From assembly GCA_038087015.1 (NCBI GenBank), contig JASBNA010000092.1, positions 61,219 through 125,218 of the forward strand: a DNA stretch of 64,000 nucleotides, written 5' to 3'. Shown piece after piece: positions 1 to 64,000 of the stretch; position 1 is the first letter of the stretch; each line of letters opens with the position of its first letter. Origin of the DNA: Cerrena zonata. Lineage: Eukaryota; Basidiomycota; Agaricomycetes; Polyporales; Cerrenaceae. The position numbers and the translations under genes are program-made. Below the pieces are notes generated by a model. That model searched no databases, had not been told where the DNA came from, and saw only the letters and a program-made list of their open reading frames with translations.

Positions 1-644
1 GAAAAGCTCAGCCACTACCTAGGGCTTGCAGGCTGTCCAAATTCTCTTTGACCTTCTTGAAGATTGAGCTTAGGCCAGGCATGTCCACAGTACTGGACTG
101 GTTTATCAAAGCCAACTCATTTGTAGTACATCTCAAGCAGCTCACTGTATATTTTACCAATGAAAAGCTTGATATGTCTTGTGAGGGGATTGCAGATCTC
201 CTCAAACATTGCAGAAATGGTCTTATGGAGCTCACTCTAGTTATTTTTGGCCATGAAATTATTCAAATATTAGAGCATAGTAAGTTATGACAATTAATTA
301 ATCTTGATTAAATACTGACTATCTTTCTAGTGTCATTATCAGGACTTGATAAATTGTCAAAATTGGTCTATCAAGTGTCAAAAAGTGATGATATATTAGA
401 TCTTATCATAGAGCAACTACAGCAGGTTTCTTCCACAAATGATATCAGAGAGGTTGTATTTGACTTTGATTGGACAGTAACAGTCAATATCAGCAAATGG
501 AAGGATATTGACAGTCTCTTAGTAGGGGATAAGTTCAAAAGACTTCATAAAGTAGGGGTTTGTCCAGATACTCATCATAAGTATTTACCACAAATTCATA
601 ATGCAGGCCTTTTAACTGTGTATAAAAATACACACTGGAGATAA
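1..644 (+). CDS. F-box/LRR-like protein, 3' end (5'-truncated by window)
   Basis: The reading frame is open from base 3 and runs to a stop at 642-644, with one intron at 280-330 (GTAAGT donor, TTTCTAG acceptor) that keeps phase. The protein is rich in Leu/Ile repeats, for example LTLVIFGHEIIQILEH and the segment around VVFDFDWTV. This resembles the C-terminal leucine-rich part of the many basidiomycete F-box proteins, which act as substrate adaptors of SCF ubiquitin ligases. No F-box is visible because the start lies outside the window. The sequence is clearly more AT-rich than the genes that follow. The fold-type assignment is inference from composition and from the abundance of F-box genes nearby; it could be another repeat protein. 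Confidence 0.55.
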
Positions 645-2839
645 GGGGACACTAGCTGTTTTATATAGATATCAATCTTTGTATATATGTTTTTCCAATA
701 GATTAGGCATTTTAGGTGGGCAGGGGCGGGAAGTAAGAAAGGCTCAGATAGAGACCTATAACACCGGCGTACAGAGAAATTGACATGCATACCGAGGACA
801 CGGCAAGCACGTTCGGCGTAAAGCTTGACGGTACAAAGACTAGAGACTAGTGAAGATAGCGCTTGACAGCTGTAGAATATTGGGCCCATGGATGCAGCCG
901 ATTGCGATTGAATCAAACATGAGATGTTCGAAGAGATCATTTTGAACCAAGCTCGAAGTGGGTGCAAGGTCCGGAGTGGGACGTCACATTTGGGCATCGT
1001 ATCAGTGTATTCGAGTATATTCGTAGTCAGACATGCCATCACATACCTTACACCATCCAACGATCTCTCCTAAGTCAGAGTCTATCCTATACTCGTCTTT
1101 TCATCGGTATCCAAGATTTACGCCGTATGCTGGGGGAGACGAGGAAGGGATGTCATGTTTTGATAATCGGAGTCAAAGATGACATCTTGCTGGGGATCAC
1201 GAGTGTGTGAGAGTGAGAGAGTTTAGCACAAAGCGAGATGGCTTAGGTCCGACGTATAGGCCTTCCGTAGGGCCAGATAGTGAAGGCCATTTGACAACGG
1301 CATCTTGCACTCACGGAGGAGAAGCTACTGAGAACATGTCGACGGAGTATGCAGGGGTTGCGTGCTTGCATAGCATAGAAGGCAAGCGTCCTGTGTCTTA
1401 TTGCTGGTCGGTTTCATGAGTATACCAGGAACAAAGCAAGCTAAACGTCCGAGCTTTATATGATCAGCGATCCGTCGATAGAATATTACTCACCAGAACT
1501 CCTGTCGGTGATCCAAGCCAGATATCATGTACGGTTCTGACCACTGCAAGGGGGTTTCAACGTTGATCGTTGGCTGAAAGGACTTGGTGTATGCATTGCG
1601 ACACGAGAGAATGCAGAGTTGAGGATCAGAGCAAGAGTCTGACGTCTAGCGGCGGAGGACAGCGACACCAGAGCGAGTAGTCCGATGGCGAGTTAGGCAC
1701 ATTTCCAGTCCATGAACGTAATATTCACAATAACGAGGGATAATGGTGGGGCTTGGTACTACTAGTTAGTAGCGCAGAGTGACTCGAAAGAGGAAGCATA
1801 GAACTCGCAGGAGGAGACACAAGTTGATGGAAGGATTGTGTCGGGGAAATTGACAGACTAGAGATAGTGAAGGCTAGTATTACTTGGGATGAAGTGACCA
1901 ATGTGGGTTTAAAGGAGGCTGTAGAGAAGGTCTAGTGCTCACCAGAAAACCAGGTACGTGGATCGAGAATCGGGATATGAGCCACTTGGTATGTGGGGAG
2001 TGCTTGAAGGGCAGGGATAGGAAAGGTCTTCACTATACGACACTAAGTACACTAGCGAGACGTAGTAATAATATTGGGCTAGCGACTTTGGAAGCATAAG
2101 ATATGGAACACTCCGGCAGTGGGAACTTGAAGAGAGACGATACGAACACTTCATGACGTCATTTTGGAGGGCATGGGTTGCGGTTTAGACAGGATGCTAT
2201 AGATAGGAATATATACATTTATTGAGAATCGAAACAAGCTGAAAAGGTATAGCAGAGATAGTAGGACCAGGAGAGTGACAGCGTTTGATGCGAGAGCAGA
2301 GGCGAATTCGAGGGGGATAGCGCAGTACTATCAGGAGGGGAATACCGCAGCAGTTTAGCGTAAGGGCATAAGATTCATGCAAGCAAAGTTGGCGGAATAT
2401 ACAGAGCGAATACGGCCAGCAGAGATGGTTAGGTCGCCGGTGGATTCGAAGGCGGTCGTGGAGGACAGTACAGTGCTCACCGAGGACCAGGCGAATGCTC
2501 GATGTGCGGAGCGAGACATCGATAGCTCCGTCTTCTGGACACTCACCGCACTAGGAATAATTGGATAGTTTGGTAGGGTTGACGATTGTCTTCATCCAGC
2601 CTTAGCTAAAGTAGTTTCAGACAAGATCAAGTCGCTAGCTATAGTCGAACAGCTGGCGATGACGTCAATGCGCGCTCATTTTTGATTCGACGAGCTCCGA
2701 CTCTGAGTCTGCCTTAGACTTTGATAGCATTCTTCTCTTCTCTCTTCTCTCCTGCAATTCTCCAACATGCCTCCCTCGTGTATGTATACTCTGGTAAGGC
2801 TTAATACCAGCTTATCAGAGCCCTGCAAATTTTGAAATC
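645..2839. other. 2.2-kb stretch without a confident gene
   Basis: Only short open frames occur, none with a recognisable domain. On the minus strand several phrases resembling GTGAGC/GTGAGT donors occur (near 1487, 1936 and 2473). They could mark remains of a multi-exon gene, but no continuous spliced frame could be built. A pyrimidine-rich run around 2730-2765 (TTCTCTTCTCTCTTCTCTCC) precedes the next gene and looks like its promoter or leader. Confidence 0.4.
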
Positions 2840-3596
2840 ATGTCTGCCTCGTGGGCAAGCCCTCCTCCGATCGCTCACCGTGGAAAATTAAGTTGGAACT
2901 GTTCCGATTCCAATTTTCGTCATTGGTTTAGGTGGGTAAACCCTATCTACACTGACCAAGACCATTACGATATAGCTCAAGGCTCTATGAGTAATTATAC
3001 CTACGATGCCGTGTGTTCACTCTATGTACTCTATACATCCAGAAGGTCAGGTCGATCAGTATCCCTTCTTCAACAGGAACCCTTCCGTCCTCATTCATAC
3101 GAGTATAAGCGCAAAATGGTCTCCCGTGAAAGGGGTAGGTGGTATCCCTACTACGGACCTCGAGACAATAGTATGCAGAAACAGGCCCGACTTCGCAGGA
3201 GGATCGTTCACAGAAGCATCAGCCGCCATCGGGACGAAGCGCAGAGAGATTCTGTTGAAGTACGGAAAACTGATGTACGATACGAACGAAGCAAACAGTC
3301 TTGAACCTGCTGTTGCTGAAGCACATACTACTGGTTTTAGACTCAGGAGCGGTGGATTAGCAGCTGCTCATGTGGTAAGTTTGAACAGAACATCCAGAGA
3401 TGAAATGATGGCCTAAAGTAACTCACAGGACTTCTTCGCACTTTCAAATGACCCATCAGCCTTTGTCAAACTCACCGACGGTCACCCGTGTAAGTAAAGA
3501 TCCGATCGTTTCTCTCAAAGTAGCAGAATCTAGTAGTGTTTCCCGATCCGATTACCAGGGGTCGAATTTGACTTCGGTGATAGACCTAACTGCTGA
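2840..3596 (+). CDS. Unknown small protein, spliced
   Basis: The coding frame of the central exon (about 3051-3374) and two downstream exons (3429-3489 and 3559-3596) join in phase across introns 3375-3428 and 3490-3558, both GT-AG. The C-terminus reads as DFFALSNDPSAF, then HPWVEFDFGD, then stop. The 5' part is less certain. ATG 2840 opens a frame (MSASWASPPPIAHRGKLSW) that must be joined to the central exon by an intron ending near 3050; the donor could be at 2936 or 3011. I do not recognise the family. No signal peptide or membrane segment is seen. Confidence is moderate that this is a real gene and low for the first exon. Confidence 0.5.
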
Positions 3597-3909
3597 ACCT
3601 CTAATGTGACGGTACGTATCGCCATACTTACAGACCTACCCCATGTTCATCCGAATAACAGAGTGCTCACTGCTGAAGTCTTAGCCCGCACATCGCTACG
3701 TACGATATTGAAAGTGCGACAATCGTGCGATCATGATTCTACGAGGGAGCTAGTATACATTCTTTGAATCCTCCTATCCTAAAAGAGCGAACTTCACCCT
3801 CATGCTGTTCATGTTCATGAATGTAGCTACCTCGAAATGGAATTTTCACACACCATCCAAGCCTCTATCTCGTGGTCTGGAAATTGTCAAATTCACGCAT
3901 ATGGCTTTG

Positions 3910-3916
3910 TATAAAA
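3910..3916 (+). promoter_or_regulatory. TATA box of the SRPBCC gene
   Basis: TATAAAA lies 50 bp upstream of the proposed ATG at 3966, a plausible core-promoter distance for a short-leader fungal gene. Confidence 0.5.
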
Positions 3917-3965
3917 ATCCGAGGGGTTGCTAAGAACGAAATGTGAACTCCCCCTTCAGACAGAT

Positions 3966-4656
3966 ATGTTTCTGTTCTCCGCTATCCTGCTCCTCACCTC
4001 GACTCTAGTATATGCCCAGACGAATCTCCCTCCCCTACCCGATGGTACTCAGTGGTCGGCGGGCACAAGCATCACCATCGATGCACCGATCGATGCTGTT
4101 TGGGACGTACTGCTAGACTGGGAGAAATACGCAGAATGGAATCCATTCGTCCGGTAATCACCATATCTTCTTTCTCCCAACTCACCTTTGAACACCATCA
4201 CATATCTCTAGCGGCCAAACCCTTGCCAACGAGTTTTTCATCCCCGCTTCCGTAGAAGATCGAACACTGGATGCTCTCAAAGCAGCCGGAAGCTCGCTCG
4301 AAGGCCAACGTCTCATATTGACAGTTCAAATCCCACCTCTTCCGCTCCCAGTTGACGAGAACACACCAAGTAACCTACTTCACAGCCAAATCAGCTTCGA
4401 AAACATCACAGCAATGCAGCCGACTCAACATCGGATGGCGTGGAGACAGATGATGTTTCCCGACGTGATCCTGAGTGCCGAGCGGTGGTCGGCGTTGAGT
4501 CGTACGGGGTTCCTTGGGTTGGAAACGTTATATGAGTCTAGGGAGGGATATGGCGGAGCATTGGCAGGGACATTGCAGGCATTGTATGGGGTGGGATTGC
4601 AGGAGGCATTCGATGCACAGGGTGTGGCATTGAAGAGCCGCGTCGAAGGTAGCTGA
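3966..4656 (+). CDS. Secreted SRPBCC (START-like) domain protein
   Basis: Two exons (3966-4153 and 4212-4656) encode about 210 residues. The first 18 residues (MFLFSAILLLTSTLVYAQ) are a clear signal peptide. They are followed by APIDAVWDVLLDWEKYAEWNPF, the typical opening of the polyketide-cyclase/SRPBCC fold, which forms a deep hydrophobic ligand pocket. The second exon completes the domain (GFLGLETLYESREGYGGALA). The ATG at 3966 was chosen because it starts the signal peptide directly and has a TATA box 50 bp upstream; an earlier in-frame near-cognate start would bury the signal. The protein is probably exported or lumenal. The ligand is unknown, and no catalytic residues can be assigned. 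Small SRPBCC proteins of this kind are common in Agaricomycetes. Confidence 0.8.
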
Positions 4657-5114
4657 GTACGATCACAAACGTGTACCCCTTCGGTCTCCTGCGAGGTTGC
4701 CGGAGAATTATCGCTCGGGCTTACGCGAAGGTTACGTTCTCAGTTTGCAATACGACGCAAATGACATCAGGATCTGTTTCTATTTCCAAAGTGTAGATAA
4801 GTACACAGAGGGATCGTAACAGATGACATATTCTAGTTGACACATCTAGAAGGTCAGCTAGAAGATTAATAGTAGTTTAATCCAGAGACGGATGGTTGAA
4901 CGCAAGCTCGAGAGTGTGTTTGAGTTTTTGAAGGTAAATCTAAAAATCATAGAGTAGCTAACAATGAGTTCATTTGAATGATGTAAGCGGCCCACAGAGA
5001 AATTCAAGAATAGGAACGCCGGGCGACGAGAGTAGAATAATCCATATCATTTTCAATATTCATTCTCGGATAGCAGAATGGCGGCACACAGGTCGATTAA
5101 CAGCCCCAATAGAG
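4657..5114. other. Intergenic, no feature seen
   Basis: About 460 bp between the SRPBCC gene and the MPDU1-like fragment. No open frame, repeat or RNA gene is evident. The stretch contains the 3' flanks of two convergent transcription units. Confidence 0.4.
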
Positions 5115-5774
5115 CTAGTTAAGTAGCAGCAGGGACGAGTCAAAAGTCATCCAGGGCCAGAAGCTGTCTAGACAGAAAGTGAAGAAGCACGCCATCGAGG
5201 ACGTCGTCTGAGTCTCCATGGTAGTAGAGGACTGTAGCAATAAATGCTTTGACACTGAGTAGAAAAATAAGTATAAAGCGTCCGGATGGTATATGTGAGT
5301 ATAATACGCACCTTCGATGCCTGATGTACTACGGGCAGTCAAAGATACACTGCTTGAGGGCAGGTCATCAGGAACTGAGATAGGTTCAGGGATGGCGACC
5401 TTCTTCTCATAATGAGCTGTTGTGCTGACTTTGCCTAGGTCATCTTCCTCGTCTTTTCCCCAGTAGATGTACATTTGTGCACCGAGCACGATATTAAGGA
5501 GAAGGGCTAGGACAAAACGCATGAAAAGGATGGGATCGCCAACTTCGGCGAAAGCGCGGGCAAGGCATCCTGCGACTTGGGATCCTACGGCAAAGGCAAA
5601 GAGATGTCCTGCTGATCGTGCTCGGAAGTTCTGGCAGATTTGGAGAATCTTGGAAAACAAGGACAATGGAATGGTTGCGACTTGGAACGCGGCTAGGGTT
5701 GTTGGTAATGATCGGAGAGAATACCTCTGACTGACTTGGCCTACAATAAGACACCAAGGTCTTTTACGAACCAA
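5115..5774 (-). pseudogene. MPDU1/Lec35-like PQ-loop protein, C-terminal half only
   Basis: The segment LPTTLAAFQVATIPLSLF, then KILQICQNFRARSAGHLFAF, then GCLARAFAEVGDP, then VLGAQMYIYWGK has the order and motifs of the second PQ-loop half of mannose-P-dolichol utilization defect 1 (MPDU1) proteins. These are ER membrane proteins needed for use of dolichol-linked mannose and glucose. A splice acceptor is visible near 5728 (GTCAGTCAG before AGGTATTC), so the exon belongs to a longer gene. The first PQ-loop half is not present upstream, where only about 270 bp separate it from the next gene. An intron of 57 bp near 5255-5311 (GTGCGT donor) divides the tail. I read this as a 5'-truncated copy or a 3' fragment left by rearrangement. 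The tail and this intron reappear in a second copy at about 31.04-31.30 kb. Confidence 0.6.
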
Positions 5775-6043
5775 GGAAGATTCCTCGTGATGGCAGTCAT
5801 GTTCAAGTGGCAGAAATACACGCCTCGTAGGTCACTGCAAGGACAAGTACAGTTGTCGACCTAGCGATTACGTCATCAAATTCAATTAGTCTTCACGTTG
5901 ACTTTGGACTTTCACCTAGTGCCCCATATACATTCATCTATATTTCGCTCTTGTGATTTCATGACACACTTCATATATTCATGTATGCATAATCTATCCT
6001 GACCGAAAAGAAGGAACTTCTAGGAGCGGATCCCTTCCCCACG

Positions 6044-7127
6044 ATGTCGATCGCTTTTCTAAGCAAGCCCCAGATTACTGTGCATCACCAGGCGAAAGGG
6101 CTAGATACTCACCAGTTCTCTCCGCTCTTCAACGTGGAAAGTCTCACCCGTTTGCTCCATCAAGAGTTTATAGCCGATGACAAACAAGACGCCGACATTC
6201 ACATTATGAGGCGCGAATTGAATGTATACGGTATGAGAAATTTCTCTGATTGTGGATGGTCTGTTGCCGACCTGTCTTAGAACCTGGATCGTCCTCTAAA
6301 CCGCATATCAACGCAGGAGAAAACATGTTTGGTTCTCTCATGATCATCCTCCCGACTGCCTATGAAGGCGGCTCTCTCGTATCGCACAGTGAAGAGAAGG
6401 AATGGATTGTTGGCTCGGCGCACGCGATCTCTTTATCTCTTTAACTCCCGGTCCTTGTGTTGCCTTCGTGGCATTCAACTGTAACGTCGAATATGAAGTC
6501 CACGACAGAACCTCGCCTACCCTTACATACATCTCCGCCACTGTGGATGAAAGCTACGAGCTTTTGAAGACGGCATTCACGCATATGTTCGATAGTTCCG
6601 ATCTTCTGCCTAATGGCGGTTATCTTGACTTTGGGCTGGGTCGCAAGCATGATCTGGGTAGACCTTATAGCGAGCTGGGGAGCCTTGAAAAGAAACTCAA
6701 AAGGAGCGGTGCTCTGCTGTGGAAGGTATGCAAGGACTTGCCCATGGATGTATCCTTCCGGGTGCTCTATGCGGACAATAACGACGATGATTATTATAAT
6801 GTTTTCGCATGCCAGAGATATGATATACAACTCGCGTACAGATCGGGCGATCAACCACTCGAGTATATTGCAGGCTACAGTGGATCTCTTCGTGTTTCTG
6901 GCGGTCATTTGACGGATATCACGATCGAATGGGTCGTTGGAGAGATTAAATATGGATTCTTTACTGAAATGTTTGGATGGTATCACGATGGCGAGCCTGA
7001 TATGAGACAGATAGATGGGTACGTGTGTTTGATGGTGGTGGTTGGACGGTATGGGAATAGGAAAAATACAGAGACAAATGAGCACTTGGAGAAACCGGAT
7101 GCATCGGACTCGGAAACGTCTTCATGA
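6044..7127 (+). pseudogene. 2OG-Fe(II) oxygenase-like gene, frameshifted
   Basis: Exon 1 (6044-6230) and exon 2 (from 6281) join as NVY-EPGSSSKPHINAGEN, then MFGSLMIILPTAYEGGSLV. This matches the core of fungal prolyl-4-hydroxylase-type 2-oxoglutarate oxygenases. The frame then breaks. ATCTCTTT at 6427-6434 is duplicated at 6435-6442, an 8-bp tandem duplication that brings a TAA at 6442-6444. Ignoring one copy restores continuity with the downstream frame (LTPGPCVAFVAFNCNVEYEV), which stays open to 7127. Independently, the iron-ligand motif reads H-I-N where the family has H-x-D, and the distal His expected in V-E-H-E-V is Tyr. The gene therefore looks catalytically dead as well as frameshifted. 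The long open frame after the break suggests recent loss. A sequencing error could explain the frameshift but not the changed ligands. Confidence 0.75.
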
Positions 7128-7216
7128 CACTGGGGATGTTTATCTCTAAATGTTATTCCTGGGAATGATTAGTTTATAGACGTTCACAGACAGATTAAAA
7201 CAATCTTACCTTGTGG

Positions 7217-7639
7217 CTACTCCAAAATAGTGCCCTTCACAAACTTGTTGAGTTGGCCAAACGTCAACATGTCTCCAAGAAACACAAAGAAATGACCTGT
7301 GCCATGGAATATAGCACCAAGGGCCAGGATCGGAGCCACTGCTAGGAATCCCATCCCTTGAAGGAATAATTTGAGAGGACGAAGCATCCTCTTCTTCGTC
7401 TTCCTATCTCCCCTCTCCCATGCATCAGCATCCCTTCGGAATTTGTTTCGCACCTCTCCGTCGGGGTGAACCTCTGATGCCCGCCGCAGGAGGGAAAGAA
7501 TTTCAAGAGAGAGCCGTTCCCTTTCGGAGGTATCTTTCTTGGAGAGGTTTTCGTATTTGTTGGTCTCGATGGTGAGCTGTTGCAGGACTATATGCCATTC
7601 TTCGTTGACCGGGACCTTGGGGCCGAAGTCAGTGATCAT
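7217..7639 (-). CDS. Small membrane protein of unknown function
   Basis: ATG at 7639 opens 140 residues ending at 7217. The first 80 residues are polar and helical (NEEWHIVLQQLTIETNKY and so on), followed by a basic patch (RGDRKTKKRMLRPLK). Two hydrophobic stretches then follow (GMGFLAVAPILALGAIFHG and FFVFLGDMLTFG), probably membrane segments. A 57-bp intron just upstream (GTACGG donor, TTTACTAG acceptor one base before the ATG) is recognisable. An additional 5' exon may therefore exist in the 7.7-8.06 kb region, but the joined frame there contains a stop, so I start at the ATG. The family is not recognised. It runs convergently toward the oxygenase pseudogene. Confidence 0.6.
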   Translation of the reverse strand: MITDFGPKVPVNEEWHIVLQQLTIETNKYENLSKKDTSERERLSLEILSLLRRASEVHPDGEVRNKFRRDADAWERGDRKTKKRMLRPLKLFLQGMGFLAVAPILALGAIFHGTGHFFVFLGDMLTFGQLNKFVKGTILE

Positions 7640-8216
7640 CCTAGTAAAGTATCTTAGTTTCCTTGAGGGCGATCGTACAAGAGTCACCACACCGTACCTT
7701 GAGTACGAAGAGAGGGTGTCGCTAACAGGTCATGTATGGTCGCCCATGTCCGACACGGAGCGACTAGTGTTTATAGGTGCCTAAAAATAACTCGTAGCGC
7801 GGAATCAAGGTTTGGAGGGTATGAAGAATGAATAAACAAGCTTCGACTGATGGCATTTGACAGACCACAGTTGGCTGCGGGAGAGACCATTGCAATCCCA
7901 CGCGGGCTTCCTTCTCAGAGAAATAGCCGGGGTGTGATTTTTGGATTGTTCGCAGTAGAGATACGCAGCAGTGAGGATAGGGTGGAGTATAACTATTTGA
8001 TAAAAGTGGGTGTTTAGTACGGAGGTGGGTAAGCGTAACAGCAGTTGTGACATCCAATACAAGTTATAATGATAACCGGTAAATTTTGAATAGTACCGCA
8101 GCTAATGATTGTGATTTCTAGCCCATCAATGACCGTTATAGACGAGGACCATAGTAAGTATGATGGTTGAGTTTACGGGCGCGTCACCAGTCCGCTGTAA
8201 GATGCGTACAAGGACA
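7640..8216. other. Upstream region of the membrane protein; no clear gene
   Basis: Minus-strand open frames exist at 7764-8062 but overlap in different frames and show no domain. Part may be 5' exons of the downstream membrane-protein gene. Confidence 0.3.
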
Positions 8217-9516
8217 TCACTGTAACTGTTTAGCTAAGAAACTCATGACCTTCTCCGGTTCATCCCAATGAGGCTATAAGAGAGAAAATAAGAAATATCG
8301 TCATTTTAGAATAGAAATAAAGCTTACAAAGTGGTTACAACCACCCAACCTCGCGAGTTCGACTTTCCTCTTGATGTTAGACCCCTCGTCACGCAAAAGG
8401 TTGGCTACAGTCATAGCGGCGATTACAGGGTCAACCGAGGACATATCGCACCATACTACGACCAACTTGCAATCTGGCCATACCAAAGGCGTTTCGGCAG
8501 ACTTGACGAGCCCTACAGCGCGATGGAAACTATCCTTGTGAATGGCGGTATCTAATTTGGCCAACGTCACAAAGTATCGTGCCATCGATTCAAGGGAAAC
8601 GAAAGTGGCAAGTTCATCGGGAATGAACCTTTCTGCGGTTGTGATCTTCTTCCATTCTTCGATGTTTAACGCACGGAATGTTTCTTCGGGAAGCTCTTGG
8701 ACGGGGACTCGTTCTCCGAGTGTCTCGAGAGTGACCTTGGAGATATCGTCGATCGGGGTAAAGTAGGAAGCTCCCCAAGAACTGAATTGTTGCAAACGTT
8801 CCTGCTCTGAGACACTCTGGTCGAAGGAAGGCCAATAGAGACCTTTAGGACGTTCCGGTGTGAAGACGATAGGCGGAATGGGTACGCCCACGGAAAACAT
8901 AGAGGAATCTGTTCGTAACTATATCACTTTCAAAAGCGGTATATCAGGAGAAATAGAAACATACCATATAAGATAGCAGAACGTAAATAACGCTGTAACT
9001 GTTGTTGGACTTCAGCAGGTAACGCAGAGGCATTACTCAATAAAGCCAACGGGAGGTGTGCGCCCATAGACCACCCAAGCACGCTGATACCACCAACCGC
9101 CTTCCCGCCATTGCCTATAGTTACCGGTGGTATCTTGAGCGTGTCTATCAGATGAACTAACAGGTTGGCAACCTCTGCCCCGCGCTTCGCAAGTCCTTGA
9201 GCTTGAGCATCTTTGTCGGTAGATGTGAAATCTTCGATTTCAGATGCTGTATATAAAGACGAAGGTGGGTAATCCCTTTGGTTCACTCGGATGAGTCGAA
9301 CCTGGTGTTGGGAAGCGAAAGGCAAAAGCCTTCCGAATACACCTATAAGGGTCAGGGTAAGTATCACATTGGGAAGTAGCGTGGCGTGGTCGTACCAGTT
9401 GTGAACGTTATTCCATGGATCATAACCAAGGTATTGTACGCCTCGGTCGTGTTGGGAGCACCACTGTCCTCGTAGAACAAGACGGTGCCATTGTCATCAA
9501 CAGGGGCTAAAGGCAT
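8217..9516 (-). CDS. Alpha/beta hydrolase, tandem copy 1
   Basis: Four exons: 9516-9396, 9342-8965, 8908-8328 and 8273-8217. They join in phase across 53-56 bp introns to give about 378 residues. MPLAPVDDNGTVLFYEDSG, then LVMIHGITF, is the N-terminal strand with the oxyanion-loop HG. GWSMGAHLPLAL in exon 2 holds the nucleophile Ser of the G-x-S-x-G elbow. CNHFPHWDEPEKVMSFL at the C-terminus supplies the catalytic His next to the splice site, a layout typical of these enzymes. An Asp in VVWCDMSSVDP is a candidate acid. The enzyme is a cytosolic-type serine hydrolase without a signal peptide; the substrate is unknown. The neighbour at 10.0-11.35 kb is a paralogue with the same exon plan. The start is the first ATG and has a TATA element about 57 bp upstream. 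Confidence 0.85.
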
Positions 9517-9572
9517 TTCGAGGGTTGTGAAGGATCGATGTTATGATAGAGTCTTAGGTACACCACCTGGAA

Positions 9573-9580
9573 TATTTATA
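9573..9580 (-). promoter_or_regulatory. TATA box of hydrolase copy 1
   Basis: TATAAATA on the minus strand, about 57 bp upstream of the ATG at 9516. Confidence 0.45.
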
Positions 9581-10035
9581 CCGTGGACAGGCATAATCGA
9601 GTTGCATGACTAGGACACGGAGCAGACCGTGTTGCTCTTATTGGGCGTGATTACGTGCAATGCACATCCATTATGGCAGGAATGATGATAGGGTCTGCCG
9701 AGTGAGAGTCACGTCTCGAATGCTGAGAGAAAACACCGTGAGCTTGCTGTTATGACACCGAGAAGATCGAAGTGTGAGACCGTAATCTTGGGTTCTGTCT
9801 TGAGATTACATGATCACTCACCCGTCGTTCATCATACGGTCATTGAAAGAAGTATTGGGTGACATACCGATTATTAACTGAGTTCACCAGTGATCGGTAT
9901 AGTGAAATGATTTTGAAACACCTCGAACGATCTAATTCACAGTGGTCCTCTCAAAGTGCGTAAGCTGCTCCGAGAAGACCCGGGGCAGCTCGTGATTGCA
10001 TAAGGATATTGGTCACTGAGCCTACAGATTATATA
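9581..10035. other. Spacer between tandem hydrolases
   Basis: About 450 bp between the two hydrolase genes, serving as 5' flank of copy 1 and 3' flank of copy 2. No open frame or repeat seen. Confidence 0.4.
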
Positions 10036-11350
10036 TCATATTTGTCCAGCAAGGAAAGATACGACCTTCTCGGGCTCATCCCAATGGGGCTGAACACGAG
10101 AAGAGGTGCAACATGAGAATACTTTCGTCTTCGAAATTTGGGAGACTCACGAAGTGATTTGCGCCTATCAACCTCTGAACCTCGACCTTCCTCTTGACGT
10201 TCGACCCCTCAGTACTCAGAAGTTTGACCAATGTTGCGGATGCAATCGTGCAATCAACCAGAGTCATATCGCACCACACGAGCACCACTTTACACTCTGG
10301 CCATACTAATGGCGTTCCGACCGAACCTAGCAAAGGGTCATCAAGGCCTAAAGCATGACGAAGGATTCCCCTATTCACCGAGGGGTCTAGATTTCCTAAC
10401 GTCCCGGGATAGCGTGCGGTCGCCTCAATAGACGACATAGCAGTGAGCTCGTCAGGAGGAATCCTGTCCAACGTCATCGCCTTCTTCCAAGGCTCTATGC
10501 TTAGTGCACTGAAAGTGTCCTCCGTAAGATCTTGGACGGGTGACCGCTTCCCCAATTTCTCTAACGTCACTGTGGAAATGTCCTCGGTTGGTTCGTAGTA
10601 GGACGATACCCACGGACCAAATCGTTGCACACGTTCCTCGAGCGAGATACTCGTGTCGAAGAATGGCCAATATAGACCTTTCGGACGGTCTGAAGTGAAT
10701 ACAATGGGCGGAATTGATACGCCCACTGGGAACATCGATGGGTCTGAAGCTTGATTAGCTCACCTTTAAACAAATAGGCATAGATAGAGAATCGTACCGA
10801 AGAGAATTGTAGAGCGTAAATAACTTTGTAGTCGCTGCTGAACTTGATCGGACAACGTAGAAGCACTGCCCAACAAAGCTATCGGGAGGTGTGCGCCCAT
10901 GGACCACCCAAGCACACTGATTCCGCCAAGTTTCTCATCGCCTCCAACAGATATAGGTGGTAGGTTGAGCGTATCTATGAGGTGGACCAGTAGATTGGCA
11001 ATTTCCACACCTCGCTTCCTAACGCCCAGTGATTGGGTCACCTTGTCAGTGGACGTGAATTCCTCAATCTCAGAGGTAGTGAATAAGGATGAGGGATGGT
11101 AGTCCCTTTGATTCACCCGAATGAGTCGAAGGTGGTATTGGGCGGCGAAAGGTACAAGCTTGCCGAATATGTCTTAAGGTTGAGATTGGTCAAGGGGGTA
11201 TCGGTGTAATCATCACATAAAACACGTACCGCTGTTGTACGTGATTCCATGAATCAGAACTAGCGTTGTGTACGCACGATTTACATCTGGAATGCCGCTA
11301 TCCTCGTAGAACAAAACCGTACCGTTATCATCAACTGGTGCTAAGGGCAT
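10036..11350 (-). CDS. Alpha/beta hydrolase, tandem copy 2
   Basis: Four exons: 11350-11230, 11172-10798, 10743-10151 and 10089-10036. They encode about 380 residues. Intron positions and phases are the same as in copy 1, and the first exon has the identical length of 121 bp. It starts MPLAPVDDNGTVLFYEDSG and carries GWSMGAHLPIAL (nucleophile) and ANHFPHWDEPEKVVSFLAGQ (catalytic His). This copy has a small loop insertion (GLDDPLLGSVGTPLVWPE) relative to copy 1. The divergence of third positions and loops indicates an old tandem duplication with both copies kept intact, which suggests both are functional. The substrate is unknown. Confidence 0.85.
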
Positions 11351-11944
11351 TGCAAAGGATAAGGGTGTGAAGGGCGCACGAGTCGCAGAGATCCTTTCCT
11401 ATATGTATTGTAGAAGGGCTTCGCAGCGATTGCATGACTAAGACATAGACTCCGATGAACAGGTAGTAGAGTTAGTAAGCAAACGCAATGCGTGAGTTTT
11501 CTTTCCCAAGGCGATATATCACTCTGCGATGTATTGGGCAAGAATGATGATGTACATATGCAGAGCTGTGTGCAATTTCCTAGGGAGGGGGGAGCTAAGG
11601 CTCGGGTTCGGTTGAGCATCGAGTCATGCTTGTAGACCCAGTGAGGTCGGACGAGTTGGTTACGGCAATTGGCCGGGAGTACACAATCACTTAATCGCGG
11701 GGAGTAATCGCATATCTTGAATACAATGAACTACTGCAACAATATAATGACCGCTGTTGGTAAGTCGAAATACATCCTGAATGAAGTATAGAATATTAGG
11801 GCTGGAATGATGTGAAACGGATACAAATATGACTGTACTGACCAAAACAGTAATTGTTAAATAACGAAACAAAATATAGCGATAACCCTAAGACGACGAG
11901 TGGGTCAGAGAAAGAACAAAGGAATGACGATTAACATACCTGCC
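11351..11944. other. Intergenic, AT-rich in its right half
   Basis: Short open frames only. The left part is the promoter side of hydrolase copy 2. No TATA element, RNA gene or repeat could be assigned. Confidence 0.4.
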
Positions 11945-13200
11945 TTAGAATTTGATTATATTTTTGCGGTGCATGACAGGTAGACGATCTTGAATCATCT
12001 TTCGCACGACCCGGGCCAACGTATATATTTCTGTCCCTTCGAAATTCGTCACGCAGAATCGTGCTGCCTGGAGCTTCGGCAAATGACCCATGTTCCGCTC
12101 CAGCTGTTCCCAGGAGAGCCGGCTGAGGAACTCGATCTGCCGGTTCGAATCACTCGTGAGAATGTATTTTTCGTAGTGGAACGTAATATCATGGAGATAC
12201 TTGGGGAGGTGTTGGATGATACGATGGAAGATGTCTTGCGGGTCGATGTGTGAGTTGGGTACTAGGAGAGTGAGGGAGCGGAGGGAGGTATATCGGCTGA
12301 ATCCTAAGGGATCAATGTCGTCATAAGAAAAATATGCAAAGGTTGGATATTCAATGACATGCCTGGTAGGTATATTTCGTGAAGTTGGTCGAGCTCGGAT
12401 GGACTCAGCGTTGGATGAGAGACTTCGACTCCAAAACGTAAGGTCTTTATGGCTGCACAGACATCCAAAGGGAGAGACGTCAAAACAAACAACAGATCGT
12501 GCGCAGTGATCCAACCCAAGTCCAGAGATACGAGCGAGGCGGACAATACCGAATGGAAGTATTGAAAGAACCCGGTGACAATGGTCGAGCCCTGAATCTT
12601 CAACGTCTCTATGTGAGGCTTGAAGATGGTTGTATCGCACGTTTTATCAGTATCTTCTGGAAGAAGGTTGGTTGAGACCGATATGAGTTCCAGGTGTACG
12701 AGGTTTCGCAGACTTTGGATTAGATATTCGAGACACTGAAACCCGTGAACGCATGTGTTACGAAGGACCAATTTGCGTATAGACAAAGATGGCCCTAAGT
12801 TCGCAGGATTGTATTCCAGAGAAGACCATCGAAGCCTGTTCAGTTCCAACGTATGGAGATTGGGAAGCAGATGAAGCGAGACTAGGAGGTCGGTGAGGTA
12901 TATTGGATAACTTAATATCCCGATACCAAGCCAAGTATCCGGAGTGAGACACAGTGCTTTAACATTGTGTAGATGACCGGGTACATTGACGACCAGGTGT
13001 GCGAGGGAAATGAGAAGGGAGTTCCGTGGAGGATAGATCGCTTTAAGAGTTATAGACCTCTCGCGGAATAGATGGTATTGGCTTGCATATAGCCATTGAC
13101 GACAGACTCTTGAACAAGCCCTAAGAGAGATGCGATCGTCGTGTAACTGGTCAATGATATGATCGACCAGTTCGGGAGGGAGGGAATGGATGAGTGACAT
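11945..13200 (-). CDS. F-box domain protein with LRR-like C-terminus
   Basis: ATG at 13200 starts MSLIHSLPPELVDHIIDQL, a canonical F-box opening (LPPEL-x-D-x-I). It continues with CSRVCRQWLYASQYHLFRE, the second half of the F-box, which binds SKP1. The rest is leucine-rich (LLPNLHTLELNRL, then RNLVHLELISV, then ETLKIQG), consistent with degenerate LRRs for substrate recognition. Exon 1 is 13200-12363 and exon 2 is 12303-11945, giving 398 residues. The 59-bp intron has a GC donor (CCAG before GCATGT) and a TTAG acceptor; the only GT nearby would break the frame. It probably acts in an SCF ubiquitin ligase; the substrate is unknown. Confidence 0.8.
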
Positions 13201-14286
13201 ACTCCTCTATAGGATGTGTCATAATTATTCCAACAGTTCGCAGCATAAAGAAAGTCACTCACCAAATTATTCGTTATCTCGAGGGTCAAGCTAGTTGAAT
13301 GTAGGACAGCGTTAACATCTAGACGAGACGGTTAATATAGAGTTCGTACTCAATTCAACATCGAAACAACAATGTTTACGAGTAACGGGGTCGCTCCAAA
13401 GTATCCACGTGTATGAAGTTCACAAAGCGGCGTTTGTGTGGAAATACCACTCGGTGGAATGTGTCTAGGTCGAGTGTCGGTCTATATGGACAGAAAATAT
13501 GATTGCGGAGGCTGGAAGTTAAAATTCTAAGGTTTCGTAAATGGATCGGAATGGTTTCTAGGCAGATGACGTCCAGCGTGATTCTAAGTTGTGTCTGAGA
13601 AGAGAGGGGAGCGGTCTAGGAGGCCAGGTGAGGGAGGTCCACGTCACGGCTAGTAGTCTGTTGAACAAGCAAGGGGACCGTAGGTAAGTGCAACCTCGTG
13701 AATGTCGACGTCACGCTCTGGTTACAGATCCCGAAAGCACCCGTGCAGATTACGGCCGAAGTCAGATGTGCCTGCAAGTCAATGGTTGTATTCGAAATGC
13801 AGCATGTCGAATGCTTGGTCGAAGAGAGCGTTGAATGAGCTTGTGAAAACACCAATGCGATCTCCACTTGCTCGGTTATTCTGGAACCGTACAAACTCGG
13901 AAAGCACCTGAATTATACCGTTCCGCTTTAGGCAGGAGCTGTGGAACCTCACGATCGCTCCAGCGTTTTAAAGATGGTCCCCGGGCTATGTTATGTAAAT
14001 TTATTTTACATTGTTGAGACTATCTTGGCCATCGAAAAAATTCCGTGACCAAAATAAGGCTTGTATCACAAAAGGGCCCAGTACTTGTAACTTTCAACAT
14101 CTTTCCACGTTACTACCACACCCACCCTTATGAATGGCTCAACGTTCAAAACGAGAAATGAATTTAATGCGTCGAGGGTGCTTGATAGTCACAGTAGAGC
14201 CTAGGAGATTTACGAGCACGAGGAGTATTCAGCAGTGATTGTGCAAGGCAATTCGTACATCTTGTCTTTCAAGTTTCGGGCGAGGA
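13201..14286. other. 1.1-kb region without a supported gene
   Basis: Open frames at 13.6-13.9 kb on both strands are mutual shadows without domain signal. The region around 13980-14060 is AT-rich. It is probably intergenic DNA plus decayed gene remains from the adjacent F-box-like locus. Confidence 0.35.
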
Positions 14287-15649
14287 CTAATCGTATTGAC
14301 CTTGTTGTCTAGTCTTCTTCCATCCATCGTAGAGGGTGATTATTGCTCGTCTCAGCGACGTAAATCGTTGGGACACACTGTCAAGCGTCTCCCATGATGG
14401 TTTGTAGAATGCTTCTGGTTCGTCTTCAAAATGGAGGTTAATCCGGTTGAGAGGTGATATGAAAATAGCTTCTATGAGGAAGAGGATATTATTCCAACAG
14501 TTGTAAAATACCATGGAGTGCATAAACTGTAGATTTACAGTTAGAATTTCAACGGAGGCGAAAGGAAGCTTCCTTCAACGACAAGAACGATCTTGACACA
14601 TGCACACTAATCAGTTTGATACAGGAAACATGAAATGAAATACAAACCATCCTGTATATCGTAATCTAGTGTTAGGGTTTCAAGGTGTTTCATATGGGCA
14701 GTGATAGTCTCGAGATGCACGACGGGTATGTTTACGGAAACACGAAGGTGCAAGCATGTTACGGAGTCAATCCGAATCGAAGACATGGCTAAGTGGGCCA
14801 TGTCCACCTGAGGGATATTGAGACACGATGCGTTGACTTGAGGAATCAATGAATACTGCAGACCCTCTGAGCCCACGGTGTCCGAGCAGGTACAGATATG
14901 TAAATCCCCGATTACCGAGAATATGTTTAACAAATAAAACAGGGATGATTTATACATATCCCAATGCAGTAGGGGGGACCTCGATCGAGACGAAATCGGT
15001 AATATGAAGACGATCAATAGAAATCGAAATAGAAGGTCTAAATATGAGAGTCGAGGGACTACGCGGCCTAAGGGTGATCTACGAGATCTCCAGGGAGCGC
15101 AACGACTTGAGCTTAAGAAGAAATCTGGAATGTCGATCGGAAAATCTATTGTGTCCTTCGACGCATTTGACCTTGTGCCTTGAGCGACTTTGTCTGCATC
15201 GATGCGACGACATATCTTCAATGACGTGATCTGATTCACAATCGTTGTAGGAGTTCGGTCTATTACAGCTGTAAAGTCGGCAATCGTATTGGGGTCATGG
15301 GAAGCGTGCCCCACGAAGAGAGTGACATCATGAGGTCTTCCAACGTACGTCCAGAACCTGGATGTCAATACAGATTAGACTCTGCCCGTTCTGGAGGTTC
15401 GGACATAGTTGAATTGAGTTGGTTATGGTACAGAGTCATCGGTGTACGGCTGCACCGATAAGGGTGTGCTTCTACGATCGGAGTTTTGTCGGTAGCTTGT
15501 TCGATATATGCCAGCTGTAAATCAGCTAACACCAAGAGCAAGAGAGAATCGCGACACATATTCTGAGCAAGGATAACTCTCGGACAGGAGATTCTGTGAA
15601 GAAGATGAGCAACTTTAGCTCTCAATCGACACCTCATTGCGAGTTTCAC
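14287..15649 (-). pseudogene. Decayed LRR/F-box-like gene
   Basis: Three open segments follow each other on the minus strand: 15649-15365, 15368-14607 and 14523-14287. They carry leucine-rich phrases such as IPVVHLETITAHMKHLETL, then DSVSQRFTSLRRAI. In the middle, the frame that best resembles an LRR (FLLKLKSLRSLEIS) is interrupted by TAG and by a frame change. The junction near 14.57-14.65 kb cannot be spliced without a stop. No intact F-box is visible in the first segment. I infer a pseudogene of the F-box/LRR class so common here; alternative splicing or sequence error could rescue parts of it. Confidence 0.45.
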
Positions 15650-15967
15650 TGGCTCGCAGGGATGAAGATGTTCAGGAACAGTGATGGGTCTAAATCGCCG
15701 AGTTAGTATTCGTTCGTCATATTGAAACTAAATCTGTGACTCACATTGTAAGTAAGTGAGGAACATCAACACTCTTAGCGAGTCAATGTTGAAAAACGTG
15801 TTACTGAGGACGTGACTGACTCAGTTGTCACGCTGACTCACATCAATCATGATCAACTTAAATGCGGCCATCCCAGTCCGAGTCCTTGGCATTCGAAACA
15901 ACTCGAGTCTTTCGGGTCTGCTGCAAGTCTTAAATACTCAGAAAGGACTTACTTGTGAGAGGTCTCG

Positions 15968-15979
15968 ATATATATATAA
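15968..15979 (+). promoter_or_regulatory. TATA-like element upstream of F-box gene
   Basis: ATATATATATAA lies about 50 bp upstream of the ATG at 16025. Confidence 0.4.
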
Positions 15980-16024
15980 CTTCCGATATTGACGCCTTCT
16001 AGCTGATCTTTGTATATCATCCCA

Positions 16025-18631
16025 ATGGCTCCTCAGCGGGTCCAGCGAGCCGCGGCTGCCAAGGCAGCTAAAGCAATCAAGTCTAAGATCTCTGAAAGCC
16101 TGGAAGATGATATGACACAAGAAAATCTAATCGGTGAGCTTTTTTTCATTCCACTTTACTTACCTTTACCATTGTAGCTCACTCTCCCCCTGTAGTGAAT
16201 GAATTTGTCATCAAGAAGCCAAACATTAGTGGTAGCTCACGAGCTTTTGTCGCGAGAGTTATTCCAGACAATCCCAAGCTTGCTAAGAAGGGGACGCGGA
16301 ATGCTGGAAAATTGAAGCAACTCAAGGATATGCCAATCGATATCTTCTTCGAAGTGAGTAGCTTTCATACTTCAATCGCTTCTAAGAGCTAGAATGTGTC
16401 TAGATTACTTCATGGCTGCACCCCCTTGATCTTCTCCGACTCTCTCGCGTGTCAAAGTATTTTCGTGAGATGTTCATGTCAAAATCTTCCAAAGCTCTCT
16501 GGATTCGGGCACGACGCCAATTCAACGGCATGCCCGACTGCCCTGATTCCATAAGTGAGCCTCAATACGCCGCACTCGTGTTTGAGAACGTATGTCAGGC
16601 GAGTATCCCACATTTCATATTACGAGAAGAATATTCTTTCTCAACGCATAAGTAGGCGTGTGGCGTGAGTCGTGCACCTAAATTTGACTTTGTATACCTC
16701 GTTCGCCTCTGTGGCGCATGTCATAAAGAGAAGTAAGTCTGCTTAATCGTTTCAATAACACAATGCATATTAATACTTCTCTAGTGTTGTTAATGGGAAG
16801 CGACTTCTTAGACTTTATCCTAAGACTCTAGATCCCATTATTCTTCGGTTAATGCCTCGTGAATGTGGGGAGAACTACTGTACGTGTATTTTCGCGGATG
16901 TTATTCTGTTTAGCTTACCACACATCCAGATCCAGGCAGCGAGCTACCATCTCTAGCCGATAACGGTTCTATTCATCGTTACTACCAACCTCAATTTGAG
17001 GCAATAGCTAATTGCTTGCTAACGTTGAAACGTGGCTCGTCTGCTTACGATACATTTATTGACAAGATGAAAGAGAAGGCAGAAACTATGATCAAGGCAT
17101 GTTATTCTCAGTATTATCTCTCCCAGTGCTCTGATTTTCTCTCCCAGTGCAATCACGCTATACACCTCTGGTTGAGGCAGGAATCAAGGGAAAAGGGAAA
17201 GGATCAAACGGAAAATATTGAACAGCGAAAGGCTAGGTATGAAATTGATCACAACCTATCCATGGGTCATCGAGCTTATTTAATCTAGTATCAAAGCGAA
17301 GCTGCTCGAGATGGGTTACAAACAGGAAGATTTCCCTCAAGATTATGAACCTGATTGGTATTCCTGCCTTAACCAACCACGTCCTCTGACGACAAGGAGT
17401 AAGATGACATATCCTATTTCTTTTCTCATCCTGCGGACTCTAACATTATACCCAGTTTGGAAGCAAATCAAAGACAGACTAGAGGCTTGTCTAGAACGCG
17501 AGAAGTTGCGTAAACGAGCACAAACTCTTAGACTACGCGAACACCACATACTCATCCAACTAAGACCTCACTATAATGAAGTCATCGCTCAGCTAAACGG
17601 CGACACTTTGGCACTTTGGGTTGCACCTCTCGTGGATATCACCAAAATTCTTGAGGTTAATTCAATATTGACGAATTTTGATACTCCAATTGAAATAACA
17701 CCGCAATGCATTCAACATACTTTGGACACTCTCAAGAACGATGCTACTCGTCTCAGAGATATTACCGAGAGGAGGCTTCTCGCTGACCTTCGACCAATAT
17801 TTTCCCAAGCTGCTGATGGGACGGAGGTTGGTCTTCCGGAACTCTTGGATCACAGTTATCTGCTCCGCGCCACCTCTTTCTTCGAGTGCCCATCTACTTG
17901 CTGCTCCGATATGACATATCGACAACCTTTTACCTATGAAGACATTTTGCATCACATCCGTGAGGAGCCTTGCAATAGGGAACGTATTGGCGTCCACATC
18001 CCGGCTTCTCGTATATCAAAGAAGGTTATCCGTGTACTAGGTCTAGCGGATGATATTCTTGCCAAGGACCTGCCCCCTGCTTTCATCTGTGATTGTCTAA
18101 ACCCGAGGCTTGTAGTGTCGTCCACATTCTCTGGTTTAATAGACCATCTTGTGGAAGATAGAGCATGGTACGACGACATGGTGGAGAACTTGTCAGTTGC
18201 ACTATCTCTCCCTATTTCCAAGAGCTCACTTTCCCCCCTTGTTTTCTAGAAATGACAATCGTGACCTGTCTCTCGTTCTACATGATGATCATGATTTCGA
18301 CTCATCTCCGCCTTTCGTTCATGTCCGTATTTCTCGTCAATCGACCCCACAATTTGAGGCGCATAACTGGAAACCTAAACGTTGGGCAATGCAGTTTGGA
18401 TGCAAAACTTGCGAAAACATCAGCTCTGCTGTTACGAGGCATCGTTCAGATCGGAATCGCAGTTATACATTTCGACACGGCATGCTTGAGAACAGGTGTT
18501 TTGCCCATCACATCAAGACGAAGTACGTACTTGAATCGAATTGTTTGATATTCTCAATCACTAACACCCTTTATAGACACCAACATGATCCATGTGAAGA
18601 AGATGTGATGTATATTGACCACTACCAGTAG
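16025..18631 (+). CDS. F-box protein with Cys-rich (putative Zn-binding) exon
   Basis: Eleven exons join in phase: 16025-16133, 16196-16353, 16404-16598, 16656-16732, 16785-16879, 16930-17096, 17148-17236, 17289-17398, 17456-18191, 18250-18532 and 18577-18631. The N-terminus is basic and Ala/Lys-rich. The F-box follows (LKDMPIDIFFE-ITSWLHPL, then DLLRLSRVSKYFREMF). Exons 3-4 carry C-Q-A-C-G, then L-C-G-A-C-H, a paired CxxC arrangement that could bind zinc. The remainder is a long helical region, with ICDCLNPR and a C-terminal FEAHNWKPKRWAMQFGC. Two introns (16599-16655 and 17097-17147) use GC donors. At both positions the convergent paralogue at 19.1-21.6 kb has a GT donor, which supports the model. 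It is predicted to be an SCF adaptor; its target is unknown. Confidence 0.8.
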
Positions 18632-19124
18632 GGCTTCTGGTACCATGCTTCAATTTATTTTGTAGTATTTCCATAGCGTATTTATCGGAGAGATCTCAAA
18701 ATTGTAATAAGCGCATGAAATCGATATCATATTTCCCGTGCATCCTAGTAGTTAACTTCGAGCTCTGAGGTTGACAACCCAGCATTCAAATTTGAACAAG
18801 GTACAATGCGCTCAAGCCCGACACTCAGTGGTAGTCACGTCCAACATCCGACCCGGTTCTGGTGGATGGCTCTTGCTGTAACTGAATAACTCATTATCGG
18901 TTCGGACACTTGCTCTTAAATAACCGCAGGTCTATCCCGTGGAAGTACTGGGGGGGTAGGGATTTAGCTCATAAACATGGTCATTGGACATCATCAAAAA
19001 GGTTCACGCGTATAGAACGAAATATTGAGTGCGAGAATTGGTAAATTGTATATTTATCGCCACTGCCATAGTTCTATACCGAGTATAAAGAAAGTTGTTA
19101 TCTTGTTCCGTCGGCGTTATAACG
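18632..19124. other. Spacer between convergent F-box paralogues
   Basis: The common 3' flank of two genes that run toward each other. No open frame or repeat recognised. Confidence 0.4.
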
Positions 19125-21563
19125 TTAGAGAGAGACTATACTTGTCAGCATAGTAGCATCCTCAGAAGTGGCTGACTTCAGATGTCTACACGGATTCAGT
19201 TAGTTGTATTTATTCAATGAGGACCAGATATACTTACTTTGTTTTTACATGATGAAAAAATCGGACATCATCACCGGGAGAATAATACGTGTGAGGCGGG
19301 GTACAGCGAAGAGCGTCGATATTTCCCACTAGCTTAAGGCATGTCGAACAGCAATATCCGGATTTTGCTTCCGTTTGGATGGGCTTGCATGTACCGGCGT
19401 CGAATTGCGGGAGTGGATCTTGCCCGGAGATATGGACAAATACTTTGTTGATGTCGAAGTCGTGATCATTATAAATCACCAAATCACGATCTCTCGACGG
19501 ACTCCTGCACTTCATGTAAGTATATCAATTGGAAAACTAGTCTATTACTCACAGTCGAGATGTGACAGCGTTGTACCAGGCTGTTTCGTCAAGAATATGA
19601 CGGATCTTGTCATCAAATTGGTGTTAGAGATTATCTATACCGAAGAGAGAATACGCACTAAGGAAAAGAAATCCATAGGGAGTATCAAGCCCGGTTTTAA
19701 ACAATCACACACGTAGCGCGTAGGTAGGTCGTATAAGGAGATATCATTTGGAAGGCCTAGTGCGCAGATGGTTCTCCTGGCTATATGCGTAGCGTCTATC
19801 GAGACTTTAGGGCGCCACTCCTGCCAAGATATGAGCTCACTTCGCCAGCGAAGGTGTTGTAATAAGGATGGGAGTGTGTGGAGAGTGACAGGTCGCGAAT
19901 GCCCATCTGCACAACGCTCGCAAATGTAAATCGTAGAGGCGTGATACAGGGACCCAGGACCATTCGAGTTTTGTTTCATGTTCTGTGTGTCAATGGATTG
20001 TAATTGTGAGAGAATAGACACTTCAGCCGAGTTTTTTAAACCCTCGGCCACGGTCCAGGCAGTCTCGATCGCTCGTTGAACGCGTAACTGCATCTCTATG
20101 TCCTCGGATACATTGTATACCTCAACATCATCACCATAGAGAGCGGAGTGGACGACAGGGTGAGAATCGGCAACGAAGTCGAGAGGAAGCCAAGAACGTA
20201 ATGGATCTGAGATGTCTTTCCTGCGTAATCGGTATTCCGTTAGAAACTCGCTCGAGAGCCTTTTATCCCTTTTGAGGCGAGCGACTGCCGCAAGTATTCT
20301 TTCCACCTTATCCTTGATACGACGCCATTCTACAAGTAGTTAAGAATATCTTGAAGAGTCGTGCGAAGGATAGCTCACCATTGTTCGTGACTGGACGTGG
20401 TTCATTCATAAGTTTCTCCCATTTATTATTGGCTCCAGGTTCGGGCAGCTGCGCTTCGGTGTATCCCATGGCAAGCAGTCTCACTTTCGTACTGGTGTGC
20501 AATAATAAGCGATGATATCACCCATGTAAAAGATACACTCAACTCAGCGCGTCTTTGAGAACGCATATGGATGTCCCAGTGACGCATTGCATGACCATGC
20601 TAATTGCACACCATCAGTGACTGAAATTCGTGATTATAAATATTCGGGGCCACCTGGATCTGATCGTTCGAAGTTGCTCGTATCTCGTTTATATATGTCT
20701 TGAACTCCGGTGAGTCATGTACCAGGCTCTGGAGATGGATAGCAATGGAGTTGAATTGCTTTTTATAATATTTATGAACCGTGGAGTTAGTCTTCAATTC
20801 ATGTATAGGCCAGCCTGATTCTGTAGATAAAGTGAGGAGTAAAAGACACGTCTTAGTGGAATCTTGACGTACCGTACGACCTATGCTCACGAATGCATGA
20901 ATGACGGGGTATTAAGTTGTGTATATTGACTTGGAGGTTCTTGAAACGTCCCCATAGCTTATAGCCTTCCTTAAAGCTAAAGTAAATTAGAGTGCCGCAT
21001 TGCAAGTAGTTATGAGAATGCGTACTTTTTCTTATAACAACGGTCACAGAAACGTAAGAGTAGCGTACGATCGAAATTAAAGGCTGAGCGACCACCACAA
21101 GCCTACAACACCAATAAACTGACCTGTAATTAATATTACTTAATGCGAAAACAAACCTGACAGGCATCAGTAAAAAGCAAGGCAGCGTAGCGCGGCTCGC
21201 TCAAATGAGGAGGGCATTCGGGTAAGCCCTCTATCCCGCAACTATGTCGCGAAGAAACCCAGATAGACTTTGACCCCCTCGAGAGTAGTAATACGCGGTA
21301 ATCCTTCGACACCCGCGCCCACATGAGGAGATCCAGCGGGTGTAGATAAGAAAGTATCTATCGCATGCTGGATGATATTACTCTAGTAGACAGCAAATAT
21401 GCGATACCTGAATCACGAGTTCAACTGGCAGGTTTTGGAATGACAACGGATCGATTAGCTCTGTTGTGATCGAAATAGCCGAGATACTCCATGTATCGTT
21501 AACTTGAAAAGCATCGTAAATATCCGCTACAGCGAGATCAGAGCACCTGAATACATCAAAAAT
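19125..21563 (-). CDS. Paralogous F-box protein, convergent with its neighbour
   Basis: Exons assigned in phase: 21563-21408, 21357-21157, 21102-21026, 20976-20873, 20820-20654, 20599-20544, 20491-20379, 20329-19659, 19605-19553, 19504-19238 and 19185-19125. The order of motifs matches the gene at 16.0-18.6 kb: LQNLPVELVIQ, then ILSYLHPLDLL (F-box), LSEPRYAALLFTDACQ, then ACGG, then FCDRCYKKN (paired CxxC). A long helical part follows, then YVCDCLKPG and DLVIYNDHDFD. The Cys exon has the same length (77 bp) in both. This copy has an extra 53-bp intron at 19606-19658 that the paralogue lacks. The first exon is not settled. An open stretch beginning MSVPMSFSYTGGDF at 21748 may supply the start, but I could not join it cleanly. 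Confidence 0.7.
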
Positions 21564-21866
21564 CTAGAGGTACTCATACCGAATGGCCAATGACTCTCTT
21601 GAGTCTCAACCGACATCCTTGACATGGTGGTCAAAACCAAGAAACGATACCCACGATCGAAACCGGGATGATCCAAGAGAGTGGCGTCTATATAGCAGTA
21701 CCGCAGGAAATCACCACCAGTGTACGAGAAACTCATGGGAACGCTCATGATGGGTTACAATATTGTGTCTATAGCATCTGAATCGCATATTGGAAAGAGA
21801 GAAATAAGGTCGAAGTAACAATACATGCATTATACTTGAAATACAATACGAGCATACATTACGCCT

Positions 21867-23675
21867 TTAGTATACATATCTAAACCCTGGGAGCTCCAGA
21901 TCAGTCTTCTCATTACCATTAATATCATCTTTCGTGTCGTATTCTGGGGGAGTTGAGCGTTGCTTGCGATTTCGCACGACATACACCCCCAAAAGCATGA
22001 GTGTGAAAAGGCCGCAACTCGCGGTTGCGACTACCATAGTCACCTTTGCCGGCCAGTAATTGGGTGCGTCTTTGGCTCGATATGTTTGGGGAGCGCAAAT
22101 CTATGTTATTCGCCAGTGAGGCCTCAGTCAGCAGCAGGAAGAAAAGAGGCTTACATTAGCGACTCCAAAAGCGACCATGGTCACAGCATTATAAAATACT
22201 CGTTTCGTATGACCAGCGCACTACCAAAATGTCAGTATATGGTCTGAGAAGAGAAATCAGCGGAAAAACACACGTTTGCTTGAGCCCAGGCGGTAGCGAC
22301 GATAACTATATATCTATTAGTTGTCATCTCGAGGATCGATCGAAAGAGGACTTACGAATAGGTGTTACAACATTGATCAGCCAGATCCCAGCGAGAAGAG
22401 CGGCCTTGGCTTTGGCGAACGATAGTAAGGAAGCGCCGGTAACAGATGGAACAACGAGGAGCAAAATAGCCAACGACATTGGTACGTTACTCTCGATGAA
22501 CCAGGTCGCCACCAGAGACGAAATAATACTGACTACGCCCGAGGGCATATTCAATAACGCCGCCTCCTTGGAGTTATACCCGAAACCAGCTATGATTGTC
22601 GCGGAGAAGCTTGTGACAGCCCCACTTTGCAAGACACAAGCAGCACAAATCAAGAAAATGAGCCAAATCGTCGAGTCCGACTTGAGAGTGGACACAATTT
22701 GTGAAATGTCGAAACGGTTGGCGGTGACAACATATTTGTTTTCCATGAGGAGCCTACGAGTGAGAAAGGCGCGTTCCTTTGGTGTAAGGAATTTGGCAGT
22801 TGTAGGGTTATCAGGTAAAGCCAAGAACGTCCAGGCTGCCACTAGAAGGTTGATCATAGCAGTGGCAAGGAACATTCCTCGCCAACTACCAAAAGAGCCT
22901 CGGCGAACGTGCTGGAAACCTGAAGCATTCAAGGGTTCAGTACGCGATCTATGTCGTTTCAGGCGTTCGTCTTACCAAAGGACATAATACCTCCCAGAAT
23001 CTGTCCAATTCCTAACCCGCAGTACCAAATGCCATAGCGTTTCGAGGCCTCTTTACGAGTGTACCACTTCATCGTGACCAATGATAAGCTCGTACCTAAC
23101 CCACTCTCTCCGATTGCAAGGAAGACACGGACTGTCATGAGGGAAGGGAAATTCTTGCACGCGGCTGTGCAAGCTACTGCTATCCCGCATAAGAGCAAAA
23201 GACACGGCAAGAAGAGATTGACGGGGGTTCGCGCGAGTATGTACACTAAGATCCATCAGGACCTTCCGATTAATGGAGAACAAGAAAATTACTCACTTCC
23301 GGGAAGTTGGAAGATTGAGAATGCAATGAAAAAGCCCGTAGCGAGCCATGCAAACTGATCGCCCTTCAGCCCTGTGTCTTTCTGCAGACCCATGATGTTG
23401 GCATAGTTTAGGACGACCTTGTCGATGAACTGAAGGGTCCAACAAGCCATCATGATCGGCATGAGGCGCAGATCAATCCGGCGGAGCAGTGCCTTCGTCT
23501 CTTCAGATGACAGAGAAGACGAATCATCTTCGGGAGTTCTGAGGTCGCGCAAGCTTTCCGCTTTGGAGTCGTGGAGGTCTACTTTCTCTTGAGACATACT
23601 GGCGAGCAGGGAGGACGTCCGATCTGTCAAATCTGGGGCTGTGGGTATATAAGCATCATTGAGATAACGTTCCAT
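21867..23675 (-). CDS. MFS permease, allantoate/Dal5 (ACS) type
   Basis: Six exons: 23675-23297, 23245-22976, 22919-22356, 22305-22274, 22220-22155 and 22100-21867. They give about 514 residues. After a 70-residue cytosolic N-terminus come RIDLRLMPIMMACWTLQFID and NYANIMGLQKDTGLKGDQF, the hallmark first helices and loop of the anion:cation symporter family. The SFAWRGMF-like segment reads here GSFGSWRGMFLA. The later AGHTKR, then NICAPQTYRAKDAPNYWP, is the Dal5-family signature near helix 11. Twelve helices can be counted roughly. The family transports carboxylates such as allantoate, nicotinate or small peptides; the specific substrate is unknown. The stop (GFRYVY then TAA) follows a charged cytosolic tail. 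All introns are 50-60 bp GT-AG. Confidence 0.88.
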
Positions 23676-24821
23676 CAACGAGGCGGGCGCACCAAGTGCG
23701 CATCAGCGTTTCCTGAACCGTTTAACATCTTATTGGGATTTGAAAAGTTCTGCATAGACTTCCAAAGTACGATAGGTCTTAGGTAGCTGCAATTCGTAAT
23801 ATGTTTAATCTGCCAGACAGGGCATGTCGGGCTTGTAGCTGTCTAGGGCTGTCTGCTGTAAAGGTGGCCCTTCGCAAGTCAGGCACAGACCGACATGGCG
23901 GAAACGGCGAGTTTCGAGAGGTTTTTGAGTCAGTATCTCTGGAAAGTGCTGATCAAGGTCAGGAGAGGTCAGGGCATCAATTGAGGGGTCGGATTATCAG
24001 AAAATAAGGGTGCCTTTTGATGACGAGCATATCGCAAGAACGAATAAACGAGATCTTAAGGTCCGTGAAAAGCGCTACATTGGCGTACGTCTGTCAGAGA
24101 TTGACGGGTAGTTGTAAGTACAGCAGTTGTTGGCGAAGGAGCGAAGAGTTAATCAGAAAAATAGTTGCCATTACAGCACACAGACTAAACACAAGCTGAG
24201 TCTAAGTCAGCCGGAGCTGAACACATCGGGTGAGAGTGAATGTTTTCCAAGACTATACTTTATCTGATCCCGCGTTCGATCATAACCCACGTGTCTAGTC
24301 TTTACATAAACGGTATGCCAGTGATAGAGTCTATTGGTTTACAATACTATTATCAACGAGACTACTTATAATTCAGCATTCTCGAAGGGCATGGTGTTGA
24401 TCAGTACGGACACTGGGTCCGAAACTACTTGGAGGTTGACTAAGACCGACGTACCATTTGAGACTACTTATTGTGACGCAAGAAATTCGGGGCGGGGCAG
24501 TAAGTGTAAAAGAGTACAATAATTATCAGACATGAGTAATAGGCAGTCTAAGTAACACAATGTTCTATAGAGACCCCAAAGGAATACGCAGGCACTCTAC
24601 CTCTTCTGGTAGTAAAACGTCAACGGAAAGATGTAGAGGTACCGATCTGATCGTCAACTCGCTCGGCGGTATCGGTAGTGATCCCGAAACGCTTCAAGGC
24701 AGCGCCCACACAATCATGGAAGTAAAAAATAACATTGCGAAATTATAGAGTCCAAGTCCATACACGTAAAATATCGTTACATTTCAGAGACATAAACACG
24801 TACGTGCCAACAGTTGGAACT
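23676..24821. other. 1.15-kb intergenic region
   Basis: Promoter side of the permease gene and 3' side of the methyltransferase gene. Short frames only; no domain, RNA gene or repeat recognised. Confidence 0.4.
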
Positions 24822-25653
24822 TCAGTACACCCATGGTATCAGTCTGTAGGGAGTCTGCTTGGACCACGAAACCCACTGATCTTTAAACACCTCCTTCAAC
24901 ACATTGTCCTCTTTCCAAGTCCGACTGATCCCCAGCCAAGACATCCAGACAACAGCGAGAAGATGTGCTATGCACAGTACTTTACCAAAAGTTGTCATTC
25001 CATGCAGCCCGCATGCTGCCATCCAAGAACCATCTGCGAACTCTCCAAATAGCATCCCGCCAATGATGAGATAGCCACCTGAGTAAGACGGATGGCGGAC
25101 GAATGAGTAGGGGCCATTGACAACGAGTTTGTGTCCCTCTTGAAGACTAAGATTAAAGGTAAAATGTCGTCCTAGCGTACGGAACGCGCTGAGACGCAAT
25201 ACGCTGCCTGCGATGATGAATACAGAGCCGATAATAAATGGAAGGGATAAATGTATTTGACTAGCGCAGCTTTGCGAGACCGAGAGACTGGGTATAAAGG
25301 TCTTCTCGAGTCGTGAAGCGAATGGTGGTAGGGGAATAAAAGTCGTGAGGATGGCATAAAGTTCGATCAACTGAGCGAGTTGAACTGTCATCTATGACAC
25401 ATTTAATCAGATATCGATAACAGAGGTCAATGATAAACAGACTTACTACGAAAAGGGTTGCAAGAGGACCGGTAGTGATACGATCCAGGCGGGTGAGCGT
25501 ACCGTGCCGCTCCTCGTACTTCTGCCTCTCCTCCGAGCTAGGAGGAGGGGTGGGGCTCTGGAATGCCCGCTTGGTCATGAAGACATCGACGAGTAAGAAC
25601 GGTAGCTTCCACATAGGTCCTTGCAACATATGATGGTCGAGCAAAAAACGCAA
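24822..25653 (-). CDS. ICMT-like isoprenylcysteine methyltransferase family protein
   Basis: The last exon (25391-24822) carries GRHFTFN, then GPYSFVRHPSYSGGYL, the conserved core of the ICMT/PEMT methyltransferase family (RHPxYxG), followed by further membrane helices and a C-terminal TPYRLIPWVY. The preceding exon (25653-25447) is joined by a 55-bp GT-AG intron at 25392-25446 and contains PTPPPSSEERQKYEERHGTL plus a start of membrane helix (TTGPLATLFV). Family members methylate C-terminal prenylcysteines or lipids at the ER using S-adenosylmethionine. The true start is uncertain. The exon is open up to an acceptor near 25668 (CTGCAG), and no ATG lies just upstream, so either ATG 25629 is used or a small first exon exists further up. 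Confidence 0.7.
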
Positions 25654-25689
25654 TGGCAGACCAGCTGCAGGAACAAGTGAGCTTTCGAT

Positions 25690-26850
25690 TTACGCGCGGA
25701 GACAGAAGAGCAGGAGCAGGAGCAGGAGCAAAAATGGAGGGGTCGCTGCGGGTTTCTGCGTATATGAGACCTTGATACTTATCCCAGCCGGGTTCGCTTA
25801 GTAGTGATATACAAATACTTCACGACCACATAATTTTCCAAGATGTGAAACACGTACCGTTCTCTAGCGATTATTCTCGAATGGACAGCCTCGCCAACAC
25901 GGAGAGTTGTATTTGTATTTGAGCCACACTTCGACGGTACTGTCCCTGATCGCTCATCCATTGTTTCCATATTGGCAGTGGAAAACCCCGCATGCTCTAC
26001 GCCTCTCCCGTGAGTGCGTTACCTAGCTCCTCGGGAAGTTGCGTTGAGGATAAACCAAGGAGCTGCAGGTAGGCCGTCCATAACACCACCGACGACCCGT
26101 TGCCCGAAACAGGTGCGTCTTAGCGACCCGAAAACAGCAGTATTGACGGCACAGCTTATAGAATAAGCTTGCCACGGGGTTTCGAGCCGTTAGAGGATCT
26201 CATGCTAGACCGAGCGGCATCGTTCGAAATGCAGAATCGATAAGTCGTAGCAAGTGAACCATCAGCAATTTAGCGCGACGAAACGACACATAGAAACTCA
26301 CCGTGTATGTGGTTTTACGGGTGTGAGGTTGCCATACCGCCGACCGATCTCGTGGCAGGACGGTAGTACCTTTCATAAGCGAAACGCTTCTAGGGCAGTC
26401 ACTGTACCTTGGTTCTTGGGATTGCCTGCGGATTTGTAAATGTGAAGAGACATCGTGACTTGCTCACAAGAGGGCGTTGTATAAAGATGTGGGTGTCCGA
26501 TAGCACCGTTGCGTCATCCCGAACGTACCGATACAAGCAAGGACCGAAAAAAATTGCGCATAACCGAGGGCTGAAACGGCAATTGGCGAGACCAACCTCG
26601 TTCGATCTCGACTAATCTCGATTACTGGACAATAGGTGTATAAGAGATTGATAAGAGCGGTATACTCTAAAAGGACGCAGTGGGTCATGAAGAGGGAAAA
26701 CATGGATAATAAATAATTTGTGTGATGATGCATAATGGATCATGCAGCCCAATACCATGCTTGCAGAGAGACGTGAAATGCTAGAGGAGAACGGGAGGAA
26801 AAAAACACAAGCTACAGAGACGTACTACCATACCTCATACGCCATTCCGG
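25690..26850. other. 1.1-kb intergenic region
   Basis: A short GAGCAG-rich purine run lies at 25708-25733. Otherwise only small frames, no domain. It forms the 5' side of the methyltransferase gene and the 3' side of AVL9. Confidence 0.4.
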
Positions 26851-29800
26851 TTACACCGCATAGCCAGTACCAGCTGACTCGTGTCCTTGATTAGTTTGAG
26901 AGCTGGGAACACTTCCAGGAGCTTGATCCAAATTCTTCGGTTTCAGCTCATCGATACCAAGGTCAACATGCTCACTTGGATTTCCCAGCGACATTGATGT
27001 CGCCCGCGAAGGGGCAGGTGAAGGCGAGGTTTGTCTTGGCGGAGTGCTGGCCGATATACCTTGCGGTGTCGAGAGTCGAGAAGCACGTGCAGAGAAGAAA
27101 GAGCCAATACCTGCTCCCCACGAACCCAACGTCGTCTTCACTTCAGGCGTTGCTGGAACGGAAGCTGTCGAACGAGTTGACGCGAGACTGAGCGGGCGGA
27201 TACCGCTTGAAGGTGTTTGACCTGGCGGGACAGCGGTCGTGTTTCCGGCGTCGGAATCAGGTACGTTAATGGAACCTTGCCGTGAACGAATGGAAGCAGT
27301 ATCGGAGATGTCAGACTTGTTCACCTCGACAGTACTACCTGAAGCACTCGTAGCTGCTGTTTCGTTGATCGACGATGACGAGCTAGCTGAACGCTGCATC
27401 CATCGTCCACGAACACCTGCCACTGCGTTGAGGAATCCGGTGGACCCGGCTGTGAATGTTCTTGCAACAGCTTCTCGTGCTGGTGCCAGCTGTTGGTCAA
27501 GTTTGAGGTCCTGAATACCTTCGGATAAGCGGAGCCCTATGTCCGCTACCACCGTTGGACGTTCGCCGCAGGGATGTCTGGGCAACACGTAAATAAACTC
27601 GCTAGAAGAGAAAAACGAGGATGCCTTACCGTGGCTCGATGATATCGAACAAGACCGGATCGGTCACTCGGTCCCAGACTTCATATGCATTAGTTTTCCG
27701 GAATTCTGATATCCAGAGCATATTGAAGTCGTTTATTGCATTAGGGTCTCCTGCAGGCAAAAGCGGGCGGAAATGAATAACGAGGACAACGAGGACAAAA
27801 ATAGCGCTTACCTGAGCCATCTGATATAATTACACCATTTGCACTTCCCTTCGACATAAAGTCGGTATATTTCACACATGACAGGGCACCCGATATGTAA
27901 TCGTCAAACTGCGAAGGACGGAAAGAGGTCATATCAGCTATCTGCCTCGTACAGGTGATATGCCTCATGCAAGACATACCTTTTGCCGTAAATAATCATC
28001 ACTGCCTTTGAAGCTAGTAGAAACGCCCGCATCAGAACTCTCATATTTCGCGAGGCAAATATACAACAAAAAGGAGAAAGACAGGGCACGAGGGGGGAAA
28101 GAACGTACTGCATCCCACCGGTTGCACCTTGCTGATCCCAGCCATCATTGACATCTTTGACGATGTCGTCCATCCACTTTCGATCAGCAGGGGTTAGACC
28201 AGCCGATCGTTCGAGCTTCGGATCGCGGAATTCGAAGGTGTTTAGTTCGATCTAAGATGATAAGATCGTTAGTACGTTAATTCAGGTGACAGATCATGCC
28301 AGAGGATAAACAAATGCAGGGGTAGAGAAGAGAAGAGAAGTAGGCAACATGTGATACTCACGTTGATCAACAGGTCCACTTCTTTCTGTTGTGCGACAAT
28401 CGAATTCGTACTTCCACACAACCAGCTTTTCGTATCCTTGAGAATGTCGAGTTGTTGCAGCGGGAGATAAGGCTGGAAGAATGCATCCTTGCCGAAGAGA
28501 TCCAAGGGAAGTCCGACAAACGCTCTCATACTCTTGTGATCACTCGTCTTGAGCTCCGTGGGACGTTGAAGACTGTTCGCTCGTGAGGTGAGTGGCGGAG
28601 AACCACAGTCGTCCAGATTATGCAAGAGACCGGGGACAAGGGTGACAAGCGAGTATTGGTAAGTGCAGAGTTTCTCAACCGGGTGACCGTAGAACATGAC
28701 TCTCTTCTGAAGCATAAGTGCTTTGATAAGTACCAGTGTACGTTGTCGGAAGGTATGTACCAGCTCTCGTCTGGGGAAAACATTTTAATTATCTGATCGG
28801 GTCGGAAGTATTCGTACGACTCACAGACTCGTTCCCATGTACAGGCCGCTTTCCGTCAACTGCCCCCTCAAGCTTCCTTCCAGGCTATCGTGGAATGCAT
28901 CCAAAATGCTCAAGTCTGAAAAGTCGCATTGAGCAAATAGCGTCTGTGTAACCACACCCAAGCGGTCTCGAATAGGCCCAAACACGGGTTTACTGGCGAG
29001 GACGACAATAGCTTTCTGAACGGTGGATCGTGTCACGTCGGCTTCTTTGTATGTCAGGTCCGCGGCTTTGATTTGACGATTACACGAGATACCGAAGAGG
29101 GTCGTTGGGTTTGGAGAGGAGGGGACAAGGTGGAAGTAGGAGTAATCTTCAGAGGTTAAATGTGCACCGTCGGGAAGAGCGAGGAATGGCAGGATTTTGG
29201 CGATTTCCTCGTCTTCAAAGATTTCGCCCCGACTAAACTCGATCTTTGGACCAACCTAATAGCAATCGACAGATAATAGTCAGTTTTGACGTTACGATGG
29301 TGTTCGAGTCTGGCTGAGTTGAAATCTATGTTCTACTGTCCGGGCAACAACGCTCTGTAACGTGTAGGTCAAACTCGGATCTCAACAGTTAGGTATCTCG
29401 CCATGGTACCGACGAGGGTCTGGAGACTCTATGTCCGACAAAATACCTCACATACGTGACTCGACCGTAGCCTCACCGCGTCGTGCCAGACTCCAAGGCC
29501 AAACATCACCGACGCAGTGAACGAATAGCCGTGGACATATCTCGAATCACTAACATTTGTAACAAGCTGATGCTGCAAAATTAGGTAGCAAGACGTACCA
29601 AATGGTTAAAGTCGACCAATGCAATTCCCAACACCAGTCTACCCTCCGGCATCTGTACCAGCAAACTCTCAGGGCGGGCCTTCTTGGAATAGGTCGTGGC
29701 ACCACTGGAATTGGTAGCGAAGGAGGCAATGCTCTGACGGTCAGACATGGGTTGTTGGATAGGTTTCGGCGGATATGTTGCGGTCGGTGGGGATTGGGGG

Positions 29801-30579
29801 AGTGACGGCGAACGCGAGGGCGGCGACGTCACCAGAGTAGTGGCGGTGCTAGACAGCGAAAGCGGTATGGGTACGAACGGTTTGTTGACGTCTTTGGGAG
29901 GCGTTGGTGGAAGAGAGGGCAATGGTGGGAGTGGCGGGACAGGCGGAGGTGGTGAGCTGCTGGTTAGAACGAGAGGCTTATTCTCGATTTTGTCAACCAG
30001 GCTGGGTGCAAGACTTGTCACTGGTGACTCCTCCTCTCCTTCGTCATCTCCAAATCGTTTCATAAACATGTCCCGGTCATCGTCCATCTCGGATGAGAGG
30101 TCGGAAGAGAGGGACAGCGGATAGGCTGTTGAGTCTCGACTGGGGTGGTCATCGGTCACTGTTCGTGTAGAGTTGCTAGACATGATGGATGACTGAGGTG
30201 TGAAGGGCGAGGTAAGGCCAAGAGAGTCACGAATGAGAGAGAGCGGGGTGTGAGGTGAAGTGGTTATATGCGAGGTGAGATCTGACTCTGGATCTGGTGT
30301 TGTCTGAGCATAGAACGAAACCGGCCTCGGTCGAATGTCGTCGTGATTGTCATCGTCGAGGTTGATACTTTTTGTAGCCGGCGAGCCAGAGTTTGAGGAG
30401 AGAGAGATGCTTCGCTGAGAGGCAGTATCATTATCTGAAGAGAGGGAAGAACGGAGGCCAGCTTTGTTCTTGACAGGCGGGAGATCGAGAACAAAGTTGG
30501 GCTTGAGAGGGGTGGGTTCTGCGTCGAGGTAGGAAGGTTGTTTCGGAGAAGAGTCGTGGTCGTCATGAGCGTCGGACAT
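26851..30579 (-). CDS. AVL9: AVL9-like late secretory pathway protein (DENN-type)
   Basis: Eight exons: 30579-29599, 29255-28825, 28770-28362, 28251-28109, 28013-27980, 27908-27812, 27750-27630 and 27577-26851. They give about 980 residues. The first 300 residues are Ser/Pro-rich and disordered. The AVL9 domain follows: GIALVDFNHLVGPKIEFSRG, then LPDGAHLTSEDYSYFHLVP, then ISCNRQI, then LVLIKALMLQKRVMFYGHPV, then RAFVGLPLDLFGKDAF. These are the strongly conserved blocks of this eukaryotic family of DENN-related proteins, which act in exit of secretory vesicles from the Golgi. The C-terminus is again Ser/Thr-rich. The first intron (29256-29598) is 343 bp, far longer than the others, and could hide a small exon. 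I regard the gene as intact. Confidence 0.87.
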
Positions 30580-30879
30580 GTTCTTGGAAAGACGTTACGA
30601 AAGAACGAAGAGAGCGTGAAATGCAACAAAACTTGGACAGAACGAAGCAGAGGACCAGCGCGTGATGGTGGCAATTTCGTAAGATATGAAATCTACGCGT
30701 AGACCTGGCAACCGTAGACCACAGATATGTTTTCCAAGAGATGATGAAAGAGAGGTGTTGAAGGTGGAGGTCAAATGTTGAGAAAGAGATTGCTACTTTG
30801 CCCGAAGATGCGCTCACTCCAACGCGATCACTCGCTACACCGCCATATATAGCGTCTTCACCTTTGACCATCATCTCTC

Positions 30880-31640
30880 CGAGCTACAGTCGATGTTTCA
30901 TGCCGATCTTTTTGCTTCCACGCATCGCTCCGGCCTTTTAACATAACATTATCCATCCGGTCTCTAGATTTCAAAATGTTCGTGTTGTGCATGTCTAGTA
31001 CATTGTCATTCTCTCAGCTCTGATAGAATGTGGTCGTATGCAATGACCTGCTTTCCAGCAACGTAGCCCCGACTGCCCATAGCGCATCAAATACCTCAGG
31101 CCTCGGAGGTGCGTATTCATATGTTATTATATCCCTCCGTATCCGTTCAATGCTCATCCTTCTACTCAGTGTCGAAGCATTTATTGCACCCTAGCTACGG
31201 TTCTCCATTACTATGGAGACTCAGATGATGTCCTCGATGGCGTGCTTCTCCGCTTTCTGTCTGGACGGTTTCTGGCCCTGGATAACTCTCGATCCGTTCT
31301 GCTCAGTCTCATCTCAATATCCTCAATGCTCCTGGAGAATTGTCCCTGCCGTCATTTGAGCAGTTCTTGCTCACTAGAGTGCTGTATGAGCTGTAAACAT
31401 ATCTCTCATCGCTCATTCGACTATGCAATCTCCGCCTCTACATGTTCTCATTCCAGGCAGCCGTGGCTTTCCCATCTTCCACTTACCATCCCAGAAGCTC
31501 GCGTTGACAGATGGCCGGCTATACATAGTTCCAGGCCTCTCAATTCGTTCTTTAAGGTTTGTTAATGCACCGAGAAGCGTCACCTCACGAATCACTCGCG
31601 GCATCTCGAATTCAATCATGAACCAAGCTACTTTTAGTCG
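30880..31640 (+). pseudogene. Gene fragment sharing the MPDU1-copy tail
   Basis: From about 31041 the sequence resembles the minus-strand segment at about 5.12-5.36 kb: an exon end (CTGCCC, then CTCAGGC), a GTGCGTATT donor, an intron ending TTCTACTCAG, then an exon. In the frame with mostly silent differences between copies, the shared exon reads ATVL-YY-GDSDDVLDGVLL. This copy carries an 8-bp insertion that puts TAG into that frame. Further on, a spliced continuation can be read in another frame: LNILNAPGELSLPSFEQF, then a GTATGA intron ending CATTCCAG, then QPWLSHLPLTIPEARVDRW. The protein family is unknown. It is probably a partial duplicate of a real gene, now broken. Confidence 0.4.
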
Positions 31641-31699
31641 TCGTCTCTGATCATCTCTCTCCTTGCTCGTTCTAGGAAACCACACTAGGTTCTTGTGAC

Positions 31700-33321
31700 C
31701 CGAGTGCGTGCGGCTGAGTACGGTTATTTAACTGTCTCCGTAGTGCTCACTAATTTCTGTCTTAAAGCCAACGACGTCATCATGCAAATCAGGTCCCTCA
31801 TTCTCAAGTGCCTACCGAAATCGGCGTTATACTGACTCGGCCGAATCGCGACGACGTCCTTTTCTACTACTCAATCAACTTATGCATGACAATCTAATTC
31901 TACATCCTAGGTTTTGCTTGTGTGTTTGCTGAAGTAATTAAGGGACGTCGCAACGGAACCGTTCACTTCTTGGCTGGCTATCAATCGCCAATGTCCGAAT
32001 TCGACTTCCAAAACAAAACTTGATCGCTCTTCTGTTTCACCAACGATGTTTCTCGACATCGACTCCCTTCGATGGAGTCGAGATCGCCCTAGAAAAACTC
32101 AATATGGTCACCCTCGCCTCATACGTGCCTCTTTCTTAACAGCTCTTGAACGACTCGCCGTCCCAACTTCGACGTCAGTGCCCTCAACGTATGTTCTCAT
32201 GCTTTGTGTGCCTGTCCATTGTCAAGACCAGCTAGTCATATCTTCTAGCTCGTCCGCTACGGTCTCAACCTTTGTCGTTTCTACCTCAGTCTCAAGCACT
32301 GCATAACTTGCGACTACATCGACGTCGTCTGTCGGTACTACTTCCTCCATTGCTCCCTTGGCCTCAGCGGCTTTCGAATCTTCCAGCTCCAGCATACCCG
32401 AGTCAGCTACCATCTTCTAGTTCTTCTAGCGCCAGCTCGACCACATATCCCCAGTCAGAGCCTCCGATAGCATAACACCGTTGGTGGAAACGAGCGCAAT
32501 CTTCTCGACGACGTGGATCTTTGAGCGGGTGCTGTCGGCTTGGCTTGACTTGCGGCCCATCACGTTTAATTCCCTCAACAACAACTTCAAGGTCTCACCA
32601 GTAAAACTGTCAAACACCCACTCGTCTTCAGCCCAATCACACTCATCTATTACACGAGTAGAGTCCCCTAGATGAGCGTGATCATGACGAGGGTAATACT
32701 AGTTATTATTTCTACGATGGCGGAGACAGTCGTGCGGGCCTGAGGGGTATGGCTTCGGCCAGCATGTATCTTCGACGTCTATTAGATGCAATCATTATTC
32801 TTAATTCTGAACGTCTATGCGCTCTCGGACCCGGTTTCATTCCTCCTGTCACACTTTATCCTCCTTCGTCGCTGCGCTGAGCTTTGGTTTTCTTTTGCCA
32901 GCTCTTTTTTTCCGGCTGTGGTTGCTGCCTACTACCCTCTTTGATGTTGCATCCTTTGTGTCATTAGGTACTATTGAACTTCGCTTGTTGTAGTACAGCG
33001 ACATAAGGATAAGCATAAGTCTATATTGTTGCTAGTGAATCGCGATGAGCCTGCCCCGATGGCTTTGAGAGCTCCTGCTACTTCATTGAGTCGGTACCGA
33101 GGGAACCCTACCGCGTTATTCTCGTGTTTCAATACGTAGATGACTTAGTTTCTTCCGCTGCATAGCGTGAAATCCAATCGTTGATTCATCTACCCGTTAT
33201 GTACGCGTTTTCTAGTTGCGGCGCGTGGGAGATTGTACCCTATGTATTCAATTCAACGTTCGCCTTCAACTTGCATTCAACATACCCGAACCCAGCATCC
33301 TGAGCCCCCCTTCATATAGTC
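31700..33321. other. Probable decayed Ser/Thr-rich gene and intergenic DNA
   Basis: At 32046-32680 one plus frame reads as a Ser/Thr-rich protein (SSSSATVSTFVVSTSVSSTA, then LATTSTSSVGTTSSIAPLAS) but is broken by stops at about 32304 and 32416. The same stretch is open in pieces on the minus strand, so the coding strand is not certain. The rest, to 33321, shows no gene apart from the promoter side of the kinase-like gene. Confidence 0.3.
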
Positions 33322-35287
33322 ATGGCTCCCGCTGTCAAAGTCGCTGTCTTTGTACTCAAGGAAGGCCAAATCTTCAAAAAGGTAATGCATTACGATGTTC
33401 CTAGAGACGCTTCCGCTTCTGCTCTTGTTGAGATGGTATCGAATACAACGAGAGAAGGGCAGCACGCGATTACTCTCTTGAAGGTATGTGGTTCCGCTCT
33501 GATACGGCTATTCTGCACTTCTAATTATTATATTAACCACAAAGCCGAATGTACATCTAAGTCCGCAAGGGTTTGAGAGGTTGAGGGAACTTCTTGATAT
33601 ACATGATGGGGACCTGAAAGCGTTCTGTCAAGTCATACCTGATGAAGAGAACCCTATTTCTGGCATTGTACAGGCCGAGACGACTTCAAATCGCTCGCAT
33701 CATGATGCAAGGAATACGGCCTTGATCGTTGACATTGAGCCAACTCGACCAGCCAGACGAGTATCGAGGAATACCGTGCCGCAAGAAGTACACCGTGACG
33801 ATGGAATAGGGGAACTCGAGAAAGGTGAGTAGACATAATGTATCTAGGGAACCCCATGTTTACCTACGATGTCTTGTAGCATTTGAACGGGTACGTTTAG
33901 AGAAAGACCGTCCAACACCATCTGTCAGTGCGCAACCTCCCAAGTATGCCCAGTTTCAACGCGGCCCAACTGCCATCTTCGACGGTCGTTACACCGGATC
34001 ATCTCTGAGGATGGCAATACCGATTGAATTATACCACCCTGTTTTCGCTGCCTTCTTAGCCGATGCATTCGACCAGAATATACAGCCTCCTGAAGACATT
34101 ATATGTCAGACTGCGAAGATCATGCACGTTACTTCGGAAATCGCTACTGCTGAACAACAACAACAGCGCGTAACACGCGAGTTTCTTGTCGACATTCTCG
34201 ATCATGGTATCCAACAGATCGTCAACTCGAACAAAACTTCGCCCGATCATTTTGCGCCGCACGCATGTCGAATGGCTCCAGTTAGTATTGCGGCTCTTGC
34301 TTTTTTCGAAGAGAAGCCCGAGTTAGGGTCGGGTGGAGAAGGCTCAGTGCAAGGTTCCTTTTCTTATCTTAAATATTGGGCCGACAAGCCTCAAGAGGTG
34401 TGTTTCTTCACGAGTTCCGTGTTATACTGTGCTAACTTATCCCTCAGAGACTAACTAAGTCATCCTTCTGCCCATCCTTCATTGTCTCCATCGCTGGGCC
34501 CTGGATCGTCATTTCCGGCGCTATATTCACCTCAAGAGTGATCGTGCAACGACTGACTGACTATCTCTGGCTTGGTCATGCTCGCATGATAGACGATGAA
34601 CACACTATTCGTATCGCTCGTGTCTTCTATGCACTCCACAACACGTTGAATCGGCTTCGTGACTATTACGATGGGCAGCTCCCTGGACCAAAAGCAAGAT
34701 TCTTCCCCTTGGCAACCTCATACTTTGATGAGGCTACAAGGAAAGAGATCGAGTTTCAATATCTGAAGCCGCTTAAGAGTGCAGATCCGTCATGCACGAC
34801 ATTTCTTGCGCAGACAGGAGAAGAGTCTTTGATTGTAGTGAAGTTTGTTGAGCGTTATGGAAGAGAAGTACACAACCTCTTAGCTTCGAAAGGTTATGCA
34901 CCGAAACTTCTCTATTGTGGTGATGTTTGGAGGACTGGCCCTGAGCAACGTGGTTGTGGGCAACGCATGATGGTGGTGATGGAATTTGTCCGGGGTGTTG
35001 CTCTAGATGCAGAAAAGGCAGCTTCTGTGTTGAAGCCCCTGGAGGATGTGCTGGACTTGATGAAGCAACACAACATGGTTCATGGTGATCTTCGGATGCC
35101 GAACATATTGATTGAGAATGAGAGTGGTGATGTGAAGATTATTGACTTTGACTGGGCTGGGATGGAGAATATTGCTCGGTATCCTTTACATTTGTCACCA
35201 GATATTGCATGGCCTGATGGTGCTGCTGACTATTCATATATTCAATCTAACCATGATATAGAGATGGTTGGGAAACTTTTTAAGTAA
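33322..35287 (+). CDS. Protein-kinase-like (FunK1-type) protein
   Basis: Four exons (33322-33483, 33545-33824, 33880-34397 and 34448-35287) give 599 residues. The N-terminal 250 residues resemble the regulatory part of basidiomycete kinase-like proteins (MAPAVKVAVFVLKEGQIFKK). The C-terminal 180 residues form a kinase fold with EESLIVVKFVERYGREVHN (VIVK-type lysine and helix C), MMVVMEFVRG (hinge), NMVHGDLRMPNILIEN (catalytic loop H-G-D-L-R-x-P-N) and VKIIDFDWAGME (the DFG-equivalent D-F-D). Catalytic Asp, Asn and metal Asp are present, so activity is possible. A classical glycine loop is not evident. Such genes are strongly expanded in Agaricomycetes. The last exon and its 3' flank become AT-rich compared with the exons before. 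Confidence 0.82.
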
Positions 35288-36065
35288 TAATCATTTTTTC
35301 TTTAATATTACTTATTTGCTATCCTGATTGTACAGGCTATAATATTTTTTTTCTGGGATAGTATATCTCATTGTTGTGGGAAAAAAATGAAGACAGTATA
35401 AGTTTAAGATGTAGATTTTTGAATAGACATTATCTTATCCGTGGTACTGAGTTTTTATCTTCAATTCCAGCCAACTCCAGGCAAAAATAGTAAGTTTGAC
35501 TGTTTTTGAATAATTATACTTTTATAATAGCCATATTGATTGCACTTCACTGATGTGAGTGGGATTTGTTGGAGATAGAACTTCAGGCTATAAGACCATA
35601 GGACTCACAATATAAGAGATAGGTGCCTTTGCTAAAGGTTTACATGTTGTAATACACTGTCTGAGCCATCCAGATACATGCACCATCTGGTATCATAGTA
35701 CATTCACTGTCTTGTGTGAAATGAAATTTACACAATTCTATTGATTATTGAAGCAAATGACAGGCATAAGGCAGGAATCATACTCTTGCCTATATTCTCA
35801 AGTAGCTTCCAATATTCACATATCAAAAAGGGCAACAAGACAGGATCCTAAAGTCACAAGATTTCCTAATCTAGTTATAGTTATATAACTAGAATCTGGC
35901 AGAATATAGGTATATTCCTGCATCTTTTGTCATGGCATGGGAAAGTGATAGGTGGGATGGATAGAGGAAGGCTAGAGGACCCCAGAACCACTTGGTTGAG
36001 CATGAGAGACCTAGTACTTGATGAGAAAGTTGAATACCAAGATGGGGTTTTGCGTCCATGTTCAC
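35288..36065. other. AT-rich intergenic DNA
   Basis: About 780 bp of AT-rich sequence with no open frame of note, between the kinase-like gene and the first LTR. Possibly old transposon flank. Confidence 0.4.
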
Positions 36066-36505
36066 TGTTACAATGAATGTTACTTTTTCATTGCCATATC
36101 TCATTCCTCTTCATACTGTCTGTACCATGACATCATTTCCTTCTAGACTCACTATCTACACCTCATGGACACTTTGGCACTCACACGATGTAGCACATGT
36201 TACACTCTCACCCTATTGTCCTCTGACGTGCCCTATGACTTCTTATCTTGTACCATGACTCATTCATCAGTCCCATGACTCATTCGTCATACGCTGACTC
36301 ATTTGTCTCCTTCCACATGACTCATTCATCATACTCTGACTCATTTCTCATTCTTGTATGACTCATACTATTTATCTGATTGGCTAGGAAGGGGGACCTC
36401 CTCTAACTATATATACCCTATACATATCTTAGTTAGTTCCTTAACCTGACCTAGGCATATCTGCCCTACTTAGAACCAGAACGACTTAGGGCTCCACCCG
36501 TAACA
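36066..36505 (+). mobile_element. LTR of a degenerate retrotransposon
   Basis: It begins TGTTACAATGAATGTTAC and ends CTCCACCCGTAACA (TG...CA). Beginning and end match the separate LTR at 39571-39912, as does an internal block CCTTAACCTGACCTAGGCA. It contains a TATATATACCC element near 36407 and repeats of ATGACTCATTC/CTGACTCATTT at 36255-36365. No 5-bp target duplication is seen directly around it. This fits its being the 5' LTR of a longer element whose interior follows, rather than a solo LTR. Confidence 0.65.
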
Positions 36506-38420
36506 AAAGGTCAGGTTAACTCAGAACACTTGCTCTTATGCTCATGTCCGCAGAACTCAGAGAACAACCCAGCACATTTATGAACATTGTCATCGACCTC
36601 AACTCCCTCCTCACACAACTCCCTATCCTCTTCCTCATTTACTCCATCTATCGACTCTATATCACCCTCAGAAACATTCTTAGAACTATCAACCATAACA
36701 ACCTTGTGTCACGGTCCGTCTCAGAGCGATGCGGAGGTCGCTTGGAGGAGAGAGCGAGGGAAGGGTAGGGATACGAGTCGGTGACTCGGGACCTGTAACA
36801 TAGATAGTCAAATACGAATGGGCTTGGCTTCAACTTATGTGTTGTGCCCTTCTAGGATACAGCCCTGGATTTCAGAGACAGTGGAAGTCGGAGACGTTGG
36901 GAAAGTAGGGGACCTAAGATGCAGACGGAGGTAAGTAGAATTACCGGAATAGTCACTAGGATGTTTCGCCGGATTACAGAGTGTCAGCTAGGAAGTCCTA
37001 GAAGACGAGTAAAGAAAGAGATGTTAAGATGGTGGACTAAACCGAAGTCAAGTCCTAGTTGGAGGAGTAGGGAATCACACGGAGATCGGAGGTATGAGGA
37101 CAAATCAAAGTTGAGTTTCGTACTAAGGAAATACAGCGAGCAAGACAAGTATTTATACTACGAGACTCCTACAAGGAATAGAGGACTTAGAGAAAATACG
37201 AAGGGGAGTGATGTGCGAATGGTGTGATAGGGATAGGGTTGGAATCATAGGACATGTGGAAAGGTACGGGAGGAAAGAATACGAGGTAATTAAACAAGAG
37301 ATAAATGAGAGAGATATTATGGGGCTGATGATCGGAGGCCTATCGGCGATGTCGGGAAGGAAAGACGTGTGGTAAGGAACTATCTAAAAGAATCAGCTAT
37401 GATAAGAGACCATGGATCAGATAAAGGCAAAAGGGTAAAAGGATATCAAAGATAAAGCGGAGGGCAAGTCGGAGGGTCAGGGGTAAATAGAATAAACGGA
37501 AGATGGGAGCGTACAAATGTAGACAGATGAAATAACTGTGGGAAGAGCACGTGGGATATGGGAGTATCGGGCCGAATCAGAAATCGACTAGTGTGGATCG
37601 GGTTTAGTAGGGATTAGGTATGTCACGTGATAGGGTTTTAGCATGGTTCTGACACCTTGCTTGACACCAAGAACTCCTTCAGCACCTCAGCAATTGGGAT
37701 CAAGAACATACCATCCTCCTGGAAGAAATCTATTGACTCACTTCATAGGATCGAAGACCTTGGAACTACCGCCACTAGACTATTCCTATTCCTTATATGC
37801 AATAGACAGTCATAAAGACAATTGCAGATCGATCCTGGGGAGTCAATAATACTTGGTGATCCCAGGTGCTCGAGCCTCCTTCAGGGAAACATTTTACTTG
37901 CCTCACTGAGCAGAAAACCTCAGCTGTAGAGCACAACCTTCGTGGTTGGGACGTTATAGACACTGGCCAATAGAAACGAAGATTAACCTCCATACCCAAG
38001 CTACCTCGAAGACAGGGTACGCTACTTAGGACAAGGAACAGAAAAAAGACCAGTTCTTTTTGAAAGACATTGGCGATATGCAGATAAGAAACAGGAAGGC
38101 ATTGAATCCTATTTCTTTCACAACCCGTCACTAGTACTAAACTCCAGACGAGATGTACCACCACCAGGAGCTGACCTCCAACCCGACAGACACTTCAAGC
38201 TCAATGGTAGACTTGTCAATTTTGATGGAGATGACGGAACCTGGTACATCAAAGAAAACGAACAAGGTGTTGCATATGAATCCTGGAAAGATTGGATACC
38301 CCTTGACGACAGACTCTGGTTACCACCACCACCTCATATTGAAACCAGAACACCATCCAATCGACCAGCATCGAAACTTCCCAGACTCGCATCTCCAGCA
38401 CCACAACCCATTGCGTCCTG
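36506..38420 (+). mobile_element. Retrotransposon internal remnant, interrupted
   Basis: Downstream of the LTR a Ser/Thr-rich frame starts (MSSTSTPSSHNSLSSSSFTP). It is interrupted at 36706 by a younger insertion and resumes at 37655 (LDTKNSFSTSAIGIKN, then PSSWKKSIDSLHRIEDLG). Stops follow. A third coding-like stretch lies at about 38040-38420 (FHNPSLVLNSRRDVPPPG, then FDGDDGTWYIKENEQGVAYE). No reverse transcriptase or integrase motif was found, so the element has lost most of its pol region and its 3' LTR is not identified. Gag-like identity is inference from position. Confidence 0.5.
36707..37654. mobile_element. Nested solo LTR (948 bp) with 5-bp target duplication
   Basis: It starts TGTCACGGTCCG and ends GGTTCTGACA, with inverted ends TGTCA/TGACA. 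It is flanked on both sides by CCTTG (36702-36706 and 37655-37659). Removing it together with one CCTTG rejoins the interrupted reading frame of the older element. No coding domain is inside. It is GC-richer and unlike the host LTR, so it belongs to a different family. Confidence 0.75.
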
Positions 38421-38689
38421 ACATATATTGTAGTGGGAATTCTTGGCAGTTTCCTTTTTGGTCATGGGAATTCTCTTTCAGGTAACGGGGATTGATGGGG
38501 GTTCTCATTTTGGCAAGGGGATTGATGGGGATTATCTGGAGTTATCCCCTTACCATTTTGAATGCTGTGTCTCTATTCAAATCACTCCTGACTCACTTTT
38601 TTTTTCTCATCTGTCATCTGTTATCATCATTTGTCATACTTAGGGTTTTCTGGGATGAGTTAGGGTTGCATATCCAGCCTCTCCTGTCA

Positions 38690-38930
38690 TGTGCCCCTCC
38701 TGTCATGTGCCTCTTCTGTCATATGCCTCACTATGTTCCCCTCACTATGTCCCCTCTCACTGTGTCTTCCCTCACTGTGTTTCTCACCATGTCTCCTCAC
38801 CATGTCCCCTCACTATGTCCCCCACTATCATATTTCCCCTCATTATATTTCCCACTATCATGTTTCCTTATATCATCACACCCACTCTCACCATCATATT
38901 TCCCTCACTATTATTATTTTTTGTATCTGT
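38690..38930. repeat. Imperfect CCCCTCACTATGT tandem repeat
   Basis: A run of roughly 12-16 bp units (CTGTCATGTGCC, then CACTATGTCCCC, then CACTATCATATTT) is open in all three plus frames, which explains several overlapping His/Ser/Cys-rich frames that are not genes. Phrases like GATGAGTTAGGGTTGCATAT flank it on both sides (38657 and 38947). Confidence 0.6.
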
Positions 38931-38959
38931 CTTTGCTTGCCCATTGGATGAGTTAGGGT

Positions 38960-39570
38960 TGCATATACCCCCTCACTCTATTCATTATCTTTGCCATCTT
39001 TTTTGTAAGTCACATTATTACCCCCTTGTAGATAAGTTAGGGTACAATAAATTATCTCTATTAATGCTTCTACAGTTTGTTGGTCACTGTCTGCAATCAA
39101 ATATTGTTCAGGGCAGCAAAATCTGCTATTAGATAGTTAGCAAGCAACAGATTCTATCAACAGAGGTAGAACTGCAGTATACATTTTACAAAGTTCACTT
39201 GGTTGAGGAAATATTAGAACAGTTCAAACCATTGTAATGGTCAAATTGAAGATTGAAGATTTGAGAAAAAAATACAGACAACTGAAACTTATTATTTTGA
39301 CATTAATGAGTGACATTGACAGAGAAATGACAAACCAATGAGAAGATACAAGGTATACAACACTCATAAACAAGTAGTCACAGTGAGAAATATACAGAGA
39401 ACTTGCTTTGGTGCAGAAAAAGTAAAATTGAAACAGTGAGTATGTTTGATATTTTGATTGAATGGAAGAGTTGGAGACAGTACAGACATTCTACAATGAG
39501 AAAAGTAGTGAGGTAACAGTAGATACACAGGTTGAAGAGAAAGAAAAGAAAGTAAGAGAGAAAAGTTACT
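38960..39570. other. AT-rich spacer
   Basis: No gene seen. It is followed by the second LTR. Confidence 0.35.
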
Positions 39571-39912
39571 GTTACAATGAACGTACACTTTTTCTTTTCT
39601 TTTCCTTTTCCTTTCCCTTACTTGTACTTGTGACTCAGTAACCACATGGCCCGGTAGCACATGAACGATCACCAGACTAGCTTACCTATCAATTCTCCCA
39701 CATGACATCATCTGCTCCACGATGATGTCATAACTGACGTCATTATGACATCATCCTAGTCTAGACCATTCTATTCTCTCGTGTAGTACAGCCACGGTCT
39801 CTAGTATATAAACCCAGTAGCTCTAGCTTGTATTCCTTAACCTGACCTAGGCAATCTACCCTTTCTTACCCTGTTTAACTTGCACCTGCATGAAAGGGCT
39901 TCACCCGTAACA
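39571..39912 (+). mobile_element. Solo LTR (342 bp) with GTTAC target duplication
   Basis: It begins TGTTACAATGAACGTACA and ends TTCACCCGTAACA. GTTAC occurs immediately before (39566-39570) and after (39913-39917). It contains TATATAAACCC near 39805 and the CCTTAACCTGACCTAGGCA block shared with the LTR at 36066-36505. It is a solo LTR left by recombination, of the same family as the older element. Confidence 0.8.
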
Positions 39913-40100
39913 GTTACCATTTTAGGGAAACAGTGAGTACGACATCTGTAGCGGTGTCAAAAAAAAAGATAAAATGAGGAGAGTTATTAGAATGAAGAGA
40001 GATGATGGGAGAGAAGTCACATGAGCTAGAAGGCGGTGCCCTAATTACCGGAGTAACGATAGACACTGGCGCGGCTTGAACCTAGGGCTCTGCCACGCCT

Positions 40101-41500
40101 CTAGTGATGTGCAGGCCTGGCTCAAAGCCGTTGAGCCAGCCAAGCCAAGCCGTAGAAATGTGAAGCCAGGCCAGGCCGTAACCAAAGTATGTATTGGCCT
40201 TATGGCTCGGCTTCATGCTCGGGCTGGCCCTGTTGGGCTTTGAGGCTGTGGCTTTCATAGTGAAGATAGCTGGCGCTAAACGTCTGAAAAGGAAGGTTAA
40301 CCTGCCTACTCGAAGGTTAAACACACGGTGGGGGGCCAATCGACCTGCCGTCTGCGTTTATTGTTCAAATCTGCTGCTTAGACCCACCTCGTATTATGTC
40401 TTTAACATTTTTGTTTTTGTTTATACCTATACAGGTCCATGCTTAACCCTCTATTATCTTGTTAGTCATCGCTGTGTGAGACTTAGGCTACCAGGCAGTG
40501 TGATAAGGCTGTTAAGTATTGTTTTGCATTGTCCCTATTGGCACGTAATTGTTTTGATAGGGATGCTTGGACCTCAACAAGCTCGTCCGTAAAGGTCTAT
40601 GCTTTCAAGGAAATGTGCATAAATAGGTCAGGTTTCCTTGTTAATGGACCAACTCAAACTTCAACGACATGACCTCTCAATGCAATCCCCCTCGTCGCTC
40701 GCATCGTGATACCAGGCTTCCTCAGAGGCTGAGGGACCCCGATAACATTGGTGAGCATGATGAATATACCCTAAACATTATAGCGGCAGCTGTGGCACAC
40801 CATCGAGATATACAAGCTACCACCATATCTCTCCAAATACTGTCGCCCTCTATCCTATCGTCATCTATGGCAAACAGTTTCGCTGGCTCGCAACCGCAAC
40901 CGACACCTCCTGCACCCTCTTCCCCTATTTTGATTCCTTTTGAGGAGTCTGATAGTGATGCTAAAGGTATGTTTCCGATACGGAACCTCAGAGACATGAG
41001 AGTTTCTGACTTTCTATTGTTTTTACTAGAAAAGCAGACATCTAGTCCTACCTCAAGTACTAGTACCAGTAGCGAAGACGAAAGCGAAGAAGAAATAGAA
41101 GACAAAGTGCCGATCAAGACTACGAAACGCAAGAAACCACAAAAAAAGACTCGAGGTATAGTTACTACACTCGAGTTCCATATTCACTCTAGTTTAATTT
41201 TCACAATAGCTCGCAAACAGCTACAGAAGACAGCCAATACACAGCAAGACCCTGTTGATCAGGACGGTTTCCTAAAAGATATTGATGTCCAATCTATTGC
41301 TCAGGAGAAACCGACGGTACACTTTCGGCAGAAGACTCATGATACGGACCATTTCTTTGGTCCTCAGGTGGGAACCCAACAGAGGCGACATTGTAAAGTG
41401 AATGGGTGCATGTAAGTTCTACTGGATCTATTGCAATAACCCTCACTGACAACTTATTTCATTAGTAGTGACTTTGTACCCGAAGCGACAACCCTCTTAG
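40101..41500 (+). mobile_element. hAT transposon, 5' part only
   Basis: CTAGTGATGTGCAGGCCTGG at 40101 looks like a hAT-type terminus. It is followed by 200 bp of subterminal repeats of AGGCCTGGC/GCCAAGCC type in both orientations. A transposase N-terminus follows at 40669. The element breaks off near 41500; no matching inverted end was found downstream. The terminus assignment is inference from resemblance, without a partner end. Confidence 0.5.
40669..41500 (+). pseudogene. hAT transposase N-terminus, cut in BED finger
   Basis: Frame from ATG 40669 (MTSQCNPPRRSHRDTRLPQR) with probable introns at 40967-41030, 41156-41209 and 41414-41466. The protein has an acidic Ser-rich linker (SSEDESEEEIEDK), a basic patch (TTKRKKPQKKTR) and then HDTDHFFGPQV, then RRHCKVNGC, then FVPEATTLL. 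This is the start of a BED-type zinc finger typical of hAT transposases. The sequence loses coding character right after TTLL at about 41499, so the catalytic domain is absent. It is a truncated, non-autonomous relic. Confidence 0.6.
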
Positions 41501-42480
41501 GGTTAGGGTTCAGCCTTTGCTGTAAACTTTTTGGAAATCCTAAGGCAGAGTGCCCTAAAGTGTTTTACAAACTTTTAGGCATTCTGCCATGCTTTTTCGA
41601 TTTGTGTTATGTAGGGCAGACTGCCTATATGCTTAGTCATCTCTACAGGGCCCAGTGTATTGCCTAATAGGGTATATAGGCCCTATTTGGGCGCTTTTTT
41701 TGCGAATTGGCAGGCTCACCTCTGTCTGCTTACAAATCTGGTTCCACAGCCACATATATACTTTCTAAATTGGGTAGGTGGCCCTGGGGTGGGTGGCTGT
41801 GGCTACTACTCACCTTCCGCTTACTGTGGGCGCTTATGTCAGCACCCCCTATTGCCTATTTGGGAAAGTGGTTTGGGATAGGGTGGGGGATGGTGCAGGG
41901 GCCTATACCAAGCATTAGAACATGTACTAGGGGGTAAAAGAACGGCATTTTTACGCTGAATCCATATCTGAAACCCCCATATCATTTGGATAAGAACTGG
42001 GAGAGTTGTGACAGAAATAGTAGGTATAAATCGATAAAAGGGGGGTTGTAATTGAAATAGGGTAGGAAGGAGCGGTCAGAATATTAAGCAGAGGTAGTAT
42101 GGTCCTCTACTATGTTGGGAAAGGGTGTGTACAGGATCCCATGTCGATTGGATAAGAACTGCATGTCCTGTATTTGGAATACCTCCAAAATGCGAAATTA
42201 GGGGGGTACCCTAGGCTATTGGTGGGGAACCAGCCATCCCCTTGACTATCAATGATAATAAGTTCGAGATATAGTATGGGGAAGCTCATATTCCAGTCCG
42301 CTTGGCATCAGCACAATGTATGGGTTATGAGTGTTGTTCTTTCTCTCCCAGGGAGATCCTAGGGAGACCCTAGGGTTGGGCGCCTAGTGGGTAGGGCAGG
42401 GCGTGGAAGGGGCAAGGCGGGGTGGTAGAAAGTAGGTGGTTCAAAGGGTGTGAAAAATAGTGTGCTTTGACGGACAGTGT
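41501..42480. other. Unassigned, gene-free DNA
   Basis: About 1 kb without a convincing gene. It starts at the hAT break with TTAGGGTTAGGGTT and contains degenerate phrases around GGGCAGACTGCC. Plus frames at 41.66-41.94 kb overlap in different frames and are not supported. Confidence 0.35.
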
Positions 42481-42489
42481 GTAAGAATA

Positions 42490-43222
42490 GTATGCGTCTT
42501 GGACGAACATTGTGAAGGGGGAAATAAGTGGTACGAAGGGCGGAAGAGGTGCAGGTGCAAAGTGTGCTGTAGACAATGTGTGTAGACACCGAAATGTGCG
42601 TGTACAGAGGTATGTTAAACAGTATATGGCATGTGAAAATGGCACGTGAAAAAGATACCTCTTCGGGAAAAGAGAGCGTTGTACGGAAGTGCGCAAGTAT
42701 GCGTCCTAGATGCACACTTGCAGCATAGGCTTACAGAGAGGAACAGATCGTGTTGTAGGGAAGTGTGCAGGTGTGCGTCCAAGACGCATGCCGGCAGCAT
42801 GTGCTTACATTGCATCACAACCGAACCATTTTGCCGCAGGTGTGAGCATTCGAGGGAGCTTGTGACCTGGCCATACATCTTCTCCCCAAACTTTGCACGT
42901 TCGTGCAATGTTTGGGACTGGGAGAAGATGTATGGTCAGGTCACAAGCTCCCTCGAATGCTCACACCTGCGGCAAAATGGTTCGGTTGTGATGCAACGTG
43001 CACATTGGTAGCGGGCGTGCGTCTTAGACGCACACCTGCACACTTACTCGATATCTTAGGGTTAGGGCTAGCTTAGGGTGACTATGGGGGGGGGATGCGT
43101 CCTGGACGCACGGGTGGTGATACATGTTGACTAGAAGTGATGGACTGAAATATGGCTTAGTTTGGAAGTAGAGACGCTCACTATCATGAGGGGCGTGCGC
43201 CGGTGTGCGTCCAGGACGCATG
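42490..43222. repeat. Palindrome copies upstream of SNF2 gene 1
   Basis: Six copies of the short palindrome lie at about 42490, 42698, 42771, 43015, 43095 and 43202. Variants at the centre include GTCTTGGAC, GTCCTAGAT, GTCCAAGAC, GTCTTAGAC, GTCCTGGAC and GTCCAGGAC. A long palindrome sits between the third and fourth copies. They occupy the 5' flank of the first SNF2 gene. Confidence 0.85.
42810..42995. repeat. 186-bp near-perfect long palindrome
   Basis: The left arm begins TTGCATCACAACCG and the right arm ends CGGTTGTGATGCAA. The arms of about 85-90 bp pair almost completely, with a few mismatches and small indels near the centre at about 42902 (GCACG TTCGTGC). It could extrude a cruciform or form a hairpin transcript. 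It lies about 530 bp upstream of the SNF2 gene 1 start. Confidence 0.9.
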
Positions 43223-43477
43223 TCTAAGAGACTTCTACGGCATTTGACATGCGGATCACTGTGAAGATGGCTAAGACTGCTTAGTACGGGATTAGCTGAT
43301 GGCACGAAGTTCAAGCGATGGCTAGGTGGGTCTATTAGGGTTCTAATTGGTTATGATTGATGTCAGGCCCGCCTCTAAGATTATAAGCGAGTGATCGGAG
43401 CGGGAAGAAATTCGCTCATAAAGCAGAGACAATGCGGGGAAGGGCAGATCTCTCCTTCTCTCAACTCTCATCACTTA

Positions 43478-43493
43478 ACAACAGCAACAGCAG

Positions 43494-43526
<33 letters not shown>

Positions 43527-43527
43527 A
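43478..43527 (+). repeat. CAA-rich leader microsatellite
   Basis: About 50 bp of CAACAGCAACAAC-type repeats immediately precede the ATG of SNF2 gene 1, so they fall in the 5' leader. The frame is open upstream, but the translated Asn/Gln run has no counterpart in the paralogue; ATG 43528 is therefore chosen. Confidence 0.65.
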
Positions 43528-46500
43528 ATGCCTTCTCCTCCTATCGCCGTCGCTTTTCTGATGTTCACCGCAGATATGCGCCGCATCGTGGGCGTTGAGG
43601 ATGCGCCTTGGTGCTGGCCTACGTGGCAGAGCCGTGTGAAGTCCCTAACGGCGCCTTGGGTAGAACCGGCTGAAGGCGCGACTCACATTTTTGGCTGGAC
43701 TCAGAATCAGATTCGCGATGCCAAGGCGTATGTGGACGAGTTCTGCAAAAAGCCGGTGAGCCAACGTCTCACGTTTGCGCGCACGAAGGGGGACGACTAT
43801 CACGAGGCGAGGGACCTCCTTCAAAGGTCATTGGTCAAGGCGTGGGACGAGACGTGGGGACTGCCTCATTTGATCCGGACAACTTTGACGGCGATGGGGA
43901 AGGGCCGGACAGCCCTCTTGTCTGAGCATGGAGATCGACAAGTAAGTGTCGAAACAAGGTCAATGTACAGGTGAGGCGCTGATAGCTTGTATGTAGCTGC
44001 CTCCGATCGAAATGGCCGATTTGATGGCGGTCAAAGAGCACATCGCCTTTGAGCTCTTCGGGGCTGAGGGTATGAAGAAGAATTCTCGCAACAAACCGAT
44101 AATCCAGGTCCTGGAGCTTATGAATAATTGGTTCTATCAGATCTGGCGTGGAATTACGATGAAGGTCAAGCGGGACCGGGCTGCCATGGAAAAGCTGGAG
44201 GTAGAGACAGCGGCATTGCTTAAAAGTAAGTAATGTGTTAAATACATTAATTAGGCTACTAATGACATGGTATACAGAGTTTGAAGGGGAGGGTCGTAAC
44301 CCAGCGACATTCAGGGCGTACCTCAAGAAGTCTAAAATGTTGATGAGGTACTATCAGGACTTTGGCGACAAACCCAGCATTGAGGCGATCGAGGAGCACC
44401 GCACGAAATTGGACAACATTCGGAAGGCGTTGGCAATGAAGGAGGACGGGACGGCCGAGGAGGACATTAGTGAGTAGTGTTGTCAGAATGAGAGAACACA
44501 CCTAATGTAACATATGCTTAGAACTGAGTAGTGCTTTGCGAGCGTCTTTGGTGTGGTTGAGCACCCAGGCTCAACATGATTCAATCTCGGATGAGGTCTG
44601 CGAGCAGATTCACTCGCTGGCGAACGACGAGTTCGAGTTGCCTGCACTTGACCTGGCATCGGTGAGCCTGAATGAATGGGAAAGCGGCGTCGAGGCATGG
44701 GAGAAGTTGCAGGTGTCGGAGCTGTATCGTTACTTGGGCCTGGATGAGGAGAAGCCTCTCCCGTTCTTCAACAAGTACATTGACTTGGCGGATAGCCGGG
44801 ATGCATGGGCCCATCCTGCACTTGTGGAGGCGGATGAAGGGAACCCTAACCGAATTCTATTGCGTCCTCACTGGCATCAATTGGTGGGTATGTGTAAGAT
44901 GTTGGACTGTCTGTTCGATGGGAAACCGGTGCTTCTAATGGATGGGGTGGGGTTGGGTAAGACGTTACAAGTCGTCGGGGTGATTGCGATCCTTGCGTAT
45001 TATCGGACGGTGAAGAAGGAGAAGGGGGTATTCCCTGGGGCATTTGGTAAGTTAAAATGACTTTGTATTGAGAACCTACTGACATAGGTACTTTTCATAG
45101 CAGAGCGATTGTTCCAAGAGGGGGATAATATCCCGGAGCTGCCATCGATGATTGTGGTGCCACCGTCCCTGCGTCAGCAGGTTGAGACCGAGCTGCATCG
45201 GTATCTTACTCGGGGAGTGTTCGATATCATGCTCTATGAGGGCACGGTAGTGAGCAGGAGTGGGTACTGGGAGCATACATGGGATCGGTCCGTTCTGAAC
45301 GAATGTCACCGAATTCTCCTTGCTACTGCACCGGTGAGTGTTGGGACCGACTGCGAGATTATGGGTGGTGGGCTGACAGAATAATGCAGGCTATCACCAG
45401 CGATGGCTCCAATGCCTTGGTTTACAACACATTAAGCCCCCACATTCCCCCGACTAGGACTGGTATGTTGATGGACACTATCTACCAGAAGGATTGGCTG
45501 CTGGCGGTTGTTGACGAGATGCACTGTGCGCGGAACATGAGTCGTACTTTCTGGTCTGTTTGGGGTCTGCAGATCCAGAGTCGGGGAGTGATTGGAATGA
45601 CAGCGACACCAGTGATGTCGAAAATCCGGGTAAGTCAAAGTGATGTTGTAGCGAGAGTATGGATTGACTGATAGGGGATATTTAGGATCTGTGGCACATT
45701 GGCCGAATGTTGGGTATCGACGGGTTTGACGAGCAAGATGAGTATGTGGAGATGAACAAGGAATCGAGTCGTGCATTACGTGCCGATCGACGAGTGCGGG
45801 AGGTGAACATCGAGGCCTTTGTGCATGGAGAAGCTGATGGCAATGCGGTTGGAAATGTCGACGAGGTGAATCTGAAGTGGATGAGGAAGATGCGGAGGTT
45901 GTTCCAGGGATACATCGTGCGACGGAGCGAGGAGTCACGAAACTGCGACGGGAAGCCACTCATGGACTTGAAGCAATACCAGCTTGTGATCCTGGAGCTT
46001 GAGCTCTCAGGTCGGGAGAAGGAGGAGGTTGAGGCTCGACTTGCTGGGCTAGGTGATCTGCACACTGCACGAGCAGATGGGGAGGTAAGTGAATTGTCTA
46101 TTGGGCGATGCGATCAAAGGCATGCGTCCTGGACGCACGCTGGGCACCCACCTACTCGTGGAAGGCGCGCGTAGGTGGGGGTGTGGTGTGCGTCCAGGAC
46201 GCATGCCTTCCTGACATGGCTACTATGCCTTGGTCAATATGACCGTGTGCCCGGTGTGCGTCCTGGACGCACACCCTCCTGACACGGTCACGTTGCCTTG
46301 GTCAATATGGCCGTGTGCCCGGTGTGCGTCCAGGACGCATATAATCAATCGCAGTGGGGTGTATGCTAATTATTTTGTAGGCCTTCTACCTTGGTATCAG
46401 GCGAGCTGTTGTCCATCCAGATTTCTTCACCACTCGCGAAAACCAGCTTCGATTTGACACGCTCGAGGACTGGCAGAGCAACTCGTCGACCAAGCTCGAT

Positions 46501-48064
46501 GTCATGGCTAAAGTGGTGCAGTGGCACCTCACCATGGACAAACGTTCCCCAATGAAGACCGTCGATGGTGTGCTCGTCGATGGGGATGCTACTCTGCTTG
46601 ACAACCCTGACGGTCTCCCTCGAGACAAAATCGTCGTCTTCTCGATGATGGTGGTCAACACGCGGATAATATCTCAAGTAAGTTTGCTCTCAAATTACTA
46701 GCTCCTTGCTGATATCGGTCAGGTCCTCAACGTGCATGGTATCAAGCATGTTTCTATCCATGGGTCTCTCTCTCTCGCAAAGCGGACTGCTCTGATCGAG
46801 CAATTTAAAGCGAGTGACGAAAACAGTCCACGTGTGCTCATCATCTCGTCGGTAGGAACAACGGGGCTCAACTTGGCTTGGGCAAATATCTTGCTTTGTA
46901 TCGTAAGTATATTCCCCTGTCTACATGGATGCGGAGCTAAAGTGTCCATATCTTTAGGATGTTCCCTGGTCGTGGCAGGAACTGGGACAGATGATCGGTC
47001 GTCTGTGGCGATTGCCGCAGAAGAAAGAGGTGATCGTGTACCAGCTCGTCGCTCTTGGTACGGCGGATGTCTTCCTCAGCAATAACTCATTTGGCAAGGG
47101 CCGGATGTTGGAGGCATTCCAAAAAGCGAGTCCCAAGCTCCTGGCATTGCTGGGCGGCGAGGATCAAGAACCGCTCGGGAACGAAGACGACGATTCGGAA
47201 GACGACGTCGAGGATACTTCTACGGTGAAGAAGAAAGGCAAGGGTAAGAGCCAGCCAAAGAAGGCGACGAGGACGAAGAAGGGCTCTTCAGTAGTGTCCA
47301 GCGTTGACAAAGGAGAAGGATCGTCGGCCATGACGAAAGCACCGGTCCCCCGCCCCAGGAAGAAGACCACTGTCGTCAACAAACCAGAGGGATCGGCTAC
47401 AGCTCAAGCCTCCACTCTGGCTGAAGCATCGACTACAGAGCAAGCACCGGTTCCCTCTCTGTCTGCCAAAGGGAAGGGCAAAGAGAAAGCGCGCGAGACT
47501 GAGGAGGACGAGGAGGATGAGGAGGATGAAGAAGAGGACCAGCCCCCAGCGGCGACTCACACTGGATCGGAGGTGCAGGCTGGACAAGCGTCCCCTCAGC
47601 ATCAACAGGAGCAGTCTCAGCGAGAGGAGGATCAGGATGGGGGTGTGCCTCAGGCTGAACAACCTGGACAAGCAGCGTCTCGTTCTGAGCGTGAGGATGA
47701 ACCTTCCCCTTCCCCTTCTGAACCTCTTTCTTCCTCCCCTTCTTCAGAGGACGTCAATATGCAATCCCCGTCTCCGCCACCAACACCTCGTGCTCCCTTA
47801 TCAACGTCAAGCAGTAAGTAGTGGCTTAACATTTATGTCATTTACCACTAACAAACAATGTTTTAGCTCGGAGCGATGGGCGTGTGGCCAGGGCTACTAG
47901 CAAGAACGTCAGATATCGCGAGAGCAGTGAGTCCGACGTCCCTATGGCTCGCAGTAAGTGTGTGTATATGTCAACGGTATGTATTTATTAATATAAAAGC
48001 AACAGAGCGTAGCCGAGGTCAGGGTAGGGGCCGCGCTGGACCAAAGGGTCGGGGCCGTCGTTGA
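43528..48064 (+). CDS. SNF2-family ATPase/helicase, gene 1 (intact)
   Basis: Twelve exons join in phase: 43528-43941, 43997-44225, 44278-44469, 44522-45046, 45101-45333, 45390-45629, 45686-46084, 46381-46677, 46723-46902, 46958-47813, 47867-47953 and 48006-48064. They give 1236 residues. An N-terminal domain with paired W-P-T-W and F-G-W-T motifs is followed by the SF2 core: LMDGVGLGKTLQ (motif I), VVDEMH (II), GMTATPV (III), SSVGTTGLNL (V) and MIGRLWRLPQK (VI). The C-terminus is low-complexity, Lys/Glu/Pro-rich, and ends in an RG-rich tail (RGQGRGRAGPKGRGRR). Such proteins are DNA-dependent ATPases that move on or remodel chromatin DNA. All core motifs are present, so it should be active. 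Intron 7 is about 300 bp and carries four short palindromes. The paralogue lies at 52.5-57.5 kb. Confidence 0.87.
46121..46340. repeat. Palindrome array in intron 7 of SNF2 gene 1
   Basis: Four copies at 46121, 46186, 46254 and 46322, spaced 65-68 bp. The last two spacers are near-copies of each other (TGCCTTGGTCAATATG), so part of the array grew by tandem duplication of a palindrome-plus-spacer unit. The array fills almost the whole intron (46085-46380). Confidence 0.9.
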
Positions 48065-48194
48065 ACTCCTCCGCCTTTTTTTCGTACATTGTTGGAACCA
48101 GGACACTCGTCGGAAATTGTGCATCATGCATAGTTTCCATATCATTTGTAAGTAGCTACACTACGTAGTCTACTCGTATCTACTCGGACGTTGT

Positions 48195-48372
48195 TGATGA
48201 TTTTCGGACATCTCTGCTTTATTGACGACTTTCGGACGTTTTTGCTTTTGCTTTATTGACGGCTTTCGGACGTTTTTGTTTACTTTCGGACATCTCTGCG
48301 TATTCACGGCTTCCAGACGTTTTTGATGATTTTCGGACATCTCTGCTTATTCACGACTTTCGGACGTCTTTA
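48195..48372. repeat. TTTCGGACRTYT tandem repeat
   Basis: Seven or more imperfect copies of a roughly 25-30 bp unit built on TTTCGGACGTTTTTGC / TTTCGGACATCTCTGC, in the 3' flank of SNF2 gene 1. Frames across it are not genes. Confidence 0.7.
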
Positions 48373-48989
48373 CTTTCTGCTCACTATGCGATCCCTTTCT
48401 ATGCTTATCTTTTTGTTACTTCCTATGCTTTGCGCACAATTCTCTTTGAATCTTATGAAAATGATTCAGACGTTGTTACTTTCATGTTGTTCAAGCTGGT
48501 CTTAGGACGTTACATATGCAAGTACAAAAAGTACAAATTGATGATTAGTTATATGCCTTCAAGATGTGTAGAGTTGCTGTCGCTGATGAAGAGGTACATG
48601 AGAGAGATACAGCGAGGACTACAGTTCAATACAATAATCAAATTATAATGGCTACCATACACCAGATAAGTGCGGTGAGCGGTGTGCGTCCAGGACGCAC
48701 ACCTGTAGACAGGATAGGATTGAGATCATATAAATTTACGATGTCACTAAGTCTTCATTTGTAGCGGAGGTTTTCTGAGAGTTGCAGATGATACGTGGTG
48801 TGGGGTGGGTATGCGTCCAAGACGCACAGGTGTCGTTATCGTCTGTGTATCATTTGCAAGTATATTTGTGAGTATAATTTCCAAGACTGACCACTCGGCA
48901 ACCAACCACATGCATATTCTGCAATCTCAGAGTCACGCAAAAAGAAGCAGAGGGACTTGCGATATTGAAAGCATAGATGTACAGAAGGT
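48373..48989. other. Spacer between SNF2 gene 1 and gene L, with two palindromes
   Basis: AT-rich sequence holding palindrome copies at 48682 and 48810. Open frames at 48256-48648 are T-rich and lack domain features. Confidence 0.45.
48682..48827. repeat. Two palindrome copies
   Basis: One perfect copy at 48682 (GTGTGCGTCC, centre A, GGACGCACAC) and one variant at 48810 (ATGCGTCCAAGACGCAC). They lie between convergent SNF2 gene 1 and gene L. Confidence 0.85.
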
Positions 48990-49855
48990 TTACGTATACA
49001 AAACTACATTATTGTCAATGTCTTGAGCCCAGATCCAGACCAGCAGCTCGACGATATCAGGGCGCAGCCTGTCATATACCCACCTCAAGTGAGCGCTGCT
49101 ACTCAGCACCTCAGCCAATAGTGAGTCCACTCCAGACACCTCGCGCATCATCCGTGTGGCCTCAAGCTCGAGAGCTGAGGCGAATTTGGCAGTCGCGAGA
49201 ACTGCAGCGTAGTACAGGGCAAGAGACCTGTTACGCTCAGCGGTCTGGATGCCGCCAAAGTTCCGCTCTCGCAATGCTACCCAGTACCGTCTCCATCGCT
49301 CTACTCGTTCTACGACGTGCTGGGCTGCTTCGATGCAGAGCCGCAGGAAACTAGCGTGAGCCACTATTATGATGAGGCAGTTAGAATGTCAATTGCGATA
49401 GAAGATGGAGATATACTAAGTGCTGGAGGGCGCAAGTCGCCCAAATGTCTGGCTTCCTGAGTGTAATAGACGTTTCCTGAAGTACTGTTAGTGTGTAAAC
49501 TAATACGTAAGGGTAAGAACATACCTATGAGGTTGGGCATTACCCTCCTGAAAGCAAAGGCCTCTTCGAGGCGTTGGATCCTTCCATTGTCTGCACAAAT
49601 GAATAATTGTATAGGGCGAGTTTATCATGAGGCACTTACGTTGGAGAGTGGCGCCTTCCTCCACGATGAGGAGGAAATCGCCATGATCTCGGGCGAGGCA
49701 TACGTTGTACACCAATGCCGGGCCCCATTGAACCCGGGCCGGAGTCTGGTATATATGAATCAGACGATCGTCGACAATACGCAGGTGCGACTTACAGTGT
49801 AGTTGGTGACCAAGGGCAGAGCCCTGCATTCCTCGACGGTGGTTGGGTGTTGCAT
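48990..49855 (-). CDS. Unknown protein, gene L of a divergent pair
   Basis: Five exons: 49855-49796, 49745-49640, 49590-49525, 49476-49417 and 49363-48990. They give 221 residues. It starts MQHPTTVEECRALPLVTNYT and has a helical C-terminal half (MAHASFLRLCIEAAQHVVER, then WRRYWVALRERNFGGI, then AERNRSLALYYAAVLATAKF). Exons 1 and 3 have the same lengths as in gene R (60 and 66 bp), and all intron phases agree, although protein identity is modest. No known domain is recognised. There is no signal peptide and no convincing membrane segment. The two genes point away from each other across a 1-kb inverted repeat. Confidence 0.7.
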
Positions 49856-49926
49856 ACTTGAAGCAGGGATATGATGAGAGGTGAGATGTGGAGGAGGTAA
49901 AATACGGTATTAGGGATCCCACCCAC

Positions 49927-50982
49927 CGTGTCTCAAATATATCTTTTGTGGTTGTAAACTTACCATTGAGCTGGTCAAGGGCTCATTTCATTATTGCGCA
50001 GGCCTCGATGCGTGTTGGTAAGCCTATGATCAATGAGTTATGAGTTCTAAGCTCTCCGTGAGTCAGGAAACGTACGGTCATCAGGGTATTTGGGTCGAAG
50101 AATCCCGCTCGGGAGCCAAGTGGGGCTTCTAACTCTCGGGACCGTGCAAATTAGACTTTTGAGTGACTCCAATATGAAATGATGTTTGGCATAATTGAAT
50201 ACGTTCGGGAAGAAGTGTGATTGGATAAGGCCGAGACCGCGGGCTAGACAGAGGTCCGCATTTAGCCGAACGTCCGCCGTGGGGCAGGTGTGCGTCCAGG
50301 ACGCACACCGCTCCCTGGTCCACTTGAATTTCTCGCAGATAGGGATCTGTGTGCCGATGTGCGTCCTGGACGCACAGCGGGGTGCAGATCAGCTGCAGGA
50401 GGTATCGGTACATAGTACTGTGCAGGCGGGTATCCGTCCAGGACGCACAGCGGCACACAGATCCCTCTGCGAGAAATTCAGGGACCTCGGGGCGGTGTGC
50501 GTCCAGGACGCAAAGCGGCACACAGATCCCGATCGAGAAATTCAGTGGACCAGGGAGCGGTGTGCGTCCTGGACGCACACCTGCCCCACGGCGGACGTTC
50601 GGCTAAATGCGGACCTCTGTCTAGCCCGCGGTCTCGGCCTTATCCAATCACACTTCTTCCCGAACGTATTCAATTATGCCAAACATCATTTCATATTGGA
50701 GTCACTCAAAAGTCTAATTTGCACGGTCCCGAGAGTTAGAAGCCCCACTTGGCTCCCGAGCGGGATTCTTCGACCCAAATACCCTGATGACCGTACGTTT
50801 CCTGACTCACGGAGAGCTTAGGTTTCATAACTCATTGATTATAATCCAGTCGTGGCCTACCAACGCGCATCGAGGCCCACGCACTAAGGGCTCCTTAGTC
50901 TTGTCCGCAGGCTAGTCGAGATCAGCCCCTAACCAGCGCAATGGAAAGTTTACAACCACCAGAGATATATTTGAGACAGTGA
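49927..50982. repeat. About 1-kb inverted repeat, divergent promoter region
   Basis: The left arm begins GTGTCTCAAATATATC and the right arm ends GATATATTTGAGACA. From about 50047 to 50430 on the left and 50450 to 50820 on the right, the arms are nearly identical; outside that, similarity continues with indels. The symmetry axis is near 50435, on or beside a short palindrome copy. The repeat separates divergent genes L and R, so it is likely their shared promoter region. The inner identity contrasts with the diverged genes outside and indicates gene conversion between arms or recent re-formation. Confidence 0.9.
50288..50580. repeat. Five-copy palindrome array at the inverted-repeat centre
   Basis: Copies at 50288, 50358, 50430, 50495 and 50560, with spacings of 70, 72, 65 and 65 bp. 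The outer four are mirror pairs because of the inverted repeat, and the central copy is at the axis. Spacers share ACAGATCCC/GAGAAATTCA phrases, so they are related rather than unique. Confidence 0.9.
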
Positions 50983-51003
50983 GCAGTGTGTCGGCTTCAA
51001 CTC

Positions 51004-51871
51004 ATGGAGCCTCCCTCAACAATCGACGAGTGTTACAGCTGCCCGCTTTTGTCCTATTACCCGGTAAGCAGCACCCATCATTCTCAGACGTGCATCCTAC
51101 TGAACAGCTATCAGGCACCAGATGAAGCAGTGCTTGGGGACTACCACACTGGCTTTATGGTGCGCTATCGCCATGTGTCTGACAGGCCTTGTGATCGAGT
51201 TATCGAATTCGAGGAAAGTATATGTATTATGAGTATGTTTCAATTGCATCTGATTTACCTATTCAGGCTAACGGTTGATCGATGATCTCTCACAGAAGAT
51301 GGTGCCTGGTCTAGGTTGGAAGGCACCTTTACTCTTTGGAGGCGCATCGACCATGCCACAGGCGAGTCCTGTTTACTCAATAATCAAGTCTCATGTACTT
51401 ATACTACGCTTAGCGAGGCAACGATACACCGATAGAGAAGCCGTAAGTTCTGACGATCCGCGTACCCCGGGACGAGGTATGTTTTTGTAACTATCTCCTT
51501 TGCCGGGAGGTGACTTTGCTCCAGTTGCACATGCAGCTTATTTCAAGCTCATGCATGAGGCGGGGACAAATATGCTCGAGCGTGTACTCAAGTGGAAGGA
51601 GATCTGGAACCAGTGGGAAGCAGCCGACTTCGCCGGGGTTCGGAGGCAGGAGAAAAACAGGGCCTACCTCCTGTTTGACGCAAGCCTAGTCACCGCAGAG
51701 GCATATAGCGAGTTCCTCTTCAAGCAAGAGGACAAATGGAACCCAAAATACAGTGGGCTGGCCTCGGTGCTCGCCGACCTCACTGAGTTGGCCACTCGCC
51801 TCGTCTCAACGAAGGACGATCTCCTTGATTTGCGCGATCAGTGCAAGGCACATGTCCTCGCTCACAACTAG
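51004..51871 (+). CDS. Unknown protein, gene R of a divergent pair
   Basis: Five exons: 51004-51063, 51115-51217, 51296-51361, 51414-51476 and 51525-51871. They give 212 residues. It starts MEPPSTIDECYSCPLLSYYP, aligning with MQHPTTVEECRALPLVTNYT of gene L. The C-terminal half (AHAAYFKLMHEAGTNMLERV, then ADFAGVRRQEKNRAYLLFDA) aligns with its counterpart. The third intron (51362-51413) uses a GC donor (CACAG before GCGAGT) at the place where gene L has GT. Function is unknown. The two proteins keep the same exon structure while diverging strongly in sequence, which suggests both have been maintained as proteins for a long time. Confidence 0.7.
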
Positions 51872-52484
51872 TTTGGTAGTCCTGTAACTATGTCTTGCCG
51901 TATGTCTCTCTTACGAGACTTTCTCAATATAATTGTAGCCGTTGTCTGAGATATATAGACCGAGTGTTATGCTGCTAAGCCTAAGAGATCACGCCGACAT
52001 ATCAATGCACTCTGTTTAGGAACATACGATCTTCCATCAGGAACATTGTGGTCCGATATTGAAACTGATGTGTACAAGGTACGGTTGCTAGGGTTCAGCA
52101 GCTTAAGTCGCATGGAACAGCCAATACCCCATATTAGGTGCACCCGTTGTTCTCCATCCATGTGCTCGATATGCAGATGGCACCATACACCGGTGTGCGT
52201 CTTGGACGCACATCACGCACATCTTGGTAATATCATAACATTATCTGCAACCACGCAGGACGGGGAAATATTCAGGATATCCTGTCCCTGATGCTAGTTC
52301 AGGACGCGAAGGTGGCAAAACAATATCTCTTCTTTGAGAAGCAAGTCATTGGGCATCCGCTAAGTGGTGCAAACAATTTGGCACTCGCTTGTCCGATCCT
52401 AGGCAATCCCTTAAAAGCTCGTGTAAATCATGACCATACAAATATTCTCCACACATCCTTTCCGACGCTGTCAACGTGTCTGCT
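51872..52484. other. Spacer between gene R and SNF2 gene 2
   Basis: About 600 bp, with one palindrome copy at 52193-52212 (GTGTGCGTCTTGGACGCACA) and a possible decayed half copy near 52290. No gene seen. Confidence 0.5.
52193..52212. repeat. Single palindrome copy
   Basis: Centre variant GTCTTGGAC; 290 bp upstream of SNF2 gene 2. Confidence 0.8.
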
Positions 52485-55400
52485 ATGCCTACCTTCAGCT
52501 ATGGATCAAGCTTGCTTAATATCACTGCTGAATTCAGGCAACGCACTGTCTCTGTAAATACTCCCGTTGATCCTAACGCACCCTGGTCATGGCCCACCTG
52601 GCAAAAACGTACAGGGTTTGCTGAACCCCCTTGGGAAGCTGTCCCTCCTACCCAGAAACATCCCTTTGGCTGGACAGAGCGAGAATGCAGTCTGGTCAAA
52701 TGTTACGTTGACTCATTCTGCAAGATCCGTACACGTTCAGAACGCCTGGAGTTCAGCAGAGCTAAAGGTGATAACACCGCCGAAGGCAGAAAACTTTACA
52801 ACCAAGCGATCAACCTCTCCTTCAACGGGAAATGGAAACTCGTGGACGCTATGCATCGCTGTTTTCGGGACTCCAAAAAAACCTTCGAGTCCATACTTGC
52901 AGATCACGGTAGTCGCAACGTACGTTCGAATCCTGCATCATCATCGGATGCACACTCATACCCTCATCAGCTACCTGAGATATTCGAAGAAGACCTTGGT
53001 GAGGTCAAGGACCTGATCGCGGACAGCATATTTGGGGAGAGCGGCAAGAAGCCCGGATCGTCTAAATCTACCCCCGAGGTCAGGAAAGCTATTGATTATT
53101 GGGTATCGAACTTATGGCATGCCATGACCTCCAAATACCGTCGTGATGGCGTCAATATGGACAAGCTTGCGATTGAGGTCGCCGAGACTCTGCATAGTAT
53201 GTATACAATCCTACACATCTCCTTGTTATGTTGTATTTGTTATTGATCATCTGGTTCTGTAGAATTCGAAACCACGGATCGCAACATGGCAACATTGCGT
53301 CTCTTTCTGCAGAAAAGTGGCAGATTGATGCAGTATTATCGGCAATTCGGTGATATTGAATCTCAGGCGCAGATTCATGAGTATCGCGATAAGCTCACAG
53401 ACATACGCCTCGCCCTCTCGATTGATATGCAAGGCAAAACAATCCACAGTACGTACATGTTTATCACATCATCTTTCTCACATCTGACAGTTGTCGTTGT
53501 AACAGAGATAAGCCCCGCACTTCGGCAATCTCTGATGTTGTTAAGCAAACAAGAAGATGTCGATCGTATGGATGCTGAGATCGCGGAGGAGATTATCAAT
53601 CTCTCCAAAGACTCGGTTGACATTCCCGTCTTGACACTCGACAGCATCGACTTGAAGGACTGGGAAAGTGGAGTGGAGAAATATCAGACCATGAATTCGG
53701 AGGCGATCTGTGCCCTTTTAGGTATCTCTCCCGATGGGACTCTCCCTCACTTTAACAACTACATTGATGCTGTCGGTATCCGCGATCCCTGGATTGATGA
53801 TTCCCTTCACAATGAAGCACTCGATGACCCCGATCGGAAGCTTCTCCGTCCACATTGGCACCAGCTCGTAGGCATGCTTAAGATGCTGGACAGTGCTTTT
53901 GCCGGAGGACCCATCCTCCTGATGGATGGTGTGGGTCTTGGCAAGACGTTGCAAGTCATCGGCGTAATTGCACTTCTGGCATACTACCGCAAAACTAAAC
54001 AGGATACCGGTCAATTTCCCGGCATATTCAGTGTGTTTTTTTTGTTCAGTTACTGTGCCTAAGCTGATGGAGCTATCTTGTTCAATAGAGGGTAAAAAGT
54101 TCCAGGAACATGACAACATTCCTGATGAGGCCTGTTTGCTGGTGGTCCCCCTGTCATTGAGGGCGCAGGTCGAAGTTGAACTTCATCGGTATCTGAAACG
54201 CGGAAGCTTCGATGTGTTGCTGTATGACCGAGGGGCGCTGAAGATGCCAGATTACTGGCACACGACCTTCCACATGTCAAAGCATGCACCCGGCCACCGT
54301 ATCGTGTTGGCCACTATGACGGTAAGCTTTTTTGGCCAGATCTCCACAGATATCATCCATCTGACCATGTGAACCCAAGGCACTGACCAGCGACGCAATT
54401 AATTGCCTGCAGTATGCATCCACAAGCCCAAATAATGCTCCCAAGGTCATTGAGAACTGTAGTCCAACTCTCTTGACGCGGAAATGGCTCTTTACGGCCG
54501 TGGACGAGGTGCATAATGCACGCAACGTTGGTCAGAGCTACTGGGCAGTCTGGGGCTTGCGACAATGTAGCCGCGGCTTTGTGGGCATGTCGGCAACTCC
54601 TGTCCTCACCCGTCCCCACGTAAGCACCCTTTACTTGACCATCGTTGACTGTATATATGCTGATTATGCTGATAACGCTGATGACAGGATCTTTATCATA
54701 TTGGTCGCTTCATGGAGATCAAGGGATTCGATAACGCATTGGACTACCAGACGATGATCCGTGACATGACCAAAGCGAGTCGGTTGGATCGTAACGAGCG
54801 GGATGAACGTGGCGTCTGGAACGTGGACTTCTTCCGTGGGCAGGAGGAAGCCAACATCCCGGATCACGTCGCCCAGTACAGTATGCATTGGATGAACAAG
54901 ATGCGAGCGATGTTCGAAGGCCACATTATTCGCCGGGACTCCAACTCAGTGACGTACAACGGCAAGTCGATTATCAACATCAAACCTTACAAGTATGTTG
55001 CTCTGGAGCTAGCGTTGACGCCCACTGAGCAAGACGGGCTGGACGAAATCACGACAGCATTTGAGAAGAAGAGCAGCAACAAACGAACCGAAGGCCAGGT
55101 ATGTTATGATTTGTCATCTCCATATCTGAGTCGAGCATCGGTGTGCAGGAGCAGGTATGCGTCCAGGACGCACACCTGCTGCTGCCCCCGTGATACGAAA
55201 GAGACAGCAACTTCTCTGTGCTCTCTGCACTCGGTGTGCGTCCTGGACGCACACCTGCTGCTGCCCCCCACAATACATCGCTCGTGTCCGTCAGGCCTCT
55301 GCGCCCGGTGTGCGTCCAGGACGCACGGTATTCTTATTCTCTTGCTTCTGCTCATCTCCTAATCAACAGCACTTCTACCTCGCTTTCCGCAGACGGTGCC

Positions 55401-57460
55401 TGCATCCCGACTTGCACACCGGGCGTGAGACAACCCTCGCCTTCAATACGCTAGGAGATTGGGAGGCTAACCCTTCCACCAAACTCGCCGCCCTTGTGCG
55501 CGTCCTCACCTATCATCTCAAATCTGACGCTCGCAGCCCCATGACCACAGTTGACGGCGAACTCGTAGATGGACCGGATGAGCCTCTCACTACAGAGGAT
55601 AACCTACCGTGTGACAAGATTGTGGTCTACTCAGCCTTTGTCATTAACACAAGGTATATCAAGCAAGTAAGTGCTGCTTCGTAGTCTCACCGGTCTATCG
55701 AGCAGTCCTCATCCCGGTGTAGGTCTTAAATGTCCACGAGATCCAGTATCTGTCGATCGACGGTGGAATGACTGTTGCGAGACGCACCAAGGTTATTCAC
55801 CAGTTCCGTACTAGCGGGGTGGACGGTCCTCGCGTGCTCCTCGTTTCCATCGTTGGCACTACAGGACTAAATTTACCATTCGCCAATATCCTCGTGTCTT
55901 TGGTATGCATTCCTTTCCTCTTGTGATCGCGCGCTGACATTGATCGGCAGGACGTCAACTGGTCTGAACAAGATGAGAACCAGCTGCGCGGTCGTTTGTG
56001 GCGCCAGAACTAGCCCAAGACTGTAGTCTTTTACCAACTCGTTGCCCGCGGTACCTCCGATGTCTTTCTCAACAACATTGCCTTCGGCAAAGGCGTGATG
56101 CTCAAAGCTTTTGTATCAGCCCCCAAAGGGCTTCAGAAGTGGTTCCATCCAGATTACATTGAGGACAACCTGCAGAAAGACGACTTTGATTACGCGCTAG
56201 CCAAGGATAACGATAAGGACGAGGATGAAGATGAGACCCCAAAGACCAAGGGAAAGAGGAAGGCCAAAGCGAAGAAAGCAGCTCAAATATGCGAGGATCA
56301 AGACAACACTCAGGCTTCGAAGAGCAAGAAGAAAACCAAAGCGAAGGCTAGTCCCACATCAACTGAGACAGCCGAGTCTTCAACAAATGTGTCGACTGAG
56401 GCCCAAACAGCGACAGCTGATCCTTCCCAGTCCAAAAATAAGGGTAAGCGGACCACACCAGCGCCACGCAAGAAAATCACCAAGAAAGCTCTCGCTGCTG
56501 CAGCTACTGCTGATACTGTGACCGCATTGTCTCCGGCTGCTCCTGTTACAGCTGATCCATTACTGGTTCCCACTATTCCGACGCCTCTCCATGGATCTAC
56601 CTCAGACACTCCATCCCTGCTTCCTGCCACAATATCTCCAACCAGTCCATCTGCAACAATTGCAATAGTTGCTGCTGCAGGTCTAGCTGCCCCTACATCA
56701 GCTGAAAGACCTACCACAACGCCTTCTGCCCCTTCCCCTGCCTTAAATCCCCCACATTCGGAATTTACCACAACACCCGCTGCACCGCTAGCTGTGCTGT
56801 CACAATATCCTGCTATCCAGTGTCCTTTGGAAGAACAAACCACAGTTACACCCCCTCATCCTAGGGGTACGAATACTGCTCTGGTGAACACATCCCCCAT
56901 GCTCCCCGCGGGGCCTTCTTTCACCTCACCTGCTATACTCATCGAGCAATCACTGGATTCTTTGTCGGGGCTGCAAGCAAGAATTCCTCGAATGGAGGAT
57001 GCCACAACCACAAGCCGACCATCACACCTTCCGGATGACCCGATAGCTGATAACGTAGCTATGTCTCTTGATGACCATCGGGATCCCACTCCGCCAATCT
57101 TTGATGACCATCGAGATCCCACTCCGCCAATCTTTGATGATGAGTACCGGTTTGACAGCCCTACTCCTAATCACAGCCCCATTCGTAGTGGCAGCCCTAG
57201 TACCATAGGAGGTGTGTATCTAAGCCTATTATTCAAATATGTACACTGACTTTCTTATAGTGCATACACCTACTGGGCCCAAGCGGAAAGCCCCATCAGA
57301 CACATTGTCCAGTGATGAAGATGAACGCGGTCGTTCTCGACCGAGGGACAAGAGGAGAGACGCGCTTACTGCCATTCTCAGTCAAGAGAAAGCCAAAGGA
57401 CCCACAATGTTGAAGCTGGCTCCGGACTCACACAGGAAGAGACTAGGAAGGAAGCGCTGA
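52485..57460 (+). pseudogene. SNF2-family ATPase gene 2, with TAG in motif VI
   Basis: Eleven exons: 52485-52919, 52971-53196, 53263-53448, 53506-54030, 54089-54321, 54413-54619, 54688-55098, 55370-55666, 55723-55902, 55951-57211 and 57261-57460. Four exons have exactly the same lengths as in gene 1 (525, 233, 297 and 180 bp). WPTWQKR, then FGWTERE, is the shared N-domain. LMDGVGLGKTLQ, AVDEVH, GMSATPV and VSIVGTTGLNL are motifs I, II, III and V. In motif VI the frame reads LRGRLWRQN followed by TAG (56011-56013) where gene 1 has a sense codon (Gln). The frame then stays open for 466 codons to the real end. Truncation would leave 920 residues without the C-terminal tail. This is a single nonsense change in an otherwise clean gene: a very young pseudogene, a read-through case, or a sequence error. 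Confidence 0.8.
55155..55326. repeat. Palindrome array in intron 7 of SNF2 gene 2
   Basis: Three copies at 55155, 55233 and 55308, spaced 75-78 bp, inside intron 55099-55369. The first two are followed by the same ACCTGCTGCTGCCCCC. The intron is at the same codon position as the palindrome-bearing intron of gene 1. Confidence 0.9.
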
Positions 57461-58424
57461 GTGCTGCCCATTAGAGACGTCTAACATTGACTCTTTTGAT
57501 TTATATGCCCCCCTATGTAATATGTTTTTCTTATGATGTATGAAAATGATATGATTATGCACCGTGCTATTTAGACGAGAGGGGCAAGCGTAGTCCTCCA
57601 TATCCACCTCACAGAGAGAATCATTTGTGGGTCTGCAATGTGCATGCATGCTGCATAGCTACAGCTGGACATGGTCATATTATCCAAGGTTAATCATGAT
57701 TTTCTTCTGCCGTCTAGGATGACGATAATCACTCTCATGACGCACACTCACACTTAATCATCAACACGGTTGAATTAGATTGCCACAGCGGGGATTACAC
57801 TGTGCGACTGTCGAGCGCATGTAATTAACATGTGAAAACATTCAAAAAAATATGTCTTTGTCATGTTAGTTACGTGTGCGCAGCACCTGTGTGCGTCTTG
57901 GACGCACACTCACATACAATCTGCAACACGGCTGAATTATGGTTGCGTGGCGCCAGTGTGCGTCCAGGACGCACGCTCACCTTCAATTCGGCTAAATCAT
58001 GACCACCCGCGCCCCAATGTGCATCCGGGACGCATATGGGAGCATCACTTAACTCTTAAGGCTAATAATCTGTCCGTGCACCGCGCATTTGGACCACACG
58101 CATCAAATATTCATGATATCAAAATCAATATGTTACCCTACAGCCAGTGTGCGTCCGAGACGCATATATCGTAAATCCCTTGCTCTCAAGGTACATAATA
58201 TATTTAATCAGCCCGCCCCTGGTCAGGTACTGCACCCTTACAACTAAGATACAGGGGCCTCTATGGGCTCGTGTTTTTTCCGCCCGACTTCCCGCGCGTT
58301 TGCATTAGCGTTATTCAGGAGCATTCGACGAAAAACCCTTAAGAGTCGCTCCGATAGACCTCTCAGTTCCCTAACCCTCACATGTTCCTAACCCTGTCCC
58401 TCGCTGAGATTCTCATCATTCACA
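57461..58424. other. Spacer with four palindromes
   Basis: Separates SNF2 gene 2 from the 878-residue gene. Palindromes lie at 57889-58166. The last 200 bp are the promoter side of the large gene; no TATA box is obvious. Confidence 0.5.
57889..58166. repeat. Palindrome array upstream of the large gene
   Basis: Copies at 57889 (GTCTTGGAC), 57956 (GTCCAGGAC), 58017 (ATCCGGGAC) and 58147 (GTCCGAGAC). Each is followed by ACGCAC or ACGCAT. The first two spacers share CAATCTGCAACACGGCTGAA / CAATTCGGCTAA phrases. Confidence 0.85.
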
Positions 58425-61169
58425 ATGTCCTATCCCAATGAAGACCTCCCATTCGACCAGCTCTCTCTCAAAGAGATCGTGTATATGTACAGAAATTCTC
58501 TCCGCGAACTCATCGCGCTTGGTGATCATGCTAAAACCAGTGACCGCGCCAAGTTTGCTAACACTGTCCTCTGCGGTCGCTGGGGAGACCCCCCCACCAG
58601 GCTCAGTCTGAATGGCATGCAGGATGCGGGCGCTGTTAACCTCAATCATTACGAGATCACTCGTGACTTTGACTCTGTCATCGGCATCACGGACAACCTC
58701 CCTTATACCCATCCCCTCGCTATCTTCCCCGTCCCTCCCTTCAGAGAGACATTAACACAGGATGTTCATCTCTCCGGGCCCGCATTTTTGGATGCAGTAA
58801 GTTGCTTTTCTACCTTCCCCCCTTCGTCCTTTACTTATTACATTGGCAGGCAACGAAAGGCCCCGTCCCTCTTCATACCATTCCCAACCTCGCCTTTGCT
58901 AAAGTCAACAATCGACATATCGCTCGTCTCTTCCTACCCAAATTGTACGCGACAGGGGAAAAGAAGGTGCCAACCACCATCTTGCGCTCCTTCTATAATA
59001 CATGCACCCGCGAAGTCGTCCGTGAGGTTTGTCCTGAGCACATCGCCCATTGGCCCCACGACTACACCAGTGCGACCACCCAGTACAGAGACTTGCGAGG
59101 CCACCTTCACTTCTGTACGCTCGACCTTCCCCCACACCGCATCCGCACCTTTGGACAGTTGCTCCTCGAGAAAGTCCGTGCGAAACCATGGGGCGAGGAT
59201 GCTTACTTTGTCCATCAGTTGCGTGGTACCAAGGACTATACCATTCACGGTCCGCAGGCTCAAGAACACATGATCGATGCTCTGGATGATCTGCTGCTAG
59301 GCATTGATCCCGAGCTTGTAGAGGCTGAGCCGGATTCCTGGTGGGGTGATGTCGGCATTGAGGTCCGCTCTCCGGGGAAAGTTCTTCAGTGGCTAACGGA
59401 AGGACATGCCAACCTCTTGCGTCATATTCTCCCTGAGATCCCCGAGGACCAAATCGCCTCTATCCTCCGCCAACCCGCATTCAAGCCCGACATGGCAGCC
59501 CAGATCCGCGATTACTCCGGCTTTCGCTACCACTGTCGCAAGCGCATCCAAGAGGCCACCAACGTCCACTACATTAACGCCTACACCACGGACAAAAGCC
59601 CTTTCTATCAGCTCCACGCTGGCTTGTTCCGTCGTCGAAAGGCATCCGACCTTCTTCCTTCGAACATCGACAAGCTTCTCGACGATCTTGAGCGAGGTCA
59701 AGATATCCTTTCCCAATGCGGCGGTATCCCAGTGGATGGGGAGATGGAAGCAGCCGAGGGACCTCAGGAAGGCGCTGTCCGTATCGAAGTCCGTGTTCCT
59801 CTCATCAAATTCGGCCAGGTTCTCGCCACGTTTCCCCCCGAGCTTATCCAAACTTGCATCGTAAGAATAAAGCCAGAGATCTGGTGGTATGTCCTCGCTT
59901 ACACGGCCGACTGAACTGCGTCTAATTGTTGTTATTTTCAGGCAATTCAAATACTATCGCCATGTGGCGATTCTCATCGTCGTCACATACATGTCGCGTT
60001 GCCGTGCTTCTCGCCGTCGCGAGAAACCCTATCTGACCCTCGGCGCCATCCTCATCTACATGCTGAACGCTCTTCATTATCGGCCGGCCCGGGGGCAAGC
60101 TGAAGACAAATTGGTGCTCTGCTGCTGTCAACGGGTTGCAGATGGCAGCGGAGAGAGCGACAGTGATGAGGAGGATGAGCCAAACCAACCCCGCTCCTTA
60201 CTCGTCCCCATTCTCTACAAAAAGGGAATATACAACATCGCCGGTATTATTATGCGCCACGGTGACGCACGGATCCATGTCTTCACCACCGTCTCTGATC
60301 ACAGTCTGTCATTCTTCTACAATGAACCCTCTCTGACCAGCATCCAGGCCTACTTTGGGGTCCATCACCAGATTGCAGGTACGACAACTCGGATCAACCC
60401 CAATCGCAACCCCAACAAGCGCGTCCGCACTCACGAGATCCAACTGGACGATGTTCCCGCTGAGCAGCGCGTTGATTTTAGACTCGCCGAGCGTGGCGTC
60501 GTTGTCGAAGCGCCTCCTCCTCGCCGTGGTCCTGATATCGACGCCCTTACAGATATGGATGTAGATATGGAGCTCCTAGGCTTCGTCCCCAACCCACAGC
60601 CCATCAGTGTCAATGACCGCGTGGAGCTGATCTGGCACCAGTTTCCTCGCGACATCATCTCCAAGGGTCCCAATGAGCGTGGGGAGAGCAAACCGTCCTA
60701 CTTGTGCATGTCTGGCGAAGCGATCCAAGCGGCCACCATCGCCATCTTCAACACGCGTGACATGCGCGACATATTCGTGCGCGTGCAATGGCGACAGGCA
60801 GACACCAAGACCTGGGATGAGACCCTCTTTCGTCACTACTTTCCCCCCGCCGATGCGCAGATCCCTACCAAGTTCCAGAACTTTCGCAATTGTGTCTACT
60901 GGCAGAACTGGCGCCAGCTCATCGCAGAGATGACTCCTACTAATGCCATCATCACAACGGCCTGTATCAAGGCCAAGTTCGACACACTCCTGTGGCTCCC
61001 GTTCGCCAGTGCTGATAGACTGTGGACCACCAAATTGTCCCGCAACGTATACCAGTTTCTTCCATCAGATGAGCCCGCGAGAGCCGCTCCACAGATCGTG
61101 TTCAACCCTCGTCGAGTTGCCCAGGCCCCACTCATTAGGAGTGCTGAAGATAGGGAGGATGTTGAGTAG
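58425..61169 (+). CDS. Large unknown protein (878 residues)
   Basis: Three exons (58425-58796, 58850-59886 and 59942-61169) join in phase. The protein starts MSYPNEDLPFDQLSLKEIVY. Notable segments are HVAILIVVTYMSRCRASRRR (hydrophobic then basic), an acidic linker SGESDSDEEDEPNQPRS at about residue 545, and a C-terminal globular part (FRHYFPPADAQIPTKFQNFR, then YWQNWRQLIAEM). I see no ATP-binding, nuclease, transposase or methyltransferase signature that I can name. Codon use and intron quality are good, and both long exons are uninterrupted, so it is a real gene. It lies between two palindrome groups and shares the block with the SNF2 genes, so a joint role is possible but unproven. Confidence 0.8.
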
Positions 61170-61307
61170 ATAGTATGTCTTGTCCTTCAATGAGTCACTA
61201 GCTGCTAGAATGTATCAACGTTTTGTTCGCCTGGGGTATTTATGAGCTTCTGTGTTTGAACAATAGGGTGCAAGACGAAAATATAGTGATCACATACAAG
61301 GCGAAGC

Positions 61308-61504
61308 GTGTGCGTCTTGGACGCACACCCGCTCTACATCACCAGCAGACTGGGCCCACTTTCCACCCATTGTGGCTGCATATCGAAAATTACCATAATT
61401 ACTCCCCACCATCATTAGTGTGCGTCTTGGACGCACACTGGCGACCGTGCTCCTTAAGTGGCTGTACTCACGGTCATGTGCGGGTGTGCGTCCCGGACGC
61501 ACGC
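61308..61504. repeat. Palindrome array downstream of the large gene
   Basis: Copies at 61308 and 61418 (both GTCTTGGAC centre) and 61484 (GTCCCGGAC centre). This is the last group in the window; none follows up to 64000. Confidence 0.9.
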
Positions 61505-61575
61505 CCATACACGGCGGGGTGCGACCCTCTGTGACTGACATATTTGCTGGCATGTTTGCTCCAGTTCCGACCCTC

Positions 61576-61922
61576 AAAACAAATTGAAAGAAAAAAACAT
61601 GTTAATCTTCCTAAGACTATTGCTGGGGTTCATTGGCTTTTACTTCAGTTCCCGTGACTGTTGTTAGTATAGCTCCTCCGCTCCCGTCTTCGACAGAAGC
61701 TTCGTCGCATTGCCATGTATGGATATCGGCAAGTTGCGTGTGTTTGTAGCAGAAATTGGTGTTCGGCAAAGAGCGGCTGTCGAATGGTCACGACGAAGCT
61801 TCCGTCGAAGACGGGAGCGGAGGAGCCATACCAACAACAGTCATGGGAACTGAAGTACAAGTCAACGAACCCCAGCAATAGTCCTAGGAAGATTAACATG
61901 TTTTTTTCTTTCATTTTGTTTT
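61576..61922. mobile_element. Fold-back (MITE-like) element with 140-bp arms
   Basis: The left arm begins AAAACAAATTGAAAGAAAAA and the right arm ends with its near-complement TTTCATTTTGTTTT. The arms of about 140 bp pair well and surround about 70 bp (TGTTCGGCAAAGAGCGG). Each arm tip toward the centre carries the hairpin motif GTCTTCGAC-type (CTTCCGTC-GAA-GACGGGAG). There is no coding capacity. Target duplications are not clear. Confidence 0.75.
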
Positions 61923-61979
61923 AACTTTTATTTCTCATACAAGCGGCGCCGGGCGCACATACCCGACCCCTAATAATCT

Positions 61980-62300
61980 ATGGTGCAAAGTCAAAAGTCA
62001 CGTGACAGAAATTGAACCGCTCTTTGCCGAACATCCACCGCAATTTGCCGGCCTCCTTTGCGTTACATCTTTCCTTCTCACGTGACTAAAACTCTCCGCA
62101 ATCCCCGAGGCCCATCCAACGCTGTGCGACGGAGCTTCTGTCGAAGACAGAAGCGGAGGAGTAGCAGCCCGACCCGCTACAAGGCGACGAAACTTCCGTC
62201 GAAGACGGAAGCGGAGGAGCCATACATAAATTCAAACCTCGCCCTTTTTGACAGTCATAGGAACATCCAAATGGTTTTCTTTTCTTTCTTCATACCGAAT
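61980..62300. mobile_element. Second, decayed fold-back copy
   Basis: It contains the complement of TGTTCGGCAAAGAGCGG near 62018-62034. It carries two hairpins, CTTCTGTC-GAA-GACAGAAG (about 62135) and CTTCCGTC-GAA-GACGGAAG (about 62190). It ends with GACAGTCATAGGAAC, resembling the right arm of the element at 61576-61922. The arms are too diverged to delimit. Confidence 0.5.
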
Positions 62301-62432
62301 TTTACTTTGTATTACTAATCAATGGAGAGTATTTAGCTGAACAACATATACTGTACACTTAGGGGATCAGCGTCCCTTCGGAGTTCCCCTCTCTACTCTA
62401 GGCTTTCACTAACAAAGGTTATGACCCGCAAA

Positions 62433-62705
62433 TGAACTCCCAAGCGCAAGAATACATTGAGCAACTCCATATCATCTTGCACTCCGAAATTGCTAAATAT
62501 GCTGCCAAGAGCCCGCCAACTCCTAGCAACCTTTTCAGTCGGAGGTGAAGAATCAGTAGTGATGCTTCCCAGTTCTTCAGCATTATGCGTCGCTCCAAAG
62601 AACTTGCCAAAAAGCCCCTCGGGCCCTACAACAATTCCCGACTTCCCGAGCCCATGGCGGATCGGCCCTCCGATCGTGTTCCGTCATCTCCGCTATCAGC
62701 TGAAT
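62433..62705 (+). pseudogene. Decayed ORF, unknown family
   Basis: The frame from ATG 62433 (MNSQAQEYIEQLHIILHSEI, then PPTPSNLFSRR) meets TGA, then continues as DASQFFSIMRRSKELAKKPL and meets another TGA. Coding-like composition with stops suggests a dead gene, perhaps a retroelement gag; no domain confirms this. Confidence 0.35.
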
Positions 62706-62894
62706 GAACTTTTCAACTCAAAGCATGACAAAACCCGCAAATGCAAGATCATCCTCCTTGTATGCCCCAAAGCACTTCTGCTAATGTCCCTCTTACTTCT
62801 AACTCTTATCATACCCTTAGGGCCCTTTGCACTCCGGACATCATTTCTAACAGTATGTCTAAATATTCAAAAAACAACCACTATAACTATTCAA

Positions 62895-63862
62895 TCATCT
62901 ATCTTCATCCTCATCCTCATCCTCATCCTCATCCTCCTCCTCCGCCTCCTCCGCCTCCTCCTCCTCCTCCTGCTCTTCCGCCTTCCTCATCAACTCTCTC
63001 TGCTCTTGACGCACCTTCGCCAGCTCCTTCAACTGTGCCACTTCCTCCAGTTCGCTCTCCGACTCGCCCTTGTCACTATCTGACTCTGCCACTTCTGCTC
63101 CAAAGGCAATTCCGATCGCCTGCAGGAGCTCATTCGTCCTCCGCTTCTCCTGCAAGATGTCCTCCTGGAGGGTGCGGTACTCTGCTTGGGATTGCTGGTA
63201 GTCCTCGAAGAGTTCATAGATACCGTCAAAGACCTCCCTGAGGGTCATGTCGTTCTCCCGATCGGGGATGGGACCTCCGACGTCTCCTGCAACGTCCTCC
63301 TCCTCCTCTTTCTCATGCCAACTGCACCCCTTGTGGCTTGACTCACACTGGGCACAACTCTTCCCCTTTGTCTTCTTCCCATCCTTCGTCTTTGCCTTGA
63401 CACACTCCTTCTTGCCCGCCCGACATCGGAGACAAGGCTCGGGATAACGCTCCCCCGGCTGCATGATCTCCGCGCGCTTCCACATGTACTGAGACTTTGC
63501 GAGTCCCTCCAGCCGCGGCATCTTCGTTTTGTACGCCTCTGCATCACCAGGCGCAGCTCTTTTCTCCGCCTTCTTTCCCTTCGCCGCCGCTCTCTTTGCG
63601 GCTTCCGCATCCCTCCGCTTCTTCTCCTCCGCCATTTTCCGTTTCTCCTCCTCAGCCTTCCTACGTGCATCCTCGGCCTTCCACACTGTGACATCTTTGA
63701 GCCACTGGTGAAGGACCACCAGTTGCTCCTCCTATACAAAACCTAGTATCAGCCTCGGGGAGGCTTGAATGTATCGGACATCGGACTTACTGAGAAGTCC
63801 TCCATCTCTACCCCTACCAGGATAGCTGGACGGGGAGGAGCCGTATTCGAGTGAGCAGCCAT
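62895..63862 (-). CDS. Zn-cluster-like Cys-rich protein with coiled coil and acidic tail
   Basis: Exon 1 (63862-63791) reads MAAHSNTAPPRPAILVGVEM and joins exon 2 (63731-62895) across a 59-bp GT-AG intron, giving 302 residues. Residues about 45-90 are a Lys/Glu/Ala coiled coil (RKAEEEKRKMAEEKKRRDAE). The Cys pattern PCLRCRAGKKEC, then SCAQCESSHKGC (CxxC-x5-C, then CxxC-x6-C) resembles a fungal Zn(II)2Cys6 binuclear cluster with a Lys-rich loop. A second helical stretch follows (YQQSQAEYRTLQEDILQEKR). The protein ends in a Glu/Asp run (EEDEDEDEDEDED) encoded by a GATGAG microsatellite at about 62897-62990. A nuclear DNA-binding role is plausible. It differs from typical transcription factors in having the cluster in the middle. 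Confidence 0.72.
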
Positions 63863-64000
63863 GATGCTTATTGTGGAAAGTGGTCGGGTGCAAAATAGAA
63901 CGACCTTTTGAAGAATGACGCCCTGCGCACAGACCAGCCAGGCTTGGCTCTTGAACGCCCTACTAAGGCACCCAGATCCGCTCCAAATTCCATGGGTTAT
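63863..64000. other. 5' flank of the Cys-rich gene
   Basis: Only 138 bp remain to the window end; nothing further is seen. Confidence 0.3.

Follow-up and report, generated by a model that had tools for sequence, protein, structure and literature searches.

A repeated chromosome-end unit of Cerrena zonata that may work like yeast Y′ and carries an array of one palindromic site

What is one short palindrome doing in so many copies among a few neighbouring genes of Cerrena zonata, two of which encode SNF2-type helicases? In the window, by which we mean the whole 64,000-nt stretch of DNA that was analysed, a scan allowing up to 3 mismatches found 28 palindromes between 42492 and 61502 and none elsewhere, in agreement with the original prediction that about 28 copies are confined to one block. 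Loosening the search to 4 mismatches added no site anywhere in the window, and the strict form TGCGTC-N3-GACGCA matched 24 times in the window compared with 0 matches in 100 dinucleotide shuffles. By our own CDS models, none of the 28 sites overlaps a coding sequence, all 8 non-coding segments longer than 150 bp are occupied and none of the 29 short introns and gaps is; for these counts and for the column-variability counts given below, the SNF2-B coordinates differ by a few bases from the final model. Every intergenic spacer, whether convergent, divergent or tandem, and one long intron in each SNF2 gene hold sites, just as had been predicted. The predicted grouping at 60-80 bp was also found, with 14 of the 20 within-cluster spacings measuring 61-79 bp; judged by eye, these spacings showed no helical phasing.

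The eight clusters and the genes that they flank follow one another closely. Cluster 1 (6 sites, 42492..43221) lies upstream of SNF2-A and contains a 126-nt inverted repeat (42761-42886 / 42920-43045) and TTAGGGTTAGGG at 43056. SNF2-A (43528..48064, forward strand) has 12 exons and 1235 aa in our model, and its residues 1-960 are a 100% match to the Cerrena zonata protein P0003 (QCA50_014658, 1267 aa); the database model has 32 additional residues, which would fit a start at the upstream ATG at 43432. Pfam analysis of P0003 recovered SNF2-rel_dom (2e-15) and Helicase_C (3e-14) and no RecQ-specific family. Cluster 2 (4 sites, 46122..46340) occupies a 296-bp intron of SNF2-A (46085-46380), and cluster 3 (2 sites, 48684..48827) the convergent spacer between SNF2-A and gene L (48990..49855, reverse strand, approximately modelled at about 221 aa, with no Pfam match). 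Between L and the divergent gene R, cluster 4 (5 sites, 50290-50578) sits within an inverted repeat at 50025..50843 whose 300-nt arms are 99% complementary around a centre of 219 bp. Gene R (51004..51871, forward strand, about 207 aa in an approximate model) is a paralogue of L with 25% identity, and the single site of cluster 5 (52195..52211) separates it from SNF2-B (52485..57460, forward strand). SNF2-B, likewise of the SNF2 type, is 44% identical to SNF2-A over 984 aligned columns (residues 1-964 of A), and its 271-bp intron (55099-55369), which holds cluster 6 (3 sites, 55157..55326), has the same position as the intron of cluster 2. Of the remaining introns, most of those in SNF2-A measure 45-60 bp and most of those in SNF2-B 49-91 bp; both splice models were corrected by hand. 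Cluster 7 (4 sites, 57891..58165) lies between SNF2-B and gene C (58425..61169, forward strand, 3 exons, 878 aa, identical to P0001, QCA50_014254), and cluster 8 (3 sites, 61310..61502) downstream of gene C.

Across the genome, nearly all palindromes fall within copies of a single repeated unit. An even scatter over the genome had been named as the pattern that would speak against a functional block, and the genome pattern differs from it: 79 of 79 exact 17-mers and 53 of 54 TTG-centred 15-mers lie inside block copies, and sites are nearly missing from the remainder of the 55.5-Mb genome. The repeated unit extends beyond the interval first claimed for the block. Its left, centromere-proximal edge (42316..42330, forward strand) places the start of the unit at 42322 with GGGTTATGAG, beyond which the flanks differ among copies, and on the right it is common to contigs C35 and C141 up to the window end and to C146 up to that contig's own end; no common right end was seen among the copies compared. 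The unit measures at least 16-19 kb and holds five genes. All copies compared come from one Cerrena zonata assembly, in which direct alignments longer than 400 bp within the block show 98.0-99.9% identity for copies other than C57 and 93.9-99.2% for C57, whose sequence looks poor. The full alignment comprised 7 copies and left out C57 for its poor sequence, along with C141, C35, C146 and the inner C93 copy, which were incomplete or not fetched whole.

The left edge was found at 18 places, in all 18 with the outer side of the block towards the contig end, which was 2-41 kb away for 17 left ends and 83 kb away in C9. Because assemblies break in long repeats, position at a contig end is by itself little proof, and true telomere repeats are present at only five block-bearing contigs (C11, C35, C51, C57 and C141) and absent from the other ends in the assembly. 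In C51 and C57 the block switches to TTAGGG repeats at 58279..58280 (forward strand), in C11 it is cut at 56481 and the contig ends about 2 kb further in telomere repeats, and C35 starts with telomere repeats and has its block edge near 40.9 kb. In C93, AT-rich subterminal sequence leads into the block at the spot where C35 and C11 have telomere repeats. Among 15 distinct junction flanks, TTAGGG occurs in 8 and GGGT or AGGT in 4 more; the 3 without are C18 (one mismatch), C26 and the distal C93 junction. The telomere sequence at the inner junction mostly amounts to one unit or less, and this TTAGGG may be no more than the sequence with which the unit itself ends. The copies are near-identical, share a single inner edge, are oriented towards contig ends, have telomere-repeat sequence at most of their inner junctions and enter telomere repeats at varied points. 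The amplifying cassette of the original prediction is supported by the 18 left ends, the near identity and the telomere-like junctions.

Helicase genes recur in fungal chromosome-end repeats. The closest parallel to these features is the Y′ element of Saccharomyces cerevisiae, which shares with the unit a multi-copy terminal repeat, a helicase ORF and telomeric sequence at the inner side of many copies. The unit stands beside the telomere at many ends (18 left ends, telomere repeats on 5 contigs), has a centromere-proximal telomeric repeat (TTAGGG complete in 8 of 15 flanks, incomplete in 4 and missing or mutated in 3) and encodes a helicase in each of its two SNF2-family genes. It differs from Y′ in size (at least 16-19 kb with five genes, as against 5.2-6.7 kb), in its intron-bearing SNF2 genes and its array of one palindromic site, and in an inner telomere sequence that is mostly a single unit, whereas the interstitial telomeric sequences (ITSs) of Y′ reach at least 20 bp. 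We liken the unit to Y′ in how it may work and do not file it as a member. Helicase genes near chromosome ends of Agaricomycetes are described for Agaricus bisporus var. burnettii and Ganoderma leucocontextum (PMC7473861; PMC10817607). Those subtelomeric helicases are RecQ-type, whereas the Cerrena zonata unit encodes SNF2-rel_dom plus Helicase_C, and the Pfam result for P0003 accordingly sets the unit apart from the subtelomeric RecQ family. The unit thus brings a second helicase class, SNF2, into a chromosome-end niche where fungal helicases have no settled function.

On balance we favour, with some confidence, the reading of the block as a terminal (subtelomeric) repeat that functions in Cerrena zonata in the manner of Y′, with palindromes that are probably protein sites and have a boundary or regulatory role. 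An eroded or broken end with a few TTAGGG units would invade a block at another place through its telomere-like inner edge, and break-induced replication would then copy outwards from there. Because the sites bracket every transcription unit, they are most likely chromatin boundary or regulatory elements, and they would keep the unit's genes expressible near the telomere, a role that may resemble that of the Tbf1/Reb1 sites of yeast STARs. For X and Y′ of Saccharomyces cerevisiae, boundary-type protein sites are described (PMC13177704). A discrete cis site beside each gene makes the proposal directly testable for protein binding.

The anatomy of the sites suggests what kind of protein this might be. 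They differ in detail from the original prediction, which gave the best copies 10-bp half-sites around one A/T: in the conserved core, two half-sites of 6 bp flank a centre of 3 bp that varies, with 4 departures in 336 cells at offsets 2-7, so that the half-site TGCGTC is nearly invariant. That most changes keep the symmetry was contradicted by the counts, since at offset 8 there are 14 departing sites, none two-sided, and at offset 1 there are 10, of which 1 is two-sided. Because the sites were selected for resembling the 17-mer, these counts are biased towards conserved positions and against double changes. Because the changes at offsets 8 and 1 are uncompensated, pairing is not preserved there, and a selected hairpin gains no support from the pair counts. 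Together with the near-invariant half-sites, the uncompensated positions fit a protein that binds as a dimer better than they fit a hairpin under selection. Conserved half-sites, a variable spacer and independent outer variation are all present in these likeness-picked sites, as in sites of dimeric transcription factors, and TGCGTC-N3-GACGCA is probably the putative recognition site of a homodimeric DNA-binding protein. The half-sites are also retained in the same intron of SNF2 paralogues that are only 44% identical and amid otherwise different flanks. The conservation pattern fits the predicted sites of a dimeric protein, but between copies the sites vary more than other non-coding DNA does: variable columns number 17 of 336 in the core, 8 of 72 in the centre and 10 of 140 in the 3-bp flanks, compared with 131 of 6020 in other non-coding DNA (10 named pieces, without C57 and C146). 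This excess of variation in site columns over remaining non-coding columns, which comes partly from misaligned rearranged clusters, argues against strict conservation of the sites.

Rearrangements between copies point to a further property of the sites. Among 14 distinct events, 6 have both ends in or within 4 bp of sites, 1 has one end there and 7 have no end in a site, and the sites plus 3 bp per side make up 3.3% of the block. They include a 49-bp inversion at 46139-46187 (49/49 match), an inversion of a whole site at 55157 (23/23 match), a flip of the 3-bp core at 42773 and a deletion at 46185-46320 with its ends in sites. The inverted-repeat loop at 42903 was examined in 9 copies and typed in 8; it is inverted in 3 of these 8, with the inversion spread over copies that otherwise differ. 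The centre of the cluster-4 inverted repeat is flipped in the window relative to C93 (118 of 127 positions match the reverse complement), and C5, C8, C37 and C57 align like C93; a 7-bp deletion plus insertion at 50472-50492 was counted within this inversion, and a 73-bp deletion at 50356-50428 lies in the same rearranged cluster, so that its independence is uncertain. A gap at the end of C8 is a trimming artefact and was excluded from the count. As a side effect, the sites may fold in single-stranded DNA, so that template switching would flip or delete sequence at them. Near-identical copies that record inversions at short palindromes offer a natural means of assaying template switching close to telomeres.

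These events could also be read as the purpose of the palindromes, which in a Y′-like unit might be replication-stalling or hairpin elements that provoke template switching and break-induced replication for spread. The site-bounded inversions and deletions, the loop at 42903, the occupation of spacers in all orientations and a site variability above that of other non-coding DNA favour this reading, but the loss of pairing through uncompensated changes at offsets 8 and 1 does not, and we find it doubtful. Template switching that inverts spacers and homogenises arms is described as a by-product that short inverted repeats yield in general (PMC8604942), so that no selected role is needed; here it recurs at one site family inside an amplified terminal repeat. 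An ordinary subtelomeric segmental duplication, in which repeats are incidental and palindromes and helicases do nothing for the unit, seems unlikely. Homogenisation of subtelomeres is common; of 7 aligned copies, 4 have an SNF2-B with a stop, truncation or frameshift and 1 has a stop in SNF2-A; and between copies the sites are no better conserved than their surroundings; the window copy of SNF2-B has one in-frame stop not present in the 7 other copies read there. Against this stand a common edge that is sharp and in most cases bears a telomere hexamer, the retention of half-sites described above, and a low non-synonymous rate in SNF2-A (29 synonymous versus 22 non-synonymous changes between copies, ratio 0.23).

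Mobile elements account for the data less well. Tiny MITE-like elements that gathered where the non-coding DNA of a repeated region tolerates them would explain why coding sequence is avoided (0 of 28) and why the two site-bearing introns reach 271-296 bp while other introns are mostly short. Identical dinucleotides just outside the 23-mer (offset 12) flank 8 of 28 sites versus 4.6 with shuffled partners, weakly above the shuffled partners as the best of 9 offsets, with 3.4% of shuffles reaching 8. Target-site duplications of 5 or 8 bp were found at 0 of 28 sites over 9 offsets, however, with one of 4 bp; sites are nearly missing elsewhere in the genome; and in four aligned stretches the copies differ through deletions and inversions between sites, not through precise presence or absence of sites. 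The MITE reading is thus disfavoured and very unlikely. For a giant transposon or telomere-targeted retroelement of the terminon, MoTeR or Starship kind, the single common end, differing flanks, truncated other side and telomere-like junction sequence could speak, but introns are retained in the genes, a common right end was not seen, and no reverse transcriptase, transposase or recombinase domain was found in 10 window ORFs or, by Pfam, in P0003, gene C, its relative P0002, L, R and a DUF3716-like ORF, with the 3′ half of SNF2-B and frameshifted remnants outside the scan. We regard this as the least probable reading, and the mobile cassette of the original prediction, if taken in the transposase sense, is not supported, given the lack of such domains in the ORFs and proteins scanned and of 5- or 8-bp duplications at the palindromes.

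The preferred Y′-like reading also has a bolder form, quite unlikely in our estimate, in which the unit would be a self-regulating chromosome-end parasite: it would seed on a single TTAGGG, copy itself onto eroded ends and have its own sites bound by its own protein (gene C, L/R or SNF2), marking chromatin for the SNF2 remodellers and making the sites invert and recombine. Among the literature matches listed, none describes such a site-based end-capture system. Gene C has no Pfam match, AlphaFold2 run on it with two sequences gave no confident structure (mean pLDDT 29.9), and searching with a profile of gene C and its single relative (P0002) brought up no further relatives. A viral origin received no support, since none of 12 pattern-matching stretches in viral contigs encodes a relative. 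A PDB profile search returned a single match at an E value of 0.6. To the right of gene C, the DUF3716-like ORF occupies 62895-63731, with a Pfam match below the cut-off.

The original prediction held that a short palindrome, confined in the window to one gene block (here termed the block), marks a functional unit rather than being scattered over the genome of Cerrena zonata, a wood-decay basidiomycete of the order Polyporales. Scanning the window with the 17-mer core gave 8 sites at 0, 20 at ≤1, 24 at ≤2 and 28 at ≤3 mismatches, all 28 between 42492 and 61502, and a limit of 4 mismatches yielded no additional site anywhere in the window. The strict form TGCGTC-N3-GACGCA occurred 24 times in the window versus 0 times in 100 shuffles. 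In the whole assembly (55.5 Mb, 171 contigs, denoted C plus number), the 17-mer at ≤2 mismatches had 232 + 243 matches (most palindromes contribute one on each strand), compared with 1 + 2 for a reversed control. The list of exact 17-mer places is complete, and 79 of 79 lie on 11 block-bearing contigs (C5, C8, C11, C35, C37, C51, C57, C92, C93, C141 and C146). A TTG-centred 15-mer fell within block copies in 53 of 54 places genome-wide, and a CAG-centred 15-mer was confined to block-bearing contigs among the matches listed (100 of 157 places). Because these places are concentrated in block copies, the sites mark the unit, and the predicted confinement was borne out. The remaining TTG-centred place, in the interior of C2, is an isolated TGCGTCTTGGACGCA (C2:2279901-2280400), remote from any block and approximately 0.4 Mb from the contig end.

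The block copies whose left edge was fetched begin at window 42322-42326 and have different flanks (blastn). Using the first 979 bases of the block as a query, we found 18 left ends, on C5, C8, C9 (723 bases matched, 93%), C11, C16, C22, C35, C37, C38, C50, C51, C57, C88, C92, C93 (two), C129 and C146; C18 and C26 each hold a further, short remnant. The outer side faced a contig end in 18 of 18; the distance was 83 kb for C9 and 2-41 kb for the other 17. Because six copies (C16, C22, C38, C50, C88 and C129) share one flank, these 20 places represent 15 distinct flanks. The junction is TTAGGG in 8 of the 15 (C5, C8, C11, C35, C51, C57, C146 and the inner C93 copy), GGGT in 3 (window, C37 and C9), AGGT in the six-copy group and TTAGGG with one mismatch in C18; among these flanks, the hexamer was absent from C26 and the distal C93 copy. 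The hexamer may be the unit's own end or may derive from the receiving end, as the anatomy alone fits either.

On the outer side, the block in C51 and C57 passes into TTAGGG repeats directly after window position 58279, and telomere repeats also occur at the start of C35, where the left edge of the block lies at ~40.9 kb, and at the end of C141. The C11 block is cut at 56481, and the contig end, ~2 kb further, consists of AT-rich sequence with telomere repeats. These five ends with telomere repeats are stronger evidence of terminal position than contig ends as such, because the contigs of assemblies often end in long repeats. The window end coincides exactly with the end of C92; its sequence is shared with C35 and C141 through the window end and with C146 through that contig's own end. 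Contigs C5, C37 and C93 end at window position 58189, a shared stop that is probably an assembly limit. No site at ≤3 mismatches was found in the first 15 kb of C35, adjoining its telomere. Along C93, AT-rich subterminal sequence is followed by a single TTAGGG and a block that is cut at window 48558; AT-rich sequence then resumes, succeeded by a further repeat and a second block. Because the same AT-rich sequence runs into telomere repeats in C35 and C11, C93 can be read as a former chromosome end that would have acquired one block and then another by serial terminal accretion. The anatomy of the copies, together with the biology of the yeast Y' element as given in the available text of PMC13177704, suggests that the unit may be copied onto ends by recombination or break-induced replication.

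The SNF2-A gene model has 12 exons and 1235 residues and matches another C. zonata protein (QCA50_014658, P0003), in which Pfam recognizes SNF2-rel_dom (2e-15) and Helicase_C (3e-14). Its closest solved structures by sequence are Ino80-type ATPases, chiefly over the C-terminal helicase lobe, and the best match outside Cerrena, among those listed, reached 69 bits. SNF2-B is 44% identical to SNF2-A. Across seven aligned copies, SNF2-A lacks internal stops in six and has two stops in C11, with a polymorphism ratio of 0.23 (29 synonymous, 22 non-synonymous); SNF2-B has a ratio of 0.52 (18 synonymous, 31 non-synonymous). Its reading frame is open throughout in C8, C51 and C93, whereas C11 has a truncated gene, the window's copy contains a stop, and C5 and C37 carry frameshifts that may reflect sequencing errors. 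The single in-frame stop of the window's SNF2-B is absent from seven other copies. A 32-33-bp stretch in the SNF2-B tail (57081-57113), a tandem unit by eye, is missing in C5, C37, C51 and C93. Between L and R, which encode small, weakly similar proteins, lies an inverted repeat whose arms measure 300 bp. The 878-aa product of gene C is identical to a C. zonata hypothetical protein; a single relative was found (41% identity), and a Pfam scan detected no known domain. In genome searches that scored the best candidates alone, all matches listed for SNF2-A (92) and gene C (15) were in block copies.

The 28 sites group into 8 clusters. None overlaps a CDS, although 61.5% of the block is coding in our gene models; at least one site is present in each of the 8 non-coding segments >150 bp, and none in 29 short introns or gaps. 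SNF2-A and SNF2-B carry clusters in the same intron, and sites make up much of the alignment between these introns (94 columns, 74%). Cluster spacing is even (CV 0.245), to a degree reached in 0.06% of 20000 random non-coding placements. This evenness is weak evidence, because the largest inter-cluster gap is by itself ordinary (7.6% of random placements) and the gene layout already spaces the non-coding DNA.

Counted from the palindrome centre, offsets 2-7 show 4 departures in 336 cells. Departures occur in 14 sites at offset 8 and in 10 at offset 1, and are two-sided in 0 and 1, respectively, although selecting sites at ≤3 mismatches disfavours double changes (a limit of 4 added none). A selected hairpin would be expected to show compensation, and these counts do not support one; the half-sites of a putative dimeric protein need not compensate. 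Between copies, variable columns numbered 17/336 in the core, 8/72 in the centre and 10/140 in the adjoining 3 bp, compared with 131/6020 in other non-coding DNA and 143/9181 in CDS. The sites are thus more variable between copies than other non-coding DNA, not more conserved, and this finding speaks most strongly against simple purifying selection. We attribute this excess partly to rearrangement; hot-spot mutation possibly contributes.

In C11 and C51, the 49-bp interval separating two sites is exactly inverted, as is one entire site (the latter tested on C11); C51 also has an exact inversion of one core. Compared with C93, the window carries the centre of cluster 4 in reverse (118/127 positions match the reverse complement), and a site-to-site deletion of 136 bp in C8 has an equivalent gap in the inner C93 copy. 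The inverted-repeat loop at 42903 was typed in eight of nine copies (all but C35): C37, C51 and inner C93 carry it inverted, whereas its orientation is forward in C5, C8, C11, the distal C93 copy and the window. By our own grouping, there are 14 distinct events, 6 with both ends in or ≤4 bp from sites, 1 with one end and 7 with none. According to the available text of PMC8604942, template switching at short inverted repeats produces inversions of this kind.

On balance, we lean towards a terminal repeat resembling the yeast Y' element, its palindromes being putative sites of a dimeric protein and candidate boundary elements. The caution regarding contig ends, the uneven rearrangement count and a weak excess of identical dinucleotides flanking the sites make this explanation slightly less likely and two rivals slightly more so. 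Helicase-bearing terminal repeats are already known as a kind; this one is set apart by its SNF2 genes, an edge with a single hexamer and its array of sites. In the available text of PMC7473861 and PMC10817607, the subtelomeric helicases of Agaricomycetes are RecQ types, whereas those of the Cerrena unit are SNF2-type. Among the papers listed by our literature search, the available text contained no description of subtelomeric SNF2 units or such palindromes.

A second palindrome-rich stretch (61576-62225) contains a 132-nt inverted repeat (61576-61707 and 61791-61922, 93%), together with a 41-nt motif that is present three times. Positions 62300-62370 have short matches on several other contigs, a pattern expected at the end of a dispersed element. 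An ORF with cysteine motifs (62895-63731, minus strand), present on long copies of the unit, weakly matches DUF3716 below the cut-off and possibly encodes a DNA-binding protein. Outside the block, a 1.1-kb repeat (38471-39569) recurs at 92-96% identity on three contigs: it adjoins the inner side of a block in C37 and C93 and the outer side in C35. The AT-rich subterminal repeat adjoining the C35 telomere (C35:1-3600) occurs on C35, C20, C111, C18, C11 and C36 and is internal in C26 and C93. Near the same telomere, a 4.8-kb stretch (C35:3621-8404) corresponds, in reverse orientation and with 97.6% identity, to the inner flank of the C37 block.
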